The position numbers and the translations under genes were made by a program. Under the pieces are notes generated by a model. The model saw nothing but the letters and a program-made list of their open reading frames with translations, did not search any database and was not told the origin of the DNA. From contig NZ_SMKT01000015.1 in the NCBI RefSeq assembly GCF_004348735.1, positions 1 to 64,000 of the forward strand: 64,000 nt of DNA, written 5' to 3'. Positions within the stretch are counted from its first letter, which is position 1. Every line of letters starts with the position of its first letter. Source of the DNA: Actinomadura sp. KC06. Its GTDB lineage: Bacteria; Actinomycetota; Actinomycetes; Streptosporangiales; Streptosporangiaceae. This document shows, piece after piece, positions 1 to 64,000 of the stretch.

Positions 1-28
1 CCCCCCATGCCCCCCGAGGAGCCCTCCG

Positions 29-1429
29 ATGCCTGCCCACCTCCTGGACGACGATCCGCGCGCGGTCGGCCGCTATCGCCTCATCGGCCGCCTCGGCGAG
101 GGCGGCCAGGGCGTCGTGTACCTCGGTGAGAGCCCGTCCGGAGAGCGCGTCGCCGTCAAGGTGCTCAAGACCGCCGACGCCGCGGCCCGCGGCCGTTTCG
201 CACGCGAGATGCGGGCCGCGCAGCAGGTCGCGCCGTTCTGCACGGCCGCCGTCCTCGACTCGTCGGCGGACGGCGAGACGCCCTACGTCGTCAGCGAGTT
301 CATCGACGGGCCGTCCCTCCAGCAGCGCGTCCTCGCCCGGGGTCCGCTGCGGGGCGGGGAGCTGCAGCGGCTCGCGGTGAACATGGCGAGCGCGCTGGCC
401 GCGATCCACGGCGCGGGCATCGTCCACCGCGACCTCAAGCCCGCCAACGTCCTCCTCGGGCCGGACGGCCCGCGCGTCGTCGACTTCGGCATCGCCCGCG
501 CCGTCGACGCCGAGACCCACACCCAGCTCGTCGGCACCCCCGCCTACTTCGCCCCCGAATGGCTGGAAGGGCACCCGCCGACGGACAGGTCGGACGTGTT
601 CGCGTGGGCGGGCACCATCGTGTACGCGGCCACCGGGCGCCCGCCGTTCGGCCCGGCCACCAGCATCCCGGCCACCATGCACCGCATCGCCAACGGCGAG
701 CCCGATCTCGCCGGGGTGCCGGAGGCGCTGCTCCCGCTGCTCACCGAATGCCTCGCCAAGGACCCGGCGCGCCGCCCCAGCGCCCGCGACCTGATGGTCC
801 GCCTCGTCGACCCGTCCGCGAACACCGGCCCGGCCCTCGCGAACACGAGTCCTGGCGCCAGCGCGGACACCGGGCCCGGGGCCCCGCCGCGGCGCCGCAG
901 GGGGCTCGCCGCCGGGCTGGCCGCGGGCGCGGCGGCCATCGCGATCGTCGCGGTCGCCGCAACGGTCGCCGTCCTGACGCACGGCCCGGACGACCCTTCC
1001 CCGGAAACCGGTCGGACCGGCACCGCCAAGGGGTCGGGGAACACGGCGCAGTCCACGCCGACGACCCAGGCGGGAGGCTCTGGCCCCGCCGCGCGGGTGC
1101 CCGCCGGATTCGGCGGCACCTGGACCGGCACGGTGACGCAGCGGGACGGGCTCACCCTGGGCGACAGCAGCACGCGAGTGACGATCAAGCTCACGGAAGG
1201 CGCGACGGACGGCACCTCCGACTACGACGACTGGGGCTGCCACGACACGCTGATCATCAAGCAGGCCTCCCCGACGCTCGCCGAGTTCCAGGAGACGCCC
1301 AAGAACGCGAACGGGAAGTTGGGGTTCTGCGTCGGCGGCACGCTGCTGCTCAGGAAGGTCGCGGACGGCCTGGAGTACACGTCCCCGGGCATCGGCACCA
1401 CGAGCGGGATCCTGCGCCGCAGCGGCTGA
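29..1429 (+). CDS. membrane-anchored serine/threonine protein kinase
   Basis: A 466-residue PknB-type kinase. The domain spans about residues 14-262, with a glycine-rich loop (GEGGQG, 24-29), VAVK lysine at 44, HRDLKPAN with catalytic Asp135, DFG at 152-154 and an APE-like motif near 175. A basic stop-transfer stretch (RRRR, 288-291) leads into one hydrophobic helix at about 292-317. A Thr/Ser/Gly-rich linker and an outside domain of about 110 residues follow, with two cysteines (GCHD and FCVGG) that could pair. The ATG is preceded by GAGGAG. This architecture is typical of actinobacterial sensor kinases with a cytoplasmic kinase and extracytoplasmic ligand domain. The ligand is unknown, and I recognise no PASTA repeats in the outer domain. 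Confidence 0.93.
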   Translation: MPAHLLDDDPRAVGRYRLIGRLGEGGQGVVYLGESPSGERVAVKVLKTADAAARGRFAREMRAAQQVAPFCTAAVLDSSADGETPYVVSEFIDGPSLQQRVLARGPLRGGELQRLAVNMASALAAIHGAGIVHRDLKPANVLLGPDGPRVVDFGIARAVDAETHTQLVGTPAYFAPEWLEGHPPTDRSDVFAWAGTIVYAATGRPPFGPATSIPATMHRIANGEPDLAGVPEALLPLLTECLAKDPARRPSARDLMVRLVDPSANTGPALANTSPGASADTGPGAPPRRRRGLAAGLAAGAAAIAIVAVAATVAVLTHGPDDPSPETGRTGTAKGSGNTAQSTPTTQAGGSGPAARVPAGFGGTWTGTVTQRDGLTLGDSSTRVTIKLTEGATDGTSDYDDWGCHDTLIIKQASPTLAEFQETPKNANGKLGFCVGGTLLLRKVADGLEYTSPGIGTTSGILRRSG

Positions 1430-1510
1430 CGTCCGTGACGAACGGCACAGGCCCGCCCCGCTGATCACCGAATAGCATTCCAGAGGTCGACCCGATCTGA
1501 GGGAGCGAAG

Positions 1511-1999
1511 TTGAGCGTCGAGGCGGGCCCCGAGGCCCACCGGCGGGCCGCCGAGCTGTGGAACACGCTGTCGGGCGCGGAGCTGATCCAGGCCATGGCG
1601 GACGGCGAATTCCCCGAGATCTCCGACATCAACCAGCACATCGGGCAGGTCATCACCTCCGCCGAGCCGGGCCGGATCGTCATCTCCTGGACGCCGTCCG
1701 AGCAGCTCTGCAACCCCGGAGGGACCGTCCACGGCGGCTACATCGCCATGATCCTCGACAACGCGGTCTGCCTCGCGGCCACCAGCACCTGCGAGCACTT
1801 CATGCCGATGCTGACGCTGAACCTGAACGTCGACTACCTGCGCGCCGTCCGGACGGGCGAGACGTTCACGGTCACCGGGACGTGCGTGCACGCCGGCGGC
1901 ACCCGCATGGTGTCCAACGCGGCGATCGCCGACGCGCGCGGGCGCACGCTGGCGCAGGCGTCCGCGAGCGTGATCCCGAACAAGGCCTTCGCGCGCTGA
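1511..1999 (+). CDS. PaaI-family hot-dog thioesterase
   Basis: A 162-residue single hot-dog domain protein. The characteristic VHGGYIAMILDNA segment (about residues 76-88) carries the His-Gly-Gly and downstream Asp of the PaaI/YdiI thioesterase family, which hydrolyses acyl- or aryl-acyl-CoA in the cytoplasm. Residues after 130 form the usual closing strands (GTRMVSNAAIADARGR). Translation probably starts at the TTG at 1511, with GGGAG six bases upstream. It lies between the kinase and sppA on the same strand, with gaps of 81 and 63 bases. The substrate cannot be read from the sequence. Confidence 0.88.
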   Translation: MSVEAGPEAHRRAAELWNTLSGAELIQAMADGEFPEISDINQHIGQVITSAEPGRIVISWTPSEQLCNPGGTVHGGYIAMILDNAVCLAATSTCEHFMPMLTLNLNVDYLRAVRTGETFTVTGTCVHAGGTRMVSNAAIADARGRTLAQASASVIPNKAFAR

Positions 2000-2062
2000 C
2001 GGACCGCCCGGCCGGACGCCGGGCGCGGGAAGGCCCCGCGTCCGAGCGCATAGGCTGGGCGC

Positions 2063-3766
2063 ATGGTTGATCCCGGCAACGTCGTCAACGTGATCAAACA
2101 GGCCCGCGACCGGCGGACGGCCCCGCTGATCCTCGAACTCGACCTCACCGAGGGCATCGTCGAGGTCGCGCCGTCCGACCCGATCTCCGCGATCCTGTCC
2201 ATGCGCCGGACGAGCCTGCGGGACGTCCTGGACGGCCTGCGCCGCGCCCGCTCCGACACCCGCGTGCGCGCCCTCGTCGTGAAGGTCTCCGGCGGCATCG
2301 GGCTGGCGCTCGTCCAGGAGCTGCGCGAGGCCGTCCAGGCACTGCGGGACGCGGGCAAGCACACCGTCGCGTGGGCGGAGACGTTCGGTGAGGGCGGGCA
2401 CGGAACCGTGCCGTTCTACCTGGCCACCGTCTTCGACAAGGTGTACCTGCAGCCCACCGGCCAGGTCGGGCTGACCGGCATCGCGATCGAGGAGCCGTTC
2501 CTCGCGGGCGCGCTGGAGAAGGCGGGCGTGCAGCCGAGGTTCGCCAAGCGGCACGAGTACAAGACCATGGCGAACACGTTCATGGAGAAGGCGTACACGC
2601 CGGAGCACGAGGAGTCGTCGCGCCGCCTGGTCGACTCGCTCGGGGAGCAGATCACCGCCGGGATCGCCGCCGGGCGCGGCCTGCCGGAGGACAAGGTCCG
2701 CGAGCTCACCGACCGCGGCCCCCTCCTCGCCGACGAGGCCCTGGAGGAGAACCTCGTCGACCGGCTCGGCTACCGCGACGAGGTGTACGCCGACCTGCGC
2801 GCGGAGTTCGGCGAGGAGGCGCAGCTGCGCTACGTCGCCCGCTACAACCGCGCGCACGGCCTGGCGAGCCGGCTCCCGCAGCCCGGCCGGCAGGACGCCG
2901 TCGCGCTGATCAACGGGCACGGCCCGATCCGGCTCGGCCGCAGCGGGCGCGGCGGCCCGCTCCCGAACTCCGGCCCCGCGATGGGCTCGGACACCATCGG
3001 CGCCGCGTTCCGCGCCGCCGTCAAGGACGACCGGATCAAGGCGATCGTGTTCCGCGTCAACAGCCCCGGCGGCTCCGCGGTCGCGTCCGACGCGATCTGG
3101 CGGGAGGTGGTGCTGGCCCGCCGCGCCGGCAAGCCCGTGATCGTGTCGATGGGCAACGTCGCGGCGTCCGGCGGCTACTACGTGGCGGCGGCCGCCGACA
3201 CGATCGTCGCGCAGCCCGGCACCCTCACCGGCTCGATCGGCGTCGCCACCGGGAAGGCGCTGGTGAACGGGCTCCTCGACCGGATCGGCATCGGCCTCGG
3301 CAGCGTCGCGGTCGGCGAGCACTCCCGCATGTCCAGCGCCACGAAGGACTTCAGCGACTCCGAGTGGGAGCGCGTCAACGCGTCCCTCGACAAGATCTAC
3401 GACGACTTCACCTCGCGGGTCGCCGAGGGGCGCGGGCTGTCCCGCGAGCGCGTCCACGAGGTGGCCAGGGGCCGCGTCTGGACGGGCGCCGACGCCAAGG
3501 AGCGCGGCCTCGTCGACGAGCTCGGCGGCATCGACCTCGCCCTCGACATGGCCCGCAAGAAGTCGGGCCTTGCCGCCGACGCCCCGATCCGCGTGTATCC
3601 GCACACGTCGCCGCTGGAGCGGCTCCGCCCGCCGGAGTCCAGCGAGGACCGCGCCGCCGCGTCCGCCCGCTTCGACGCCTGGGGCTCGCTCGGCGGCCTC
3701 GCCGCCCGGCTCGGCCTGCCCGCCGCCGGCCCGCTGACGCTCCCGGGCACCTGGGAGATCCGCTGA
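2063..3766 (+). CDS. sppA: signal peptide peptidase SppA, 67K type
   Basis: A 567-residue protein with the tandem-domain layout of long-form SppA (peptidase family S49). The N-terminal half contains KRHEYKTMANTFMEKAYT, around the region supplying the catalytic lysine in the E. coli enzyme. The C-terminal half has GNVAASGGYYVAAAADTIVA, carrying the nucleophilic serine, followed by the GTLTGSIGV segment. The family degrades cleaved signal peptides at the membrane. I see no convincing N-terminal membrane helix, so this copy may be cytoplasmic or peripherally bound, as in several actinobacterial homologues. It ends in a TGA that overlaps the proposed CTG start of the next gene. Confidence 0.92.
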   Translation: MVDPGNVVNVIKQARDRRTAPLILELDLTEGIVEVAPSDPISAILSMRRTSLRDVLDGLRRARSDTRVRALVVKVSGGIGLALVQELREAVQALRDAGKHTVAWAETFGEGGHGTVPFYLATVFDKVYLQPTGQVGLTGIAIEEPFLAGALEKAGVQPRFAKRHEYKTMANTFMEKAYTPEHEESSRRLVDSLGEQITAGIAAGRGLPEDKVRELTDRGPLLADEALEENLVDRLGYRDEVYADLRAEFGEEAQLRYVARYNRAHGLASRLPQPGRQDAVALINGHGPIRLGRSGRGGPLPNSGPAMGSDTIGAAFRAAVKDDRIKAIVFRVNSPGGSAVASDAIWREVVLARRAGKPVIVSMGNVAASGGYYVAAAADTIVAQPGTLTGSIGVATGKALVNGLLDRIGIGLGSVAVGEHSRMSSATKDFSDSEWERVNASLDKIYDDFTSRVAEGRGLSRERVHEVARGRVWTGADAKERGLVDELGGIDLALDMARKKSGLAADAPIRVYPHTSPLERLRPPESSEDRAAASARFDAWGSLGGLAARLGLPAAGPLTLPGTWEIR

Positions 3767-4245
3767 CCGCCACGGCCGACTTCGTCGAGGCCGTCGCGGG
3801 CTTCGCCACGGGCGTGGCGGTGCTGACCGTCCGCGACGGCCGCGACGACCTCGGCACGACGGTGACCTCGTTCATGTCGGTGTCGCTCGAACCGCCGATG
3901 GTCGCCGCGGGCGTCGCGACGTCGTCGTACCTGACGGAGGTCCTGAAACGGCGGGACCGCTGGGCCGCGACCGTCCTGTCGTCCGGGCAGCGCGCCCTGG
4001 CAGGACGCTTCGCGGCGGAGGGCCGCCCGAGCGCTCGCATCCTCCTTGCGAGCGCCCCGCACCACCGCGGCACCCACTCGGACGCCCTCATCCCGGAAGC
4101 GGGCGTGTCCGCCCTCGAATGCGAGACCCGCCAGACCGTCGCCGCAGGCGACCACACCCTGTTCGTCGCCGAAGTCCTCGCCGCCGACTACATCGCCCGC
4201 GACGAGAACCCCCTGATCAGAGCCAACCGCCGCTACCTCACCTGA
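3763..4245 (+). CDS. flavin reductase-like FMN-binding protein
   Basis: About 160 residues matching the flavin reductase-like fold: an early [10 protein letters not shown] segment, [14 protein letters not shown] around the FMN phosphate-binding region, and a terminal [11 protein letters not shown]. Family members reduce FMN/FAD with NAD(P)H to supply a monooxygenase, or act as split-barrel FMN proteins. No partner monooxygenase is next to it. No ATG, GTG or TTG fits the expected N-terminus. The best start is the CTG at 3763, which overlaps the sppA stop (CTGA) and suggests translational coupling. The 3' end overlaps the opposing hutI gene by 13 bases. Confidence 0.8.
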
Positions 4246-5444
4246 GCGCCGGCCCTCCAGACGGCGGCGGTCTGGGGGACGCCGGGGCGGTAGGCGAGGT
4301 GGATGTAAGACGGGGCGTCCAGGACGTGCACGTCCGCGCGGGCGCCGACGCCCAGGTGACCGACGTCCGTGCGGCGGAGGGCGCGGGCGCCGCCGGCGGT
4401 CGCGGACCAGACGGCCTCGGCGGGTGTCATGTGCATGTCCCGGACGGCGACGGCGATGCAGAACGCCATGCTGGAGCTGTAGCAGGAGCCGGGGTTGCAG
4501 TCGCAGGCGAGGGCGACGGTCGCGCCCGCGTCGAGGAGGCGGCGGGCGTCGGGGTAGGGCTGGCGGGTGGAGAACTCGACGCCCGGCAGGAGGGTCGCGA
4601 CCGTCCGGGACGACGCCAGCGCGTCCACGTCGGCGTCACTGAGGAACGTGCAGTGGTCGGCGGACGCGGCGTCCACCTCGACGGCGACCTGCACGCCCGG
4701 GCCCTCGGTGAGCTGGTTCGCGTGCACGCGGGGGCGGAGGCCCGCCGCGACGCCCGCTTTCAGGATCTCGCGGGCCTGGTCGGCGTCGAAGGCGCCCTGC
4801 TCGCAGAAGACGTCCACCCAGCGGGCGTGCGGGGCGCAGACCGCCAGCATGTCCGTGGCGGCGAGGCGCGCGTAGCCCGCGGTGTCGCCCTTGTACTCGG
4901 TGGGGACGACGTGCGCCCCGAGGTAGGTGACCTCGTCGGCGAACTCCGCGGCGATGCGGACGGCGCGCTCCTCCTGCTCGACCGTCAGGCCGTACCCGGA
5001 TTTGCATTCGACCGTCGTCGTGCCCTGGCGGGCCATCTCGCCGATGAGGCGGCGGACGTTGGCCCGGAGGTCGTCGTCGGACGCCACCCGGGTGCGTTCC
5101 ACGGTCGTCCGGATGCCGCCGCCGTCGTACTTCTGGCCGCTCATCCGCGCGGCGAACTCCTCGGCGCGCTCACCGGCGAAGACGAGGTGCGCGTGGGAGT
5201 CGACGAAGCCGGGGAGGACGGCGCGTCCGGCGGCGTCGAAGGACTCGTCGGCGGCGGGGGCGCCGGACGCCGGGCCCGTCCACGCGATCCTGCCGTCCTC
5301 GATCACCAGCGCGGCATCGCGGAGGATGCCCAGGCCGGAGCCGGTGGCGGGGTCGTTGGTGACCAGTTCGCCGATGTTGGTGATGACTGTGGTGCCTGTG
5401 CCGGTGCTCATCTTCGGCAGGATCTCACGCATCGTCCGCGTCAT
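4233..5444 (-). CDS. hutI: imidazolonepropionase
   Basis: About 400 residues of the amidohydrolase superfamily, catalysing 4-imidazolone-5-propionate to N-formimino-L-glutamate, step 3 of histidine degradation. Visible signatures are the metal-binding [10 protein letters not shown] motif, the KSGYGL segment typical of HutI, a mid-protein HANQ, and DCNPGS near the C-terminus. The ATG at 5444 overlaps the hutF stop (ATGA). Internal ATGs at 5432 and 5411 are possible, and the conserved region begins soon after the latter. It is the last gene of the hut operon and converges on the flavin reductase gene. Confidence 0.95.
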
Positions 5445-6796
5445 TCCGGCTCGGGTGCGGTGACGGCGGCGATGGCCTCGTCGAGCGCGCCCGGGACGTC
5501 GTCGATCAGCAGGTGGCGCCCGTCGTGGACGATCTGCCGCCCGGACACCACCACATGCCGGACGTCGGCGGCCGTAGCGGCGAACACGGCCGCCTCGGCG
5601 GCGTAGTCGGCGGTGGCCCCGGCGGTGCGGACGGAGTCGAGCGCGACGGTGACGAGGTCCGCATACGCGCCGGGCTCCAGCCGTCCCGCCTCCGGCCAGC
5701 CGAGCCCGTAGTGTCCGTTGGACGTGGCCGCGGCGAGCAGTTCCCCGGCCGTCCAGTGGCCCCGGACGCGGGTGCGGAGACGCTCGTCCAGCTCGACCGC
5801 GCGGGCCTCCTCGAACAGGTCGACGACGGCGTGCTGGTCGGAGCCGAGGCAGACCGGCGAGCCCGCGTCCGCCAGGTCGCGGGCCGGGCCGATGCCGTCG
5901 GCGAGGTCCCGTTCGGTGGTCGGGCACATGCAGACGCCGGTCATCGTCGTCCCGAGGAGGCCGATGTCGTCGCCGGTGAGATGCGTCGCGTGGACGGCCG
6001 TGGTCAGCGCGCCCAGCGCCCCCGATTCGGCGAGCAGGCGGGTCGGGGTCATGTCGTAGGCGTCCAGGCACGCCTCGTTCTCGGCGGGCTGCTCGGACAG
6101 GTGGACGTGCAGCGGCGCACGGTGCTCCTTCGCCCACGACGCGACCGCGCTGAGCTGCTCGCGCGGCACGGCCCGGACGGAATGGATCGCGGCGCCGACA
6201 CGGGCGTGGAGCCGTCCGGCCTTGCCGGTCTCCTCGTGCAGGCTGCCGACGCGGCGCGCCCAGTTGCCCGCGGTGCCGTCGCCGAAGCGCAGTTGCGGGC
6301 CCTTGAGCGGCTCGCCGATGCCGCCGGCGAGGTAGCAGGCGTCGAGGAGGGTGATCCGGATGCCCGCGTCCGCCGCGGCGGCGATCAGCGCCTCGCCCAT
6401 CGCGTTCGGCTCGTCGTACGGGGCGCCGCCCGGACGGTGGTGCAGGTAGTGGAACTCGCCGACGCAGCTGATCCCGGCCAGGGCCATCTCCGCGTACACG
6501 GCGGCGGCGAGCGCGCGGTACGAATCGGGGTCGAGGCGGTCGGCGACCTTGTACATCGTGTCGCGCCACGTCCAGAAATTCCCGGAATGGGCCTGGACGC
6601 GGGAGCGGAGCGCCCGGTGGAAGGCGTGCGAGTGCGCGTTGGCCAGCCCCGGCAGCGTCAGGCCGGGCAGCCGCTGGGCGTTCTCCGGCGCGGGGACGCC
6701 GGGCGCGACGCGCGTGATCCGCTCGCCGTCGGCCTCGATGAGCACATCGGCCGCCACGCCGTCTCCGAGCCAGGCCAGTTGTGCATGCCACTGCAT
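5441..6796 (-). CDS. hutF: formimidoylglutamate deiminase
   Basis: A 451-residue amidohydrolase that converts N-formimino-L-glutamate to N-formyl-L-glutamate and ammonia. The sequence begins [13 protein letters not shown] and carries the [10 protein letters not shown] motif of HutF (metal ligands and substrate-binding region), [10 protein letters not shown], and a C-terminal [16 protein letters not shown] segment typical of the family. Its presence shows the two-step formylglutamate route, not the single-step formamide-releasing HutG route. It lies 10 bases after the M20 amidohydrolase gene and overlaps hutI by four bases. Confidence 0.94.
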
Positions 6797-6806
6797 ACCG
6801 AAATCC

Positions 6807-8021
6807 TTACCCGCACGCCCTGGCACTACAAGCAAGGTCGTCCAGTACCGCCGTGAGGGCCTCGACCCCGGCCAGGCAGTCCGCGGGTTCGGCGCACTCG
6901 GCGGGCGCGTGCGAGACCCCGGTCGGGTTGCGGACGAACAGCATCGCCGTCGGCAGCCGCGCCGAGAGGACGCCCGCGTCGTGCCCCGCACCGGTCGGCA
7001 GGACGGGAACGCCGCCCAGCGTCGCGCCGATCCGGTCACGCAGGGCGTGGTTGAAGTCGACGATCTCCGAATAGGACTCCTCGGCGAGATCGACGCTCAC
7101 CCGATGCGGGCGAGCGGCGACCCGGGCCGCCTCGTCGATCTCCGCGACCGTCCGCCGGACGGCCTCGTCCCGCGGTCCCCGGGCGTCCAGCCAGCCGGTC
7201 ACGGACGAGGCGATCGCGTTCACCCCGCCCGGCACGACCCGCACCTTCCCCACGGTCGCGACGGTTCCGTTGCGTTCGGCCGCCTCCCGCGCGGCGATGA
7301 CCATGGCGGCGAAGGGCAGCATGGGGTCGCGCCGGTCGGGCAGCCCGGTCGTCCCGGCGTGGTTTCCCTCGCCGCCGAAGTCGAACCGCCACCGCCCGTG
7401 CGGGACGATCGCGCTCGCCACCCCGACCGGCTCCCGCAGCGCCCGCCCCTGCTCGACGTGCAGCTCGACCAGGCATCCGATGCGTCCGAGCAGGCCGTCG
7501 TCGGGGCCGATCGCCGCGGGGTCGAACCCGGCGTTGTGCATGACCTCGGCGAACGTGTGACCGTCCGCGTCGGTGAGGCCGCGGGCCCGCGCCGGGTCGA
7601 TCGCCCCGGCCAGTAGCCGCGACCCCAGGCACGCGACCCCGAACCGCGCGCCCTCTTCCTCGGCGAACGCCGCGATCCCGATCGGGCGTCGCAGCGCGGT
7701 GCCCCGCTCGCGGAGCAGATCGACGGCGGCGAAGGCGGACACGATGCCGAGGGGCCCGTCGAACGCGCCGCCCCCCGGCACCGAGTCCAGGTGGCTCCCG
7801 GTCAGAACGGCATCGCCGCGCGAGCCGTCGGCCGGGAGCCACCAGGCGATCATGTTGCCGTTCGCGTCGTGCTCGACGTCCAGGTCGCGGCGGCGTGCCT
7901 CGTCCAGGAACCAGGCGCGGCATTCCAGCTCGGGCGGCGTCCACGCGAACCGGTGGTAGCCGCCGGTCGCCTCGTCCCGGCCGACCGGCAGCAGCGCCGC
8001 CCACATCTCCTCGAAGCTCAT
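6807..8021 (-). CDS. M20-family amidohydrolase (allantoate amidohydrolase/N-carbamoylase-like) in the hut operon
   Basis: A 404-residue M20 metallopeptidase-fold enzyme of the allantoate amidohydrolase, beta-ureidopropionase and N-carbamoyl-amino-acid hydrolase group. Visible motifs include TGSHLDSVPGGGAFDGPLG (metal His and Asp), EEEGARFG (catalytic Glu and metal ligand), ELHVEQG, GNHAGTTGLPDR in the lid domain, and a late GAGHDAG. It sits between hutU and hutF (gaps 40 and 10 bases). I recall the same order in Streptomyces hut clusters. No HutG is present, so I infer that it removes the formyl group from N-formyl-L-glutamate. Sequence alone would suggest an N-carbamoyl or allantoate substrate. 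The purine cluster at 43-52 kb uses allantoicase and does not need it. Confidence 0.85.
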   Translation of the reverse strand: MSFEEMWAALLPVGRDEATGGYHRFAWTPPELECRAWFLDEARRRDLDVEHDANGNMIAWWLPADGSRGDAVLTGSHLDSVPGGGAFDGPLGIVSAFAAVDLLRERGTALRRPIGIAAFAEEEGARFGVACLGSRLLAGAIDPARARGLTDADGHTFAEVMHNAGFDPAAIGPDDGLLGRIGCLVELHVEQGRALREPVGVASAIVPHGRWRFDFGGEGNHAGTTGLPDRRDPMLPFAAMVIAAREAAERNGTVATVGKVRVVPGGVNAIASSVTGWLDARGPRDEAVRRTVAEIDEAARVAARPHRVSVDLAEESYSEIVDFNHALRDRIGATLGGVPVLPTGAGHDAGVLSARLPTAMLFVRNPTGVSHAPAECAEPADCLAGVEALTAVLDDLACSARACG

Positions 8022-8061
8022 GCGCGCTCCCGGCGTCTCGGTTCGCTGGCGTTTCGTTCGC

Positions 8062-9717
<1,656 letters not shown>

Positions 9718-9796
9718 CTTCGGCTCCTTCGTGAGAGCGGGTTCAGAAGAGCTTTGGTTCGGGAGCTTTCAGGTGGGCGGGCTCAGGAGTGCGGGT

Positions 9797-11362
9797 TCAG
9801 GCGAGCGGGCCGGTGACGGCTTCGGCGGCGGCGACCAGGGATCCGTCCCGGACCATCTCGGTCGCCGCGGCGATCTCGGGCGCGAGGTAGCGGTCCGGGC
9901 CGGGCGGCGGGACGGCCTCGCGCAGCTTCGCGACGACCGCACCGGTCGCCGGCCCGGGACGCAGCGGTGTGCGCAGGTCGAGGGCCCGCGCGGCGGTGAG
10001 TATCTCGATGGCGATGACCTGCGCGAGCCCTTCCACGGACCTGCGCAGCTTGCGGGCCGAGTTCCAGCCCATCGACACATGGTCTTCCTGCATGGCCGAA
10101 CTCGGAATGGAGTCGGCGCTCGCGGGCGCGGCGCGCCGCTTCAGATCCGACACGATCGCGGCCTGCGTGTACTGCGCGATCATGTGCCCGGAGTCGACGC
10201 CGGGGTCGTCGGCGAGAAAGGCGGGCAGCCCGTAGGACCGCCCCTTGTCGAGCATGCGGTCGGTACGGCGCTCCGACATCGATGCGACGTCCGCCGCGGG
10301 GACGGCAAGGAAGTCGAGCACATAAGCAATGGGAGCCCCATGGAAATTGCCATTTGACTCGACCCGTCCATCGGGCAGAACGACGGGATTGTCAATGGCG
10401 GACGCGAGTTCCCTGCCCGCCACGAGTTCCGCATGTTCCAGCGTGTCGCGAGCGGCCCCGTTGACCTGCGGGGCGCATCGCAGCGAGTAGGCGTCCTGCA
10501 CCCGCGTGCAGTCGGGACCGCGATGCGACTCCATGATCTCCGAGTCGCCCAGCAGCGCCCGCAGGTTCGCCGCCGACGCCGCCTGACCTGGATGCGGCCG
10601 CAGTTCCTGCAGGTCGGCGGCGAAGACGCGGTCGGTGCCGAGCAGCGCCTCGACGGTCATCGCGGCCGCCACGTCCGCCGCCGTGAGGAGATTCCGCAGG
10701 TCCTCGATGGCCAGGACGAGCATGCCGAGCATCCCGTCCGTCCCGTTGAGGAGGGCGAGCCCCTCCTTCGCGCCCAGCGTGACCGGCGCGATCCCGGCCT
10801 CCTCCAACGCCTGCGCGGCCGGCTTGAGCTCCCCGCCGCCGTCCCTGACGGACCCTTCACCGATCAACGCGAGCGCCACATGCGCGAGCGGCGCGAGATC
10901 CCCGGAACACCCGAGGCTCCCGTGCTCGAAGACCTGGGGCGTGATGCCGGCGTTCAGGAGCGCGGCGAGCGTCCGCGCCGTGACGGGTTGGACGCCGGTG
11001 CGTCCCGTGGCGAGCGTCCGGAGCCTGAGGAGCATCAGCGCCCGGACGACCTCCCGCTCGACCTCCGGCCCCGTCCCCGCCGCATGCGACCGGACGATGT
11101 TCAGCTGCAACTGCGCCCGCATCTCCGGAGGGATGTGCCGTGTGGCCAGCGCCCCGAACCCGGTGGAAACACCGTAAACAGGCGTGGGACGCGCGGACAG
11201 CTCCTCGATGTGCGTCCGCGACTCCCCGATCAGCTTCAGTGCCTCGTCCGTCAGCGTGACCTTGGCTCCGCCCCGCGCCACGGCCACCACCTGCGCGAAG
11301 CTGAGCGTTTCCGGCCCGACCCGGACGCCGTTGCCCCCCATGTCAAAGCTCATACCCACCAT
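9797..11362 (-). CDS. hutH: histidine ammonia-lyase
   Basis: A 521-residue lyase that deaminates L-histidine to urocanate. Active-site features are PVYGVSTGFG (Tyr63), the cofactor triad C152-S153-G154 in GSLGCSGDLAPLAH, LALLNGT with the catalytic Asn, QDAYSLRCAPQV, SNGNFHG, and QEDHVSMG with the conserved Glu. The triad is Cys-Ser-Gly rather than the textbook Ala-Ser-Gly, a variation I recall from other actinomycete HutH proteins. It keeps the Ser that forms the MIO prosthetic group. The ATG at 11362 is chosen because GAGGG lies seven bases upstream; an ATG at 11353 is possible. It is the first hut gene, with an IclR-type inverted repeat 47-62 bases upstream. Confidence 0.95.
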   Translation of the reverse strand: MVGMSFDMGGNGVRVGPETLSFAQVVAVARGGAKVTLTDEALKLIGESRTHIEELSARPTPVYGVSTGFGALATRHIPPEMRAQLQLNIVRSHAAGTGPEVEREVVRALMLLRLRTLATGRTGVQPVTARTLAALLNAGITPQVFEHGSLGCSGDLAPLAHVALALIGEGSVRDGGGELKPAAQALEEAGIAPVTLGAKEGLALLNGTDGMLGMLVLAIEDLRNLLTAADVAAAMTVEALLGTDRVFAADLQELRPHPGQAASAANLRALLGDSEIMESHRGPDCTRVQDAYSLRCAPQVNGAARDTLEHAELVAGRELASAIDNPVVLPDGRVESNGNFHGAPIAYVLDFLAVPAADVASMSERRTDRMLDKGRSYGLPAFLADDPGVDSGHMIAQYTQAAIVSDLKRRAAPASADSIPSSAMQEDHVSMGWNSARKLRRSVEGLAQVIAIEILTAARALDLRTPLRPGPATGAVVAKLREAVPPPGPDRYLAPEIAAATEMVRDGSLVAAAEAVTGPLA

Positions 11363-11408
11363 TCCAGCGCCCTCGTCCGCCCCGCACGAGGGCCTGCCCG
11401 GCGAAGGT

Positions 11409-11424
11409 GTCTCAGATACCAGAC
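11409..11424. promoter_or_regulatory. putative IclR operator upstream of hutH
   Basis: GTCTCAGATACCAGAC lies 47-62 bases upstream of the hutH start. It differs by one base from GTCTCAGATACGAGAC at 12336-12351, directly before the IclR regulator gene. The arms GTCT/AGAC are inverted repeats. I infer that the adjacent IclR protein binds here to control the hut operon. Confidence 0.6.
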
Positions 11425-11654
11425 AGTGCCGCGCGGTCGCCCCCCCGCGCGGTCGCCTTCCGCCGCGAGGGCGGTAGCCGATGCCGATCGAGCGGCTCGA
11501 TCCCCCGCCTTGAACGCGATAATAGAAGAGATTTTCACCATTGCATCCGAATTCCAATGAAATTAATCTTGGTGAAGTTTCGACGCGGCGATATGACGCG
11601 GCCGCGCCGACCGGAGGAAATGCCCTGGCCACCCCCTCACCAGGAAGTCCGCCC

Positions 11655-12269
11655 ATGTTGCGTCCCAGGACCAAGGCGATCGCGATACTGAGCGTCGCCA
11701 CTGCGCCACTCGCCTTGACCTTCGCGCCCGCATCCGCGGCGCCGGCACCTCCCGCCCCCGTGATCGAGATCGCGACCCTCAACGGCTCCGGATGTCCACC
11801 CGGAACCGTCAAGGTCGCCCCCGACCCGGACGGTTTCACCATCAAATACAGCGGCTACACGGCCAGTGTCGGCGGTGACGCCAAACCGACGGACTCCCGC
11901 AAGAACTGCCAAGTCAGTCTGAAGGTCACCGTCCCGGAGGGACTCACCTACGCGGTGGAAAAGGTGGATTTCCGCGGCACCGGCGGCATGGAGCCCACGA
12001 CGACCGGTGTTCTCAAATCCAATTTCTACTTCGCGGGCCATCCGTCGACCAGCTCGATCACGAGAGAGATCCCGGGCCCTGTCGCAGGCGACTGGCAGCG
12101 CAACGAGAGGTGGGTCGAGCTCCTCTGGCCGCAGTGCGGCGAACAGCGGAATCTCAATCTCAACACCGAACTGCGCGTGACAGCCTCTGACAAATCCAAG
12201 GCCAATTTCTTGTCCATGAACTCCGACCTCGGCACGTCCTACCACTTCAATTGGAAGACCTGCCCCTGA
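11655..12269 (+). CDS. secreted DUF4360 family protein
   Basis: A 204-residue exported protein of unknown function. The start at 11655 follows GGAAG by eight bases. Residues 1-28 form a Sec signal peptide (basic MLRPRTK, hydrophobic core, ASAAP cleavage region). The mature part matches DUF4360: an early GSGCPPGTV, then RKNCQ, a YAVEKVDFRG strand, WPQCG and a terminal LNTELRV followed by WKTC. The four cysteines could form two disulfides. It lies between hutH and the IclR gene in the opposite orientation to hut and has no obvious link to histidine use. This family is common in actinomycetes and fungi and has no assigned activity. Confidence 0.85.
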   Translation: MLRPRTKAIAILSVATAPLALTFAPASAAPAPPAPVIEIATLNGSGCPPGTVKVAPDPDGFTIKYSGYTASVGGDAKPTDSRKNCQVSLKVTVPEGLTYAVEKVDFRGTGGMEPTTTGVLKSNFYFAGHPSTSSITREIPGPVAGDWQRNERWVELLWPQCGEQRNLNLNTELRVTASDKSKANFLSMNSDLGTSYHFNWKTCP

Positions 12270-12301
12270 CGGAAAGCCCGCGGACGTGACCGGCCTCCGT
12301 C

Positions 12302-12324
12302 CCCGCCCGTGGAGCGGGGGCGGG
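12302..12324 (+). terminator. GC-rich hairpin after the DUF4360 gene
   Basis: CCCGCCC (12302-12308) pairs with GGGCGGG (12318-12324) around a nine-base loop, 33 bases after the DUF4360 stop. It has no T-tract, as is common in actinomycetes. It would end that transcript just before the iclR operator. Confidence 0.45.
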
Positions 12325-12335
12325 CCGACCTGGTC

Positions 12336-12351
12336 GTCTCAGATACGAGAC
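12336..12351. promoter_or_regulatory. putative autoregulatory IclR operator
   Basis: GTCTCAGATACGAGAC is an inverted repeat (GTCTC, six-base spacer, GAGAC) ending one base before the ATG at 12353. It matches 15 of 16 bases of the site upstream of hutH. Its position implies either a leaderless transcript or a start at the ATG at 12362. Binding there would block transcription of the regulator's own gene. Confidence 0.6.
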
Positions 12352-12352
12352 G

Positions 12353-13147
12353 ATGGGTCCCATGTCCCAGGTACCGGCCGCCCGCCGAGCCCTGGCGGTC
12401 CTGCGCCTGCTGGCCGCCGCGGCCGGCCCCCTGCCCGCGTCCTCGATCGCCCGGTCCCTCGACCTGCCCCGGTCGAGCACCTACCACCTCCTGACCGCGA
12501 TGGCCGAGGACGGCTTCGTCACCTACGTCCCCGAGGAGCGCCGCTGGGGCCTGGGCGTCGCGGCCTTCGAGATCGGATCCGCCTACCTCCGCCACGAACC
12601 CCTCGAACGCCTGGCCCGACCCCTCCTCCGCCGCCTGGTCGACCGCGTCGGCGAGATCGTCCAGCTCGGCATCTTGCACGGCCCGGAGACCCTCTACCTC
12701 CTCAAGGAGCAGCCCGCCCGGCACGCGACCCTCGTCACCGACGTGGGCGTCCGGATGCCCGCCCATCTCACCGCGAGCGGCCGCTCGATGCTCGCGCACC
12801 TGCCTCCCGCGCAGGTCCGCGCCCTGTTCACCGTCCCCGTCGCCACCCGCGCGGCCCCCTTCATCAGCCGCACCGGCCGCGGCCCCACGACCCTCACCGA
12901 CCTCCGCCGCACCCTCGCCGAGGACGCCCGCCGGGGCTGGTCGGTGGAGGACGGCCACGTCACCGAGGGCTTCGCGAGCATCGCCGCCTGCGCCTTCGAC
13001 CACACGGCCCACCCCACGGCCGCCATCACCATCACGTTCCGCCGCGAAGACCATCCTGAAGAGACGTGGCCTCCGCTGGCCGACCAGGCCAGGGCCACCG
13101 CCGCCATCCTCACCACCCGCCTGAACGGCCGTCCCCCGCTCCCCTGA
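12353..13147 (+). CDS. IclR-family transcriptional regulator, probable hut regulator
   Basis: A 264-residue (261 if the ATG at 12362 is used) IclR protein. The N-terminal winged helix-turn-helix (about residues 18-65, with SSIARSLDLPRSSTYHLL as recognition region) is followed by the C-terminal effector domain. This carries HLTASGRSMLAHL and ends in ...AITITFRREDHPEETWPPLADQ, the usual small-molecule binding fold. The family binds operators as dimers of dimers and responds to aromatic or carboxylic acids. The twin 16-bp repeats before this gene and before hutH make histidine, urocanate or a derivative a reasonable ligand, but this is inference. Confidence 0.92.
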   Translation: MGPMSQVPAARRALAVLRLLAAAAGPLPASSIARSLDLPRSSTYHLLTAMAEDGFVTYVPEERRWGLGVAAFEIGSAYLRHEPLERLARPLLRRLVDRVGEIVQLGILHGPETLYLLKEQPARHATLVTDVGVRMPAHLTASGRSMLAHLPPAQVRALFTVPVATRAAPFISRTGRGPTTLTDLRRTLAEDARRGWSVEDGHVTEGFASIAACAFDHTAHPTAAITITFRREDHPEETWPPLADQARATAAILTTRLNGRPPLP

Positions 13148-13159
13148 CCACCGGGGATT

Positions 13160-13175
13160 CCTGACGAAAGTCAGG
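13160..13175 (+). terminator. short GAAA-loop hairpin after iclR
   Basis: CCTGAC-GAAA-GTCAGG forms a six-base-pair stem with a GNRA tetraloop, 13 bases after the IclR stop. It could help end that transcript. The stem is short and no T-run follows, so the call is tentative. Confidence 0.35.
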
Positions 13176-13266
13176 GGCGGCGGGTGGCGTTCGGTCAGTG
13201 TGCCGGTCACGCCCGGCCGCTTAGGTTCAACCTCGCCATGTTGGACGGCGGGGCGGGAGAACCCGA

Positions 13267-14193
13267 GTGATCACTTTGCGGGGACTGACGAAACGGTACG
13301 GGGACAAGACCGCGGTGGACGGGCTGTCACTGGAGGTCGCGGCCGGAAAGGTGACCGGATTCCTCGGCCCGAACGGGGCGGGGAAATCCACCACGATGCG
13401 CATGATCGTGGGCCTGGATCGCCCGAGCGCGGGCGAGGCCCTGGTCGGCGGCCGCGCGTACGCGGGAATGGCGCGTCCCATACGTGAGGTCGGGGCGCTG
13501 CTGGACGCGGGCTCGGTCCATCCCGGCCGTTCGGCGCGGGCGCATCTGCTGGCGATGGCGCGCAGCAACGGAATTCCGCGTCCGCGCGTGGACCAGGTTC
13601 TGGGCCTCGTCGGATTGGAGTCCGTCGCCGGGCGGCGGGTCGGCTCGTATTCGCTGGGAATGCGTCAGCGCCTGGGAATAGCGGGCGCGTTGCTGGGCGA
13701 TCCCGCCGTCCTGATGTTCGACGAACCGGTGAACGGCCTCGACCCGGACGGAGTGCTGTGGGTGCGGCGGCTCATGCGCGGGCTCGCCGCGGAGGGCCGC
13801 ACGGTGTTCGTGTCGTCGCACCTGATGAGCGAGATGCAATTGACGGCGGACCAGCTGGTTGTTCTCGGCCGCGGACGCCTGCTCGCCGACGCGCCGATGG
13901 CGGAGGTGATCGCGAACGGTTCCGGCAACGCCGTCCGGGTGCGCAGCCCCCGTGCCGCCGAGCTCGCGGGACGGCTCGCCGCCGTCGGCGCCGAAGTACG
14001 CCATGCGGACGAGGGCGAACTGCGGGTCACCGGCCTCCCGATAGACCGGGTCGGGCTCATGGCATACGAGGCGGGCGTTCCCGTGCTCGAACTGAGCGCC
14101 GTCGAAGCGTCGCTGGAAGAGGCGTACATGGATCTGACCGGGGCGAGCGTCGAATACGGCACCGGAATGCCGGGAGCGGAGGCACTGCGATGA
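13267..14193 (+). CDS. ABC-2 type transporter ATP-binding protein
   Basis: A 308-residue ATPase of the drug/antibiotic exporter type. Walker A is GPNGAGKST (about residues 37-45), the signature is YSLGMRQRL, Walker B is VLMFDEPVNGLDP, and the switch region SSHLMSEM follows. The C-terminal 85 residues form the accessory domain usual for these proteins. Translation starts at GTG 13267. The stop overlaps the permease start (ATGA), so the two form one unit. The likely role is export of a lipid, drug or peptide across the membrane. The substrate is unknown. Confidence 0.93.
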   Translation: MITLRGLTKRYGDKTAVDGLSLEVAAGKVTGFLGPNGAGKSTTMRMIVGLDRPSAGEALVGGRAYAGMARPIREVGALLDAGSVHPGRSARAHLLAMARSNGIPRPRVDQVLGLVGLESVAGRRVGSYSLGMRQRLGIAGALLGDPAVLMFDEPVNGLDPDGVLWVRRLMRGLAAEGRTVFVSSHLMSEMQLTADQLVVLGRGRLLADAPMAEVIANGSGNAVRVRSPRAAELAGRLAAVGAEVRHADEGELRVTGLPIDRVGLMAYEAGVPVLELSAVEASLEEAYMDLTGASVEYGTGMPGAEALR

Positions 14194-15011
14194 CCACGAA
14201 AACGGGACCGATCGGCATCGAAATCGGAAGCGCCTCCGGCACCGTGTCCGGCGGGGGCATGCCGGGCGCGTTGGCGGCCGAATGGACGAAGCTGTGGACG
14301 ATACGTTCCACGTACTGGGGCCTGGCCGGTGCGCACCTGCTGATGGCGGCGCTGTGCTTGATCATGGCGCAGGTGACGGTGTCGAACAACACCGATGAGC
14401 GCGTGCAGGAGCACCCCGGAGTGGTCTCGGTCAGCGACATCGCCACCGGTTCGATGGACATGGTCCAGTTCGTGATCCTGGCCCTGGCCATCCTGATGAT
14501 CACGGGTGAGTACGCGACGGGAAGCATTCACGCGACGCTCCAGTGGGTCCCGCCACGGGGTCGAATGCTGTCGGCGAAGGCGGCCATTGCCACGGCGGTC
14601 ATTTTCCCGTCCGGAGTTCTCCTCGGCTTGGTGGGCACGGCCGTCGCGTACCCCGTCCTCGGAAGATGGGGGCGCCTGGACGCCGGCGACGTCGTCCACG
14701 ACGCGCTGATGACGGGCGTGTACCTGACGGCGCTGAGCGTCATGATTCTCGGCGTCGGGGCCATGCTCCGCAGCACCGCGGCGACGCTGACCACCGCGTT
14801 CCTCTTCATCATGGTGCTGCCGGTAATGCTGGCCAACAGCCGGTCCGAGCTGCTCATGGACGTCGCGAACGGCATGCCGAGCAGCGCGGGCCGGCACCTC
14901 CTGAAAGGCGACGGCCCCTATCCGGCGGCAGTCGCCGGAGCGATTCTCGCGGCGTGGACGGCCGCGGCTCTGTGGGGCGGAATCACCGTCCTGCGCCGCC
15001 GCGACGCCTGA
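14190..15011 (+). CDS. ABC-2 type transporter permease
   Basis: A 273-residue integral membrane protein with about six hydrophobic helices after a cytoplasmic Gly-rich N-terminal tail of about 30 residues. The first helix follows LAAEWTKLWTIRSTYWGL, a motif typical of actinobacterial ABC-2 permeases whose ATPase is the preceding gene. ITGEYATGSIHATLQWVPPR is the conserved cytoplasmic loop of this group. The gene starts inside the ATPase stop. It ends four bases before the convergent acetyltransferase gene, with no room for a separate terminator. Confidence 0.9.
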   Translation: MTTKTGPIGIEIGSASGTVSGGGMPGALAAEWTKLWTIRSTYWGLAGAHLLMAALCLIMAQVTVSNNTDERVQEHPGVVSVSDIATGSMDMVQFVILALAILMITGEYATGSIHATLQWVPPRGRMLSAKAAIATAVIFPSGVLLGLVGTAVAYPVLGRWGRLDAGDVVHDALMTGVYLTALSVMILGVGAMLRSTAATLTTAFLFIMVLPVMLANSRSELLMDVANGMPSSAGRHLLKGDGPYPAAVAGAILAAWTAAALWGGITVLRRRDA

Positions 15012-15015
15012 TTCC

Positions 15016-15576
15016 TCAAGCCGGGCACGAAGTGCGTTCGTTGGGCTGGAGACGCTGGCTGAGGATGACGCCCTCCCATCTGCCCAGGGCGCCGTCCCGC
15101 CTGATCCGCCCCGACTGGACGAAGCCCGCTCGTTCGTAGTAGCGGACGAGGCCCTGGTCTCCACCCGCCCAGCACCTGAGCCTGAGCAGGCTGATTCCCC
15201 TGTCGGCGGCTTCGGCGCGGGCATGGTCCAGCAACGCCTTGCCGACGCCGAGCCCGGCGCACCGCCGGTCGATGACGAGAGCCTCCAGAAAAAGCTCCGG
15301 CTCCTGGACGGAAGGAATGAATTCAGGGGCAGGCCCCAGCCGCATGGCCCCTACGACGGCGCCTTCGTTCTCGGCGACGCGCAGTTCCCCCGACTCGGCG
15401 TAACGCCGAACCCTTCCGATGAGCCTCGGACTCTCCGACCACGGTTCCGTGCCCCACTGCCCCGACCGGCCGGAGCCGGCGAGCCATTCGACCGCCCGGT
15501 CGTAAAGCGCGAGAACGGCTGGAACGTCCTCCAAGTCTCCTGTCCGGATACGCACCGCTGCCTCCGCCATCCCCAT
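15016..15576 (-). CDS. GNAT-family N-acetyltransferase
   Basis: A 186-residue single-domain GNAT protein. Motif A is visible as ALVIDRRCAGLGVGKALLDHARAEA in the middle, with the R/Q-x-x-G-x-G/A acetyl-CoA pyrophosphate loop. It is followed by LRLRCWAGGDQGLVRYYERAGF, the usual motif B. The ATG at 15576 has GAGGG nine bases upstream. The acceptor is unknown; small amines, amino acids or antibiotics are typical for this fold. It converges on the ABC permease gene. Confidence 0.87.
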   Translation of the reverse strand: MGMAEAAVRIRTGDLEDVPAVLALYDRAVEWLAGSGRSGQWGTEPWSESPRLIGRVRRYAESGELRVAENEGAVVGAMRLGPAPEFIPSVQEPELFLEALVIDRRCAGLGVGKALLDHARAEAADRGISLLRLRCWAGGDQGLVRYYERAGFVQSGRIRRDGALGRWEGVILSQRLQPNERTSCPA

Positions 15577-15675
15577 GATCGAGAGCCCTCGTCCTGACGT
15601 TAGCCGGACCTCAGAAGTCCTGACTATGAGTGCGGTCACAGACGGCGGCCGACGGGCCGGATCGCGATCCGGGCT

Positions 15676-16467
15676 TCACTTCCGGGTCAGGTAGTCGGTG
15701 AGGACGGGGGCCAGGACGTCGGCCGCGACGATGTGACCCTGGTCGGGGAGGACGAGGTGCCGTCCGTTCGGCATGGCGGCGGCGATCTGCTCGGCCGTCT
15801 CGATCATCCAGGAGTGGCTGTCGCCGCCGCACAGCACGAGCGTGGGGACGGTCACCTCGCGCGCCTGCTCGACCGGTGTGCGTCCGCCCCGGCTGTCCTC
15901 GCTCACCATCGCGAAGGGGTCGATGGGCAGGGTACGGGCGCTCGCCTGGGTTCCGGGGTTCTGGCTCATGAAGTCGATGAGCTGCTGCGGCATCCCCGTG
16001 GGCGTCAGGAAGGCCGCGATCGCGTCGGCGGGACGATCCTGTGCGAGGTGCTCCTTGATGGTGCGGAGCAGTGCCTGCGACCTTTCGGGTTCCTCTGGGT
16101 CGTCCTCAAGGAGGAAAGGCGGCTCGTGGAGGACGAGTCCGGTGATGGGCAGCCCGGACGCCGCCGCGTGCAGCGCGAGAGCCGCCCCGGACGAGTGGCC
16201 GTACACCGCCGCCTCGCCTCCGGCCTCCGCGATGAGCGCGCCCAGGTCGTCGATCTCCTGCTGGACGGTGTCCGGGGCCTTGTCGCCGCTGTCGCCCCGG
16301 CCTCTGCGGTCGTAGCAGAACACGGTGAAGTTCCGTCCGAGCTCCGCGGCGAGCGGGTCGGTCGCCATGCGGTCGCACAGGGCCCCGGCCACGAGGACGA
16401 CCGGCGGGCCGTCGCCGGTCCGCTCGAACGCGATGGAGGTTCCGTCCGCTGAGATCGCTTTGTTCAT
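15676..16467 (-). CDS. alpha/beta hydrolase
   Basis: A 263-residue alpha/beta hydrolase-fold protein with an intact triad: nucleophile in GHSSG, acid in LCGGDSHSW, and His in PDQGHIV near the C-terminus. The oxyanion region PVVLVAGALCDRM follows strand 3. It resembles esterases of the proline iminopeptidase/haloperoxidase-like group. No neighbour indicates the substrate. It is useful as a contrast to the hydrolase at 54.1 kb, which has lost its catalytic residues. Confidence 0.88.
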   Translation of the reverse strand: MNKAISADGTSIAFERTGDGPPVVLVAGALCDRMATDPLAAELGRNFTVFCYDRRGRGDSGDKAPDTVQQEIDDLGALIAEAGGEAAVYGHSSGAALALHAAASGLPITGLVLHEPPFLLEDDPEEPERSQALLRTIKEHLAQDRPADAIAAFLTPTGMPQQLIDFMSQNPGTQASARTLPIDPFAMVSEDSRGGRTPVEQAREVTVPTLVLCGGDSHSWMIETAEQIAAAMPNGRHLVLPDQGHIVAADVLAPVLTDYLTRK

Positions 16468-16517
16468 GGTCGTCCTCTCATGATCGGGTCAGTCAGGCTA
16501 TCGGTGCGGCGCCCCCT

Positions 16518-16898
16518 TCACGACGACGATCGCGCCCCCGGCGCAGGTGACGGCGCCGCCCGTGAAGCGCCGTTGTCGAGCAGGCGCATCTGCAGCAGCG
16601 CGGCCACGGCGGCGCACGCGACGGTGCCGAGGAGGCTGGCGGCGCCCAGCTCTCCGCGCACCGCGTACGAGGCGACCGAGGCGGTGAAGACGCCGGTGCT
16701 CATCGCGAGCGCGAAGCCCAGCGCAGGCGCGGCGGACGGGCCGGGCAGCGCCGCCGCGGCCAGCAGCAGCGCGCACAGGATCAGGTCCGGCACGAGGAAC
16801 AGGTTGTCGCCGCGCCAGGAGTCGTGCAGGAACAGAAAGGCGAACGTGGTCACGCTGATGAGGACCGCGAACGCGCGGGCGAAGCCGATGAGGTTCAT
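16518..16898 (-). CDS. small four-helix membrane protein
   Basis: A 126-residue protein of unknown function, with four hydrophobic segments (about residues 5-22, 33-50, 54-76 and 83-102) and an Ala/Pro/Ser-rich tail. The start at 16898 (MNLIGFARAF) is chosen because the longer reading frame upstream is Arg/Pro-rich and overlaps the promoter of the divergent kinase gene. The 131-base gap to the histidine kinase gene suggests it may be co-regulated with, or a target of, the two-component system. That is inference from position only. Confidence 0.7.
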   Translation of the reverse strand: MNLIGFARAFAVLISVTTFAFLFLHDSWRGDNLFLVPDLILCALLLAAAALPGPSAAPALGFALAMSTGVFTASVASYAVRGELGAASLLGTVACAAVAALLQMRLLDNGASRAAPSPAPGARSSS

Positions 16899-17029
16899 GG
16901 TCCCATCAGAGCGGGGACGCGCGTCCGGGCGCATCGGCCGGCGCGCCGCGACATCGCGGCCACCTGGAGGAGGGCGGGCTCCTGCTCGCGGCGGAGGCCC
17001 CCGGCGGGCGGCGATTCTAGGATGAGAGC

Positions 17030-18166
17030 ATGTTCGCCGACCAGGTGGAGAGCCTGCTCTCACGCTGGTTCGTCCCGCTGCGTGCGGGCCTTGGCGCCGT
17101 CCTGGCGGCCGGCGATCTCGCGCTCATGCACCGTCCGGAGCACGGCGCCGACTGGACGCTGGTGCTGGCGGCGTTCGGAACCTACACCGCTGCCGTACGG
17201 CTTCCGATGCCGGCCGTCGCCGGGCTGGCGGTGCTGCTGGGTCTCGCCGAGGCCACGGGCTCGGCCATGGTGATGCCGGTGAAGGGCATGCTCGCGATCG
17301 CCCTGTTCGAGCTGGCGGTGCGCCGCCCGGCACGGGAGCTGCTCGCCGGAGCGGCGGCGTTCGCGCTGGCGGTCGGCTGCGGATGGATCGGCGACCCGCT
17401 CCGGACGGTCCCGCCCGCGCTGTTCCGGGTCGCGGTCTTCCTCACCGTCCTGCTGCTGGCGGGCGCCTACATCCGCTCCGCGCGGGCGGCCGCGCGGGCG
17501 GCGCGGGAGCGGGCCGCCGCCGAGACGCGCGCGGCCCGCACCACCGAGCGCACCGCGATCGCCCGCGAGCTGCACGACCTGGTGGCGCACCACGTCTCGT
17601 CGATGGTCCTGCGCGTCGGCGTGGCCCGGCACGTCCTCCCGGACGCCGGGCCCGAAGTCGGGGAGGTCCTGGACGACCTGCACGCCACCGGGACCGCGGC
17701 GCTCGACGATCTCGGCCGCCTGGTGGCGGTGCTGCGCGACCCGTCCACCGTGCACGGCGAGCCGCCGCAGGTGGAGCCGGCCGCGCTGCCGGCCGCGCTG
17801 GAACGCGTCGTCGAGCGGCGCCGGTCGGCGGGGCTGGCGGCCGAGGCGTCGATCGACCCGGCCGTGACCCGGCTGGCCCCGCACCAGGGCGTCACGATCC
17901 TGCGGCTGGTCCAGGAAGGACTCGCCAACGCCGCCAAGCACGCCGGGCCGCACGCCACCGTCCGCCTGTCCGTCCGGATCGACGGTGACGCCGCCCGCCT
18001 GGTCATCGACGACGACGGCCACGGCGCGCCGGGCGCTCCCGGCCACGGGCTCATCGGCATGCGCGAACGGGTGGACCTGCTCGGCGGCACCTTCGAGGCG
18101 GGTCCGACCGGATCCGGGTGGAGGCTGTCGGCCGAGCTCCCCCTGCCCGCGGCCGTACGCCCATGA
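17030..18166 (+). CDS. two-component sensor histidine kinase (NarL-type partner)
   Basis: A 378-residue HisKA_3 kinase. Residues 15-150 contain four or five membrane helices with short loops, so sensing is probably within or near the membrane. The dimerisation and phosphoacceptor helix carries RELHDLVAHHVSSMVLR with His182. The ATPase domain has DDDGHGAPGAPGHGLIGMRERV (N/G boxes) near residues 325-350. It ends with ATGA overlapping its response regulator. This class often senses cell-envelope stress or antibiotics in actinomycetes, but the signal is unknown. Confidence 0.93.
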   Translation: MFADQVESLLSRWFVPLRAGLGAVLAAGDLALMHRPEHGADWTLVLAAFGTYTAAVRLPMPAVAGLAVLLGLAEATGSAMVMPVKGMLAIALFELAVRRPARELLAGAAAFALAVGCGWIGDPLRTVPPALFRVAVFLTVLLLAGAYIRSARAAARAARERAAAETRAARTTERTAIARELHDLVAHHVSSMVLRVGVARHVLPDAGPEVGEVLDDLHATGTAALDDLGRLVAVLRDPSTVHGEPPQVEPAALPAALERVVERRRSAGLAAEASIDPAVTRLAPHQGVTILRLVQEGLANAAKHAGPHATVRLSVRIDGDAARLVIDDDGHGAPGAPGHGLIGMRERVDLLGGTFEAGPTGSGWRLSAELPLPAAVRP

Positions 18167-18819
18167 CCGATCGGGATGCCGCCGTGATCCGCGTTCTTGT
18201 CGCCGACGACCAGCGGCTCGTCCGGATGGGCCTGCGCATGCTCTGCGAGGCCGCCGACGACGTGCGGGTCGTCGCCGAGGCGGCCGACGGCCACGAGGCG
18301 GTGACCCTGACCGGACGGCTCGTCCCCGACGTGGTCCTCATGGACCTGCGCATGCCCGGCCTGGACGGCACCGCCGCCACCGAGCGCATCATCGCGGCCC
18401 GTCCGGCCGCCCGGGTGCTGGCGCTGACGACCTTCGGCGACGACGACCACCTGTACCCCGCGCTCGCCGCCGGAGCCTGCGGATTCCTCCTCAAGAGCGC
18501 ACCCCCGGGCGACCTGCTCGACGCCGTGCGCCGGGCGGCGGCGGGCGGCACGCCGTTCAGCCAGGAGGTGCTCGGACGCCTGGTCGAGCGGGCGGTGAGC
18601 GTCCCGGCCGCGGCCGACCCCGGCGACCTGACTCCGCGCGAGCGGGAGGTGCTGGTGCTGGTCGCCGCCGGGCTGTCCAACCGGGAGATCGCCGCACGGC
18701 TGCACGTCGGGGTGACCACGGTGAAGACGCACGTGGCCGCGCTGCTGGCCAAGACCGGCTGCCCGAACCGGATCCGGCTGGCCGTGTTCGCCGTCCGCGC
18801 GGGCCTGGCGTCAGGCTGA
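18163..18819 (+). CDS. LuxR/NarL-family response regulator
   Basis: A 218-residue regulator with a receiver domain (VLVADDQRLVRMG; phosphoacceptor Asp61 in VVLMDLRMPG; Thr and Lys switch residues in LTTFGDDDHL and FLLKSAPP) and a C-terminal HTH (LTPREREVLVLVAAGLSN, ending TVKTHVAALLAKTG). The ATG at 18163 overlaps the kinase stop, so the pair is translated together. Its targets are not visible from the sequence. Confidence 0.94.
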   Translation: MTDRDAAVIRVLVADDQRLVRMGLRMLCEAADDVRVVAEAADGHEAVTLTGRLVPDVVLMDLRMPGLDGTAATERIIAARPAARVLALTTFGDDDHLYPALAAGACGFLLKSAPPGDLLDAVRRAAAGGTPFSQEVLGRLVERAVSVPAAADPGDLTPREREVLVLVAAGLSNREIAARLHVGVTTVKTHVAALLAKTGCPNRIRLAVFAVRAGLASG

Positions 18820-18826
18820 CATGCGG

Positions 18827-18858
18827 CGGGCCCGCTCCGTGACGACAGAGCGGGCCCG
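18827..18858. terminator. bidirectional terminator between the response regulator and ABC genes
   Basis: An 11-base perfect inverted repeat (CGGGCCCGCTC at 18827-18837, complement at 18848-18858) with a ten-base loop fills the 55-base gap between two convergent genes. It can serve both strands. Confidence 0.75.
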
Positions 18859-18874
18859 AGCGGAGCGGACGAGG

Positions 18875-19795
18875 TCAGGCCAGGCCGGACTTCTTGAGCC
18901 ACTCTTCGGCGACCTTTTCCTGGTCGTCCTTGTCGATGGCGATGCGCTTCATCATGTCCAGGAGGTCCTGGGTGGTGAGCTTGGCGGAGACGGCGTTGAG
19001 GGCCGCCCGCGCCGTGTCGTTCACGGCCTTCTTGTGCACCAGCGGCGTCACGTTCTGGGCGCTGAAGACGTTCTTCGGGTCTTCGAGGACGACGAGCTTG
19101 TTCTGCTCGATGGTGGGGTCGGTGGTGAACAGGTCGGCGGCCTGGATCTTGTTCTCGACGAGGAGTTTCACCAGGGTGGCCTGGGCGCCGGCGTCGAACG
19201 GCTGGAACTTCTTGAACTCGAGGCCGTAGGCGCTCTTGAGGCCGACGAGCCCCTGCTGCCGCGTCTTGAACTCGGACGGGCCCGCGATGGTGAGCTCCCC
19301 GGCGACCGGCTTCAGGTCGGCGATGGACTTGAGGTTGTACTTCGCGGCGGTCTGCGGGTTGACGGTGACGGAGTCCTTGTCCTCGGCCTGGGCGGAGTTC
19401 AGGATCTCGACCTCGGCGGGCAGCTTGGCCTTCAGGGCCGCGTTGATCTCCTCGGTGGTCGCGGCCGTGCTGCTCTTGTCGACAGACGTGGTCAGCAGCG
19501 CGCCGTTGTACTCGGGCATGACGCTGATGCCGCCCTTGACGACCTGGTCGTAGTAGACCTCGCGGGCGCCGATGTTGAACTTGCGGGTGACCTTGACGCC
19601 CTTCGCCTCCAGGGCCTGGGCGTAGAGCTCGCCGAGCAGGTTGCTCTCGGGGAAGTTGGCGCCGCCGACGGTGACGGTGCCGCTGTCGCCGCCACCGGCG
19701 AGCGGGTTGTCGTCGCCGGAGTCTCCGCCGCCGCAGGCGGACAGGGTCAGGGCGGCCACCAGGCCGACGACCGCGCCACGGATGAGTTTCTTCAT
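18875..19795 (-). CDS. quaternary-amine (OpuCC/ProX-like) substrate-binding lipoprotein
   Basis: A 306-residue extracytoplasmic binding protein. Its N-terminus is a lipoprotein signal (LTLSAC, lipidated Cys about residue 21). The mature protein begins with a Gly/Asp-rich linker and then VTVGGANFPESNLLGELYAQAL, the opening strand of the OpuAC fold. IGAREVYYDQVVKGGISVMPEYNGALL is the usual second block. The family binds glycine betaine, choline, carnitine or similar trimethylammonium compounds in an aromatic cage. I cannot identify the ligand. It is the last gene of a four-gene importer operon. Confidence 0.92.
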   Translation of the reverse strand: MKKLIRGAVVGLVAALTLSACGGGDSGDDNPLAGGGDSGTVTVGGANFPESNLLGELYAQALEAKGVKVTRKFNIGAREVYYDQVVKGGISVMPEYNGALLTTSVDKSSTAATTEEINAALKAKLPAEVEILNSAQAEDKDSVTVNPQTAAKYNLKSIADLKPVAGELTIAGPSEFKTRQQGLVGLKSAYGLEFKKFQPFDAGAQATLVKLLVENKIQAADLFTTDPTIEQNKLVVLEDPKNVFSAQNVTPLVHKKAVNDTARAALNAVSAKLTTQDLLDMMKRIAIDKDDQEKVAEEWLKKSGLA

Positions 19796-19811
19796 TGTTC
19801 TGTTCCTTCGG

Positions 19812-20498
19812 TCAGGATGAACGGGCGGAGCCGAGCAGGCCCGGCGAGACGATGAGGCGGCGCAGGCCCGCGAAGATCAGCTGGACGATCAGCGCGAGCA
19901 GCACCACCAGGACGGTGCCCCCGATGACGAGCTGGTAGTCGTTGCGGGCCAGGCCGTCGATGATGTAGCGGCCGAGGCCGCCGAAGCCCGGGTAGGCGGC
20001 GATGGTGGCGGTGGCGACGACCTGGATCGCGGACGTCCGCAGCCCGAGCAGGATCAGCGGCAGCGCGATCGGCAGCTCGGCCCGCCACAGCACGCCCCAG
20101 CCGGTCATGCCCATGCCGCGGGCGGCGTCCTTGGCGTCGGCGTCGACGGCCCGGACGCCCTCGAAGGTGTTGACGAGGATCGGCGGGACGGCCAGCGCGA
20201 CCAGCGCGACCAGGACCGGCGTGATGCTGTACTCGATGACGACGACGAACAGCACCAGGCCGAACGTGGGGATCGCGCGGGCGACGTTGGCGAGGCTGAT
20301 GGCGAGGAACCCGCCGCGCCCGGTGTGGCCGACGATGAGGCCGAGCGTCAGCCCGATCACGGCGGCGCAGAGCAGCGACACCCCGCTGTAGTAGACGTGC
20401 TGGAGCAGGCGGTGCGGGATCCCGTCGGCGCCCTGCCATTGGGAGGACGCGGTCAGCCACGTCCAGAACAGGTCGATCTGGTTCCACAGGTCGTTCAC
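19812..20498 (-). CDS. quaternary-amine ABC importer permease 2
   Basis: A 228-residue BPD-type permease with about six helices. The EAA-like coupling loop is KDAARGMGMTGWGVLWRAELPIALPLILLGLR, followed by the family-typical AIQVVATATIAAYPGFGGLGRYI. The GTG at 20498 overlaps the stop of permease 1 (GTGA), which decides the start. It pairs with the neighbouring permease to form the membrane channel of the importer. Confidence 0.92.
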   Translation of the reverse strand: MNDLWNQIDLFWTWLTASSQWQGADGIPHRLLQHVYYSGVSLLCAAVIGLTLGLIVGHTGRGGFLAISLANVARAIPTFGLVLFVVVIEYSITPVLVALVALAVPPILVNTFEGVRAVDADAKDAARGMGMTGWGVLWRAELPIALPLILLGLRTSAIQVVATATIAAYPGFGGLGRYIIDGLARNDYQLVIGGTVLVVLLALIVQLIFAGLRRLIVSPGLLGSARSS

Positions 20499-21147
20499 GA
20501 CGCCGCCTTCCCTCGCGCCCGCGCCCACGGGGTGAGCAGCCGCTGGACGGTGACCAGGAGCGCGTCGGTGACGAGCGCCAGCAGCACGATCAGGACGGTC
20601 GCGGCGACGATCTGCGTCTGGAACTGGAGCTGGTAGCCGCGGATGATGTCGTAGCCGAGCCCGCCCTGGCCGATCAGCTGCCCGACCGCGACGAGGCTGA
20701 TGGACGACACCGCGGCGACCCGCGTCCCGGCGATGACGATGGGCACGGCGATCGGCAGCTCGACCTGCATGAGGCGGCGCAGCGTCCCGAACCCCATGGC
20801 GGTGGCGGCCTGCCGCACCGGCTCGGACACCGACGCGAGCCCGTCCACCACGTTGGGGATGAGCACCGACAGGCTGTAGAGCGTCAGCGGGATCATGACG
20901 GTGGCGGCGGTGAGCCCCGTGTACTGGATGAAGATCATGAACAGGGCGAGCGACGGGACCGCGTACAGGACGTTCGCGATCGTCAGCGTCGGCGGGTAGA
21001 GCCAGCCCCAGCGGCGGCACAGCACGCCGAGCGGCAGCGAGATCAGCAGCCCGAACAGCACCGGCAGCAGCGCCAGCCTGAGATGGATCAGCGCGTGCTC
21101 GGTGAGCGTGTCCCTGTGGTCGGCGATCCAGGACCAGTCGATGTCCA

Positions 21148-21148
<1 letters not shown>
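20495..21148 (-). CDS. quaternary-amine ABC importer permease 1
   Basis: A 217-residue OpuBB/ProW-like permease. The coupling loop is RQAATAMGFGTLRRLMQVELPIAVPIVIAGTR, followed by AAVSSISLVAVGQLIGQGGLGYDI, matching the second permease in layout. It starts one base inside the ATPase stop and ends inside the start of permease 2. Two distinct permeases plus separate binding protein and ATPase is the OpuB/OpuC arrangement. Confidence 0.92.
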
Positions 21149-22293
<1,145 letters not shown>

Positions 22294-22364
22294 CGATTCA
22301 CTCCTCGCAGGGCGCCCTCGACGCCGACCATCGACTCCGGCTTCTGCCTGCCGTAACTCGCTTC

Positions 22365-22391
22365 TACCCAACCGTAACCAATGGGTACGGT
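22365..22391. promoter_or_regulatory. overlapping dyads between the importer operon and the lyase gene
   Basis: TACCCA (22365-22370) pairs with TGGGTA (22382-22387), and ACCGTA (22371-22376) pairs with TACGGT (22386-22391). The two nested inverted repeats lie in the 177-base divergent promoter region. They would suit a regulator controlling both directions. The binding protein is unknown. Confidence 0.45.
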
Positions 22392-22470
22392 CAGCATGAT
22401 GTCCCGGCGTGTCCGGAACTTCGGATCCTGAGCATAACGACCTGAAATGCAGGGAAAGTAGCGTTGCGCC

Positions 22471-23934
22471 GTGGAGGACAGCCGAATCGTTATCGACGGG
22501 ACGGCGCTGAGCTGCGCGCAGGTGGTAAGAGCGGCCCGCGACGATGTGACGGTCGCCATAGCGCCGGACGGCGTCGACCGGGCCCGGGCGGCCTGGCGGA
22601 CGGCCGCCGAGGTCGCCGCGTCGCAGCCGGTGTACGGGCGGACGACCGGCGTCGGCGCGAACCGCGCCGTCGACGTGGAGTGGGAGGACTCCGACGCCCA
22701 CGGGCTGCGGCTGCTGCGCAGCCACGCGGCGGGCGCGGGTCCGCTGGTCGCGCCGGAGATCGTCCGGGCGATGCTGACGGTGCGGCTGAACCAGATCGCG
22801 GCGGGCGGCTCAGGCGTCGAGCCCGGCGTGCTCCAGGCGCTGGCGGACGTCCTCAACCTGGGCCTCCTTCCTCCGGTGCCGGTCTACGGCGCGATCGGGA
22901 CGGGCGACCTGACCGCGCTGGCCTCGACGGCGCTGTGCCTGCTGGGCGAGCGGCCCTGGCGGCCGGGGCCGGACGGCGCGGCCGAGCGCGGCCCCGGCTA
23001 CCGGCTGCGGTCGGCCGACGCGCTGGCGTTCATCAGCTCGAACGCGGCGACGCTCGGCGAGGCGGCGCTCGCGGTGGCGGACCTGCGGGAGACGCTCGCC
23101 GCGTCCACGGTCGTCGCGGCGCTGTCGCATTTCGCCATCCGGGGGTCGGAGGAGCCGTACGCGCAGGCCGTGCAGGACGCGTGCCCCCACCTCGGCCAGC
23201 AGGACGTCGCGGCGGCGATGCGGACGCTGCTCGCGTTCGACCAGCCCACGCCCATGCGCATTCAGGACCCCTACGGCTACCGGGCGTTTCCGCAGGTGCA
23301 CGGCCCCGCGCTGGAAACGGCCGCCTACGCCGAGCAGGTCGTCACCCGGGAGATCAACGCCGCCGCGGAGAACCCCCTGGTGGACGTCCCCGGCCGGACG
23401 GTCTGGCACAACGGCAACTTCCACACCGCCTACGTCGGCCTCGCGCTCGACTCCGCCCGCGCCGCGCTGTTCCAGACGATGGCGCTGGCCGCCGCCCGCC
23501 TCGGGACGCTCGCGGAACCGTCGTTCACCGGCCTCTACCCCTTCCAGGGCGCGACGGAGGCGTCGTCCGGGATCATGATCCTGGAGTATGTGGCGCACTC
23601 GTGCCTCGCGGACGTCCGCCGCCTCGCGACCCCGGCGGCGCTCGGCAGCGCGGTGCTGTCGCGCGGCGTCGAGGAGCACGCGGGCTTCTCCACCCAGTCG
23701 GCCCGCGCGAGCACGGACGCGGTCGCGGCCTACCGGCTCGGGCTCGGCTGCGAGCTGGTCGCGGCGGTGCGGGCGCTGCGGATGCAGGGCCGCGCGCCGT
23801 CCGGCGGGCCGCTCAGGTCGGCGCTCGACCTGGCGGCCGGCGTCCTGGACCCGCGCGTGGAGGACCGGCCGCTGGACGCCGACATCGCCGCCGCCGCGGA
23901 CCTCCTCCCCCGCCTGGCCGGGCTCCACCCGTGA
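22471..23934 (+). CDS. histidine ammonia-lyase-like protein with altered MIO triad
   Basis: A 487-residue aromatic amino acid lyase-family protein, paralogous to the HutH at 9.8 kb. It keeps PVYGRTTGVG (Tyr55), QDPYGYRAFPQVHG (Tyr268, Arg271), HNGNFHT and a Glu in VEEHAGFSTQ. The cofactor-forming Ala-Ser-Gly is replaced by Gly143-Thr144-Gly145 (AIGTGDLTALA), and the catalytic Asn of LLNGT is replaced (AFISSN). A standard MIO group therefore looks unlikely. Some lyases in this superfamily, such as ergothionase as I recall it, work without MIO and expel trimethylamine. Because it faces a quaternary-amine importer, a trimethylammonium-type amino acid is a possible substrate; this is a hypothesis. 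It starts at GTG 22471 and converges on a LacI gene four bases away. Confidence 0.75.
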   Translation: MEDSRIVIDGTALSCAQVVRAARDDVTVAIAPDGVDRARAAWRTAAEVAASQPVYGRTTGVGANRAVDVEWEDSDAHGLRLLRSHAAGAGPLVAPEIVRAMLTVRLNQIAAGGSGVEPGVLQALADVLNLGLLPPVPVYGAIGTGDLTALASTALCLLGERPWRPGPDGAAERGPGYRLRSADALAFISSNAATLGEAALAVADLRETLAASTVVAALSHFAIRGSEEPYAQAVQDACPHLGQQDVAAAMRTLLAFDQPTPMRIQDPYGYRAFPQVHGPALETAAYAEQVVTREINAAAENPLVDVPGRTVWHNGNFHTAYVGLALDSARAALFQTMALAAARLGTLAEPSFTGLYPFQGATEASSGIMILEYVAHSCLADVRRLATPAALGSAVLSRGVEEHAGFSTQSARASTDAVAAYRLGLGCELVAAVRALRMQGRAPSGGPLRSALDLAAGVLDPRVEDRPLDADIAAAADLLPRLAGLHP

Positions 23935-23937
23935 CCC

Positions 23938-24945
23938 CTAGCCGGGGTGTTCGCCGGTCGAGGCGCGGACGCGCAGGGACGGTTCGCGGACGACGCGGCG
24001 CTTGCGCGGCTTGCCGTCGATGACGTCCACGACGAGGCGGACGGCGGAGTGCACGATGCCGTCGATGTCCCAGTCGACGGTGGTGAGCGGCGGGGTGAGC
24101 AGCGCGGACATCGGATGGTTGTCGTACCCGCAGACCGCGACGTCGCCGGGGACGGCCAGGCCCAGCTCGCGGGTGGCGGCGTAGACGCCGTAGGCGATCG
24201 AGTCGGCGAAGCAGAACACGGCGGACGGGCGGTCGGCGCCGCCGAGCACCCGCATGGCGACGTCGGTGGAGGCGGCGAGGGACTGCGGCACGACGACCAC
24301 GTCCACCCGCAGGCCGAGCCGTTCGGCCTCGGCGTTCACGTGCACGTCGGCGGGGCGGTCGGGGGTGCTCGCGCCGGTCGGGGTGAACACGGTGACCCGC
24401 TGGTGCCCGAGGCCGCGGAGGTGCTCCAGCGCGAGCGTGACGCCGCGCCGGTTGTCGAACACGACCTCGCCCTGCGCCTGGCCGCCGTGCAGCGCGTCGC
24501 CGATGGACACGACCGGGATGGTGCCGGCGAGCTCCGTCCACAGCGCGGCGGACGGGTCGAGCGGCTGGACGATCAGGCCGTCCACCCGCTGGTCGCGCAG
24601 CCGCCGGGCGAGCGCCAGCTCCCGCTCGGGGTCGCCGCCCGCGTCCACGATCAGGGCGTAGCGGTCGCGGGCCAGCAGCGCCCGGCCGATGCCGACCGCG
24701 AGGGACTGCTGCCAGTAGTCCTCCAGCGAGCCGCACAGCAGCCCGACCTGGTCGGTGCGGCCGCGGGCCAGCGCCCGCGCGATCGGGTGGGCCTCGTAGC
24801 CGAGCTCGTCCGCCGCCGCGCGGACCCGCTCCTGCGTCTCCTCGGACGTCTGGATCCCGCGCAGCGCGTACGACACGGCCGCGGGCGACAGCCCCGTCGC
24901 CTGCGCCACTTCCCGGATGGTCGCGCGCTTGCGCTTCTCCGACAT
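23938..24945 (-). CDS. LacI-family transcriptional regulator
   Basis: A 335-residue LacI/GalR protein. The N-terminal HTH (TIREVAQATGLSPAAVSYALRG, about residues 8-29) and hinge (RVRAAADELGYEAHPIARALARG) are followed by a periplasmic-binding-like domain (DQVGLLCGSL through VAVCGYDNHPMSALLTPPLTTVDWD). The ATG at 24945 directly precedes the HTH. It is divergent from a cysteine dioxygenase gene, and three tandem 13-bp repeats with LacI-type CGGTT cores lie between them. It may control that gene, itself, or the convergent lyase region. Confidence 0.92.
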   Translation of the reverse strand: MSEKRKRATIREVAQATGLSPAAVSYALRGIQTSEETQERVRAAADELGYEAHPIARALARGRTDQVGLLCGSLEDYWQQSLAVGIGRALLARDRYALIVDAGGDPERELALARRLRDQRVDGLIVQPLDPSAALWTELAGTIPVVSIGDALHGGQAQGEVVFDNRRGVTLALEHLRGLGHQRVTVFTPTGASTPDRPADVHVNAEAERLGLRVDVVVVPQSLAASTDVAMRVLGGADRPSAVFCFADSIAYGVYAATRELGLAVPGDVAVCGYDNHPMSALLTPPLTTVDWDIDGIVHSAVRLVVDVIDGKPRKRRVVREPSLRVRASTGEHPG

Positions 24946-25005
24946 CCACCCAACCCTAATCGCCGCCACTGACACAACGGCGGACCCCACTTGACGGGAC
25001 GATGT

Positions 25006-25060
25006 CTGAACCGATTCACTGAAACGGTTAACTGATGCGGTTCACTGATACGGTTCAGTG
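25006..25060. promoter_or_regulatory. LacI-type operator array: three 13-bp direct repeats plus an inverted half-site
   Basis: Three contiguous 13-base units of the form ACTGANRCGGTTM occupy 25018-25056. CGGTT cores lie at 25025, 25038 and 25051. An opposite-facing CTGAACCG begins at 25006, and the third unit ends in CGGTTCAG. LacI operators typically centre on inverted AACCG/CGGTT halves, so several overlapping pairings are possible here. The array lies between the divergent regulator and cysteine dioxygenase genes. Confidence 0.65.
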
Positions 25061-25070
25061 CCTGTGTGCA

Positions 25071-25111
25071 GCCCGTTCGCCATGACGCCCGACGCGTTCG
25101 GACGAACGGGC
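25071..25111 (+). promoter_or_regulatory. leader with two mutually exclusive hairpins before cysteine dioxygenase
   Basis: GCCCGTTCG (25071-25079) can pair with CGAACGGGC (25103-25111). The same CGAACG can instead pair with the nearer CGTTCG at 25095-25100, leaving a two-base loop. The two structures exclude each other and sit just before the ribosome-binding site at about 25127. This could be an attenuation-like switch or chance in GC-rich DNA. Confidence 0.35.
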
Positions 25112-25140
25112 GACGACGAGCGATCGAGAGGAGCGAACCC

Positions 25141-25665
25141 GTGTCGTCCGAGGTCCTGTCCCGCCCCGCCGGCTTCGAGGGCCCGCCCGGCCGTCCGCTC
25201 GACAAGCGCGAGCTGCGCGCGCTGGTCGACGGCCTCGCGGAGCGCCCCGGGCTGTGGCGGCAGCACGTCGCCTTCCCCGGCGGCCGGCGCCACTACGCCT
25301 CGCTCTACCGGGACGAGCACGTGGACGTCTGGCTCCTGTGCTGGACGCCGGAGAACGACACCGGCTGGCACGACCACGACGTGTCGTCGGGCGCCGTCCG
25401 CGTCGTCGCCGGGGCGATCGAGGAGAACAACCCGCGGATCGGCGGCGACCCCATGCGCACGCTGGTCGGCGAGGGCCGGTCGTTCTGCTTCGGCCCCGAC
25501 CACATCCACCGGCTGACGGGCGTGGACGACGCCAGCGTCTCCATCCACGCCTATTCGCCGCCGCTGACCCGTCTCGGCCAGTACACCATCGACGAATCGG
25601 GCGTCATGCGCCGCCTGACGGTCGACTACACGGAGGAGTTGCGGCCGCCGGAGGGTCCGTCCTGA
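25141..25665 (+). CDS. cysteine dioxygenase-family cupin protein
   Basis: A 174-residue cupin of the type I cysteine dioxygenase family, which uses non-haem iron and O2 to oxidise L-cysteine to cysteine sulfinate. The iron-binding histidines are in GWHDHDVSSGAV (about residues 80-85) and GPDHIHRLTG (about 122-131). YRDEHVDVWLLCWTP before the first motif and IHAYSPPLTRLGQY after the second are usual for bacterial CDO. Translation starts at GTG 25141, with GAGAGGAG eight bases upstream. Related thiol dioxygenases (3-mercaptopropionate) share this fold, so substrate choice is uncertain. The LacI gene is divergent. Confidence 0.85.
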   Translation: MSSEVLSRPAGFEGPPGRPLDKRELRALVDGLAERPGLWRQHVAFPGGRRHYASLYRDEHVDVWLLCWTPENDTGWHDHDVSSGAVRVVAGAIEENNPRIGGDPMRTLVGEGRSFCFGPDHIHRLTGVDDASVSIHAYSPPLTRLGQYTIDESGVMRRLTVDYTEELRPPEGPS

Positions 25666-25687
25666 CGAGCCGCCCCGGGGGATGGAA

Positions 25688-25728
25688 CCTCCGGTGGGCC
25701 CGACCGGGGGAGACGAGCCCACCGGAGG
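25688..25728 (+). terminator. terminator after cysteine dioxygenase
   Basis: A perfect 12-base inverted repeat (CCTCCGGTGGGC at 25688-25699, complement at 25717-25728) with a 17-base loop begins 23 bases after the stop codon. It has no U-tract. The remaining bases to 25854 show nothing recognisable. Confidence 0.7.
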
Positions 25729-25854
25729 CGGTGCGCCCGGCCGAAGCCCGCTCACATCGGCCGGACGCCCACATTCCCTTCAGCGCCTGTCCCCGCCGAC
25801 ATGTCACACCGCCCGCGAAATTCTCACGCCACGACGCCTCCTGCTAACGCGCCC

Positions 25855-27012
25855 TCAGCGGCGCACCGCATCGGCCGGGGTGCGATCGTGAGGCTCACCG
25901 CCGTTGAGGCCATCGCCGCCGCGTCCACCCCGATCGCCATGACCGTTCAGCTTGGTCATGGGAGAGGGCGTGGAAGAACGGATCGGTTCCAGTGCGGCGT
26001 GCAGGCGGGTCCGCATCCATGCGGCGCCCGGACGTTCGACGAGACGGTGCACGGCATAGGCGGCGAGCAAGGACGCGCCTACCACCACCGCGAGCGCCGC
26101 CCATCTGTTGAGCCCTGGATAGATCGCGTCCAGCAGGGGAAGCGCCAGCTGCGAATGGACGAGATACAGCGGATACGTGAGCGCCCCAAGAACGGTCAGC
26201 CCCCGCCACCGCATCCATCGCAGCCGACCCGTCGCGACCAGGGCCATCACGATGAAGATTCCGGTGATGACGGCGCTGACCACGACCTCGTCCGCGTTCT
26301 TGAACGCGTTCTCGGCGCGCCAGGCGCCCCAGCGCAGCGCGAGCAGGTAGGAGGCGGCCACATATCCCCAGAGCAGGAGCGTCGGCCCGAATCTGTGGAT
26401 GAGGAAGAACGCCATTCCGGCGATGAAGTACGGGCTCCATGTCGGGACCAGCATCACCTGGAGGAGCTTGTTGCCGGCCTCGTCGGCGAACAGGCCGCCC
26501 ATCATCCAGGCCGCCATGAAGACCAGGCAGGAGCGGTAGGTGATGCCGATCGCCGCGAGGATCGCGGCGAGGACGTAGAAGTGGAGTTCGACCCAGAGCG
26601 TCCAGTAGACGGCGTCCACATTCCGCAGCCCTAGTCCGCCCTGGAGCATCGTCAGGTTCGGCAGCACTAGCCCGGGGACGCCGTTCCCCTGCCGGAAGAC
26701 GCCGTAGATGACGGCGCCGAGCAGCACGCTCACCCAGTACGCGGGCATCAGCCGGACGAGCCGCGATATCCCGAACTCCCCCGGCCCGCGCCCCCACGCG
26801 CTCATCAGGATCACGAATCCGCTGATGACGAAGAACAGATCCACGCCGAGGTAACCGAACCGGGCGATCGGCGCGAGTTCCGGGAAGACGTCGCGTGCCG
26901 GTTCCGGCCACGCCCCCTCGCCCCAGAAACCGGTGAAGTGGAACAGCACCACCGCCAGTGCGGCCAGGAAGCGCAGGAGGTCGAGTTCGCGGAGCCGTTC
27001 CCGTCGAGTCAC
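25855..27012 (-). CDS. acyltransferase-3 (OafA/NolL-like) membrane protein
   Basis: A 385-residue integral membrane O-acyltransferase with about ten hydrophobic helices. The start region RLRELDLLRFLAALAVVLFHFTGF carries the conserved Arg and the catalytic-type His of helix 1. GVDLFFVISGFVILMS and YWTLWVELHFYVLAAIL are further family motifs. The GTG at 27012 is preceded by AAAGGG. Members transfer acyl groups to sugars, peptidoglycan or antibiotics outside the cell. A gene for a secreted SGNH protein starts divergently 268 bases away. In many relatives an SGNH domain is fused to the acyltransferase, so the two may be a split pair. Confidence 0.9.
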   Translation of the reverse strand: MTRRERLRELDLLRFLAALAVVLFHFTGFWGEGAWPEPARDVFPELAPIARFGYLGVDLFFVISGFVILMSAWGRGPGEFGISRLVRLMPAYWVSVLLGAVIYGVFRQGNGVPGLVLPNLTMLQGGLGLRNVDAVYWTLWVELHFYVLAAILAAIGITYRSCLVFMAAWMMGGLFADEAGNKLLQVMLVPTWSPYFIAGMAFFLIHRFGPTLLLWGYVAASYLLALRWGAWRAENAFKNADEVVVSAVITGIFIVMALVATGRLRWMRWRGLTVLGALTYPLYLVHSQLALPLLDAIYPGLNRWAALAVVVGASLLAAYAVHRLVERPGAAWMRTRLHAALEPIRSSTPSPMTKLNGHGDRGGRGGDGLNGGEPHDRTPADAVRR

Positions 27013-27280
27013 CGCGGAACCCTTTCGGCGCCAGGTTTCCCGCCCCGAGCCGGGAGATGAACGGCAGATGTAGGCGAGGCCGCGATTCCCCCACGCGCGC
27101 CCGCGGCGTGAGCCCGCCGCATCGGTCCGCCACGCCGTGCCAGACCCGTCACTATTCGTGCGCCGGATCAGTAGGATGCGGTGCAACCTCCGAGAACTTT
27201 GACGCTCCCCCGGACGACTGAATGTTCTTTGACAATCTGATGTGCTTGGAAGAATCGTCCCGGACGATGGGTGGCCCTCG

Positions 27281-28051
27281 ATGACATCTCGCCGCGCCCG
27301 ACGCGGCGCGGCGACTCTCGTGCTGTGCCTGAGCCTGGCGGCGGCCGTGTCCGCGTCGGGCTGCTCGGTGTTCCGGGGCTCGGTCCACCGGCAGGCGGCG
27401 GCCGACGGCCCGGGGCAGGGTGAGAGGCAGAAGCCCGCGAAGAGCCCGTCCGTGGTGATGTTCCTCGGCGACAGCTACACGGTCGGCGACCGGGGCGTCG
27501 AGCCGGAGGAGACGTTCGCGTCCGCGGCGGCGCGGCTGCTGGGCTGGCAGGTCGTCGTCGGCGGCCGCGCGGGCGCCGGGTTCGTCAAGACGAGCGCGGG
27601 CGCCGCCTACCTCGGCCTGTTCGAGAGCCAGCTCGGCTGGCGGCCCGCGCCCGACATGCTGATCGTGTCCGGCGGGCACAATGACTGGCGCATCCCGGCG
27701 CCGCAGGTCGCGGCGGCGGCGCATCTGCTGATCGAGCGGGCGCGGCAGCGCTGGCCCGGCACGCACGTCGTCCTGATGGGCCCGCTGTGGGGCTCGGAGA
27801 CGCCGCTGCCGGGCGCGGTCGCCGTCCGGGACGCGCTGCGGAACCTCGCCGCGCAGCTCGGTGTCCCGTTCGTCGACCCCATCGGCGAACGGTGGATCAC
27901 CGGGGACCGGACGGCGGGCACGGGCAACGCGGCCCAGTACATCAAGCGGGACCGCACCCATCCGAGCCCGGCGGGCCACCGCTACGTGGCGACCCGCCTG
28001 GTCTCGGACCTGACGCGGCTGGGCCTCGACCGCCCCGTCCGCAAGTCCTAG
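27281..28051 (+). CDS. SGNH/GDSL-fold lipoprotein hydrolase
   Basis: A 256-residue exported protein. The signal ends in a lipobox (VSASGC, Cys about residue 27). The SGNH blocks are visible: GDS in FLGDSYTVGD (block I nucleophile), Gly in VVVGGRAG (block II), Asn in SGGHNDW (block III), and DRTHPSPAGH (block V Asp and His). This fold hydrolyses or transfers O-acyl esters. Being membrane-tethered and divergent from the acyltransferase-3 gene, it may receive acyl groups from that protein. The ATG at 27281 is chosen because it directly precedes the basic TSRRARRG signal region. Confidence 0.88.
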   Translation: MTSRRARRGAATLVLCLSLAAAVSASGCSVFRGSVHRQAAADGPGQGERQKPAKSPSVVMFLGDSYTVGDRGVEPEETFASAAARLLGWQVVVGGRAGAGFVKTSAGAAYLGLFESQLGWRPAPDMLIVSGGHNDWRIPAPQVAAAAHLLIERARQRWPGTHVVLMGPLWGSETPLPGAVAVRDALRNLAAQLGVPFVDPIGERWITGDRTAGTGNAAQYIKRDRTHPSPAGHRYVATRLVSDLTRLGLDRPVRKS

Positions 28052-28063
28052 CGTCCGCGGGTC

Positions 28064-29020
28064 CTAGCCGGGAGTCGGACGGGCCAGGCCGAGGGAGAAG
28101 TCCCCCGCCGCGTCCGTCCAGAACTCGGCGAGTTCCATCCCGGCCGCGGCCAGCTCGGATTCGAGGCGTTCGCGCCGGAACTTGGCGGAGATCTCGGTGC
28201 GCATCTCCTCCCCGGCCGCGAACGACACCGCGAGGTCGAGGCCGCGGACGCGGACGTCCTGGTCGCGGACGGACCGCAGCCGCATCTCGATCCACTCCTC
28301 CGCCTCGTCCCAGACGGCGACGTGCTCGAACGCGTCCGGGTCGAAGTCGGCGTCCAGCTCCCGGTTGATGACGTGCAGGACGTTGCGATTGAACTCGGCG
28401 GTGATCCCGGCGGCGTCGTCGTAGGCGCGGACGAGCCGTCCCGCGTCCTTGACGAGGTCGGCGCCGAGCAGCAGGAAGTCGCCGTCGGCGAGGGCGGCGC
28501 GGACGCCGCCGAGGAACCCGATCCGCTCGGCGGGCGGCATGTTGCCGATCGTCCCGCCGAGGAAGGCGACGAGGCGCCGCTCGCCGCCGGGCAGCAGGTG
28601 CAGGTGCTGCTCGTAGTCGGCGACGACGGTCCGGACGGTGAGGCCCGGATGGTCGGCCGCGATGCCCGCCGCGGCGTCCTCCAGGAAGTCGCCGCTGACG
28701 TCCACCGGCACGTACGAGCGGAGCGTGCCGGAGAGGGCGTCGAGGAGCAGCCGGGTCTTCTCCCCCGACCCCGCGCCGAGCTCCAGGAGCGTCCGGGCGC
28801 AGGTGGCGGCGGCGATGTCGGGCGCCCGCGCGAGGAGGATCTCCCGCTCGCGGCGCGTCGGGTAGTACTCCTCCAGCTTCGTGATCTCCTCGAAGAGCGC
28901 GCTGCCGCGCTCGTCATAGAACCACTTGGGCGGCAGGGTCTTGGGCGTGCCGGCGAGCCCGTCCCGGACGTCCTGGCGGAGCGTCTTGGCGAGGTCGTCG
29001 GCGGTCAGGAACCGGTCCAC
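28064..29020 (-). CDS. egtD: L-histidine N-alpha-methyltransferase (EgtD)
   Basis: A 318-residue SAM-dependent methyltransferase that trimethylates histidine to hercynine, the first committed step of ergothioneine biosynthesis. Family blocks are LPPKWFYDERGSALFEEIT near the N-terminus, LLELGAGSGEKTRLLL (SAM loop), FLGGTIGNMPP, and a C-terminal EISAKFRRERLESELAAAGM. The GTG at 29020 has AAGGAG six bases upstream, 11 bases after the egtC stop. It is the last gene of egtA-B-C-D and converges on the SGNH gene, so no egtE follows. Confidence 0.96.
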   Translation of the reverse strand: MDRFLTADDLAKTLRQDVRDGLAGTPKTLPPKWFYDERGSALFEEITKLEEYYPTRREREILLARAPDIAAATCARTLLELGAGSGEKTRLLLDALSGTLRSYVPVDVSGDFLEDAAAGIAADHPGLTVRTVVADYEQHLHLLPGGERRLVAFLGGTIGNMPPAERIGFLGGVRAALADGDFLLLGADLVKDAGRLVRAYDDAAGITAEFNRNVLHVINRELDADFDPDAFEHVAVWDEAEEWIEMRLRSVRDQDVRVRGLDLAVSFAAGEEMRTEISAKFRRERLESELAAAGMELAEFWTDAAGDFSLGLARPTPG

Positions 29021-29031
29021 GTGGTTCTCCT

Positions 29032-29766
29032 TCAGAGGGGAGCGATGGTGATGCCGGACGGGAGCCCGGCGGTGACGAGGGAGCGGTCGGGGACGGGCGT
29101 CCAGCGCGGGTCGCCGTCGAGCGGCTCGGAGGCGACGCGGATCTCGCCGTCGCCCTCGCGGACGAACAGCGAGTCGCCCCAGGTCGTGGCGGCCAGCGAC
29201 GTCCCGTCGGAGGCGAGCAGGTTGTAGCGGCCGGGCGAGAGCGCGGCGACGGCCGCGACGACGGCGGCCAGCCCCTCGCCGAGCGGCATCCCCTCCCGCC
29301 AGTACCGGACGGCGAGCGCGAACAGCGGCGCGGAGTCGACCGGGGCGCGGGCGTCCGGGACGCCGGAGACGTCTCCGGTCAGGTCGCGGAGCTTGGACTC
29401 GACCGCGCCGTAGTCCTCGACCTTGCCGTTGTGGCTGAACAGCCACGTCCCGGCGCGGAACGGCTGCGCGCACGACTCGTCCACGGGGAACCCGACCGTC
29501 GCCGACCGGATGGCTGCGACCGCACACGACGCCCGGACGGCCCCGGCGATCTCGTGGAACGACTGGTCCGTCCAGAGCGGCTGGGCGCGGCGGAACCGGA
29601 CGGCCGCACCGTCCTGGTACCAGCCGACGCCGAACCCGTCGGCGTTGAGCAGGTTCCCTTGAGTCATGCGCGGCGCGTACGCCTGGGTCTCCAGGGAGTA
29701 CTCGCCGTCGTAGACGAGGGAGTGCAGCGTCCGGTCAGGCCCTAGGTAGCCAACGTGGCGGCACAT
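29032..29766 (-). CDS. egtC: gamma-glutamyl-hercynylcysteine sulfoxide amidohydrolase (EgtC)
   Basis: A 244-residue class II glutamine amidotransferase-type hydrolase. The N-terminal nucleophile is Cys2 after Met removal (MCRHVGYLGP). GFGVGWYQDG and LFSHNGKVEDY are typical Ntn motifs. It removes the gamma-glutamyl group from the EgtB product to give hercynylcysteine sulfoxide. It abuts egtB with no intergenic bases and lies 11 bases before egtD. Confidence 0.94.
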   Translation of the reverse strand: MCRHVGYLGPDRTLHSLVYDGEYSLETQAYAPRMTQGNLLNADGFGVGWYQDGAAVRFRRAQPLWTDQSFHEIAGAVRASCAVAAIRSATVGFPVDESCAQPFRAGTWLFSHNGKVEDYGAVESKLRDLTGDVSGVPDARAPVDSAPLFALAVRYWREGMPLGEGLAAVVAAVAALSPGRYNLLASDGTSLAATTWGDSLFVREGDGEIRVASEPLDGDPRWTPVPDRSLVTAGLPSGITIAPL

Positions 29767-31113
29767 TCAGGACCCTTCCCGTGGGGTCCGGGCACAGCGG
29801 AAACCGGAAAAGATCTGCCTGCGGATGGGGTAGTCCCAGTTGCGGAACGATCCGCGTACGGCGAGCGGGTGCGTCGCCCACGATCCGCCGCGCAGCACCT
29901 TGTATTCGGGGCCGAAGAAGACTTCCGAGTACTCCTTGTAGGGGAACGACCGGAAGCCGGGGTAGCCGTGGAAGTCGGACGACGTCCACTCCCACACGTC
30001 CCCCAGCATCCGCCTGACTCCGTACGCCGAGGCACCCGACGCGTACGCGCCGGTCTCGGACGGACGGAGCATCTGCTGCCCGAGGTTCGCGTGGCCGTCT
30101 GCGTAGTGCTCGCCCCACGGGAACGTGCGGGAGCGCTCTGCGATGGGGTCCCAGCGCGCGGCTTTCTCCCACTCGGCCTCTGTGGGGAGGCGCTTTCCGG
30201 CCCAGCGTGCGTAGGCGTCCGCCTCGTACCAGCACACGTGCTGGACGGGCTCGCCCGGCGGGACGGTTTCCGTCCGTCCGAACCGGCGCCGCAGCCACTG
30301 CCCGCCCTCGCGGGACCAGAACGCGGGGGCGCGTTTGCCGCTGCTGGTGCGCCACTCCCATCCGGCGGGGTCCCACCAGCGCGGGTCGTCGTATCCGCCG
30401 GCTTCGATGAACGCGATATAGGCGGCGTTGGTCACCGGCTCCACGTCGATGTAGTACGCGGGAACGTCCACCATGTGCGCCGGACGCTCATTGTCGTACG
30501 CCCACGGATGATCGGACGTTCCCATCTGGAATGGACCGGCCTCGATCAGCACCTCGTCCACTCCGGAGGCCCCGCCGCCGTTCTGGAGAGGCTCGGCCAA
30601 TGGGTCGAGTAGCGCGGGGGTGCCTTTGCGTAGCTGGTGGGTGGCCAGCATGGTCTCGTCGTGCATGTGCTCGTGCTGGACGACCATCCCGTACACGAAC
30701 CCGCCCGAAGTCAGCGGATTCGCCGTGTCGAACCGCACCGACGCCAGCGAGTCGAGCACCTTGGCGCGGACCGTCCCGATGTAGGAGCGCGCCTCCTCCG
30801 GCGGCAGCAGCGGCAGCGACGGCCGTTCGGCGCGCGGATGCTCGAACGCGTCGTACAGGTCATCGATCTCGGGACGCATCGCCTCGATGCCCGCCGCCGC
30901 GCGCAGCAGCCACAGTTCCTCGTAGTTGCCGACGTGCGCCAGGTCCCACACGAGCGGCGACATCAGCGGCGACACCTGGCCGGTGAGGTCGTCCCCGGCG
31001 AGGACGTCGGTGGTGAGGCCGAAGCTGCGGTCCCGCACCGCGCCGAGCTCAGCGGCGATCAGTTCTTTCAGTTCGTCTTCCGCGATCGAGCCGGGGGCGC
31101 TCATCGGGACCAT
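29767..31113 (-). CDS. egtB: hercynine oxygenase / ergothioneine sulfoxide synthase (EgtB)
   Basis: A 448-residue two-domain enzyme. The N-terminal DinB-like domain supplies iron ligands (His in WDLAHVGNYEE and HEHMHDE). The C-terminal formylglycine-generating-enzyme-like lectin domain includes VCWYEADAYARWAGKRLPTE, GDVWEWTSSDFHGY and VLRGGSWAT. It joins hercynine to gamma-glutamylcysteine with O2. The ATG at 31113 is preferred over the one at 31104, which overlaps the egtA stop, because AGGAGGAGG lies seven bases upstream of the former. The domain order and length match the Mycobacterium enzyme. Confidence 0.96.
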   Translation of the reverse strand: MVPMSAPGSIAEDELKELIAAELGAVRDRSFGLTTDVLAGDDLTGQVSPLMSPLVWDLAHVGNYEELWLLRAAAGIEAMRPEIDDLYDAFEHPRAERPSLPLLPPEEARSYIGTVRAKVLDSLASVRFDTANPLTSGGFVYGMVVQHEHMHDETMLATHQLRKGTPALLDPLAEPLQNGGGASGVDEVLIEAGPFQMGTSDHPWAYDNERPAHMVDVPAYYIDVEPVTNAAYIAFIEAGGYDDPRWWDPAGWEWRTSSGKRAPAFWSREGGQWLRRRFGRTETVPPGEPVQHVCWYEADAYARWAGKRLPTEAEWEKAARWDPIAERSRTFPWGEHYADGHANLGQQMLRPSETGAYASGASAYGVRRMLGDVWEWTSSDFHGYPGFRSFPYKEYSEVFFGPEYKVLRGGSWATHPLAVRGSFRNWDYPIRRQIFSGFRCARTPREGS

Positions 31114-32339
31114 GCGGAATCCTCCTCCTGGGACGGCCGGGGGGCCGGGGACGGCGGGTCGTCGGCGGGGGTGCGCCCGCGCTCGACGTACCGGCGGGCG
31201 TACTCCTCGACCGCCGGGACGAGCCCGGACGCGCCGAGCCGCGGCAGCGCGTCCAGCGCCGCGGCGAAGCAGGCCCGCGCGGCGGCGGCCAGGGGCGCGT
31301 CGGACAGCCCGCGGCGGGCGGCCTCCGCCCACCGGTCCGCCACCGGTTCCGCCGCGGCCTCCGCGGCGCGCGACGCGGCCGGGTCGTCCAGCAGCGCGGT
31401 CGCGACCGCGACGGGGACGGGCCAGAACGGCGGGGGCAGCGCGTCGATCATGCGCAGCTCCAGCCAGCCGCGCGGCCGGACGGGCGGGAACAGCGTGCTC
31501 AGGTGGTAGGTGAGGTCCTCCTCGCCGGGCTCGCCCTTGGCCAGCCACTCCAGGAACGACATCCCGGGATCGGTGACCCACTCGCCCTCCGCGGTGTGCA
31601 GGAGCATGACGCGGGCGTCGAGCGCGTACCGCGTCCACGCCTCGGCCGGGTCGCCGTCCACGCCGTCCCGCAGGACGGGCAGCGTGCGGCACGGGTCGAG
31701 CTCCGTCCAGATGCCCTGGCGCGACGAGCGCATCCCGGTGCGGCGGCCCGCGCGCAGCGGCGAGTTCGCGAACGCGGCGACCAGCACCGGGCCGAGCGCG
31801 TGCACGAGCCGCCAGCGCCGGGACGCGTCCGGGTCGTCGGCGCCGATGTCCAGGTTGACCTGGACGGACGCCGTCGAGCACATCATCGCCAGGCCCGCGT
31901 CGGTGAAGCCGCCGGAGCGGAAGTAGTCGCGCATGCAGGCGTAGCGCGGATGGTCGGCCTGGAAGAGCGGCCGCCGGACGGGGTCGACGCCGTGCCCGGC
32001 GAGGGCGAGGCCGTCCGGCGCGAGCGCGTCCCGCACGTGCGCGATGTCGCCGTCGAGGGCCGCGTGCAGGTCGCCGAGCTTGCCGAACGGCGCGGAGCTG
32101 AGCTCGACCTGCCCGCCCGGCTCGTAGGTCACCCTGCTCTCGCCGGGCGGCGGCCCGGCGTCCGCGACGAGGGCGCGCACCCGGTCGCCGGCCACGTGGG
32201 CGGCGGGATCGGCGGCGTCGACGACGAGCCACTCGGTCTCCGCGCCGACGAGCCCGGGCGGTCCGGTCTTGAAGCAGACGCCGCGAATGTGCTGGTAGAC
32301 ATCGTCAACGGTCATCCGGGCCACGATCACTCCCCGCAT
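31101..32339 (-). CDS. egtA: glutamate-cysteine ligase (EgtA)
   Basis: A 412-residue GCS2-type ATP-dependent ligase making gamma-glutamylcysteine for EgtB. Recognisable elements are GAETEWLVVDA near the N-terminus, YEPGGQVELSSAPF (the usual Glu-rich metal site), MCSTASVQVNLDIG, and RTGMRSSRQGIWTELDPCRT. The start is uncertain: the ATG at 32339 has no ribosome-binding site and may be leaderless, and an internal ATG at 32315 also fits. It is the first gene of the operon and overlaps egtB by 13 bases. Confidence 0.92.
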   Translation of the reverse strand: MRGVIVARMTVDDVYQHIRGVCFKTGPPGLVGAETEWLVVDAADPAAHVAGDRVRALVADAGPPPGESRVTYEPGGQVELSSAPFGKLGDLHAALDGDIAHVRDALAPDGLALAGHGVDPVRRPLFQADHPRYACMRDYFRSGGFTDAGLAMMCSTASVQVNLDIGADDPDASRRWRLVHALGPVLVAAFANSPLRAGRRTGMRSSRQGIWTELDPCRTLPVLRDGVDGDPAEAWTRYALDARVMLLHTAEGEWVTDPGMSFLEWLAKGEPGEEDLTYHLSTLFPPVRPRGWLELRMIDALPPPFWPVPVAVATALLDDPAASRAAEAAAEPVADRWAEAARRGLSDAPLAAAARACFAAALDALPRLGASGLVPAVEEYARRYVERGRTPADDPPSPAPRPSQEEDSAWSR

Positions 32340-32568
32340 AATTCGATAACGGGTTCGAATCTTCCCTGCTTAACCGGATCAGGAATCCGAAGAATTTCGT
32401 GAACTTCCTTAAATCTCCGTGAACGTCACTGTCCGCATGCTTCTCCGTTACCTACCGTGCTAATCGACGTATCGCCCAATCCCTGACTTCTCAGGCATTG
32501 ACCGGAAGCGCTAGAGTCCCGTCAGCCAGGTAGTGCGGACCGGGCGCGAACAGGAACAGGAGGCCGAC

Positions 32569-33822
32569 ATGCGCGGAGACATGGGCTCGCTCTACGACGC
32601 GCACGCCGACCGCCTGTACGCCTACTGCTGGTCGCTCGTCGGCGACCGGCTCGCGGCGGCCGCCGTCGGCGACACGTTCACCGCGGCCGTGCACCATCCG
32701 CCGCGCGGCGACCGGGTGCTGTGGCTGTACTCGCTGTCGCGGACGGCCTGCGCCGAGCGCGGCGCGTTCACCGGCGCCGGTCCCGCGGGCGGTCCGAGCG
32801 GCGCGGGCGGGGCACCGCTGTTCTCCGGTTCCGACCCGCTGCTGCGCGCCGCGGGCGGCCTGCGCTCCGACCACCGCGAGGTGCTGCTGCTGTGGGCGGG
32901 CGAGTGGCTCGAACCGCACGACATCGCCCTCGTCGTCGGCATCGCGCCCGACACGGTCGCACAGCTTCTCAACGCCGCCCGGACGCGCCTGGAGCGCTCC
33001 GTCCTCGACGCCCTCATGCGCGGGACGACCGAGCCGCGGCTCGACCTCATCTCCGCCTTCGAGAAGGGCCGGCTCCCGCAGCTCCTCGCCCGCCGCGCGC
33101 CGTCCGGCGCACCCGGCTGGCTGCGCGAGCGGGTCCTCGCCGTCTGCGAGGAGGAGGCCGTCCGGCCGCTGCCCAGCGTCGCCGCCCCGAGCCCGCTCGT
33201 GGTGATCGGCGCGGAGCGGGCCCGTCCCGGGGACGGCCGCCCGCGCGGCGCCGCGGACGGCCCGCGCCGCGGGCTGACCGGCGGCGTCTCCAAGGGCCTC
33301 GGCGCGGCGGCGGGCGTCGCCGCCTCTGCCGCGGCGGTCGCCGGCCTGCTCATCTCGTGGCCGTCGGCCAAGGAGAGCGGGTCCACCTCGCTCGTCCCGA
33401 CGGCGAGCAACGCCCAGACGAACCCGGCGTCCGTGAGCACCGGCCCCGCCCCGCAGGACCCGGTGCCCGGCCTCACCGGAACCGAGCGGGTGCCGAGCGG
33501 GACGCCCGGCACCCCGCACCCGAACGCCGACCCCCGCCGGGACCGCGGCGTCCCGGGCGCGACGGCCTCCCCGTCGCCGACGCCGTCCCCGTCCGGGGAG
33601 CCCTCCCCCGGGGACAGGGAGCCCACCGGAACGCCGACGGACCCGACCACTCCCCCGGACCCGACGGACCCGCCGACCGACCCGCCCACGGACCCGCCGA
33701 CGGATCCTCCGACCGACCCGCCGACGGACCCGCCCACGGATCCGCCGGCGGAGGACCCGGGAACGCCGAGCCCCAGCCCCACGACCAACCCGGCCCCGTC
33801 ACCGAACACGGGCCAGGACTGA
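32569..33822 (+). CDS. membrane-anchored sigma-70-like protein with PTDP repeat tail
   Basis: A 417-residue chimera-like protein. Residues 1-45 resemble sigma region 2 (YDAHADRLYAYCWSLVGD). Residues about 95-145 resemble region 4 (REVLLLWAGEWLEPHDIALVVGI and a helical tail). A Gly/Arg-rich linker follows, then one hydrophobic helix (about 255-275, AAAGVAASAAAVAGLLISW), and about 130 mostly extracytoplasmic residues rich in Pro, Thr, Asp and Ser. AGGAGG sits six bases before the ATG at 32569. It could be a sigma factor held at the membrane, or a sigma-derived sensor that no longer binds polymerase. No anti-sigma gene is adjacent. Confidence 0.75.
   Translation: MRGDMGSLYDAHADRLYAYCWSLVGDRLAAAAVGDTFTAAVHHPPRGDRVLWLYSLSRTACAERGAFTGAGPAGGPSGAGGAPLFSGSDPLLRAAGGLRSDHREVLLLWAGEWLEPHDIALVVGIAPDTVAQLLNAARTRLERSVLDALMRGTTEPRLDLISAFEKGRLPQLLARRAPSGAPGWLRERVLAVCEEEAVRPLPSVAAPSPLVVIGAERARPGDGRPRGAADGPRRGLTGGVSKGLGAAAGVAASAAAVAGLLISWPSAKESGSTSLVPTASNAQTNPASVSTGPAPQDPVPGLTGTERVPSGTPGTPHPNADPRRDRGVPGATASPSPTPSPSGEPSPGDREPTGTPTDPTTPPDPTDPPTDPPTDPPTDPPTDPPTDPPTDPPAEDPGTPSPSPTTNPAPSPNTGQD
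33652..33750 (+). repeat. tandem 12-bp repeats encoding PTDP units
   Basis: About eight degenerate 12-base units of the type ACSGAYCCSCCS encode consecutive Pro-Thr-Asp-Pro motifs in the outside tail of the sigma-like protein. Third positions vary, so selection on the peptide is more likely than recent slippage. A unit gain or loss would stay in frame. Confidence 0.85.
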
Positions 33823-33847
33823 CCCGCCCCGGCGTCCCGGCCGCTCG

Positions 33848-35467
33848 TCACACCGCGGCGGGGCCGTCGACCGGGGTGCTGCCGCGCCGGACGAGCAGCG
33901 CCGCGAGGATCGCGACGACCGCGACCGCGCCGGCCACCGTCAGGGCGTTCTGGAAGCCGTCCATGAACGCGAGGTGGCTGCCCGTGGTGATGGCCTCGGC
34001 GGCCGGACCGGACGTCCCCGGCGGGACGGGCGCGACGCCCTGCGAGACGATCCCGCCCTGGCCCGCGAGCTGCTCCGCGGCGGGTCCTGGCACGCCCGCG
34101 TCCGTCAGACGTCCGAACAGCACGTCGCCGACCTTGGTGGACAGCAGGACGCCCAGCACGGACGTGCCGAGCACGCCGCCGAGCTGCGCGGCGGTCTGCT
34201 GGAGCCCGCCCGCGACGCCGGCGAGGTGCGCGGGGGCGTTGCCGACGATGGCCTCGGTCCCGGCGACGATGACCATCCCGAACGCGAGCCCGACGAGCAC
34301 GAACCACGGCCACAGCTCGATGTAGGGGGCCTCCACCCCGATGCGGGACAGCCCGAACATCGCGGCGGCGGTGAACCCCATGCCGAGCACGAGCGGCAGC
34401 CTCGGCCCGAACCGGCTGGTCAGCGCGCCCGCCAGCGGGGAGGCGACGATGAACACGCCGGTCATCGGCAGCATCCGGACGCCGGCGTCCACCGGGCTCA
34501 TGCCGTGCACCTGCTGCAGGTAGAGGGTGATGAAGAAGACCGTCCCGAACATCCCGAAGAAGCCGAGGACGATGAGCCCGGTCGCGGCCGACAGCGACAC
34601 CGAGCGGAACAGCCCGAGCGGCAGCAGCGGGCGCTCGACCCGCAGCTCGTTCCAGACGAACGCGGCGAACAGCACGACCGACACGGCGAACGACACCAGC
34701 GGGACCGCGTCGCCGAAGCCGTCCTCGCCGGCCTTGATCAGGCCCCAGACCAGCGCGAACAGCGCGCCGGTGAGCAGCGCGACGCCGGGCAGGTCGAACG
34801 AGCCCGCGGCCTCCTCGTCCTTGGACTCGCGGATCACCCACAGGCCGACGAGGAGCGCGACCAGGCCGAGCGGGGCGTTCAGGAAGAACACCGACTCCCA
34901 GTTGACGTTCTCGACCAGGACGCCGGCGACGATCGGGCCGCCCGCGATGGAGATGCCGACCGTGGAGCCCCAGACGCCGATGGCGGTGTTGAGCTTGTCG
35001 GCGGGGAAGGTGTTGCGCAGGATCGCGAGGCTGGCCGGTTGCAGGAGCGCCCCCGCGAAGCCCTGCACGACGCGCCAGAAGATGACCATCCCGAGGCCGC
35101 CGGACAGGCCGATCAGCACCGAGGAGACGGCGAAGCCGATCACGCCCGCCAGGAAGGTCCGCTTGCGTCCGAACCGGTCGGCGATCTTCCCGGCCGGGAT
35201 CAGCGAGACGGCGAGCGCCAGCAGGTAGGCGTTGGTGACCCACTGCAGGCCGGACAGGCTCGCGCCGAGGTCCTTGGCGATCGCGGGGTTGGCGATGGCC
35301 ACGACGGTCGCGTCCAGCCCGACCATCATCACGCCGAGCGCGACGGCGACGAGCGTGAGCCAGGGATGGCCGTGGCCGGATCGTGCGGGACGTCCGCGCG
35401 CGCGGTCGCGCGGCGGTGCGTGGACGGGTCCGGGTTCGAGCGTCTCGGCGCCCGTGGAGTGAGTCAT
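33848..35467 (-). CDS. MFS transporter, DHA2 (EmrB/QacA) type, about 14 helices
   Basis: A 539-residue drug:H+ antiporter-like permease. It has motif A (GKIADRFGRKRTF), motif C-like GSTVGISIAGGPIVAGVL between helices 4 and 5, and an early DATVVAIANPAI (motif D1), which mark the 14-helix DHA2 class. The ATG at 35467 has GGAAGG about seven bases upstream. A TetR regulator gene is divergent across a region with two inverted repeats, the usual layout for a repressor-controlled exporter. The substrate is unknown. Confidence 0.94.
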   Translation of the reverse strand: MTHSTGAETLEPGPVHAPPRDRARGRPARSGHGHPWLTLVAVALGVMMVGLDATVVAIANPAIAKDLGASLSGLQWVTNAYLLALAVSLIPAGKIADRFGRKRTFLAGVIGFAVSSVLIGLSGGLGMVIFWRVVQGFAGALLQPASLAILRNTFPADKLNTAIGVWGSTVGISIAGGPIVAGVLVENVNWESVFFLNAPLGLVALLVGLWVIRESKDEEAAGSFDLPGVALLTGALFALVWGLIKAGEDGFGDAVPLVSFAVSVVLFAAFVWNELRVERPLLPLGLFRSVSLSAATGLIVLGFFGMFGTVFFITLYLQQVHGMSPVDAGVRMLPMTGVFIVASPLAGALTSRFGPRLPLVLGMGFTAAAMFGLSRIGVEAPYIELWPWFVLVGLAFGMVIVAGTEAIVGNAPAHLAGVAGGLQQTAAQLGGVLGTSVLGVLLSTKVGDVLFGRLTDAGVPGPAAEQLAGQGGIVSQGVAPVPPGTSGPAAEAITTGSHLAFMDGFQNALTVAGAVAVVAILAALLVRRGSTPVDGPAAV

Positions 35468-35520
35468 CAGCGACCTTCCAGGTGGCATGTGGGCGAGCTT
35501 CGTTGTGACGCGCATCAAAC

Positions 35521-35535
35521 TGTCACGAGATGACA
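35521..35535. promoter_or_regulatory. inverted repeat upstream of the MFS gene
   Basis: TGTCACGAGATGACA (TGTCA, five-base spacer, TGACA) lies 54-68 bases upstream of the MFS start. It is a candidate site for the divergent TetR protein. Confidence 0.45.
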
Positions 35536-35589
35536 CTTGTCGTCAAACGCCGCTCGTCGCAGTGCGACATGATTCATCTCACGACATTG

Positions 35590-35602
35590 GTCACCTGGTG
35601 AC
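35590..35602. promoter_or_regulatory. perfect GTCACC-T-GGTGAC palindrome upstream of tetR
   Basis: A 6-1-6 perfect palindrome sits 38-50 bases upstream of the TetR ATG. It shares GTCA/TGAC cores with the repeat at 35521-35535. Both are plausible half-site arrangements for one TetR dimer controlling both genes. Confidence 0.5.
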
Positions 35603-35639
35603 GCTTGGCTCGGGATGACAACGTGGCTACACTTCGCAC

Positions 35640-36305
35640 ATGACCGCGACCGCCCCCGAGACCGGCACCCCCGGTCCCGGACCCCAGCCCCCGGGCCGGC
35701 GCGAACGCAAGAAGCAGCGCACCCGGGAGGCGCTCGTCGACGCCGCGTTCTCCCTCTTCGCCGAGAAGGGCTTCGACGCCACGACCGTCGAGGAGATCGC
35801 CGACGCCGTGGACGTCTCGTCCCGCACGTTCTTCCGCTACTTCGCCTCGAAAGAGGACGTCGCGCTCACCTTCCAGGAGGAGCAGACCCGGGCGGTCATG
35901 GACGCGCTGGCCGCCCGCCCCGCCGACGAGCCGATCATGACGGCGCTGCGCCACACCGTGGTGGAGATCGCCCGCGCCTGCGAGCGCGGCGAGCTCGGCT
36001 TCGACCCCGAGCGGTTCGAATGCATGTTCACCATGATGAGCGAGAGCCCAGCCCTCATGGCGGGCAGCCTGGAGCACGCGCAGAAGAAGCAGGCGCTGCT
36101 GACCGAGGTCGTCGGCGCGCGGCTCGGCCTCGACCCGGCCACCGACCTGCGCCCGCACGTCATCGCCGGCGCCGCGACCTGCGGCTTCCAGGCCGCCGCC
36201 GACGCCCTGCGCCGCCACCCCGGCACGTTCGGCACGATGTCCGAGGCGGTCGACCGGGCCTTCGACATCCTGGAGGGCGGCCTCAACGAGCCGCCGCGCG
36301 ACTGA
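35640..36305 (+). CDS. TetR-family repressor, probable regulator of the MFS gene
   Basis: A 221-residue TetR protein. The HTH (about residues 28-68: TREALVDAAFSLFAEKGFDATTVEEIADAVDVSSRTFFRYFASKED) is canonical. The C-terminal domain (about 85-205) is the ligand pocket, with YMFTMMSESPAL-type helices. It is divergent from the DHA2 exporter gene across a 172-base region with two dyads. Its ligand is probably an exported compound. No strong ribosome-binding site precedes the ATG at 35640. Confidence 0.92.
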   Translation: MTATAPETGTPGPGPQPPGRRERKKQRTREALVDAAFSLFAEKGFDATTVEEIADAVDVSSRTFFRYFASKEDVALTFQEEQTRAVMDALAARPADEPIMTALRHTVVEIARACERGELGFDPERFECMFTMMSESPALMAGSLEHAQKKQALLTEVVGARLGLDPATDLRPHVIAGAATCGFQAAADALRRHPGTFGTMSEAVDRAFDILEGGLNEPPRD

Positions 36306-36405
36306 CGCCTCCCGGCACCGTCCCGTGTGGGACGCGATGCGGCGGGTACCTCGTGCGCAGCCGGGGACGTCCCGGCCACGTGCCGAGGCGGAGGAGGTCG
36401 GCGGC

Positions 36406-37869
36406 ATGGCACTCAAGCATCCCCGGCACGACGGGCACGGCGGCCGGGACCTGGAGGTCAACCCGGTCTTCAGCCGCGAGCCGCTGCGGATCCACCGGTA
36501 CGCGCTTCCGGCCGGGGAGATGGAGCCGGGCACCGCGTACCAGATCGTCCACGACGAGCTGATGCTGGACGGGAACGCGCGGCTGAACCTGGCCACGTTC
36601 GTGTCGACGTGGGCGGAGCCGGAGGCGCTGCGGCTGATGGCCGAGTGCGCCGAGAAGAACATGATCGACAAGGACGAGTACCCGCGGACGGCCGAGCTGG
36701 AGCTGCGATGCGTCCACATGCTCGCCCGCCTCTGGCACGCCGAGGACCCGCGCCGCGCCGTCGGCTGCTCCACGACCGGGTCGAGCGAGGCGGCGATGCT
36801 CGGCGGGCTCGCCCTCAAGCGGCGCTGGCGGAAGCGCCGCCGCGACGCGGGCGAGCCGGCCGACCGGCCCAACCTGGTCATGGGCGTGAACGTGCAGATC
36901 TGCTGGGAGAAGTTCGCCGACTACTTCGAGGTCGAGCCCCGCTACGTGCCGATGGAGGGCGACCGGTTCCACCTCGGCGCGCGGGAGGCGGCCGAGCTGT
37001 GCGACGAGAACACGATCGGGGTCGTCGCCGTGCTCGGATCCACGTTCGACGGCAGCTACGAGCCCGTCGCCGAGATCGCCGCCGCGCTCGACGACCTGGA
37101 GCGGCGGACCGGCGTGGACGTCCCGATCCACGTGGACGGCGCGTCCGGCGCGATGATCGCCCCCTTCCTCGACCCGGACCTGCGGTGGGACTTCCTGCTG
37201 CCGAGGGTCGCCTCCATCAACACCTCCGGGCACAAGTACGGCCTCGTCATGCCCGGCGTCGGCTGGGTGCTGTGGCGCGACGAGGACGCGCTGCCCGACG
37301 ACTTGGTCTTCCACGTCAACTACCTCGGCGGGGACATGCCGACGTTCGCGCTGAACTTCTCCCGTCCCGGCGCGCAGGTCGTCGCGCAGTACTACACCTT
37401 CCTCCGGCTCGGGTTCGAGGGGTTCCGGCGCGTCCAGCGGACGTGCCGCGACGTCGCCACCCGCCTCGCCGCCGAGATCGCCGGGCTCGGCCCGTTCGAG
37501 ACGCTCACCGACGGCGGCGACCTCCCGGTGTTCGCGTTCCGGGTCAAGGACGACGCCGACCGGTTCACGGTGTTCGACGTGTCCGCGGCGCTGCGCGAGA
37601 GCGGCTGGCTGCTGCCCGCCTACACCTTCCCCGAGAACCGCACCGACCTGGCGGTGCTGCGCGTCGTGGTCCGCAACGGGTTCAGCCACGACCTCGCCGA
37701 CCTGCTCCTGGACGACCTGCGCCGCGTCCTGCCCCGGCTGCGCGCGCAGGACGCGCCGCGCCGGCACGCCGCCGACCCCGACGGCGCGGGCTTCGCGCAC
37801 GGCACCGAACCGAAGAAGGCCAGCGCGCCGAAGAAGGCCGGGTCAGCGCGGCGCCCTCGGCAGCCCTAG
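36406..37869 (+). CDS. gadB: glutamate decarboxylase
   Basis: A 487-residue PLP-dependent group II decarboxylase forming 4-aminobutyrate and CO2 from glutamate. The PLP lysine is in [18 protein letters not shown] (about residue 281), with [12 protein letters not shown] supplying the ring-stacking/Asp region and [16 protein letters not shown] near the N-terminus. The ATG at 36406 has GGAGGAGG eight bases upstream. The last 30 residues are Lys/Arg/Ala-rich, unlike the E. coli C-terminal pH switch. No GadC antiporter is nearby. The 3' end overlaps the opposing acyl-CoA dehydrogenase by 27 bases. Confidence 0.94.
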
Positions 37870-39015
37870 GCCGATCATCGCGATCAGCTCGCGCTGGATC
37901 TCGTTGACGCCGCCGCCGAACGTCAGCACAAGCGCGCCCTTGGCGAGCCGGTCGGTCGCCTCGACGAACGCCGCGGTCTCCGGGTCGCCCGGGTCGCCGT
38001 ACCGGGCGAGGACGTCGCCGACGATCCGGCCGACCTCCTGCACCCGCTCCGAGGCGTAGATCTTGGTGGCGGACGCGTCCGGGGCGCCGAGCCAGCCGAG
38101 GTCCTGGTTCGCGGCGACCTGCCAGTTGAGCAGCTCGTTGACGCGCAGGTAGGCGTACACCCTCGCGACCGCGCGGCGGACGGCGGGCGTCTCGATCAGC
38201 GGCCGCCCGTCCGGCCCGGCGGTGGTGCGGGCCCAGCGCTCGAACCGGACGTGGACGTGCCCGATGTTCCCGGCCGGGCCGAGCGTGACCCGCTCGTGGT
38301 TGAGCTGGTTGACGATGAGGTCCCAGCCCTTGTTCTCCTCGCCGATCAGCATGTCCGCCGGGACGCGGACGTCCTGGAAGTACGTCGAGTTGGTGTGGTG
38401 GCGGCCGTCCATCGTGATGATCGGCGTCCAGGAGAAGCCGGGATCCTTGCAGTCGACGATGAACATCGAGATGCCCTTGTGCTTCTTCGCGTCCGGGTCG
38501 GTGCGGGCCGCGAGCCACACGTAGTCGGCGGTGTGCGCGGCCGACGTGAAGATCTTCTGGCCGTTGACGACGTAGTGGTCGCCGTCCCGGACGGCGGTGG
38601 TGCGCAGCGCGGCGAGGTCGGTGCCCGCGCCGGGCTCGCTGTAGCCGACCGCGAAGTGGCACTCCCCGGCGAGGATGCGCGGGATGAAGAACTCCTTCTG
38701 CGCGTCCGTCCCGTACTGCAGGATCGTCGGCGCGACGGAGTTCAGCGTGATGAGCGGGTAGGTGACCTCCGCGCGGGCGATCTCGTTGGCGAAGATCGTC
38801 TGCTCGACCGGGCCGTAGCCGCGGCCGCCGTACGCCTTCGGCAGCGCGACGCCGAGCATCCCGTCGCGGCCGAGGCGGCGGCAGTGCTCCAGGAAGGCGG
38901 GGCCGAACGGGTCGTCCAGGATGGCGGCGCGCTGGTCCTCGTCGAGGCAGTTCTCGAAGTACTCGCGCAGTTCGGCGCGGAGCTTCTTCTGCTCGTCGGT
39001 CAGGTCGATGAACAT
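37843..39015 (-). CDS. acyl-CoA dehydrogenase, FadE26/ChsE-like subunit
   Basis: A 390-residue flavoprotein dehydrogenase. Typical segments include TINSVAPTILQYGTD-like LNSVAPTILQYGTD, AVGYSEPGAGTDLAALRT, YVVNGQKIFTS, LIVNQLNHERV and a C-terminal [24 protein letters not shown]. From memory these closely follow Mycobacterium FadE26, one subunit of a heterotetrameric sterol side-chain dehydrogenase. The next gene upstream encodes a second, shorter dehydrogenase as expected for the other subunit, with a one-base overlap (TGATG). The substrate is probably a steroid-CoA or other branched acyl-CoA. Confidence 0.88.
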   Translation of the reverse strand: MFIDLTDEQKKLRAELREYFENCLDEDQRAAILDDPFGPAFLEHCRRLGRDGMLGVALPKAYGGRGYGPVEQTIFANEIARAEVTYPLITLNSVAPTILQYGTDAQKEFFIPRILAGECHFAVGYSEPGAGTDLAALRTTAVRDGDHYVVNGQKIFTSAAHTADYVWLAARTDPDAKKHKGISMFIVDCKDPGFSWTPIITMDGRHHTNSTYFQDVRVPADMLIGEENKGWDLIVNQLNHERVTLGPAGNIGHVHVRFERWARTTAGPDGRPLIETPAVRRAVARVYAYLRVNELLNWQVAANQDLGWLGAPDASATKIYASERVQEVGRIVGDVLARYGDPGDPETAAFVEATDRLAKGALVLTFGGGVNEIQRELIAMIGLGLPRAPR

Positions 39016-40139
39016 CACGCCTCCTGTGGGAGCGGCTCGCCCCGGGCGAGAAGCTCGCCTAGCGCGTCGAGGCTGTCGTCGGCGCCGCCGAGCAGGTGCG
39101 CGTACTGCCTGCCCCAGGCGAAGTAGCGGTGCAGCGGATACGTGACGTCCAGGCCGATGCCGCCGTGCAGGTGCTGGCAGGTGTAGAGCGCCTCCACGAC
39201 GGGGCCGCAGGCGTTGTAGGAGGCGACGGCGAGGACCTCGTCGGTGTCGGCGGCGCCTTCCGCGAGACGCCACGCGCCCGCCCAGACGGCCACGTCCAGT
39301 GCGCGCTTGGCGATGTAGACGTCGCCGATCTGCATGGTGACCGCCTGGAACTGCGCGAGGACGCGGTCGAACTGCTCGCGCGTCTTGACGTACTCCTTGG
39401 TCAGCTCCAGCGCGCCTTCGATGACGCCGGACGCGACGGCCACCGCTCCGGCGACGGCCGTGCGGCGCAGGGTGTCCCAGGCGGCGCCGTCGGCGGTTCC
39501 GCCGAGCAGGGCGTCCGAGCCGACCCGGACGCCGTCGAGCGCGACGCGTGACAGCGGCTCGGTGGTCGCCGAAGGCTGCCGCGTGATCGTCACGGCGGCC
39601 GGCTCCACGAGGAAGACGCCGATGCCGTCACCCTCGACACGGGCGGGGATAAGGATGCGTGATGCCTCGCGCGCGTACGGCACGAACGTTTTCACACCGT
39701 CGAGGACGAATCCGTCGCCATCCCGCCGCGCCGTCGCCGTGACCTCACCGGGCGGGCCGGTCTCGCGGTACGCGCCCGTCAGGACGGTCTCTCCTTCGGC
39801 CAGCGGCCCGAGCAGGGCGCGTTGTGCGGCGGTGCCGTACCGTCCGATCGGGACGGCCGCCAGCGCGAGCGACGCGTACACCGGGACGGGAGCCGTCCTG
39901 GCGCCGACCTCCCGCAGGAGGACGGCGAGCCCGACCGGCCCGAGTCCTGCGCCGCCGGCCTCCTCCGGCAGGACGGCCCCGAGCAGCCCGGCCCGGGCGA
40001 GGGCGGTCCAGGTCGCGGCGTCGTACGGGGCGCCGTCCCGCTCGGACGCCTCCAGCCGCTCGCGCGCCGCCTCGCGGCCGAGCACGCCCGCCGCGAGCCC
40101 CTGGAGCTCCCGCCGGGTCTCATCGAGGTTGAAGTCCAC
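39015..40139 (-). CDS. acyl-CoA dehydrogenase, FadE27-like partner subunit
   Basis: A 374-residue acyl-CoA dehydrogenase-family protein, more divergent than its partner. It retains LPEEAGGAGLGPVGLAVLLREVG, DGFVLDGVKTFVPYA and EALYTCQHLHGGIGLDVTYPLHRYF (the flavin-proximal region). Paired divergent subunits encoded together form the alpha2beta2 enzymes of sterol side-chain oxidation. The GTG at 40139 is chosen for AAGGGAG seven bases upstream. A KstR-like site lies 31-44 bases upstream, and a KstR-like regulator gene is divergent. Confidence 0.87.
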   Translation of the reverse strand: MDFNLDETRRELQGLAAGVLGREAARERLEASERDGAPYDAATWTALARAGLLGAVLPEEAGGAGLGPVGLAVLLREVGARTAPVPVYASLALAAVPIGRYGTAAQRALLGPLAEGETVLTGAYRETGPPGEVTATARRDGDGFVLDGVKTFVPYAREASRILIPARVEGDGIGVFLVEPAAVTITRQPSATTEPLSRVALDGVRVGSDALLGGTADGAAWDTLRRTAVAGAVAVASGVIEGALELTKEYVKTREQFDRVLAQFQAVTMQIGDVYIAKRALDVAVWAGAWRLAEGAADTDEVLAVASYNACGPVVEALYTCQHLHGGIGLDVTYPLHRYFAWGRQYAHLLGGADDSLDALGELLARGEPLPQEA

Positions 40140-40169
40140 CCATCCGCTCCCTTCCGGACAACGCGAAAG

Positions 40170-40183
40170 TAGAACAGATTCTA
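40170..40183. promoter_or_regulatory. KstR-type operator before the acyl-CoA dehydrogenase pair
   Basis: TAGAACAGATTCTA has TAGAA/TTCTA inverted arms. It matches the mycobacterial KstR motif TnnAACnnGTTnnA except for A in place of the G at position 9. It lies just upstream of the dehydrogenase start codon. Confidence 0.6.
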
Positions 40184-40233
40184 GTCTGTGTCCAGGGGCG
40201 GTATCTGGCCACACAACCGTGGTCGGCCGATTT

Positions 40234-40247
40234 GATAACACGTTCTT
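40234..40247. promoter_or_regulatory. second KstR-type core before the TetR gene
   Basis: GATAACACGTTCTTG contains the full AACnnGTT core (AACACGTT, 40237-40244). The outer T and A of the motif are missing. It lies 65-78 bases upstream of the KstR-like gene and could mediate autoregulation. Confidence 0.45.
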
Positions 40248-40311
40248 GTGCGGGCTGTATCCTTGGGGGGACGCGCCGGGTGACCGACCGACCGCAGAGA
40301 AGGGATCGACC

Positions 40312-41001
40312 GTGACCGCAGAGCCGACAGTGACCGGGGACGAGACCCGGGGGCAGGCGGCCGGCCCCGCACGGCAGACGGGCGTGCGCTCCCGGAGCCA
40401 GCACCAGCGGCGCAAGCGTATCGTCCAGGCGGCCGCGGCGCTCGCGTCCCGCGGCGGTATCGAGGCCATGCAGATGCGCACCGTCTCCGAGCGGGCCGGG
40501 GTCGCGCTCGGCACCCTCTACCGCTACTTCCCGTCCAAGATGGACCTGGTCGTCGCCGTCGTCAGCGAGGAGCTCGACCTCCTCGAAGGCAGCATCGAGC
40601 GGCGCCCGCCGCGCGCCGGCGACCCGCCGCAGCGCGCGGTCGAGGTGCTGATGCGCGCCACCCGCGGGCTGATGCGCGAGCCCGAGCTGGCGGAGGCGCT
40701 GATCCGCTCGCTGCTGCTGTCGGACGTCAAGACCGACTTCGGCGAGCGGATGACCGGGCTGCTCCTGCGCGCCGCGTCCGGCACCCCGGAGACCGCGCCC
40801 AGCTCCCAGGAGACCGCGTCCGGCTCCGCGGAGACCGCGCCCGGCGACATCCCGGCCGACGACCCGCGCCGCCTCGTCGCGCGCGCCCTCGCCGGCATCT
40901 GGACGATGGAGATGATCGAGATGCTGCGCGGCAACGCCACCGCCGAGGAGATCCAGGCCCGGCTGGAGATCTCCGCCGCGCGCCTGCTCATCGACGCCTG
41001 A
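40312..41001 (+). CDS. KstR-like TetR-family regulator
   Basis: A 229-residue TetR protein. After a 28-residue polar N-terminal extension comes QHQRRKRIVQAAAALASRGGIEAMQMRTVSERAGVALGTLYRYFPSK-type HTH (about residues 30-75), strongly resembling mycobacterial KstR, the repressor of cholesterol catabolism that responds to steroid-CoA. The C-terminal RRLVARALAGIW...LEISAARLLI also fits. A Ser/Thr/Glu-rich insert (SGTPETAPSSQETASGSAET region, about 160-185) is unlike KstR. GTG 40312 has AAGGGA six bases upstream. It is divergent from the FadE pair. Confidence 0.87.
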   Translation: MTAEPTVTGDETRGQAAGPARQTGVRSRSQHQRRKRIVQAAAALASRGGIEAMQMRTVSERAGVALGTLYRYFPSKMDLVVAVVSEELDLLEGSIERRPPRAGDPPQRAVEVLMRATRGLMREPELAEALIRSLLLSDVKTDFGERMTGLLLRAASGTPETAPSSQETASGSAETAPGDIPADDPRRLVARALAGIWTMEMIEMLRGNATAEEIQARLEISAARLLIDA

Positions 41002-41013
41002 AAAACGCCCGGT

Positions 41014-41034
41014 GACGGACGGCCACCGTCCGTC
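41014..41034 (+). terminator. terminator after the KstR-like gene
   Basis: GACGGACGG and CCGTCCGTC form a perfect nine-base stem with a three-base loop (CCA), 12 bases after the stop. Confidence 0.7.
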
Positions 41035-41174
41035 CCGGCGCCTTCGACTCGTATCGAATCAACATTGAAATACCACTTGGAAGCGATTTATTGCTGCGGG
41101 TTATACGCCGCCTTACAGTCCCGGCATTGGGCGCCCACCTCTCCCAACCCCCACCCCCACACAGGAGAGTTCAC

Positions 41175-42614
41175 ATGGCCCGCAAACACCTGCTGCTGGG
41201 CATCACGGTCGGGACCTGCCTGGCCGCAGCGCTGGCGACCCCGGCGCTCGCGGACACGGCATCCCCGGCCACGCAAGCACAGGCCGCGGCAAAGACGCCG
41301 CGTCCCATCGGTCCCGTAGGAAAGACCGCCGCCATTCAGAAGAACCTCCGGATGTCCCTCGGATCCGAGTTCGGAGGCGCCTGGGTGAAGAACGGCTCCC
41401 AGGTCGTCGTCGCCACCACGGACGCCTCGACCGCCGCCGCGATCACGGCGGCCGGCGCCAAGCCGAAGGTGGTGAAGTACAGCGAACGGCAGCTCGGCGG
41501 CGAGCTGGCGAAGCTGAACAAGCACTCCAGGTCGGCGGCGAAGTCCGTGACCTCGTGGTACGTCGACGCCGAGAGCAACACCGTCGTCGTCAACGCGTCC
41601 AGCACGGCCGCCGCGAAGCGCTTCGTGAAGGCCAGCGGCGTGAACGCGTCGGCCGTCCGCATCGTCCGCTCGACGGAGAAGCCCCGCCTCGTCTACGACA
41701 TCATCGGCGGCGAGCGGTACTGGACGACCCAGTACGGCTGCTCCGTCGCGTTCGCCGTCACGGGCGGGTACATGACCGCCGGGCACTGCGGCGACACCGG
41801 AGAGGCGACGCAGGGCGCCAACCGGGTCGCGCAGGGCACGTTCGGCGGCTCCTCGTTCCCCGGCAACGACTACGCGTGGGTCGACACCAACAGCCAGTGG
41901 ACGCCCACCCCCAAGGTCAACAAGTACGACGGGAGCTACGAGACGATCCTCGGCGCGACCGAGGCCCCCGTCGGCACCCAGGTGTGCCGGTCGGGCGGCA
42001 CGACCAACACGCGGATCTGGTGCGGCCCCATCCAGCAGCGGAACGCGACCGTCAACTACCCCGAGGGCACCGTCACCGGCCTGATCCGCGCCAACGTCTG
42101 CGCCGACCCCGGCGACTCCGGCGGCGCGCTGTTCACCCAGACGGGCGGGCAGGCGCAGGGCATCACGTCCGGGACGTCCGGGAGCTGCAACAACGGCCAG
42201 GACAGCAGCGACCAGACCTGGTTCAACCCGGTCGGCGAGGTCCTGCAGATCCTCGCGCAGGACGGCCGTGAGCTCATCACCGAGGACGGCGGCCCCGGCC
42301 CCGGCACCTGCGACGGCCACGAGACCCGCGTGACGGACTCGCTGACGTCCGGCGCCAGCGACTACCAGCCGAGCGGCAACTACACGACGACGACGTCCGG
42401 CGCGCACACCGCGTGCCTCGACGGCCCCGACGGCGTCGACTTCGACGTCTACCTGCAGAAGCTGAACGGGACCACCTGGCAGACCGTCGCGCACTCGATC
42501 AGCCCGACGCCCGACGAGAGCATCAACTACAACGGCGCCGCGGGCACCTACCGGTACCGCGTCCACGCCTACAGCGGAAACGGCGAGTACACGTTCGCCT
42601 TCAGCAAGCCGTAA
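41175..42614 (+). CDS. secreted S1-family (streptogrisin/alpha-lytic type) serine protease with C-terminal extension
   Basis: A 479-residue exported preproenzyme. Residues 1-26 are the signal peptide (ending PALADT). A propeptide of about 150 residues follows, with alpha-lytic-type prodomain pattern (VVATTDASTAAAITAAGAKPKVV). The S1 domain starts near IIGGERYWTTQYGCSVAF. The triad is His in TAGHCG, Asp in GNDYAWVD and Ser in GDSGGALF, with cysteines placed for disulfides. The last 110 residues are an extra domain (CDGHETRVTDSLTSGASDYQPSG) resembling pre-peptidase C-terminal domains. AGGAGAG precedes the ATG. It probably digests extracellular protein. Confidence 0.93.
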   Translation: MARKHLLLGITVGTCLAAALATPALADTASPATQAQAAAKTPRPIGPVGKTAAIQKNLRMSLGSEFGGAWVKNGSQVVVATTDASTAAAITAAGAKPKVVKYSERQLGGELAKLNKHSRSAAKSVTSWYVDAESNTVVVNASSTAAAKRFVKASGVNASAVRIVRSTEKPRLVYDIIGGERYWTTQYGCSVAFAVTGGYMTAGHCGDTGEATQGANRVAQGTFGGSSFPGNDYAWVDTNSQWTPTPKVNKYDGSYETILGATEAPVGTQVCRSGGTTNTRIWCGPIQQRNATVNYPEGTVTGLIRANVCADPGDSGGALFTQTGGQAQGITSGTSGSCNNGQDSSDQTWFNPVGEVLQILAQDGRELITEDGGPGPGTCDGHETRVTDSLTSGASDYQPSGNYTTTTSGAHTACLDGPDGVDFDVYLQKLNGTTWQTVAHSISPTPDESINYNGAAGTYRYRVHAYSGNGEYTFAFSKP

Positions 42615-42641
42615 TACGCAGTAGCAGGGCACGAGAAACTT

Positions 42642-42675
42642 CCCCGGCCGCCTCTCCCCTTTTGGGCGGCCGGGG
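42642..42675 (+). terminator. terminator after the S1 protease gene
   Basis: CCCCGGCCGCC (42642-42652) and its complement (42665-42675) form a perfect 11-base stem with a 12-base loop containing a CCCCTTTT run, 27 bases after the stop. Confidence 0.75.
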
Positions 42676-42791
42676 ATGCTTTTCAAGTGCCGTCCACCCC
42701 TTCCCCAGTAGCCTGGGCGTCGAAATGCGCCCGGCCCGAGCCGGCCGGCGCCGGGACGAACCGGCCGGATCCAGGATGAGAAGGTGTGCCA

Positions 42792-43025
42792 GTGACCGAG
42801 CAGGAACCGATCCTCAGCGACGGGGTCATCATCGAGTTCGTCGATGGCAAGGACGTCCCCGTCCAGCACAAGGACTTCGGTGAGCGGGCCGTCGTCATGC
42901 GCGACGCGAAGAACCCGGAGGGCCCGATCCTCTACTTCACCGAGGCCGAGTGGGACGCCTTCATCGCGGGCGTCAAGGACGGCGAGTTCGACGACCTCCT
43001 GGAAGACCCCACCGAGGCTTCCTGA
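42792..43025 (+). CDS. DUF397-family small protein
   Basis: A 77-residue acidic protein. The VVMRDAKNPEGPILYFTEAEWDAFIAGVKDGEFD segment is the DUF397 signature. Members usually sit next to an XRE-type HTH gene and act as its partner in developmental regulation, but no such regulator is adjacent here. The start at 42792 (GTG) has GAGAAGG seven bases upstream; the in-frame GTG at 42786 would be too close. A long palindrome follows. Confidence 0.85.
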   Translation: MTEQEPILSDGVIIEFVDGKDVPVQHKDFGERAVVMRDAKNPEGPILYFTEAEWDAFIAGVKDGEFDDLLEDPTEAS

Positions 43026-43030
43026 CCAGG

Positions 43031-43072
43031 ATGAGCATGCCCCCGGCGACGCGTCGCCGGGGGCATGCTCAT
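43031..43072. terminator. 42-base perfect palindrome, bidirectional terminator
   Basis: Bases 43031-43051 (starting ATGAGCATGCCCCCGG) are exactly complementary to 43052-43072, with CGCG at the centre. It starts five bases after the DUF397 stop and ends 11 bases before the convergent allantoicase stop. It should terminate transcription on both strands. Confidence 0.85.
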
Positions 43073-43083
43073 GCGCGGGATGC

Positions 43084-44091
43084 CTAGGGACGGGTGAGCG
43101 CGTCCCAGCGGGAGCTGAGGTCCTGCTCGGCGTCCGGGGCGAGGTCTCCGAGGAGGCGGAGCCGGGCGATGCCGCCGTCCGGGAAGATGTCGAGCCGGAC
43201 GCTGGTGACCTCGGGCGAGGAGAGCCGGAAGCGGTGCCGGGTGTCGGGCTGAAGGCGGGTCCGCGGAAGGAGCGTCCAGGACGGGGCCGGAGTGCGCCGG
43301 TCGTCGAAGCCGGTCAGCGCGAACTCCGCCGGGGCGTTGAACTTCAGGTTCGTGGTGTCGATCTCGGCCAGCCTGATGACGCCCGGGGCGGCGAGCCGGA
43401 TCAGGGCCCAGTCGTGGCCGCTGTTGCGCCGCCTGGCCGTCTCCCAACCCTCGGCCTGATTGCGGGCCAGTCCGGGATGCAGCATGTTGTCCGGAGACGA
43501 GTAGAACATGTCGGAGCATTCGACCACGCGGGCGCCGTTCTCCAGGGCGGCCAGGTCGACGGTCAGCCCGGTCAGGTACTCGGGGTCCGGGACGACGTGG
43601 CCGTGGACGCGGAGCCGCGCGATGCCGCCGTCCGGGAACATCGCGAGCCGGACATGGGTGAACACGCGTCCGGTCTCGGCGGCGGCGAACTCGTGGACGG
43701 TGTCGCCTTCCAACGGGCTCTTGGGGACGATCTCGACCCAGTCGGCGTCCAGCAGTTCGGCGGGCGACGGATGGCCGTCCGCGAAGCACGCCTCGACGGA
43801 CGCGTGCGGCGGGAAGTTGCCCTTGAACCAGGCGGTGTCGATGACGACGCCGATGATCCTGCCCGGGAGGCCGAGGCGGATCAGCGCCCGGTCGTGGCCG
43901 CCGTCACGCCGCCGGGCGGTCTCCCAGCCGTCGTACTCCTGCCCTTTCGGGCCGAACGTCTCCGGGCGGAAGGCGGGCGCCCACGGGTTGAGGAGGTTCT
44001 CCTTCGCCGCGAACGACTCGTCGCTCGCGGCCATCACCGAGCCCCCGAGGGTGCGGACGGCCAGGTCGGGCAGCGAGCTGAAACCGGTCAT
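43084..44091 (-). CDS. alc: allantoicase
   Basis: A 335-residue enzyme hydrolysing allantoate to ureidoglycolate and urea. It has the duplicated allantoicase domain. Each half carries [16 protein letters not shown] and [22 protein letters not shown] blocks (about residues 55-160 and 220-325). The length is standard. The ATG at 44091 overlaps the allantoinase stop (ATGA). It is the last gene of the purine operon, so the pathway here ends at ureidoglycolate. No ureidoglycolate lyase is seen in the window. Confidence 0.95.
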
Positions 44092-45386
44092 GGCGCTTCC
44101 GCTGCTTCCGGCCGACTGAGCAGGCGTCCGAGCGGCGCGTCCGACACCGGAACGCCGCGGAGCCATGTGGACTGGACGACCCCGGTCAGCGTCCGGCCCT
44201 CGTAGGGGGTGACGGGATGGCGGTGGCGGAGGGCGGCGGGATCGACGGTGAAGGTCTCGTCCGCGGCGAACGCGACGAGGTCGGCGTCGTTCCCCACGAC
44301 GATCCCGCCCTTGCCGGGGACGCCCGCGAGCGCCGCCGGGCCTTCGGACATCCAGCGGACGACGTCGTGCAGGGTGTGGCCGCGTGCGCGCGCCGCCGTC
44401 CAGACGGCGGGCAGCCCCAGCTGGAGGGACGAGATCCCGCCCCACGCCGTGGCGAAATCGCCGCGCTTCAACTCCGGCGTGCAGGGTGAATGGTCGGTGA
44501 CGACGCAGGAGACGACGCCCGAGGCCAGGCCCTGCCAGAGCAGTTCGCGGTTGGCGGCGTCGCGGATGGGCGGGCAGCATTTGTGCGCCGGGCCGCGGGC
44601 GTCGTCCGCGCAGAAGGTGAGGTAGTGCGGGCAGGTCTCGGCGGTGACGGGCAGCCCGTCCGCCTGGGCCTTCGCGAGGACGTCCAGGCAGTCGGCGGCG
44701 GACAGGTGCAGGATGTGGGCGCGGACGCCCGTCTCCTCCGCCAGCCGTACGACCTGCTCCACCGCGAGCCGCTCGGCGGACGCCGGACGGGACGCCAGGA
44801 ACTCCGCGTACCCGCCGCCCGACGGCGACGTCAGCGACGCCGGATCCTCCGCGTGGACGATGACGAGCCCGCCGAACGAGGCGATCTCCCGGAACGCAGC
44901 CCGCATCTCCTCGAACGCGAGCGGCGGGAACTCCGGGACGCCGGAGTCGGACGTGAAGCACTTGAAACCGAACACGCCGAGGTCGTGCAGCGGGCGCAGC
45001 GCGGCGAGGTTGCCGGGGACCGCGCCGCCCCAGAACCCGACGTCGACCGCGCACGCGCCCTCCGCCGCCTCGCGTTTCGCCGCCAGCGCCGCCGGGTCGA
45101 CGGTCGGCGGGAGCGCGTTGAGCGGCATGTCGACCAGCGCGGTGACGCCGCCGGACGCGGCGGCGCGGGTCGCGGTCGCGAAGCCCTCCCATTCGGTGCG
45201 GCCCGGCTCGTTGACGTGCACGTGCGTGTCGACCAGGCCGGGCAGCAGCGCGACGTCCCCCAGATCGATCCCGGTGCCGGTGTAGGGACCGATCGCGGAG
45301 ATGCGGCCGTCGCGGACGGACACGGCGGCGGGACGCTCACCGTCCGGCAGGACGGCCCGGCGCGACCTGATCACGAGATCGTCCAC
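44088..45386 (-). CDS. allB: allantoinase
   Basis: A 432-residue cyclic amidohydrolase opening allantoin to allantoate. Metal and active-site motifs are [29 protein letters not shown] (the Lys that is carboxylated), VHAED, and [12 protein letters not shown]. The GTG at 45386 is preceded by AGGGGGA, one base after the dehydrogenase stop. This position in a uricase operon supports allantoinase over dihydropyrimidinase. Confidence 0.95.
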
Positions 45387-45387
45387 G

Positions 45388-47697
45388 TCAGTCCCCCTGG
45401 ACGATGTGCTCCGGCCGGACGGGCACGCGGGCCAGCGCCCGGCCCGTCGCGGCGCGGATCGCGGCGACGATCGCGGGCGTGGACGACAGCGTCGGCGGCT
45501 CGCCCGCCCCGCGCAGCCCGTAGGGCGCCTCCGGATCGGGGTTCTCCAGGATGTCGAGCCGCATCGGCGGCATGTCGAGGATCGTGGGGATCAGGTAGTC
45601 GGTGAAGGACGGGTTCCGGACGACGCCGTCCGACACGACGATCTCCTCCATCACCGCGAGCCCGAGGCCCTGCGCGGACCCGCCGTGGATCTGCCCTTCG
45701 ACGCCCGTCCGGTTGATGATCTTGCCGACGTCCTGGACGGCGGCCAGCTCGATCACCTTGACGAGCCCGAGGTCGGCGTCCACGTCCACGACGGCGCGGT
45801 GGACGCACAGGGCGAGCTGCGTGTGGCTGCGCCCCTGCCCGGTGACCGGGTCCATCGCGGTGGTGGGACGGTGGTGGTACTCGCGGGTCTCCTCGATCAC
45901 GGCGTCGCCGAGGACGTCCTCGACCGTGCCGAGCACGCCGTCCGCCCGCGAGACGATCTTCCCGCCGACGACCGCGAGGTCGGCGCGGCCGAGGCGGCGG
46001 GCGGCGAGCGCGAGGAGCCCGGCGCGGACCGCCTCGCAGGCCGCCTTCACAGCGCCGCCCGACATGTACGACTGGCGGGACGCGCTGGACGAGCCCGCGT
46101 CGCCCACCCGGTTGTCGGCGGGCGCGATCGTGACCCGCTGGACGCCCAGCTCCGTCCGCGCGATCTGCGCCTGGATCGTGACGAGGCCCTGCCCGACCTC
46201 CGCCGCAGCCGTGTGCACGAGCGCGGTCGCCTCGCCGCCGATGACCTCCAGCCGGACGCGGGCCGTGGAGTAGTCGTCGAAGCCCTCCGAGAAGCAGATG
46301 TTCTTGATGCCGACGCCGTATCCGACGCCCCGCACGACGCCCTCGCCGTGCGTCGTCTGCGACACCCCGCCCGGCAGGTTCCGCAGGTCGGACGGGTCGA
46401 GCGGTGGCGGCAGCGGCATCGCCTCCAGCCGGGTCAGCATGTCCGCGAGCGGCGCCGGGGACTCGATGACCTGCCCGGTCGCGAGCTTCGAGCCGCGCGA
46501 GACGGCGTTGCGGCGGCGGATCTCGACCGGGCCCAGCCCGCAGGCCGCGCCGAGCCTGTCCATCATCGACTCGTAGGCGAAGCACGCCTGGACCGCCCCG
46601 AACCCCCGCATCGCGCCGCACGGCGGGTTGTTGGTGTAGACGCCGTACGCGTCGATCCTGATGTTGGGGATCTCGTACGGGCCGACGCCGAGGGACGCCG
46701 CGTTCCCGACGACGTTCTTCGTGGACGAGGTGTACGCGCCGCCGTCCAGGACGATCTCGACGTCGGCGTAGAGGAGGCGTCCGTCCGCCGTGGCGCCGTA
46801 CTCGTACCGCATCAGCGCGGGATGCCGGTGGACGTGCCCGAAGAACGACTCGTACCGGTTGTAGGACATCTTCACCGGCTTGCCGGTGTGCAGCGCCAGC
46901 ATCGCGGCGTGGATCTGCATCGACAGGTCTTCGCGTCCGCCGAACGCGCCGCCCACCCCGGCGAGCGTCATGTGGACCTGCTCCTCGGCGAGGCCGAGGC
47001 ACGGCGCGATCTGCTTGACGTCGTTGTGGATCCACTGCGTCGACACGTACAGGTCGACGCCGCCGTCGTCGGACGGTATCGCCAGCCCGGACTCCGGCCC
47101 GAGGAACGCCTGGTCCTGGATGCCGACCTCGTACTCGCCCGCGACGACGACCTCGGCTCCGGCCTTCGCCGCGTCCACGTCTCCGACGCGGACGGGCTGG
47201 TGCCGGGTGATGCCGCCGAGGTCCTGGACCTTCAGGCCCTCCGGGTCGGCGATCACGGCGCGCGGGTCGGTGATCGGCTCCAGTACCTCGTACCCGACGA
47301 CGATCTTCTCCATCGCGCGGCGGGCCGTCTCGGGGTGGTCGGCGGCCACCAGCGCGACCGGCTCGCCCTGGTGCCTGACCTGGTCGATCGCCAGGACGGG
47401 CTGGTCCTCGACGTGGTCGATGCCGAACATCTTCCGGCCCGGGACGTCCTCGTGGGTGAGGACGGCGCGGACGCCGGGCAGCGCGAGCGCCGGGCCGATG
47501 TCGATCGACCTGATCAGCGCCCGGGGGTGCGGGCTGCGGAGCGTCGCGCCCCACAGCATCCCGTCCATCCACAGGTCGGACGCGTACGCGAACTCGCCGG
47601 CGACCTTGAGGGTCCCGTCCGGGCGGAGCGGGCTCTCCCCCACGCCGCCCAATCCGGGAGCCGCCACATGCCCCGGGCTCTTCACTGGGGACGCCAT
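45388..47697 (-). CDS. xanthine dehydrogenase, molybdopterin-binding subunit
   Basis: A 769-residue large subunit of the xanthine oxidase family. Recognisable parts are [19 protein letters not shown] at the N-terminus, [20 protein letters not shown] (molybdopterin contact), [20 protein letters not shown] (active-site region), and a late [22 protein letters not shown]. It oxidises purines at the Mo site and passes electrons to the Fe-S and FAD subunits encoded nearby. The 8-oxoguanine deaminase gene is inserted between this and the Fe-S subunit gene. It overlaps that gene by one base (TGATG). Confidence 0.94.
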
Positions 47698-49040
47698 CAG
47701 AGCACCTCCTCCGCGAGCTTCATCAGGCGGCGATGGGCGGCGGCGCCGCGGCGTGCGGCCTCGTCCTGCGGGACGGTGACGAGCATGTCGTCGTCGACGA
47801 CCGTCCGCCCGCCGACGAGGAGGCGCTGCAGCGGCGGCGTCCGCCCGAACGCGAACGCGACGACCGGGTCGTCGACGGCGGCGTGGAAACCGTCCACCCG
47901 CCACAGCGCGATGTCGGCGAGCTTGCCCGGTTCGAGGGTGCCGAGCTCGTCGTCGCGGCCGAGGCAGCGGGCCCCGCCGAGCGTCGCCATCTCCAGCGCC
48001 TGCCGGGCGGTCAGCGAGGTCGGCCCGTACCGGGCGCGCTGCAGGTAGATCGCCTGGCGCAGCTCCCCGGCCAGCGGGACGAGCTCCGCCGACGCCGGCC
48101 CGTCCACGCCCAGGCCGACCGCCGCGCCCTCCGCGAGCAGGTGCGACACGCGGGCGATCCCGGCGCCGAGGCGGGCGTTTGAGCTGGGGCAGTGCGCCGT
48201 GCCGGTGCGGGTCTCGGCGAGCCGCTTGACGTCGGCGTCGTGCAGGTGGACGCAGTGCGCGAGCCACACGTCCGGGCCGAGCCAGCCGATCGATTCCATG
48301 TACTCGGCCGGGGTCATGCCGAACTGCTCTCTCGTGTGCTCCTCCTCGTCCAGCGTCTCCGCCAGGTGGGTGTGGAGCCTCACCCCTTTGCCGCGCGCCA
48401 GTTCCGCCGATCTCAGCATCAGCTCTTTGGTGACGGTGAACGGGGAGCAGGGCGCGACGGCCACGCGCAGCATGGAGCCGGGCGACGGGTCGTGGTTCCG
48501 GTCGATCGCGGCCTCGGTCTCGGCGAGGATCGTGTCGATGTCCTCGACCACCTCGTCCGGCGGCAGGCCGCCCTGCGACTCGCCCCGGTCCATCGAGCCG
48601 CGGCACGGGTGGAACCGGACGCCGATCTCCCGCGCCGCCTCGACCTCCGCGGCGAACAGGTCGCCGCGCCCCTTCGGGAACAGGTAGTGGTGGTCGGTGG
48701 ACGTGGTGCAGCCCGACTTGGCGAGCCAGCCGAGGCCCGCGCTCGCCGCACCGGCCACGACCTCGGCGTCCATCTTCGACCACGGCTTGTAGAGCGTCGT
48801 CAGCCACTCGAACAGGGTGCTGTCGACGGCCATGCCCTGGCTCGCCCACTGGTAGAGGTGGTGGTGTGTGTTGATCAGGCCGGGGGTGGCGAGGCATCCG
48901 CCGCCGTCGATCCTCTCGCCGTCCTGCGCGGGTGCCTTGCCAGGGCCGACGGCCGTGATCCGGTCGCCGTCGATGACGATGTGGCCGTTCGCGTACTCGT
49001 CGCCGGAGACGGTGACGACGTGCGCGTTCTCGATGATCAT
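47697..49040 (-). CDS. 8-oxoguanine deaminase
   Basis: A 447-residue amidohydrolase of the guanine/8-oxoguanine deaminase group. The metal motif is NTHHHLYQWASQG, followed by WLAKSGCTTSTDHHYLFPKG, VAVAPCSPFTVT, LHTHLAETLDEE, GTAHCPSSNARL and LGVDGPASAE. It releases ammonia and forms urate (from 8-oxoguanine) or xanthine (from guanine). Either feeds the enzymes encoded around it. The start at 49040 overlaps the Fe-S subunit stop (ATGA). Confidence 0.9.
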   Translation of the reverse strand: MIIENAHVVTVSGDEYANGHIVIDGDRITAVGPGKAPAQDGERIDGGGCLATPGLINTHHHLYQWASQGMAVDSTLFEWLTTLYKPWSKMDAEVVAGAASAGLGWLAKSGCTTSTDHHYLFPKGRGDLFAAEVEAAREIGVRFHPCRGSMDRGESQGGLPPDEVVEDIDTILAETEAAIDRNHDPSPGSMLRVAVAPCSPFTVTKELMLRSAELARGKGVRLHTHLAETLDEEEHTREQFGMTPAEYMESIGWLGPDVWLAHCVHLHDADVKRLAETRTGTAHCPSSNARLGAGIARVSHLLAEGAAVGLGVDGPASAELVPLAGELRQAIYLQRARYGPTSLTARQALEMATLGGARCLGRDDELGTLEPGKLADIALWRVDGFHAAVDDPVVAFAFGRTPPLQRLLVGGRTVVDDDMLVTVPQDEAARRGAAAHRRLMKLAEEVL

Positions 49041-49522
49041 CGCGCGGCCGCCTTCCGCTCCGCCGCCAGGCGCACCGCGTCCAGGATCTTCTCGTAGCCG
49101 GTGCAGCGGCACAGGTTGCCCGCGAGGGCCTCGCGGATCTCGGCGTCGGCCGGAGCGGGGTTCCGTTCGATCAGGTCGTGCGCCTGGACGATCAGCCCCG
49201 GCGTGCAGAACCCGCACTGGACGGCCCCCGCCTCCAGGAACGCCTCCTGGACGACGTCGAGCCGCTCGTCGCCAGGCGGACCCTCCGCCAGGCCCTCGAC
49301 CGTGCGGACGTCCCGTCCCTCCGCCTGGCCGGCCGCGACCAGGCACGCGCAGGCCGGAACACCGTCGAGATAGACGGTGCAGGAGCCGCATTCGCCCTGC
49401 TCACAGGCGTTCTTGGAGCCCGGCAGGCCCATCCGCTCGCGCAGCATGTAGAGCAGGCTCTCGCCCTCCCACACGTCGTCCACGACCTCGTGCGAGCCGT
49501 TGACCGTGACGTTCACGCGCAT
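49037..49522 (-). CDS. xanthine dehydrogenase, 2Fe-2S subunit
   Basis: A 161-residue two-cluster iron-sulfur protein. The N-terminal plant-type ferredoxin cluster is in NACEQGECGSCTVYLDG, with an extra Cys at PACACL. The second, C-terminal helical cluster uses GFCTPG and LCRCTGY. It relays electrons from the Mo subunit to the FAD subunit. The ATG at 49522 lies within the stop of the FAD subunit gene (TGATG). Confidence 0.95.
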   Translation of the reverse strand: MRVNVTVNGSHEVVDDVWEGESLLYMLRERMGLPGSKNACEQGECGSCTVYLDGVPACACLVAAGQAEGRDVRTVEGLAEGPPGDERLDVVQEAFLEAGAVQCGFCTPGLIVQAHDLIERNPAPADAEIREALAGNLCRCTGYEKILDAVRLAAERKAAAR

Positions 49523-50400
49523 CACGAAGCCTCCCTTCCGGTGGTCGCGGCCATGTGGTCGTTCCAGGCCCAGGCCAGGGTGCGGCGGGCCAGCACCGAG
49601 AGGGCGTGCCTGCGGTAGTCGCCCGTCCCGCGGACGTCGTCGATCGGCGACGCCGCGTCGGCGACCAGCGCTCCGAACCGGCGCGCCGCCGATTCCCGGA
49701 GCGGGCCACGGCCGTCCCAGTCCAGTTCCTGTCCGATGAATTCCTCGGCGGCCGGGGCGCGGAGCGGTGTCGGCGCGGCTGAGCCGAGGCCCGTGCCGAC
49801 GCGGCGCTCCGCCGGATGCAGCGCGATCGCGAACGAGCACACGGCGATCACCATCGCGTTCCGGGTGCCGATCTTGGCGAAGTACTGCGGGCCGGACGCG
49901 GGCGCCGTCCAGAACGCGCGGATCAGCTCGTCCGGTTCGAGGGCACTCCGCTTCACGCCGGTGAAGAACTCCGCGACCGGGATCATCCGGACGCCGCGCG
50001 CCGCCGACTCCGCCTCGATCACCGCGCCGGCGGCGAGCAGCGGCGGATGGCCGTCCCCGGCGGGCGACGCGGCGCCGAGGTTGCCGCCGACCGTGCCGCG
50101 GTTGCGGATCTGCGGCGAGCCCACCGTCCGGGACGCCTGGGCCAGGCCGGGCAGGCGCGCGCCGAGCTCCGTGATCAGGCGGGTGTACGGGACGGCGGCG
50201 CCCACGCGGAGCCGTCCGTCCGCCATGTCCCATTCGGCGAGCTCGCGGACCCTCGTCAGGTCGAGCAGCGCCTCCGGCCTCCGCGCGTCGAAGTTGATCT
50301 CGACCATGACGTCGGTGCCGCCTTGAAGGGGCAGCGCGCCCGGAAGTTCGGCCTTCGCGTCGAGCGCTTCTCTCAACGTCGCCGGTCGCAGGAATTCCAT
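49522..50400 (-). CDS. xanthine dehydrogenase, FAD-binding subunit
   Basis: A 292-residue FAD subunit. LPLQGGTDVMVEIN and NRGTVGGNLGAASPAGDGHPPLLA are the FAD pyrophosphate-binding loops of the CO dehydrogenase flavoprotein fold, followed by the C-terminal domain containing TGDYRRHALSVLARR. It reduces NAD+ with electrons from the Fe-S subunit. It lies 13 bases after the uricase stop. Confidence 0.94.
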   Translation of the reverse strand: MEFLRPATLREALDAKAELPGALPLQGGTDVMVEINFDARRPEALLDLTRVRELAEWDMADGRLRVGAAVPYTRLITELGARLPGLAQASRTVGSPQIRNRGTVGGNLGAASPAGDGHPPLLAAGAVIEAESAARGVRMIPVAEFFTGVKRSALEPDELIRAFWTAPASGPQYFAKIGTRNAMVIAVCSFAIALHPAERRVGTGLGSAAPTPLRAPAAEEFIGQELDWDGRGPLRESAARRFGALVADAASPIDDVRGTGDYRRHALSVLARRTLAWAWNDHMAATTGREAS

Positions 50401-50413
50401 CGCTCTCAGTTCC

Positions 50414-51283
50414 CTACTCCCAGGCGGACGCCGCGTGCGGCGCGTCGTCGTTGAGGACGGTGCCCTCGATCAGCCCGTACGGGCGGTCCGCCGCGAAGTA
50501 CACCTCGTTGTCGTTGTCCATTCCGAACGGCTCCAGATCGACCAGGAAATGATGCTTGTTGGGCATCGACAGCCGTATCTCGCAAAGCTCGTCTCGTTCG
50601 TCCAGTACCCGGCGGCCCATCTGGAACAGCGTCTGCTGGAGCGACAGGCTGTGCGTTTCGGCGAACGCGTGCAGCATGTGGTGGCGGGCCGCGCGGTAAG
50701 AGTCGTCCCAGTCGCCGGTTTCGGTGCCGCGGTGGCGCCATCGGGCGGTGACGGCGGTCGCGAGGACGCGGTCGTCGGTCGGGGCGAGCGTCGTGTACTC
50801 GTCCTGGATGAATCCGTGGAATTCGCTGCCGGTCGAGTTCAGGACGACCAGGTCTCGAAGCCCGGAGACGACGGATTCGGCGCCGCCGTCGCCGTCGCTG
50901 TGGATCAGCGCCGTCCGGATCTCACCGCCGTTCCGGACGAACGAATGCCCGCCCGCGATGCGATCCCAGGAGTACTCGTGGATCTCCACGCGGGCGTGGT
51001 TGATCGTCGGCTGGGAGTCCACGAAATGGCGGGCGAGCAGGAGCCCGAAGTCCTCGATCGTCTCGACGCCGTGCTTCTTGGCGAACGCGAACACGGTGTT
51101 CTTCTGGCTGTCCGTCGGCAGGACGGCCGCGTTGTCGCCGGTCAGGTGCGTGTCGGCCATCGCACCGGAGAGGGAGACGCTGACGTTCACGTCCTTGATC
51201 CCATGCAGCCCGCCGGAGCGCGTGACGCGGACGACGCGCGTTTCCGCCTTCCCGTAGCGGTTGGGGCCCAGCACGATGCCCAT
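50414..51283 (-). CDS. urate oxidase (uricase)
   Basis: A 289-residue cofactor-free oxidase turning urate and O2 into 5-hydroxyisourate. It is formed of tandem T-fold domains: NRYGKAETRVVRVTR at the start, LTGDNAAVLPTDSQKNTVFAFAK (the Thr/Asp region contacting urate and O2), LNSTGSEFHGFIQDEYTTL, and MPNKHHFLVDLEPFGMDNDNEVY. Length and spacing are standard. It sits four bases after the hydroxyisourate hydrolase stop. Confidence 0.96.
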   Translation of the reverse strand: MGIVLGPNRYGKAETRVVRVTRSGGLHGIKDVNVSVSLSGAMADTHLTGDNAAVLPTDSQKNTVFAFAKKHGVETIEDFGLLLARHFVDSQPTINHARVEIHEYSWDRIAGGHSFVRNGGEIRTALIHSDGDGGAESVVSGLRDLVVLNSTGSEFHGFIQDEYTTLAPTDDRVLATAVTARWRHRGTETGDWDDSYRAARHHMLHAFAETHSLSLQQTLFQMGRRVLDERDELCEIRLSMPNKHHFLVDLEPFGMDNDNEVYFAADRPYGLIEGTVLNDDAPHAASAWE

Positions 51284-51287
51284 GTCG

Positions 51288-51605
51288 CTAGCTCCCTCGG
51301 TAGGTCGAGTAGGCGAACGGGCTGATCAGGAGCGGGACGTGCAGATGCCGTCCGGGGTCGGTGATCGTGAACGCCACGGCGACCTCCGGGAAGAAGTCCG
51401 ACAGGCCGGACGTGTCGAACACCAGGCGGTACGTTCCGGTATTCAGCTCCGTGTCCCACTCCTTGATCCGGCCGTCGCCGTCGGTGCGGGCGGCGGCGAG
51501 TGTCGTCCAGCCGCCGCCGTCCGCGTCGCGCCGCTCCAGCCGGACGGTCGTCCCGGCCGCCGGCAGCCCCTTCGCCGCGTCCAGCACGTGCGTCGAAAGA
51601 CTCAC
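51288..51605 (-). CDS. 5-hydroxyisourate hydrolase (transthyretin-like)
   Basis: A 105-residue transthyretin-related protein. The N-terminal LSTHVLDAAKGLPAAG holds the catalytic His, and the C-terminus ends in the diagnostic YSTYRGS tetrapeptide motif (YRGS). It hydrolyses 5-hydroxyisourate to OHCU. It overlaps the decarboxylase gene by four bases. Confidence 0.95.
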   Translation of the reverse strand: MSLSTHVLDAAKGLPAAGTTVRLERRDADGGGWTTLAAARTDGDGRIKEWDTELNTGTYRLVFDTSGLSDFFPEVAVAFTITDPGRHLHVPLLISPFAYSTYRGS

Positions 51606-52057
51606 GATCTCCGCTCCCCCGCCAGCCTGGTCAGACGAAGATCCACGATCTTCGCGAGCTCCCTCCGGACGACGGCCCGCTCGGCCTCGGCGTCGTTGCC
51701 CAGGCGATCCCGGAGGTCGCCGAGCATCTCCGCGGCGGTGCGTCCCGTCGCGCAGATCAGGAACACGTGGCCGAAGCGGTCCTCATAGGCTCGGTTCCCC
51801 TCGATGAGGGCGGCACGCACGTCCGGGGCCGCGCCGTCCATGCCCGACTGCTCGGCCCGCGACCAGCCCCCCACGCGGTCGCCGATGCGGGGATGGGCGG
51901 CGAGGGCCTCCTCCACGTCGGGCCAATCGAGGTCGTCCAGCGCCGCGGCCCCGGCTTCGCGCAGCTCGGTCAGGTCGCGATAGCGCCGTCCCGCGACCGC
52001 CTTCACCCAGCGGCGGGACGCGCAGCACTCGAACAGGTCCGCTTCCGTGAACAGCAC
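51602..52057 (-). CDS. OHCU decarboxylase
   Basis: A 151-residue all-helical enzyme that decarboxylates 2-oxo-4-hydroxy-4-carboxy-5-ureidoimidazoline to S-allantoin. AAHPRIGDRVGG carries the conserved catalytic His and the HPRIG motif, and YEDRFGHVFLICATGRTAAEML is the second conserved block. It is the first gene of the purine operon, divergent from pucR across 111 bases. Confidence 0.94.
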   Translation of the reverse strand: MLFTEADLFECCASRRWVKAVAGRRYRDLTELREAGAAALDDLDWPDVEEALAAHPRIGDRVGGWSRAEQSGMDGAAPDVRAALIEGNRAYEDRFGHVFLICATGRTAAEMLGDLRDRLGNDAEAERAVVRRELAKIVDLRLTRLAGERRS

Positions 52058-52153
52058 CCGCGCCTCCCTCGTTGCATGCAGTACACACAGCCGCCCGTGC
52101 GGTGGTCGAGAGACAGGACGTCCGAACTGTGCTGCCGTTCGACCGCGACCCTT

Positions 52154-52167
52154 TGTAGGTTGCTACA
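52154..52167. promoter_or_regulatory. TGTAG-GTTG-CTACA dyad before pucR
   Basis: A five-base inverted repeat with a four-base spacer ends one base before the PucR GTG. It lies in the 111-base region that must hold promoters for both PucR and the purine operon, so it is a candidate operator. Confidence is modest because the arms are short. Confidence 0.4.
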
Positions 52168-52168
52168 T

Positions 52169-53677
52169 GTGAAGCTGCGCGCCCTGCTCGCCATGCCCGA
52201 ACTGCGGCTTGAGGTCGTCGTCGGGGATGACGCCGGGCTGGACCGGCCGATCCGCTGGGTCGTCACCACAGACCTCCTCCACCCCGGCCGCTACCTGCGC
52301 GGACGGGAACTGATCCTCACCGGCCTCGTCTGGCGGTCGGGCCCCGCGGACTCCGAGACCTTCGTCCGCGCCCTCGCCGACGCCGGCGTGTCGGGCCTCG
52401 CGGCGGGGGAGTTCGCCCTCGGCACCATTCCGGACGATCTCGTCGACGCCTGCCGCCGGCACCGGCTCCCGCTGTTCAAGGTCCCGGAGGACGTGGCGTT
52501 CGCGACGGTCACCGAGGAGGTCGTCCGGCATCTGTCCGGCGCCCGCGCCGCCGATCTGACCGCCGTCCTGGACCGGCACCGCCGACTCGTCGAGGGCACC
52601 GGGCTCGGCGCCGTCCTCGACCTGGTCGGACGCGACCTCGGCATGCGCTGCCACGTCCTGACCGCCACCGGGCGGCTCGTCGCCGGTCCGCGGCTGCCCG
52701 ACGCCGACGCCGCCCGGCTGGCCGGGGCCTTCCTCCGCGCGCCCCGCCTGCCCGAGTACGCGGCCGGTCTCGACGCGTCGATCTTCCCGGTCGGCGAGGG
52801 GGCCCGGAGCCGGGCGGCCGGCTGGTTCATCGCGTGCGAGGGCGACTTCGCCGACTGGCCCGCGGAGCGCCGCGCCCTCACGGGCGAACTCGCCGCCATC
52901 GTCGCGCTTGAGCGGGCTCGGCTGGACGACCGGCTGAGCGACGAGGGCCGCCGCGCCCAGGAGATCGTGACCGCCGTCGCGACCGGTGGCGGCGGGCTCG
53001 GAAACGCCGGTGAGCTGGAGCGATCCGGGTTGGCCGCCGGAGTCCCCGTGGCCGCGGTCGCCGCTTCGGGACGGGACGGGACGGACGCGGGCGAGCTGCG
53101 CACCGTCCTCGCCGAGATCCTTGCGGGTGCGCGGCCGATGGTCGGCCTGGTGGACGACGAGGTCATCGCCCTGGTCCCGGCGCCGGCCGGCGACGATGTC
53201 GCCGGTGCGATCGAGGACGCGCTGAACGCCCTGGCTCCGGGCCTCGCGGGCGGCGGTGCCGCGGTCGGAGTCAGCGGCATCGCCGAGGCGCCGGACCTGC
53301 GCGGCATCGTCGAAGAGGCCCGCCAGGCGCGCCGGCTCGCGGCCACCCGTTCTTCTCCCGTGTGCGTCGTCCGGCACGACGAGCTCGCCACTCATGTCCT
53401 GCTGCTGGCCAGCGTTCCCGATGACGTCCGGGAGATGTTCAGAGTGCGTCTCCTGGATCCGCTGCATGCTTATGACAAGGTGCACGGCGCCGACCTCGTC
53501 CGGACGCTGGAGACGTTCCTGCGGCATTCCGGGTCTTGGACGCGCGCCGCCGACGAGCTCCATTTGCACGTCAATTCGGTGCGCTATCGCATTCAGCGCG
53601 TCCAGGATCTGACCGGCCGCGACCTGTCGCGACTTGAGGACCAGGTCGACTTCTTCCTCGCCCTTCGGCTCGGATAG
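52169..53677 (+). CDS. PucR-family transcriptional regulator of purine catabolism
   Basis: A 502-residue regulator with an N-terminal PucR sensor domain (LEVVVGDDAGLDRPIRWVVTTDLLHPGRYLRGRELILTG, residues about 12-120), a central GGDEF-like region, and a C-terminal HTH (VRTLETFLRHSGSWTRAADELHLHVNSVRYRIQRVQDLTGRDL type). PucR proteins usually activate purine genes in response to allantoin-type metabolites. Divergence from the uricase/xanthine dehydrogenase operon supports this role. The GTG at 52169 follows the dyad; the protein starts directly with the conserved domain. Confidence 0.92.
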   Translation: MKLRALLAMPELRLEVVVGDDAGLDRPIRWVVTTDLLHPGRYLRGRELILTGLVWRSGPADSETFVRALADAGVSGLAAGEFALGTIPDDLVDACRRHRLPLFKVPEDVAFATVTEEVVRHLSGARAADLTAVLDRHRRLVEGTGLGAVLDLVGRDLGMRCHVLTATGRLVAGPRLPDADAARLAGAFLRAPRLPEYAAGLDASIFPVGEGARSRAAGWFIACEGDFADWPAERRALTGELAAIVALERARLDDRLSDEGRRAQEIVTAVATGGGGLGNAGELERSGLAAGVPVAAVAASGRDGTDAGELRTVLAEILAGARPMVGLVDDEVIALVPAPAGDDVAGAIEDALNALAPGLAGGGAAVGVSGIAEAPDLRGIVEEARQARRLAATRSSPVCVVRHDELATHVLLLASVPDDVREMFRVRLLDPLHAYDKVHGADLVRTLETFLRHSGSWTRAADELHLHVNSVRYRIQRVQDLTGRDLSRLEDQVDFFLALRLG

Positions 53678-53691
53678 GTGCGGACGAATCC

Positions 53692-54096
53692 ATGAGTCGT
53701 GTAGACGACCGGCCGTCCGGACGGTGGAGCGCGGCGATCGACGCCCTCGCCGCGAGCCTCGGCGCCCACCTCGGCCAGCGGGTGACCGTGGTGGGCTCGT
53801 CCCAGATCGAGGACGGGTTCTCCTGCCTCGTCCGAGGTCCGGAGCCGTCCGGGTCAACCCTCCAGATGGCGTGGGAGGGGGTGCTCGGTATGCAGTACTT
53901 CGAGGGAAAGCCGGACATCAGCGTGTCGCTGTTCCTGTACAGCCGGGGTCGCCGCCTGCGGCTGGACGACCAGCCCGGCAGCTACTTGGGAATCGTCTAC
54001 GAAGGCCCCTTCGACGGCTCGGGTACGTGGCGCGACATGGGCTGGCTTCAGGACGACTTCGGCGAATTCGACGCCCACGACCATTACGGCGGCTGA
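53692..54096 (+). CDS. hypothetical protein
   Basis: A 134-residue soluble protein with no family I recognise. It is Gly/Asp-rich with several beta-prone stretches (VTVVGSSQIEDGFSCLV, DISVSLFLYSRGRRLRL, LGIVYEGPFDGSGTW) and a charged tail (DDFGEFDAHDHYGG). There is no signal peptide or membrane segment. It starts 14 bases after pucR on the same strand and could be co-transcribed. The reading frame has normal high third-position GC, so it is probably a real gene. Confidence 0.65.
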   Translation: MSRVDDRPSGRWSAAIDALAASLGAHLGQRVTVVGSSQIEDGFSCLVRGPEPSGSTLQMAWEGVLGMQYFEGKPDISVSLFLYSRGRRLRLDDQPGSYLGIVYEGPFDGSGTWRDMGWLQDDFGEFDAHDHYGG

Positions 54097-54112
54097 CCAC
54101 ACCCACGGGGTT

Positions 54113-54973
54113 TCAGGACGTGTGGCGCAGGATGGCCGGGACGACTTCGTCCCACGTCCGCCGTGGAAGTTCATTGCCCATCCCGGAGACGGTCAGCAAT
54201 TCGGCACCGGGAATTTCGGCCGCCAGCGCCTCGCCGTTGCCGAGCGGGAAGAACGCGTCGTCCTCGCCATGGATCACGAGGGTCGGCGCGGAGATGCCGC
54301 CCAGGCGCTCTCGCCAGCGGGGTTTGCTGTCGAGGGCGGCGAAGACGGTCGCCATCTGATTGGCGCGGTGGGCCTTGCCCGGGTCGGGTGTTGCGGGCGT
54401 CCGGTCGTAGATCCGTTCGATGTCCTCGCGCGCCTCGTCCTCATCGAAGAACTTGCCGGAAAGATGGCGGGCGCTCTCGATCATGAAGGCGACCACGGAG
54501 GCGCGGTCCGTCCAGTCGACCTCGGGCGGGTTCATGAAGTGCGCCATCAGCTCGGGTGCGTGCTCGGGCAGGTCGGCGTCGTTAGGGCCGGGCGCGGTGG
54601 GCCTGGTGGCGATCAGCGTGAGCGTGGTGACGCGGGCGGGGTGGTCGAGGGCGAGGAGCTGCGCGATCCAGCCGCCGACGCCGAAGCCCACGACGTGCGC
54701 GGACGGCAGGTCGTGGGCGTCGAGCACCCCGGCGGCGTCCGCCACCAGGTCGCGCAGCGTGTAGGCGGGGGCCTCGGGGTCGGCGAACGTGGACCGGCCG
54801 GTGTCGCGCAGGTCGTACCGGACGACGAACCTCCGCAGCGCGGCGACGCGCCCGCAGAGGTCGTCGGGCCAGGTGAGCATCGTGTTGCCGATCAGCAGGA
54901 CGGGCGCGTCACCCGGATCGCCGAACGTCTCGGCGCACAGTTCCACCCCGTTGGCCTTGATGAATTTCTCCAT
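54113..54973 (-). CDS. alpha/beta hydrolase-fold protein lacking catalytic Ser and His
   Basis: A 286-residue protein resembling RdmC-type methylesterases or other alpha/beta hydrolases (IKANGVELCAETFGDP, then YDLRDTGRS, then ALDHPARVTTLTLI). Two triad residues are replaced. The nucleophile elbow reads G96-F-G98-V-G100 where G-x-S-x-G is expected, and the C-terminal GMGH motif reads GMGN (Asn267). The acid position (GEDDAFFP, about 238) remains. The gene is otherwise intact, so it may bind a ligand, scaffold, or use another chemistry. It lies 30 bases after the ClpN/HTH gene and may be in its operon. Confidence 0.8.
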   Translation of the reverse strand: MEKFIKANGVELCAETFGDPGDAPVLLIGNTMLTWPDDLCGRVAALRRFVVRYDLRDTGRSTFADPEAPAYTLRDLVADAAGVLDAHDLPSAHVVGFGVGGWIAQLLALDHPARVTTLTLIATRPTAPGPNDADLPEHAPELMAHFMNPPEVDWTDRASVVAFMIESARHLSGKFFDEDEAREDIERIYDRTPATPDPGKAHRANQMATVFAALDSKPRWRERLGGISAPTLVIHGEDDAFFPLGNGEALAAEIPGAELLTVSGMGNELPRRTWDEVVPAILRHTS

Positions 54974-55003
54974 GATGGGTTGGACTGCCCGGGCGTCCGA
55001 AAC

Positions 55004-55726
55004 TCATCCCTGCTTGGCCATGGCGTTCAGGGCCTCGGTGATGTTCGCCTCGGCGGCGGCCTTGTCGATGCCGAGATCGGAGAGGACGCCGGATCCGTCC
55101 TCGAACTCCAGGAGGGCGAGGAGCATGTGCTCGGTGCCGATGTAGTTGTGCCCGAGGCGGAGGGCCTCGCGGAACGTCAGCTCCATCGCCTTCTTCGCGT
55201 CCGCGTCGTACGGGATGAGGTCGGGGACGTCGTCCGCCTCCGGCGGAAGCGCGGCGGTGGCGGCCTGGCGGACGTCGTCGAGCAGGACGCCCTGCGCGAG
55301 GATCGCCTTGGCGGCGAGCGCCTTCGGCTCCGACAGCAGGCCGAGCACGATGTGCACGGGCCGGATCTGGTCGTTGCCCGCCGCCTTGGCCTCGTTCATC
55401 GACGCCATGACGACGTCGCGGGCCCGCGCGGTGAACCGGGAGAAGCCCTGGGACGGGTCGAGGTCGCCCTGCCCCTTCGGCACGAAGCGCTTCTGCGCCG
55501 CCTGCTTGCTGACGCCCATGCTCTTGCCGATGTCCGTCCAGGACGCGCCGGAGCGCCTGGCCTGGTCGACGAAGTGGCCGATGAGATGGTCGGCGACCTC
55601 GCCGAGGTGCTCGGCGGCGACGACGGCGCTGGACAGCTGTTCGAGGGCGTCGGTATGGACCTTCTTGATGGCGTTGATCAGGTCGTCGAGGCGGACCTGA
55701 CCGGTCGGCTGCACGGGTTCGGTCAT
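55004..55726 (-). CDS. HTH and Clp-N repeat protein
   Basis: A 240-residue protein joining an N-terminal helical/HTH part (about residues 25-85, with SGASWTDIGKSMGVSKQAAQKRF as the HTH) to two Clp R-domain repeats (about 95-145 and 170-235: RPVHIVLGLLSEPKALA and YIGTEHMLLALLEFEDG). It has no AAA+ module, so it is not a Clp ATPase. The ClpN repeats may bind a Clp partner or a degradation signal while the HTH binds DNA. Two 19-base palindromes start two bases upstream of the ATG, suggesting autoregulation and perhaps a leaderless transcript. Confidence 0.85.
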   Translation of the reverse strand: MTEPVQPTGQVRLDDLINAIKKVHTDALEQLSSAVVAAEHLGEVADHLIGHFVDQARRSGASWTDIGKSMGVSKQAAQKRFVPKGQGDLDPSQGFSRFTARARDVVMASMNEAKAAGNDQIRPVHIVLGLLSEPKALAAKAILAQGVLLDDVRQAATAALPPEADDVPDLIPYDADAKKAMELTFREALRLGHNYIGTEHMLLALLEFEDGSGVLSDLGIDKAAAEANITEALNAMAKQG

Positions 55727-55727
55727 G

Positions 55728-55746
55728 CGTCAACCATAGGTTGACG
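55728..55746. promoter_or_regulatory. palindromic operator 1 of the ClpN/HTH gene
   Basis: CGTCAACCATAGGTTGACG: eight-base arms with a three-base spacer, two bases from the ATG at 55726. It matches the second palindrome at 55756-55774 in both arms. Confidence 0.7.
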
Positions 55747-55755
55747 ATCGCCGTG

Positions 55756-55774
55756 CGTCAACCTGTGGTTGACG
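55756..55774. promoter_or_regulatory. palindromic operator 2 of the ClpN/HTH gene
   Basis: CGTCAACCTGTGGTTGACG has the same arms as operator 1, with only the three-base spacer changed. Centres are 28 bases apart. It ends two bases before the stop of the upstream reductase gene, so binding could also affect read-through from that operon. Confidence 0.7.
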
Positions 55775-55775
55775 A

Positions 55776-56693
55776 TCACCAGGAGGCGGCGCCGGTGAAC
55801 GTCGTCTCGTGCGGGTCGTAGCCGAGGACGGTACGGGCGGCGGTGATGTCGAGGGTCCGCTCGACGGCCAGGTGGCTGATCGCGTAGCGGGTGACGCGCG
55901 GTGGCCGTGGGCTCCGGGCCAGCAGGAACGCGCCTTCGGCGACGGCGGCGAGCGGACGCGCGGCGGCGGCGGGGACGTACACGGGCCTCGCCCGGACGCC
56001 CCGTTCGCGGAGGATCCCGCGCAGCGCGCCGTCGATCGTGATCGGGGCCGCGTCCGCGATGTTGAACACGCCCGCGGCGACGGGTCCGGTCGCGGCGAGC
56101 ACGCAGGCCCGGACGAGGTTGCCGATCGAGGTCAGGCTGACGCGCTGCCGTCCCGTCCCGGCGGCCGGGAGGACCGGGCCGCGCACGGCCGACAGCACGC
56201 GCGGCAGCAGCGTCGCGTCGCCGGGCCCGTAGACCGCGTGGGGACGCAGAATGATCGCGTCGCGGGGCACGGCCCGTTCGGCGGCGGCCTTGGACGCGCC
56301 GTAGGCGTTCAGGTAGCGGCGGACGGGCGCCTCGTCCTCGGTGGCCATCACGCTCGGACGGAACGGGTCGTACACGCTGGCCGTGCTGACGTGCACGAAC
56401 CTCGCGCCGGGAAAGCTCGCGAGGGCGTTGCGGGTTCCGGTGAGGTTGGCGGCGAACAGGCCCGCGGCCGGGCCCCAATCGGTGGCGCTCCCGGCGCAGT
56501 GGATCACCGCGTCGACGCCGGGGGCGTCCGCGAGCGCGCCGCGGGCGAGGTCCCATGACCGGTAGGCCGCGCCGCCGAGGTCGCCGGGATCCGGACGGCG
56601 GCCGTACGCGAACGTCGTGACGCCCTCTGCCGCGAGCGTCCTGCAGACCGCGCCGCCGACGAAGCCGGACGCGCCCGTCACCGCGATCTTCAT
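55776..56693 (-). CDS. OleD-like NAD(P)-dependent reductase (extended SDR)
   Basis: A 305-residue extended short-chain dehydrogenase. The Rossmann motif is VTGASGFVGGAV (residues 5-16). The segment HCAGSATDWGPAAGLFAANLTGTRNAL and the STASVY active-site serine region with downstream YGASK (Tyr-x-x-x-Lys) are present. OleD, the 2-alkyl-3-ketoalkanoate reductase of head-to-head hydrocarbon synthesis, has similar WGP and ANxxGT motifs. I assign OleD-like mainly from the neighbouring OleA-like and OleC-like genes. It could instead be a sugar epimerase. The start overlaps the ligase stop by four bases. Confidence 0.75.
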   Translation of the reverse strand: MKIAVTGASGFVGGAVCRTLAAEGVTTFAYGRRPDPGDLGGAAYRSWDLARGALADAPGVDAVIHCAGSATDWGPAAGLFAANLTGTRNALASFPGARFVHVSTASVYDPFRPSVMATEDEAPVRRYLNAYGASKAAAERAVPRDAIILRPHAVYGPGDATLLPRVLSAVRGPVLPAAGTGRQRVSLTSIGNLVRACVLAATGPVAAGVFNIADAAPITIDGALRGILRERGVRARPVYVPAAAARPLAAVAEGAFLLARSPRPPRVTRYAISHLAVERTLDITAARTVLGYDPHETTFTGAASW

Positions 56694-58204
56694 TCGGTCA
56701 CCAGGTCGCGGAGGCGGTCGCGGTCGAGCTTGCGCGTCCGGCCGGAGCGCGGCAGCTCGTCCAGGACGACGATGCGGTCCGGCAGCGCGTCGTGATCGAT
56801 GACGTCGGGGAGGCTGCGCCGGAGCCGTCCCGGAAGATCATCTGGACCGACGACCGCCAGCACCACCTCCTCGTCCCCGGTGGCGGCGTCGGGCACGCCC
56901 ACGATCGCGGCCTCCGCCACGCCGGGAAGCGCGGCGATCGACGGCTCGTACAGCCCTGGATAAAGGTTGAACTTGCCCCGGATCAGCATGTCCTTCTTGC
57001 GTCCCATGAGGATGAGGCGGCCGTCGTCGAACCGCGCGAGGTCGCCGGTCGGCAGTTCGGAGACGGGCTCGGCGCCGAGGTATCCGCGGCACAGGTTCGG
57101 GCCGGACAGCAGCAGCTCGCCGTCGCCGGCCAGCCGGGCGGCGACGCCGGGCAGCGGCCGTCCGAGAAGATCGCCGGGCGCGGTGCGGGCGGCGTGGGCG
57201 AGTTTCTCCTCCGCCGACGCGATCGCCACCGGCAGGATCTCCGTCATCGCGTAGACGGACAGGACCTCGGCGGACGGCGCCGCCGCGACGGCCCGCCGGA
57301 GGATCGCGGCCGGTGCGGGCGCGGCGCCGAGCAGCACGTACCGCAGCGTCGGCGGCAGGTCCGGCGAAGCGTCCAGGATCTCGGCCAGGTGGACGGGAAC
57401 GCAGAACGCGTGCGTGGCCTCCCGTTCCCGCATCAGCCGGGCGTCGTCGGCGGGGGTGCGCGACAGCGGCGGCATCGACCAGCGCGCCCCGGCCACCAGC
57501 GCGGGCAGCCCGATCATGAGCTGGTCGGTGTGGACGACGTCGCCCGGGCCGAGCGGCATCCGCGTCCGGAACAGGTCGAGCGCCGCCGCCAGCGACGCCT
57601 GGGTGTGCACGACGGCGCGCGGGTCCGACGTCGTCCCGGACGTGAAGATCACCGCGGCCGGCGCGTCCGGATCGCCGTCGGAGGCGGGCTCGGGCGCGTC
57701 GCCGCCCACGAGGCGCTGGAACGGCAGCGAGCCTCGCGGCACGCCCGGCAACCGGCGGCCGACGTGGATGTGCCGCATCGGGCCCTCGCCCGGAACCTGC
57801 AGGTCCGCGAAGTTCGGCAGCAGCAGCCCGCGCCGCCGCGCGTACGCCCGGACAGGCCGCAGGCGGCTGCCCGCGTACAGGACGGATTCCGCCGCCGACC
57901 AGCGCGGGCGCGCCAGCCTCAGCCGCGCGGTGAACATCTCGGGACCGGCCCCGGGATCGGCGAACACCACTACTCCGCCGGCCGCGACCACGCCCAGCGC
58001 CAGCACGAGCGACTCCGGCGAGGGCCGGACGGAGAACAGCACCCCGTCACCGGACGCCAGCCCGGCGGCGAGCAGCCCGCGGCGGACGGCGAGCACCTGC
58101 CGCCGCAGCTCGCCGTAGGTGAGTTCCGCGCCGTCCCCCGAGACGAGCGCGACGCCGCCGGGCGTCCGGGCCGCCTGGTCCAGCAGGCATCGGACGAGAG
58201 TCAC
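56690..58204 (-). CDS. OleC-like AMP-dependent ligase (putative beta-lactone synthetase)
   Basis: A 504-residue ANL-superfamily enzyme. The P-loop is IFTSGTTSDPRAVVHT, the A5 region VYAMTEILPVAIASAEEK, and the A7-A10 region is TGDLARFDDG, MGRKKDMLIRGKFNLYPG and SGRTRKLDRD (the usual catalytic Lys region). TExLPV followed by xxGRPLPG is a pattern I associate with OleC, which makes beta-lactones from beta-hydroxy acids using ATP. Without that context it would be called a fatty-acyl-AMP/CoA ligase. The GTG at 58204 overlaps the P450 stop. Confidence 0.78.
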   Translation of the reverse strand: MTLVRCLLDQAARTPGGVALVSGDGAELTYGELRRQVLAVRRGLLAAGLASGDGVLFSVRPSPESLVLALGVVAAGGVVVFADPGAGPEMFTARLRLARPRWSAAESVLYAGSRLRPVRAYARRRGLLLPNFADLQVPGEGPMRHIHVGRRLPGVPRGSLPFQRLVGGDAPEPASDGDPDAPAAVIFTSGTTSDPRAVVHTQASLAAALDLFRTRMPLGPGDVVHTDQLMIGLPALVAGARWSMPPLSRTPADDARLMREREATHAFCVPVHLAEILDASPDLPPTLRYVLLGAAPAPAAILRRAVAAAPSAEVLSVYAMTEILPVAIASAEEKLAHAARTAPGDLLGRPLPGVAARLAGDGELLLSGPNLCRGYLGAEPVSELPTGDLARFDDGRLILMGRKKDMLIRGKFNLYPGLYEPSIAALPGVAEAAIVGVPDAATGDEEVVLAVVGPDDLPGRLRRSLPDVIDHDALPDRIVVLDELPRSGRTRKLDRDRLRDLVTE

Positions 58205-59370
58205 CCCGTTCCCCTTCCCGCACGGACGGCGAGATGCCGATACGTCGGAATCAGGACGCCCCGGGCGGCGGCGCGGCGCGTGACCGTGAGCGGCCCGGCG
58301 GCGAGGAGCGTCCGGGCGACCAGCCGGATCTGTGCCGTGGCCAGCGGATATCCGAGGCAGAAGTGCGGCCCCGCGCCGAACCACAGCCGCCGCAGCTCGG
58401 GCGGGTGCGGACGGTCGAGATCGAACGGCCCGAGGGCGCGGCAGCAGTTGTGCGTCGCGATCAGGATCCGGTCCCCCGGCCGCACCGCGACGCCCCCGAC
58501 CGCCACCGCGCGGTGCACGCTCCGCAACATGACCGGTGTCGGCGTCGTCACCCGCATGGCCTCGTCGACGGCCCGGTCGAGCATCGCCGCGCCGCCGGCG
58601 GCGACGCGTGCGAGCTGCCCGTGGTCGGCGAGGAGGGCGATCAGGCGCGGCAGGAGCGTCGCGACCGTCTCGGTGCCGGTCAGGAAGAACGCCCCGGCGG
58701 CTCCCCGCGCCTCGTCCTCCGAGAGGCCGAGCGTCCGCATCCGTCCCATGACCGTGGACTCGTCCCCCGCCGCGTACGCCTTGGCGGCGATGTCGCCCAG
58801 CGGATCGAGCACGGCCCGGGCCCGCCGTACCTGGGACGGGGACAGCCGCCGCGTCCGCAGCGAGACCATCGAGACGATGCGCTCACCCTGCTCGAACAGA
58901 TCGCGGTAGGCCGATTCGGTCCTGGTCTCCAGGCCGATGACCTCGCCGATCACCGCTCCGGCCAGCACGCGGGCCGCGTCCACCAGGTCGACGGTCGCGC
59001 CGTCCCGGAGACGGCCGGTGAGCCGCGCCAAGGGCTCGTCCAGCACCCGCGCGCACAACGCCTCGGTATAGGACGGCACGAACAGATCGGCCAGCCGCCG
59101 GCGCAGTACCCGGTGCGCCTCCCCCTCCATGTTGAGCAGCACAGAAGGCCCCAGGACCGGCGTCCACAGCTCGCCCGGAGATCCGGGGCCGTCCTTCCGG
59201 AACGTCTCGCCGTCCATCAGGATCCCGCGGGCCAGCGACGCGTCGTTCACCACCACACCGACTCCCGGCACGCGCACGACCGGCCCGCGCCGAGCCGCGG
59301 CGCACAGCAGCGGATACGCGAACGGATGCGCCGTCACATAGAGGCGCCGTTCCCAGTCGCGGACCTTCAC
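58201..59370 (-). CDS. cytochrome P450
   Basis: A 389-residue class I P450 with the I-helix LTGTETVATLL (acid/Thr proton relay), the K-helix EAMR (ExxR), and the haem-binding FGAGPHFCLGYPLA with the Cys ligand. It lacks a membrane anchor, as in other bacterial P450s. Placed between the ligase and glycosyltransferase genes with four-base overlaps on both sides, it most likely hydroxylates the lipid-like product of the cluster. No ferredoxin gene is adjacent. Confidence 0.93.
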   Translation of the reverse strand: MKVRDWERRLYVTAHPFAYPLLCAAARRGPVVRVPGVGVVVNDASLARGILMDGETFRKDGPGSPGELWTPVLGPSVLLNMEGEAHRVLRRRLADLFVPSYTEALCARVLDEPLARLTGRLRDGATVDLVDAARVLAGAVIGEVIGLETRTESAYRDLFEQGERIVSMVSLRTRRLSPSQVRRARAVLDPLGDIAAKAYAAGDESTVMGRMRTLGLSEDEARGAAGAFFLTGTETVATLLPRLIALLADHGQLARVAAGGAAMLDRAVDEAMRVTTPTPVMLRSVHRAVAVGGVAVRPGDRILIATHNCCRALGPFDLDRPHPPELRRLWFGAGPHFCLGYPLATAQIRLVARTLLAAGPLTVTRRAAARGVLIPTYRHLAVRAGRGTG

Positions 59371-60119
59371 CGGACGTCCACCACGGGCGGCCGGTATCGG
59401 TGGTCGGCGTACCAGCCCAGCGTCCTGACCAGGCCGTACGCCCGCAGGCGGCGGACCGACCCGTAGACGACGACGTCCTTGCGCAGCCCGTACGCCCCGC
59501 TGACGCGGCGGACGCGGTTGACGAGCGCGCGGTCCTCGTGGACGTCCTCGATGCGACTGCGCGGGAAGCCGCCCGCCCGCTCGTACAGGTCGGCGGTGAT
59601 GGCAAGGTTGCAGCCCGGCATCATCACGTACGGGCCGAGGTAGAGCGGGTCCTGGTTGCCGGGCCTGAAGCGTCCGAACAGCGCGGCGAGATCGATGACG
59701 GCGGGCAGCAGGCGGCGCTCCCAGAACTTCAGCGGGAACTCGTCGGTGCGCGGCAGCAGCGGCCCGGACACCAGCTCCAGGCCGTCGCCGAACGCGCGCC
59801 TCACCGCCGCGACCCAGCCGTGGTGCGGGAGGCAGTCGGCGTCGGTGCGGGCGACGTGCGTGGCCCCGGCGGCGATGGCGTGCCGGACGCCGGTGTCGGC
59901 GGCGGCGCCCGTCCCCTTCTCCGGTTCGCGGACGATCCGGACGTCGAACGCGCCGTTCCCGGCCGCGAACTCCTTGACGACCTGCGCCGTCCCGTCCGTG
60001 CTGCCGTTGTCGACGACGGCGAGCGTGAACCCGAGGTCGGTCTGCTCGGCGAGGCGGCGCAGCGTCGCGCCGATCGAGCGTTCCTCGTCGTAGGCGGGGA
60101 TGACGACCCAGAGTCTCAT
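59367..60119 (-). CDS. family 2 glycosyltransferase
   Basis: A 250-residue GT-A fold protein. It begins VIPAYDEERSIGATLRRL, with NGSTDGTAQVV, and has RTDADCLPHHGW (DxD-like metal/nucleotide-sugar site) and DVHEDRALVNRV (ED catalytic region). A hydrophobic patch (PAVIDLAALFGRF and YVMMPGCNLAI) could sit at the membrane. The ATG at 60119 has GGAG eight bases upstream; GTG 60125 overlapping the ketosynthase stop is an alternative. It may add a sugar to the operon product. Confidence 0.9.
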   Translation of the reverse strand: MRLWVVIPAYDEERSIGATLRRLAEQTDLGFTLAVVDNGSTDGTAQVVKEFAAGNGAFDVRIVREPEKGTGAAADTGVRHAIAAGATHVARTDADCLPHHGWVAAVRRAFGDGLELVSGPLLPRTDEFPLKFWERRLLPAVIDLAALFGRFRPGNQDPLYLGPYVMMPGCNLAITADLYERAGGFPRSRIEDVHEDRALVNRVRRVSGAYGLRKDVVVYGSVRRLRAYGLVRTLGWYADHRYRPPVVDVR

Positions 60120-60121
60120 GG

Positions 60122-61123
60122 TCACAGCTCCGCGAACATGACGCCGAGGCTGATGCCGCCCGCCAGGCCGATCAGCGCGACGCGGTCGCCGGGCGCGCAG
60201 CGCCCTTCGGCGATCGCGGTGGCGAGCTGCAACGGCAGGCTCGCGGACGCGGCGTTCCCGTGCTCGGGCAGCGTCACGACAAGGCGATCGGCCGGAATGC
60301 CAAGGGTCGAGCGCAGCACCTCCAGATACGGCACGGTCACCTGGTGGACGGCGACGACCGCGAAGTCGTCCCAGGTCAGGCCCGTCTTCTGCAGTGCGGT
60401 GCTGAAGAGTTCCGCGCCTCCCGCGACGAACGCGTCCTTGAGCCGCCGCCCGTCCCCGCTGAAGTAGGTGAACTCGGGGTCGCGGGGATGCATCGAGCCG
60501 CCCGCCGGGAGCGTCCCGATCCGCCAGGCGGCGGAGACGGCGGCGAAGTCGCGGTAGAAGATCCCGCCGTCCGGGGCCGCCTCGACGAGCATCGCGGCGC
60601 CGCCGTCGGACAGGGTGTAGCCGGCGAAGGCGTCCGCGAACTGGGCGCGGTCGCGCACCTTCCAGCGGATCGCGCGGGACGGGCTCTCGCCCGTGCAGAC
60701 CAGGACCCGCTCGTGCTGCCCTGTGCGGATCAGCGCGTCCGCCATCTGCAGCGCGTTCAGGAAGCTGTTGCACGCGTTCTTGACGTCGAAGACCGGGCAG
60801 GACGCGCCGAGCTTCGCGGCGACGATGTGCGCGGTGGCGGGCTCGATCAGGTCCTGCGACGCCGATCCGAAGATCAGCAGGTCTAGCCCGGCGGGGTGCG
60901 TCCCGCGCTCGGCGAGCACGTGGCGGGCGGCGGCGACCGCCAGGTCGGACGCCTGCTCCTCGTCCCCCATGACGTGCCGGGTCCGGATTCCGGTCAGCCG
61001 CCGGACGATCGTGGAAGGCGGGCGGTAACCGCCGCTCTCGGCCGCGACGCGCGCCTCCACCTCGGCGCTGGTGACCGTCCGGCCGGGCAGGTGCGCCGCG
61101 ACGGCGGTGATGCGGGCTCTCAT
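60122..61123 (-). CDS. OleA-like ketosynthase (KAS III fold)
   Basis: A 333-residue thiolase-superfamily enzyme with the Cys-His-Asn set: Cys118 in FDVKNACNSF, His260 in VVAVHQVTVP and Asn290 in LPEHGNAAS. An acidic residue, Glu94 in DLIEPATAHIV, lies 24 residues before the Cys. OleA carries the equivalent Glu at -26 (Glu117 before Cys143, from memory), which drives head-to-head Claisen condensation of two acyl-CoAs, while FabH has Phe there. This supports an OleA-like role but not strongly. It is the first gene of the five-gene operon. Confidence 0.78.
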   Translation of the reverse strand: MRARITAVAAHLPGRTVTSAEVEARVAAESGGYRPPSTIVRRLTGIRTRHVMGDEEQASDLAVAAARHVLAERGTHPAGLDLLIFGSASQDLIEPATAHIVAAKLGASCPVFDVKNACNSFLNALQMADALIRTGQHERVLVCTGESPSRAIRWKVRDRAQFADAFAGYTLSDGGAAMLVEAAPDGGIFYRDFAAVSAAWRIGTLPAGGSMHPRDPEFTYFSGDGRRLKDAFVAGGAELFSTALQKTGLTWDDFAVVAVHQVTVPYLEVLRSTLGIPADRLVVTLPEHGNAASASLPLQLATAIAEGRCAPGDRVALIGLAGGISLGVMFAEL

Positions 61124-61283
61124 GGCCTGGGGTCCCCCCGGGGTTCCTCGTGTTCCGTGGAACCGCCAGCGTCGCCGGTCCCGGACGCTCCCGGACAGGG
61201 CGGCCCTACGGAACCAAGGATGAGCGTTGTACCCAGGGTCGGGATGAGTACCGCCGCTCACCCCGGATGAGCGATACCGCCCG

Positions 61284-61664
61284 CTAGACCTCGGGGATCG
61301 TGGTCGGGGCGGCGGTCGTCGGCGCGGGCGCCGGGGAGTTCGTCACGGTCGGGACGACCGGCTGCACCGGCTCCTCGGTGTTCCTGGACCCGGAGTTCCA
61401 CCACCAGAGCGCGAACGAGATCGCGAACAGCACGAGGATGCCCGCGAGGACCTGGACCACCGCCATGCGATGGCTCGGGTCGCGGCGGCGCCGCCGCCGG
61501 AACCGGAGGCCGCCGGAGCGCGCGGCGCGGCGCGCGGCCCGCCGGTCGCGCCGCCGCTCGCGCTTGCCGGGCGCGCGGGCCCGCTCGCTCGCGGACGGCT
61601 CGGTGAACGTTGCGCTCCTGACGAAGTTCTCGTCGAACACGGGCTCGTCGAAGTCTGCGGCCAT
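61284..61664 (-). CDS. SCO2583-type single-pass membrane protein
   Basis: A 126-residue protein. The N-terminal motif FDENFVRSATFTEPSASERAR is that of the actinobacterial SCO2583/SCO2584 family. A very basic stretch (about residues 35-65, with runs of Arg) precedes one helix (about 68-88, VVQVLAGILVLFAISFALWWW). The tail is Pro/Thr-rich and outside. The family's function is unknown to me. It is not in the ketosynthase operon: a 160-base gap separates it from that gene. Confidence 0.75.
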   Translation of the reverse strand: MAADFDEPVFDENFVRSATFTEPSASERARAPGKRERRRDRRAARRAARSGGLRFRRRRRRDPSHRMAVVQVLAGILVLFAISFALWWWNSGSRNTEEPVQPVVPTVTNSPAPAPTTAAPTTIPEV

Positions 61665-61792
61665 GAGGATCTCCGGCGCGGGGGGCGGCGGTCGGCTCCC
61701 AGGCTAGTCGACGCCGGCGCGGGACCGTCCTGCCGCCCGAGGCCGTTCCGGCCGGGTCCTGATGGCCGGGACCCGGACACACGGCCGAAATC

Positions 61793-61806
61793 TAGAACCC
61801 GTTACA
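61793..61806. promoter_or_regulatory. KstR-type operator before the thiolase gene
   Basis: TAGAACCCGTTACA matches TnnAACnnGTTnnA at all defined positions and lies 35-48 bases upstream of the thiolase ATG. It resembles the site before the FadE pair at 40170, whose divergent regulator is KstR-like. Confidence 0.65.
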
Positions 61807-61831
61807 GTCATACCTGAATCGTGTTCGATAA

Positions 61832-63001
<1,170 letters not shown>

Positions 63002-63031
63002 GCGATCCCCCTGGCGCGAAAGGCGGTCCCG

Positions 63032-64000
63032 TTGCAGCCGGAACCCGAAGACCTCGGCGGAGGACTGTGGAGCGTTCCAGTCCCCATCCCGGACAACCCG
63101 CTGGCCTACACGCTGGTGTACGCGGCGGAGAGCCCCCGGGGCCCCGTCCTGATCGACGCCGGCTGGCAGCACGAGGACGCCTGGACGGCCCTCCGCGACG
63201 GCCTCGGCACGTTCGGGATCGACGTCCGCGACGTGCACGGCGTGGTCGTGACGCACTTCCACCCCGACCACTCCGGCCTCGCCGGGCGCGTCCGCGACGA
63301 GTCGGACGCCTGGATCGCCATGCACCACGCGGACGCGGAGATCGTCCGGAGGTTCCACACCGTCGGCCAGCGCGGCCGCCGCGCGTTCGAGCTGACCGCG
63401 CTGCGCCGCGCCGGGGCGGCCGAGTCCGACCTGACCGGGTCGAGCCGGCAGACGCCGGTCGCGCCGCCCGCGATCCCGGACCGCGAACTGTCCGACGGCG
63501 ACCTCGTCGACCTGCCGGGACGCAGGCTGCGGGCCATCTGGACGCCCGGCCACTCCCCCGGCCACATCTGCCTGCACCTGGAGGACGGCGACCGCATCTT
63601 CACCGGCGACCACGTCCTGCCGCGCATCACCCCGCACATCGGCCTCTACCCGTACGACACCCCGGACGTGGACCCGCTCAGCGACTTCCTCGGCTCGCTC
63701 GACAAGGTCTCCGCGATGACCGTGGGCGAGGTCCTGCCCGCGCACCAGTACCGCTTCGACGGGCTGTCCGGCCGCGCACAGGAGATCATCCGCCATCACG
63801 AGGAGCGCCTCGCGGAGGTGACGGCGCTGCTGTCGTCCGCTCCCCTCACGCTGTGGGACCTCACGGCGGGCCTCACCTGGCGCCACCCGTGGGCCGAGAT
63901 GCACCAGGGCGCGCGCCGGATGGCCGCCGCCGAGGCCGCCGCGCACATCCGCACGCTGGAGACCAGGGGCGTCGCCCGCCGCGACGGGACGGACGACCCC
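63032..64000 (+). CDS. metallo-beta-lactamase-fold hydrolase (3' end beyond window)
   Basis: At least 323 residues, truncated by the window edge. The metal site THFHPDHSG (HxHxDH) lies near residue 75, with a second ligand GHSPGH and GDHVLP later. This is the glyoxalase II/beta-lactamase superfamily, here of the MBL-fold hydrolase type. It probably starts at TTG 63032, after AAAGG, 30 bases downstream of the thiolase gene, and is likely co-transcribed. A thioester hydrolase acting on CoA intermediates is possible. Confidence 0.85.
   Translation, partial: MQPEPEDLGGGLWSVPVPIPDNPLAYTLVYAAESPRGPVLIDAGWQHEDAWTALRDGLGTFGIDVRDVHGVVVTHFHPDHSGLAGRVRDESDAWIAMHHADAEIVRRFHTVGQRGRRAFELTALRRAGAAESDLTGSSRQTPVAPPAIPDRELSDGDLVDLPGRRLRAIWTPGHSPGHICLHLEDGDRIFTGDHVLPRITPHIGLYPYDTPDVDPLSDFLGSLDKVSAMTVGEVLPAHQYRFDGLSGRAQEIIRHHEERLAEVTALLSSAPLTLWDLTAGLTWRHPWAEMHQGARRMAAAEAAAHIRTLETRGVARRDGTDDP

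Follow-up and report, generated by a model that had tools for sequence, protein, structure and literature searches.

A conserved five-gene operon of Actinomadura sp. KC06 with OleA- and OleC-related enzymes, a glycosyltransferase and a cytochrome P450: a candidate ole-type pathway lacking OleB

A compact block of five genes lies on the minus strand (61123 to 55776) of the window, i.e., the whole 64,000-nucleotide stretch of contig NZ_SMKT01000015.1 analysed here. A sequence-only reading had described it as touching or overlapping genes for an OleA-like ketosynthase, a family 2 glycosyltransferase (GT2), a P450, an OleC-like ligase and an extended SDR reductase, which raises the question of whether it encodes a decorated relative of the ole pathways, such as the oleACD beta-lactone clusters (presumably those named nlt and lst). 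The layout and the enzyme types were confirmed. One junction is a 2-base gap and the other three are overlaps of 4 bases, and Pfam assigned the enzyme type of all five products:

60122..61123, minus strand: KS III-fold ketosynthase of the OleA superclade (333 aa, ATG; Pfam, Cys118/His260/Asn290/Glu94-Pro95, trees, model pLDDT 83.9)
59367..60119, minus strand: GT2 glycosyltransferase (250 aa, ATG, after the 2-base gap; Pfam Glycos_transf_2 1.1e-21, D-A-D motif)
58201..59370, minus strand: cytochrome P450 (389 aa, GTG, 4-base overlap with the GT2 gene; canonical, with TGTET I-helix, ExxR and FGAGPHFCLG heme motifs)
56690..58204, minus strand: AMP-forming ligase (504 aa, GTG, 4-base overlap with the P450 gene; TEILPV, OleC sister lineage, model pLDDT 87.8)
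55776..56693, minus strand: extended SDR reductase (305 aa, ATG, 4-base overlap with the ligase gene; best NCBIfam model OleD (NF042422), YxxxK)

A scan for promoters and terminators yielded nothing useful. The flanking Clp_N, hydrolase, small unassigned and thiolase genes were rejected as operon members, being present in only 26, 26, 27 and 33 of 80 named loci, respectively.

Of the 80 named loci, which are the best of the 260 relatives found, 72 share all five genes with unchanged order and orientation; nine of these had one or more genes in two pieces, which were merged before counting. Median junctions across the named loci were about -4 to -6 bases, and the ketosynthase was carried by 50 of 55 sampled Actinomadura congeners. 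Chance assembly is excluded because order and orientation are shared by so many loci, mostly with close junctions; a lack of co-occurrence in relatives had been named as grounds for abandoning the reading, and the opposite was observed. The ligase gene is inverted in locus L096, and the ketosynthase gene is split off in L070. Two gene orders were seen, GT-P450-ligase (type 1) and GT-ligase-P450 (type 2), and both deep types conserve the same content. For the type-1 protein sets, the window was combined with L152 and 25 of the named 80, chosen by hand to spread the sample; the type-2 set comprised 17 loci hand-picked from 56 lower-identity matches plus two others.

The OleA-like Glu94 noted in the ketosynthase proved to be a stable feature. 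Cys118, His260, Asn290 and Glu94-Pro95 are invariant across 17 aligned proteins, and the catalytic residues also line up with 12 OleA proteins of ole operons and with 3fk5, which we take to be an OleA orthologue, in part because it resembles 3row, an entry that bears the title OleA among the fold-search matches. The Glu-Pro motif occurs in all aligned ketosynthases of type 1 (27/27), type 2 (19/19), the paralogues (7/7) and the ole operons (12/12), and in 0 of 4 distinct FabH-like enzymes of the same genome (five rows, two identical). The first trees, with few outgroups, could not name sister groups, since an unrooted tree of three groups holds no such information; the ligase and ketosynthase sets were therefore enlarged. 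Against FabH-type and other outgroups, the ketosynthase and OleA were joined with support of 100/97 in a 45-row tree (without L240 and L177; FabH-type clade support only 68/46) and 100/100 in a 43-row tree (also without L247 and L249); in a further broad-outgroup tree, with the same grouping, the groups were thinned and the short L244 was omitted along with four rows of this lineage. A FabH placement was thus rejected by the trees, and the ketosynthase stands as sister to the clade of ole-operon OleA proteins, not inside it. Its score against PRK09258 (OleA) was 171.3 bits, below the cut-off of 285 (control OleA of L166, 423.7 bits) and slightly lower than the 183.9 bits for PRK09352 (FabH-type). 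The expected grouping with OleA and not FabH was recovered, as a sister lineage below the curated cut-off. The best PDB matches by E-value were FabH; fold searches do not tell OleA from FabH here.

A similar position was obtained for the ligase, in which the TEILPV motif was verified. It was joined with OleC at 100/99 with 25 outgroups from its own genome (eleven rows thinned) and at an SH-aLRT of 96 with 28 of the genome's 67 AMP-binding matches as the outgroup (30 fetched; the short L217 and L219 dropped), again as a sister and not within OleC, and a FadD placement was rejected by these broad-outgroup trees. The ligase sets exclude L167, L169 and L070, whose best match was not the operon ligase; the first few-outgroup tree also lacked some of type 1 as well as L145, L151, L154 and L160. 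The OleC assignment thus stood as to grouping apart from those 28 matches, and not as to membership: scores were 83.6 bits for NF045786 (cut-off 900) and 122.5 for PRK09274 (cut-off 478), both below, whereas controls L166, L177 and L124 reached 498-542 (also under 900) and 528-598 bits, respectively. The TE-x-L/F/M-P motif is present in the ligase and in 14 of 15 OleC rows, compared with 0 of 4 FadD-like rows. The K-x-D-R motif of the ligase says little, since only 5 of the 15 OleC rows have it. A DxRH stretch near the C-terminal lysine, noticed in the present alignment, is found in 15/15 OleC rows versus 0 of the 26 rows shown of this ligase lineage; to our knowledge, it has not been published as an OleC criterion. 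The model matches listed were CoA, aryl-acid and amide ligases and NRPS domains, with no solved OleC structure among them in a search that is insensitive here. In four Nonomuraea genomes, a ligase orthologue lies beside ATP-grasp and GNAT genes, apart from the ketosynthase.

The reductase has the YxxxK catalytic motif and scored best with OleD models (121.4 bits for NF042422 and 117.5 bits; next, HpnA, 50), well under the cut-off of 580, which the OleD proteins of ole-type operons also miss (416 and 394 bits). In a tree built without L145, whose outgroup comprised only SDRs picked by the OleD model, it fell outside both the OleD clade and the further SDRs. With that outgroup, no sister relation to OleD emerged, and the proposed OleD likeness is argued from the model scores.

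No OleB-like gene adjoins the operon, as had been stated; the top scores of the alpha/beta hydrolase downstream (54113-54973) were to macrolide-esterase models, under their cut-offs. An OleB-like query of the whole genome gave two weak matches at E <= 1e-15 (34% identical, 77.7 bits; 37% over part, 74.1 bits), both on contigs other than that of the operon and neither a convincing OleB. Ketosynthases of the present lineage also occur in ole-type surroundings: four of seven paralogue loci (L120, L121, L124 and L128) place one in an A-C-D-B arrangement whose other genes encode a ligase of the OleC clade, a reductase of the OleD clade and an OleB-like protein, and in a fifth (L125) it lies near C-D-B. 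In L124, the ligase scored 527.7 bits for PRK09274 (cut-off 478) and the reductase 393.5 bits for the OleD model. The ole-operon controls were drawn from 18 of 24 OleD-model matches, a ketosynthase match being present in 12 of the 18; in four, the gene separating A from C was identified by eye. The oleACD-looking L177 has a thiolase-like ORF (by eye) in that place, and the 18 kb of this locus gave no match to GT or P450 at E <= 1e-6.

The glycosyltransferase gene was the one most often absent or doubled across the loci examined. Type-2 loci contain zero, one or two copies (2, 10 and 7 of 19, respectively), and no GT2 match at E <= 1e-30 was found in the four Nonomuraea genomes with a short locus. 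The usual I-helix acid is present in all 26 type-1 P450s, while among the 17 P450s from type-2 loci the pattern [AGT]Gx[ED]T fits only one, an additional P450 encoded on the opposite strand (L154 was left out of the GT motif counts and L070 of those for P450). A divergent second P450 was found in 41 of the 80 named loci and is absent from the Actinomadura sp. KC06 genome.

It had been supposed that no known operon joins a GT2 and a P450 with Ole genes; this is contradicted by the published account of Actinoplanes atraurantiacus (mBio 2020, PMC7064751), in which a cluster of OleA, glycosyltransferase, OleC, P450 and OleD without OleB is reported and predicted to yield a glycosylated beta-lactone. 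As described there, it resembles the present operon in its five gene kinds, OleB absence and predicted chemistry, and differs in the listed order (OleA, GT, OleC, P450, OleD versus GT-P450-ligase here). According to the same account, the purified Actinoplanes OleA, of which little protein was available, was active on p-nitrophenyl hexanoate and gave no reaction with C8-C16 acyl-CoAs; it is probably of the sister type to the present ketosynthase. The oleACD clusters of Streptomyces toxytricini and Nocardia brasiliensis (lipstatin and nocardiolactone) have the ACD core without oleB in common with it, in a comparison by description from PMC7064751, which names no GT2 or P450 for them there. With the oleABCD olefin operons, the operon has in common the grouping of ketosynthase and ligase with OleA and OleC and the best reductase model, OleD; it differs in lacking a convincing OleB, in the added GT2 and P450 and in scores below the model cut-offs. 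New here are the two gene orders, the GT copy numbers of 0-2, the divergent second P450 and the ketosynthases of this lineage inside oleA-C-D-B-like operons.

Taken as a pathway, the operon probably joins two fatty acids and then adds a hydroxyl and a sugar. The ketosynthase would catalyse a non-decarboxylative Claisen condensation of two acyl-CoAs to a 2-alkyl-3-keto acid, one chain being held on Cys118 and Glu94 of the partner subunit acting as the base. The SDR would reduce this to a 2-alkyl-3-hydroxy acid, which the ligase would adenylate so that the neighbouring hydroxyl could attack and close a beta-lactone; the P450 may hydroxylate an acyl chain, to which GT2 would add a sugar. A glycosylated beta-lactone is a plausible candidate product. 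An ole-type pathway of this kind, without OleB and with two enzymes that decorate the lipid, is the preferred reading, at slightly under an even chance. Gene content, co-conservation, intact catalytic residues, the OleA and OleC grouping, the lack of a convincing OleB and the GT variability support it, as do the ole-type surroundings of ketosynthases of this lineage and the published activity of the Actinoplanes OleA on p-nitrophenyl hexanoate. The negative acyl-CoA assay of the Actinoplanes OleA, the low model scores, a ligase without DxRH, a reductase outside OleD, the Nonomuraea ligase context and the fold-search matches count against it.

Following the same condensation and reduction, the ligase might instead activate the hydroxy acid for transfer (as a CoA thioester, ester or amide), so that the product would be a long-chain hydroxy acid in glycosylated or conjugated form, such as an envelope lipid. 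This is considered rather unlikely, though of real weight: the ligase is a sister of OleC without its DxRH stretch, the ATP-grasp and GNAT neighbours in Nonomuraea suggest conjugation, amide bond synthetases are among the top Foldseek matches, and presence in 50 of 55 congeners is more in keeping with a structural lipid than with an antibiotic of sporadic occurrence. However, OleC is the closest relative of the ligase in the tree and has the TE-x-L/F/M-P motif in common with it, unlike the FadD-like rows, and the insensitive fold search listed no solved OleC. That the ketosynthase is a FabH-like enzyme starting a polyketide or a branched fatty acid, with a superficial Ole resemblance, is improbable; the higher PRK09352 score and the FabH structures favour it, but the ketosynthase of L124, within an ole-type operon, ranks the models likewise (163.7 versus 158.4 bits), both trees unite the enzyme with OleA, its Glu-Pro is invariant in the lineage and absent from the four FabH-like enzymes compared, and the five-gene unit includes no acyl carrier protein or PKS. 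Degraded or merely co-located lipid genes without a joint pathway are hardly credible: L096, L070 and the nine loci with genes in pieces speak for this, and the kept order and direction, the close junctions and the like content of two deep types against it.

We know of no product for this operon, although 50 of the 55 Actinomadura relatives sampled have it, and a word-start search for "lactone" in a review of ~230 Actinomadura metabolites returned a single passage, on a gamma-lactone. It is conceivable, if still doubtful, that Actinomadura, Streptosporangiaceae and Micromonosporaceae make near-core, lineage-wide hydroxylated and glycosylated beta-lactone lipids by means of sister lineages of OleA and OleC and an OleD-like reductase, and that species differ in the sugar and in a second oxidation. 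Because glycosyltransferase and P450 genes have been gained and lost in nature, ready comparisons are at hand for each step. If reactive beta-lactones are made, these bacteria would hold a class of covalent inhibitors not yet isolated; if an envelope lipid is made, a basic feature of these cells would still have to be described.

The five genes lie on the minus strand of the window (61123-55776), where the sequence-only reading had placed them:

61123-60122, minus strand, ketosynthase (A), Pfam ACP_syn_III
60119-59367, minus strand, GT2 glycosyltransferase (GT), Pfam Glycos_transf_2
59370-58201, minus strand, P450, Pfam p450
58204-56690, minus strand, AMP ligase (C), Pfam AMP-binding
56693-55776, minus strand, SDR reductase (D), Pfam Epimerase

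The first junction is a 2-base gap, and the other three are 4-base overlaps. The Glu94 and TEILPV motifs named in the same reading were both found in the proteins and alignments of the ketosynthase and ligase, respectively. Same-strand genes 3' of the operon (54113-55726) encode a hydrolase resembling macrolide esterases and a Clp_N protein. Of the 80 named loci, which are the best 80 of the 260 relatives found, 26 carry the former and 26 the latter. A PucR-type purine catabolism regulator is located at 51857-53677, and the ORFs preceding it resemble, by eye, purine catabolism enzymes (xanthine dehydrogenase-like).

The five genes co-occur in relatives: A, GT, P450, C, and D follow one another in this order on a single strand in 72/80 named loci, including 9 in which one or more genes were in two pieces and were merged prior to the count. 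Among the eight deviating loci, four from Nonomuraea contain A, P450, and D only; the contigs of L075 and L100 stop 1,940 and 3,895 bases past the ketosynthase, respectively; the ligase is inverted in L096; and in L070, the ketosynthase stands by itself, the other four genes (GT, P450, C, and D) being located on a separate contig (L192). The approximate junction gaps do not exceed 60 bases in 63 to 68 of the 72 five-gene loci, depending on the junction. Since the genes flanking the window operon were found in just 26 to 33 of these 80, the unit consists of the five genes. The nearest named relatives, among the best 80 of 260, are Actinomadura species, with a 93% identical ketosynthase in Actinomadura sp. 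KC216. Of the 55 other genomes sampled from the genus, 50 have an orthologue that is 78% identical or more. Ketosynthase matches were detected in 131 of 297 genomes of the order-wide sample (E ≤ 1e-40; a count that includes paralogues and the own genome), in 3/396 of the phylum-wide sample (E ≤ 1e-60; own genome among them), and in 67/200 genomes from the family of Catellatospora coxensis, Micromonosporaceae (E ≤ 1e-40; 11 with identities of 62-75% and 56 with 45-52%). The operon is patchy across the phylum and near core within the sampled genus.

According to PMC7064751, a Glu of one subunit of OleA homologues acts as the base in the other subunit, a mechanism called unique to them, and this Glu is followed by Pro in all but two of the OleA proteins aligned there. 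The Glu-Pro pair was present in all 53 aligned proteins of the window lineage and all 12 OleA proteins of ole operons, and in none of the four distinct FabH-like proteins of the own genome. In trees with broad KS III outgroups, the ketosynthase joined OleA rather than FabH, with support of 100/97 (45 rows) and 100/100 (43 rows), without being nested within OleA; the tree is weakly supported towards its root (68/46 for the FabH-type clade) and includes some long outgroup branches. The score against the curated OleA model was 171.3, below the cut-off of 285.

A natural control was provided by five loci of the same taxonomic order (L120, L121, L124, L125, and L128), whose ketosynthases branch inside the window lineage and whose ligases and reductases belong to the OleC and OleD clades. 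The L124 ligase scored 527.7 bits with PRK09274 (cut-off 478) and 541.8 with the Xanthomonas OleC model (cut-off 900), and its reductase 393.5 bits with the OleD model (cut-off 580). The hydrolases of the five loci are 43-48% identical to the hydrolase that separates A from C in the ole-type control locus L166, and their best models are haloalkane dehalogenases, below cut-off. OleB, the beta-lactone decarboxylase of the olefin pathway, belongs to the haloalkane dehalogenase family. The order is A-C-D-B in 4/5 loci (L120, L121, L124, and L128); the L125 ketosynthase is encoded separately, on the opposite strand. Homology alone would be insufficient; because of these control loci, the window ketosynthase likely performs OleA chemistry. 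Two further paralogue loci, L119 and L129, have no such ole-type neighbours. In L119, on contig C103 of the own genome (about 702-7747), the paralogous OleA-like ketosynthase sits between a P450 gene directly 5' of it and a WS/DGAT acyltransferase gene 3' of it; the neighbourhood also encodes a type III PKS-like enzyme and, by eye, SDR-like proteins. This region is another orphan lipid cluster.

The ligase also grouped as proposed, joining OleC as its sister with support of 100/99 (outgroup of 25 other AMP-binding enzymes of the own genome) and SH-aLRT 96 (28 of the genome's 67 AMP-binding matches), and it scored below the curated cut-off. TE-x-L/F/M-P is common to the ligase and OleC (14/15 OleC rows); the DxRH stretch occurs in 15/15 OleC rows and 0/26 of the window-lineage rows shown, and K-x-D-R in only 5/15 OleC rows. 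In four Nonomuraea genomes (L188-L191), a ligase orthologue stands behind genes for an ATP-grasp_3 protein and a GNAT-type transferase (Pfam assignments from L188). Being the sister of OleC and not OleC itself, and given this ATP-grasp and GNAT context, the ligase is the weakest link of the proposed route; it looks as if it could serve conjugation instead. OleD was the best NCBIfam model for the reductase (121.4 bits; cut-off 580), which in the tree falls outside both the OleD clade and the further SDRs picked by that model. An OleB search of the own genome returned two weak matches, one with 34% identity and one with 37% identity over part of its length. The latter lies on contig C40 (16063-19118) beside two KS III genes; the Glu-Pro motif is missing in the copy read.

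Two gene orders were distinguished: type 1, as in the window (A-GT-P450-C-D), and type 2 (A-GT-C-P450-D), found in Micromonosporaceae and two genomes from another family. In the type-2 locus L145, no match to the reductase exceeded the score threshold applied. All five genes are present in Nonomuraea dietziae (L102). The GT copy number in the 19 type-2 loci examined was zero in 2, one in 10, and two in 7, and the four Nonomuraea genomes with a short locus had no GT2 match at E ≤ 1e-30; therefore, the sugar step looks like a variable tailoring upon a conserved core. The I-helix acid-alcohol motif was present in 26/26 type-1 P450s and 1/17 type-2 P450s, the sole match being an additional P450 that is encoded on the other strand (L158). 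In type 2 (L122, L146-L163), N-T or a similar pair replaces the usual I-helix acid-Thr, and the heme Cys motif is retained in 17/17; these P450s may not be ordinary monooxygenases.

A second P450, divergently oriented, lies upstream of the ketosynthase in 41/80 named loci (e.g., L041:8580-9743), at a distance of 84-346 bases (865 in L069), with holders including Actinomadura, Actinocorallia, Catellatospora, and Hamadaea. The L041 copy is 37-41% identical to operon P450s among the matches listed. Among loci without it, the upstream sequence is too short to judge in some (L040, L049), and in five, a P450 sequence located roughly 1.1-1.2 kb upstream matches far more weakly. It is absent beside the window operon and, likewise, in the closest relative, L037; the only match in the own genome at E ≤ 1e-20 was the operon P450 itself. 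One tailoring step was likely lost in the line of this strain.

In the proposed route, two acyl-CoAs would be condensed to a 2-alkyl-3-keto acid, which would be converted to a hydroxy acid and then to a beta-lactone, accompanied by chain hydroxylation and glycosylation. This whole route is the leading reading, with a probability slightly below an even chance. The ketosynthase and ligase were modelled well (pLDDT 83.9 and 87.8, respectively); fold searches with the models did not discriminate between the alternative readings.

The sequence-only reading knew of no GT2 and P450 combined with Ole genes, which does not hold: PMC7064751 describes OleA, glycosyltransferase, OleC, cytochrome P450, and OleD domains without OleB in Actinoplanes atraurantiacus and predicts condensation and reduction as well as hydroxylation, glycosylation, and closure of a beta-lactone ring. 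Both gene content and predicted chemistry coincide in kind, and the proposal is therefore a rediscovery. The A. atraurantiacus cluster, compared by description, would be of type 2, judging from its family and listed gene order. The same paper reports that its OleA was active on a p-nitrophenyl ester and that the small amount purified gave no reaction with the acyl-CoAs tested (C8 to C16). No further paper on this gene set was recognised among the open-licence papers that the literature searches listed. The operon is real and conserved, and in kind already described; what is new relative to the published cluster is its gene order, lineage, and tailoring set.
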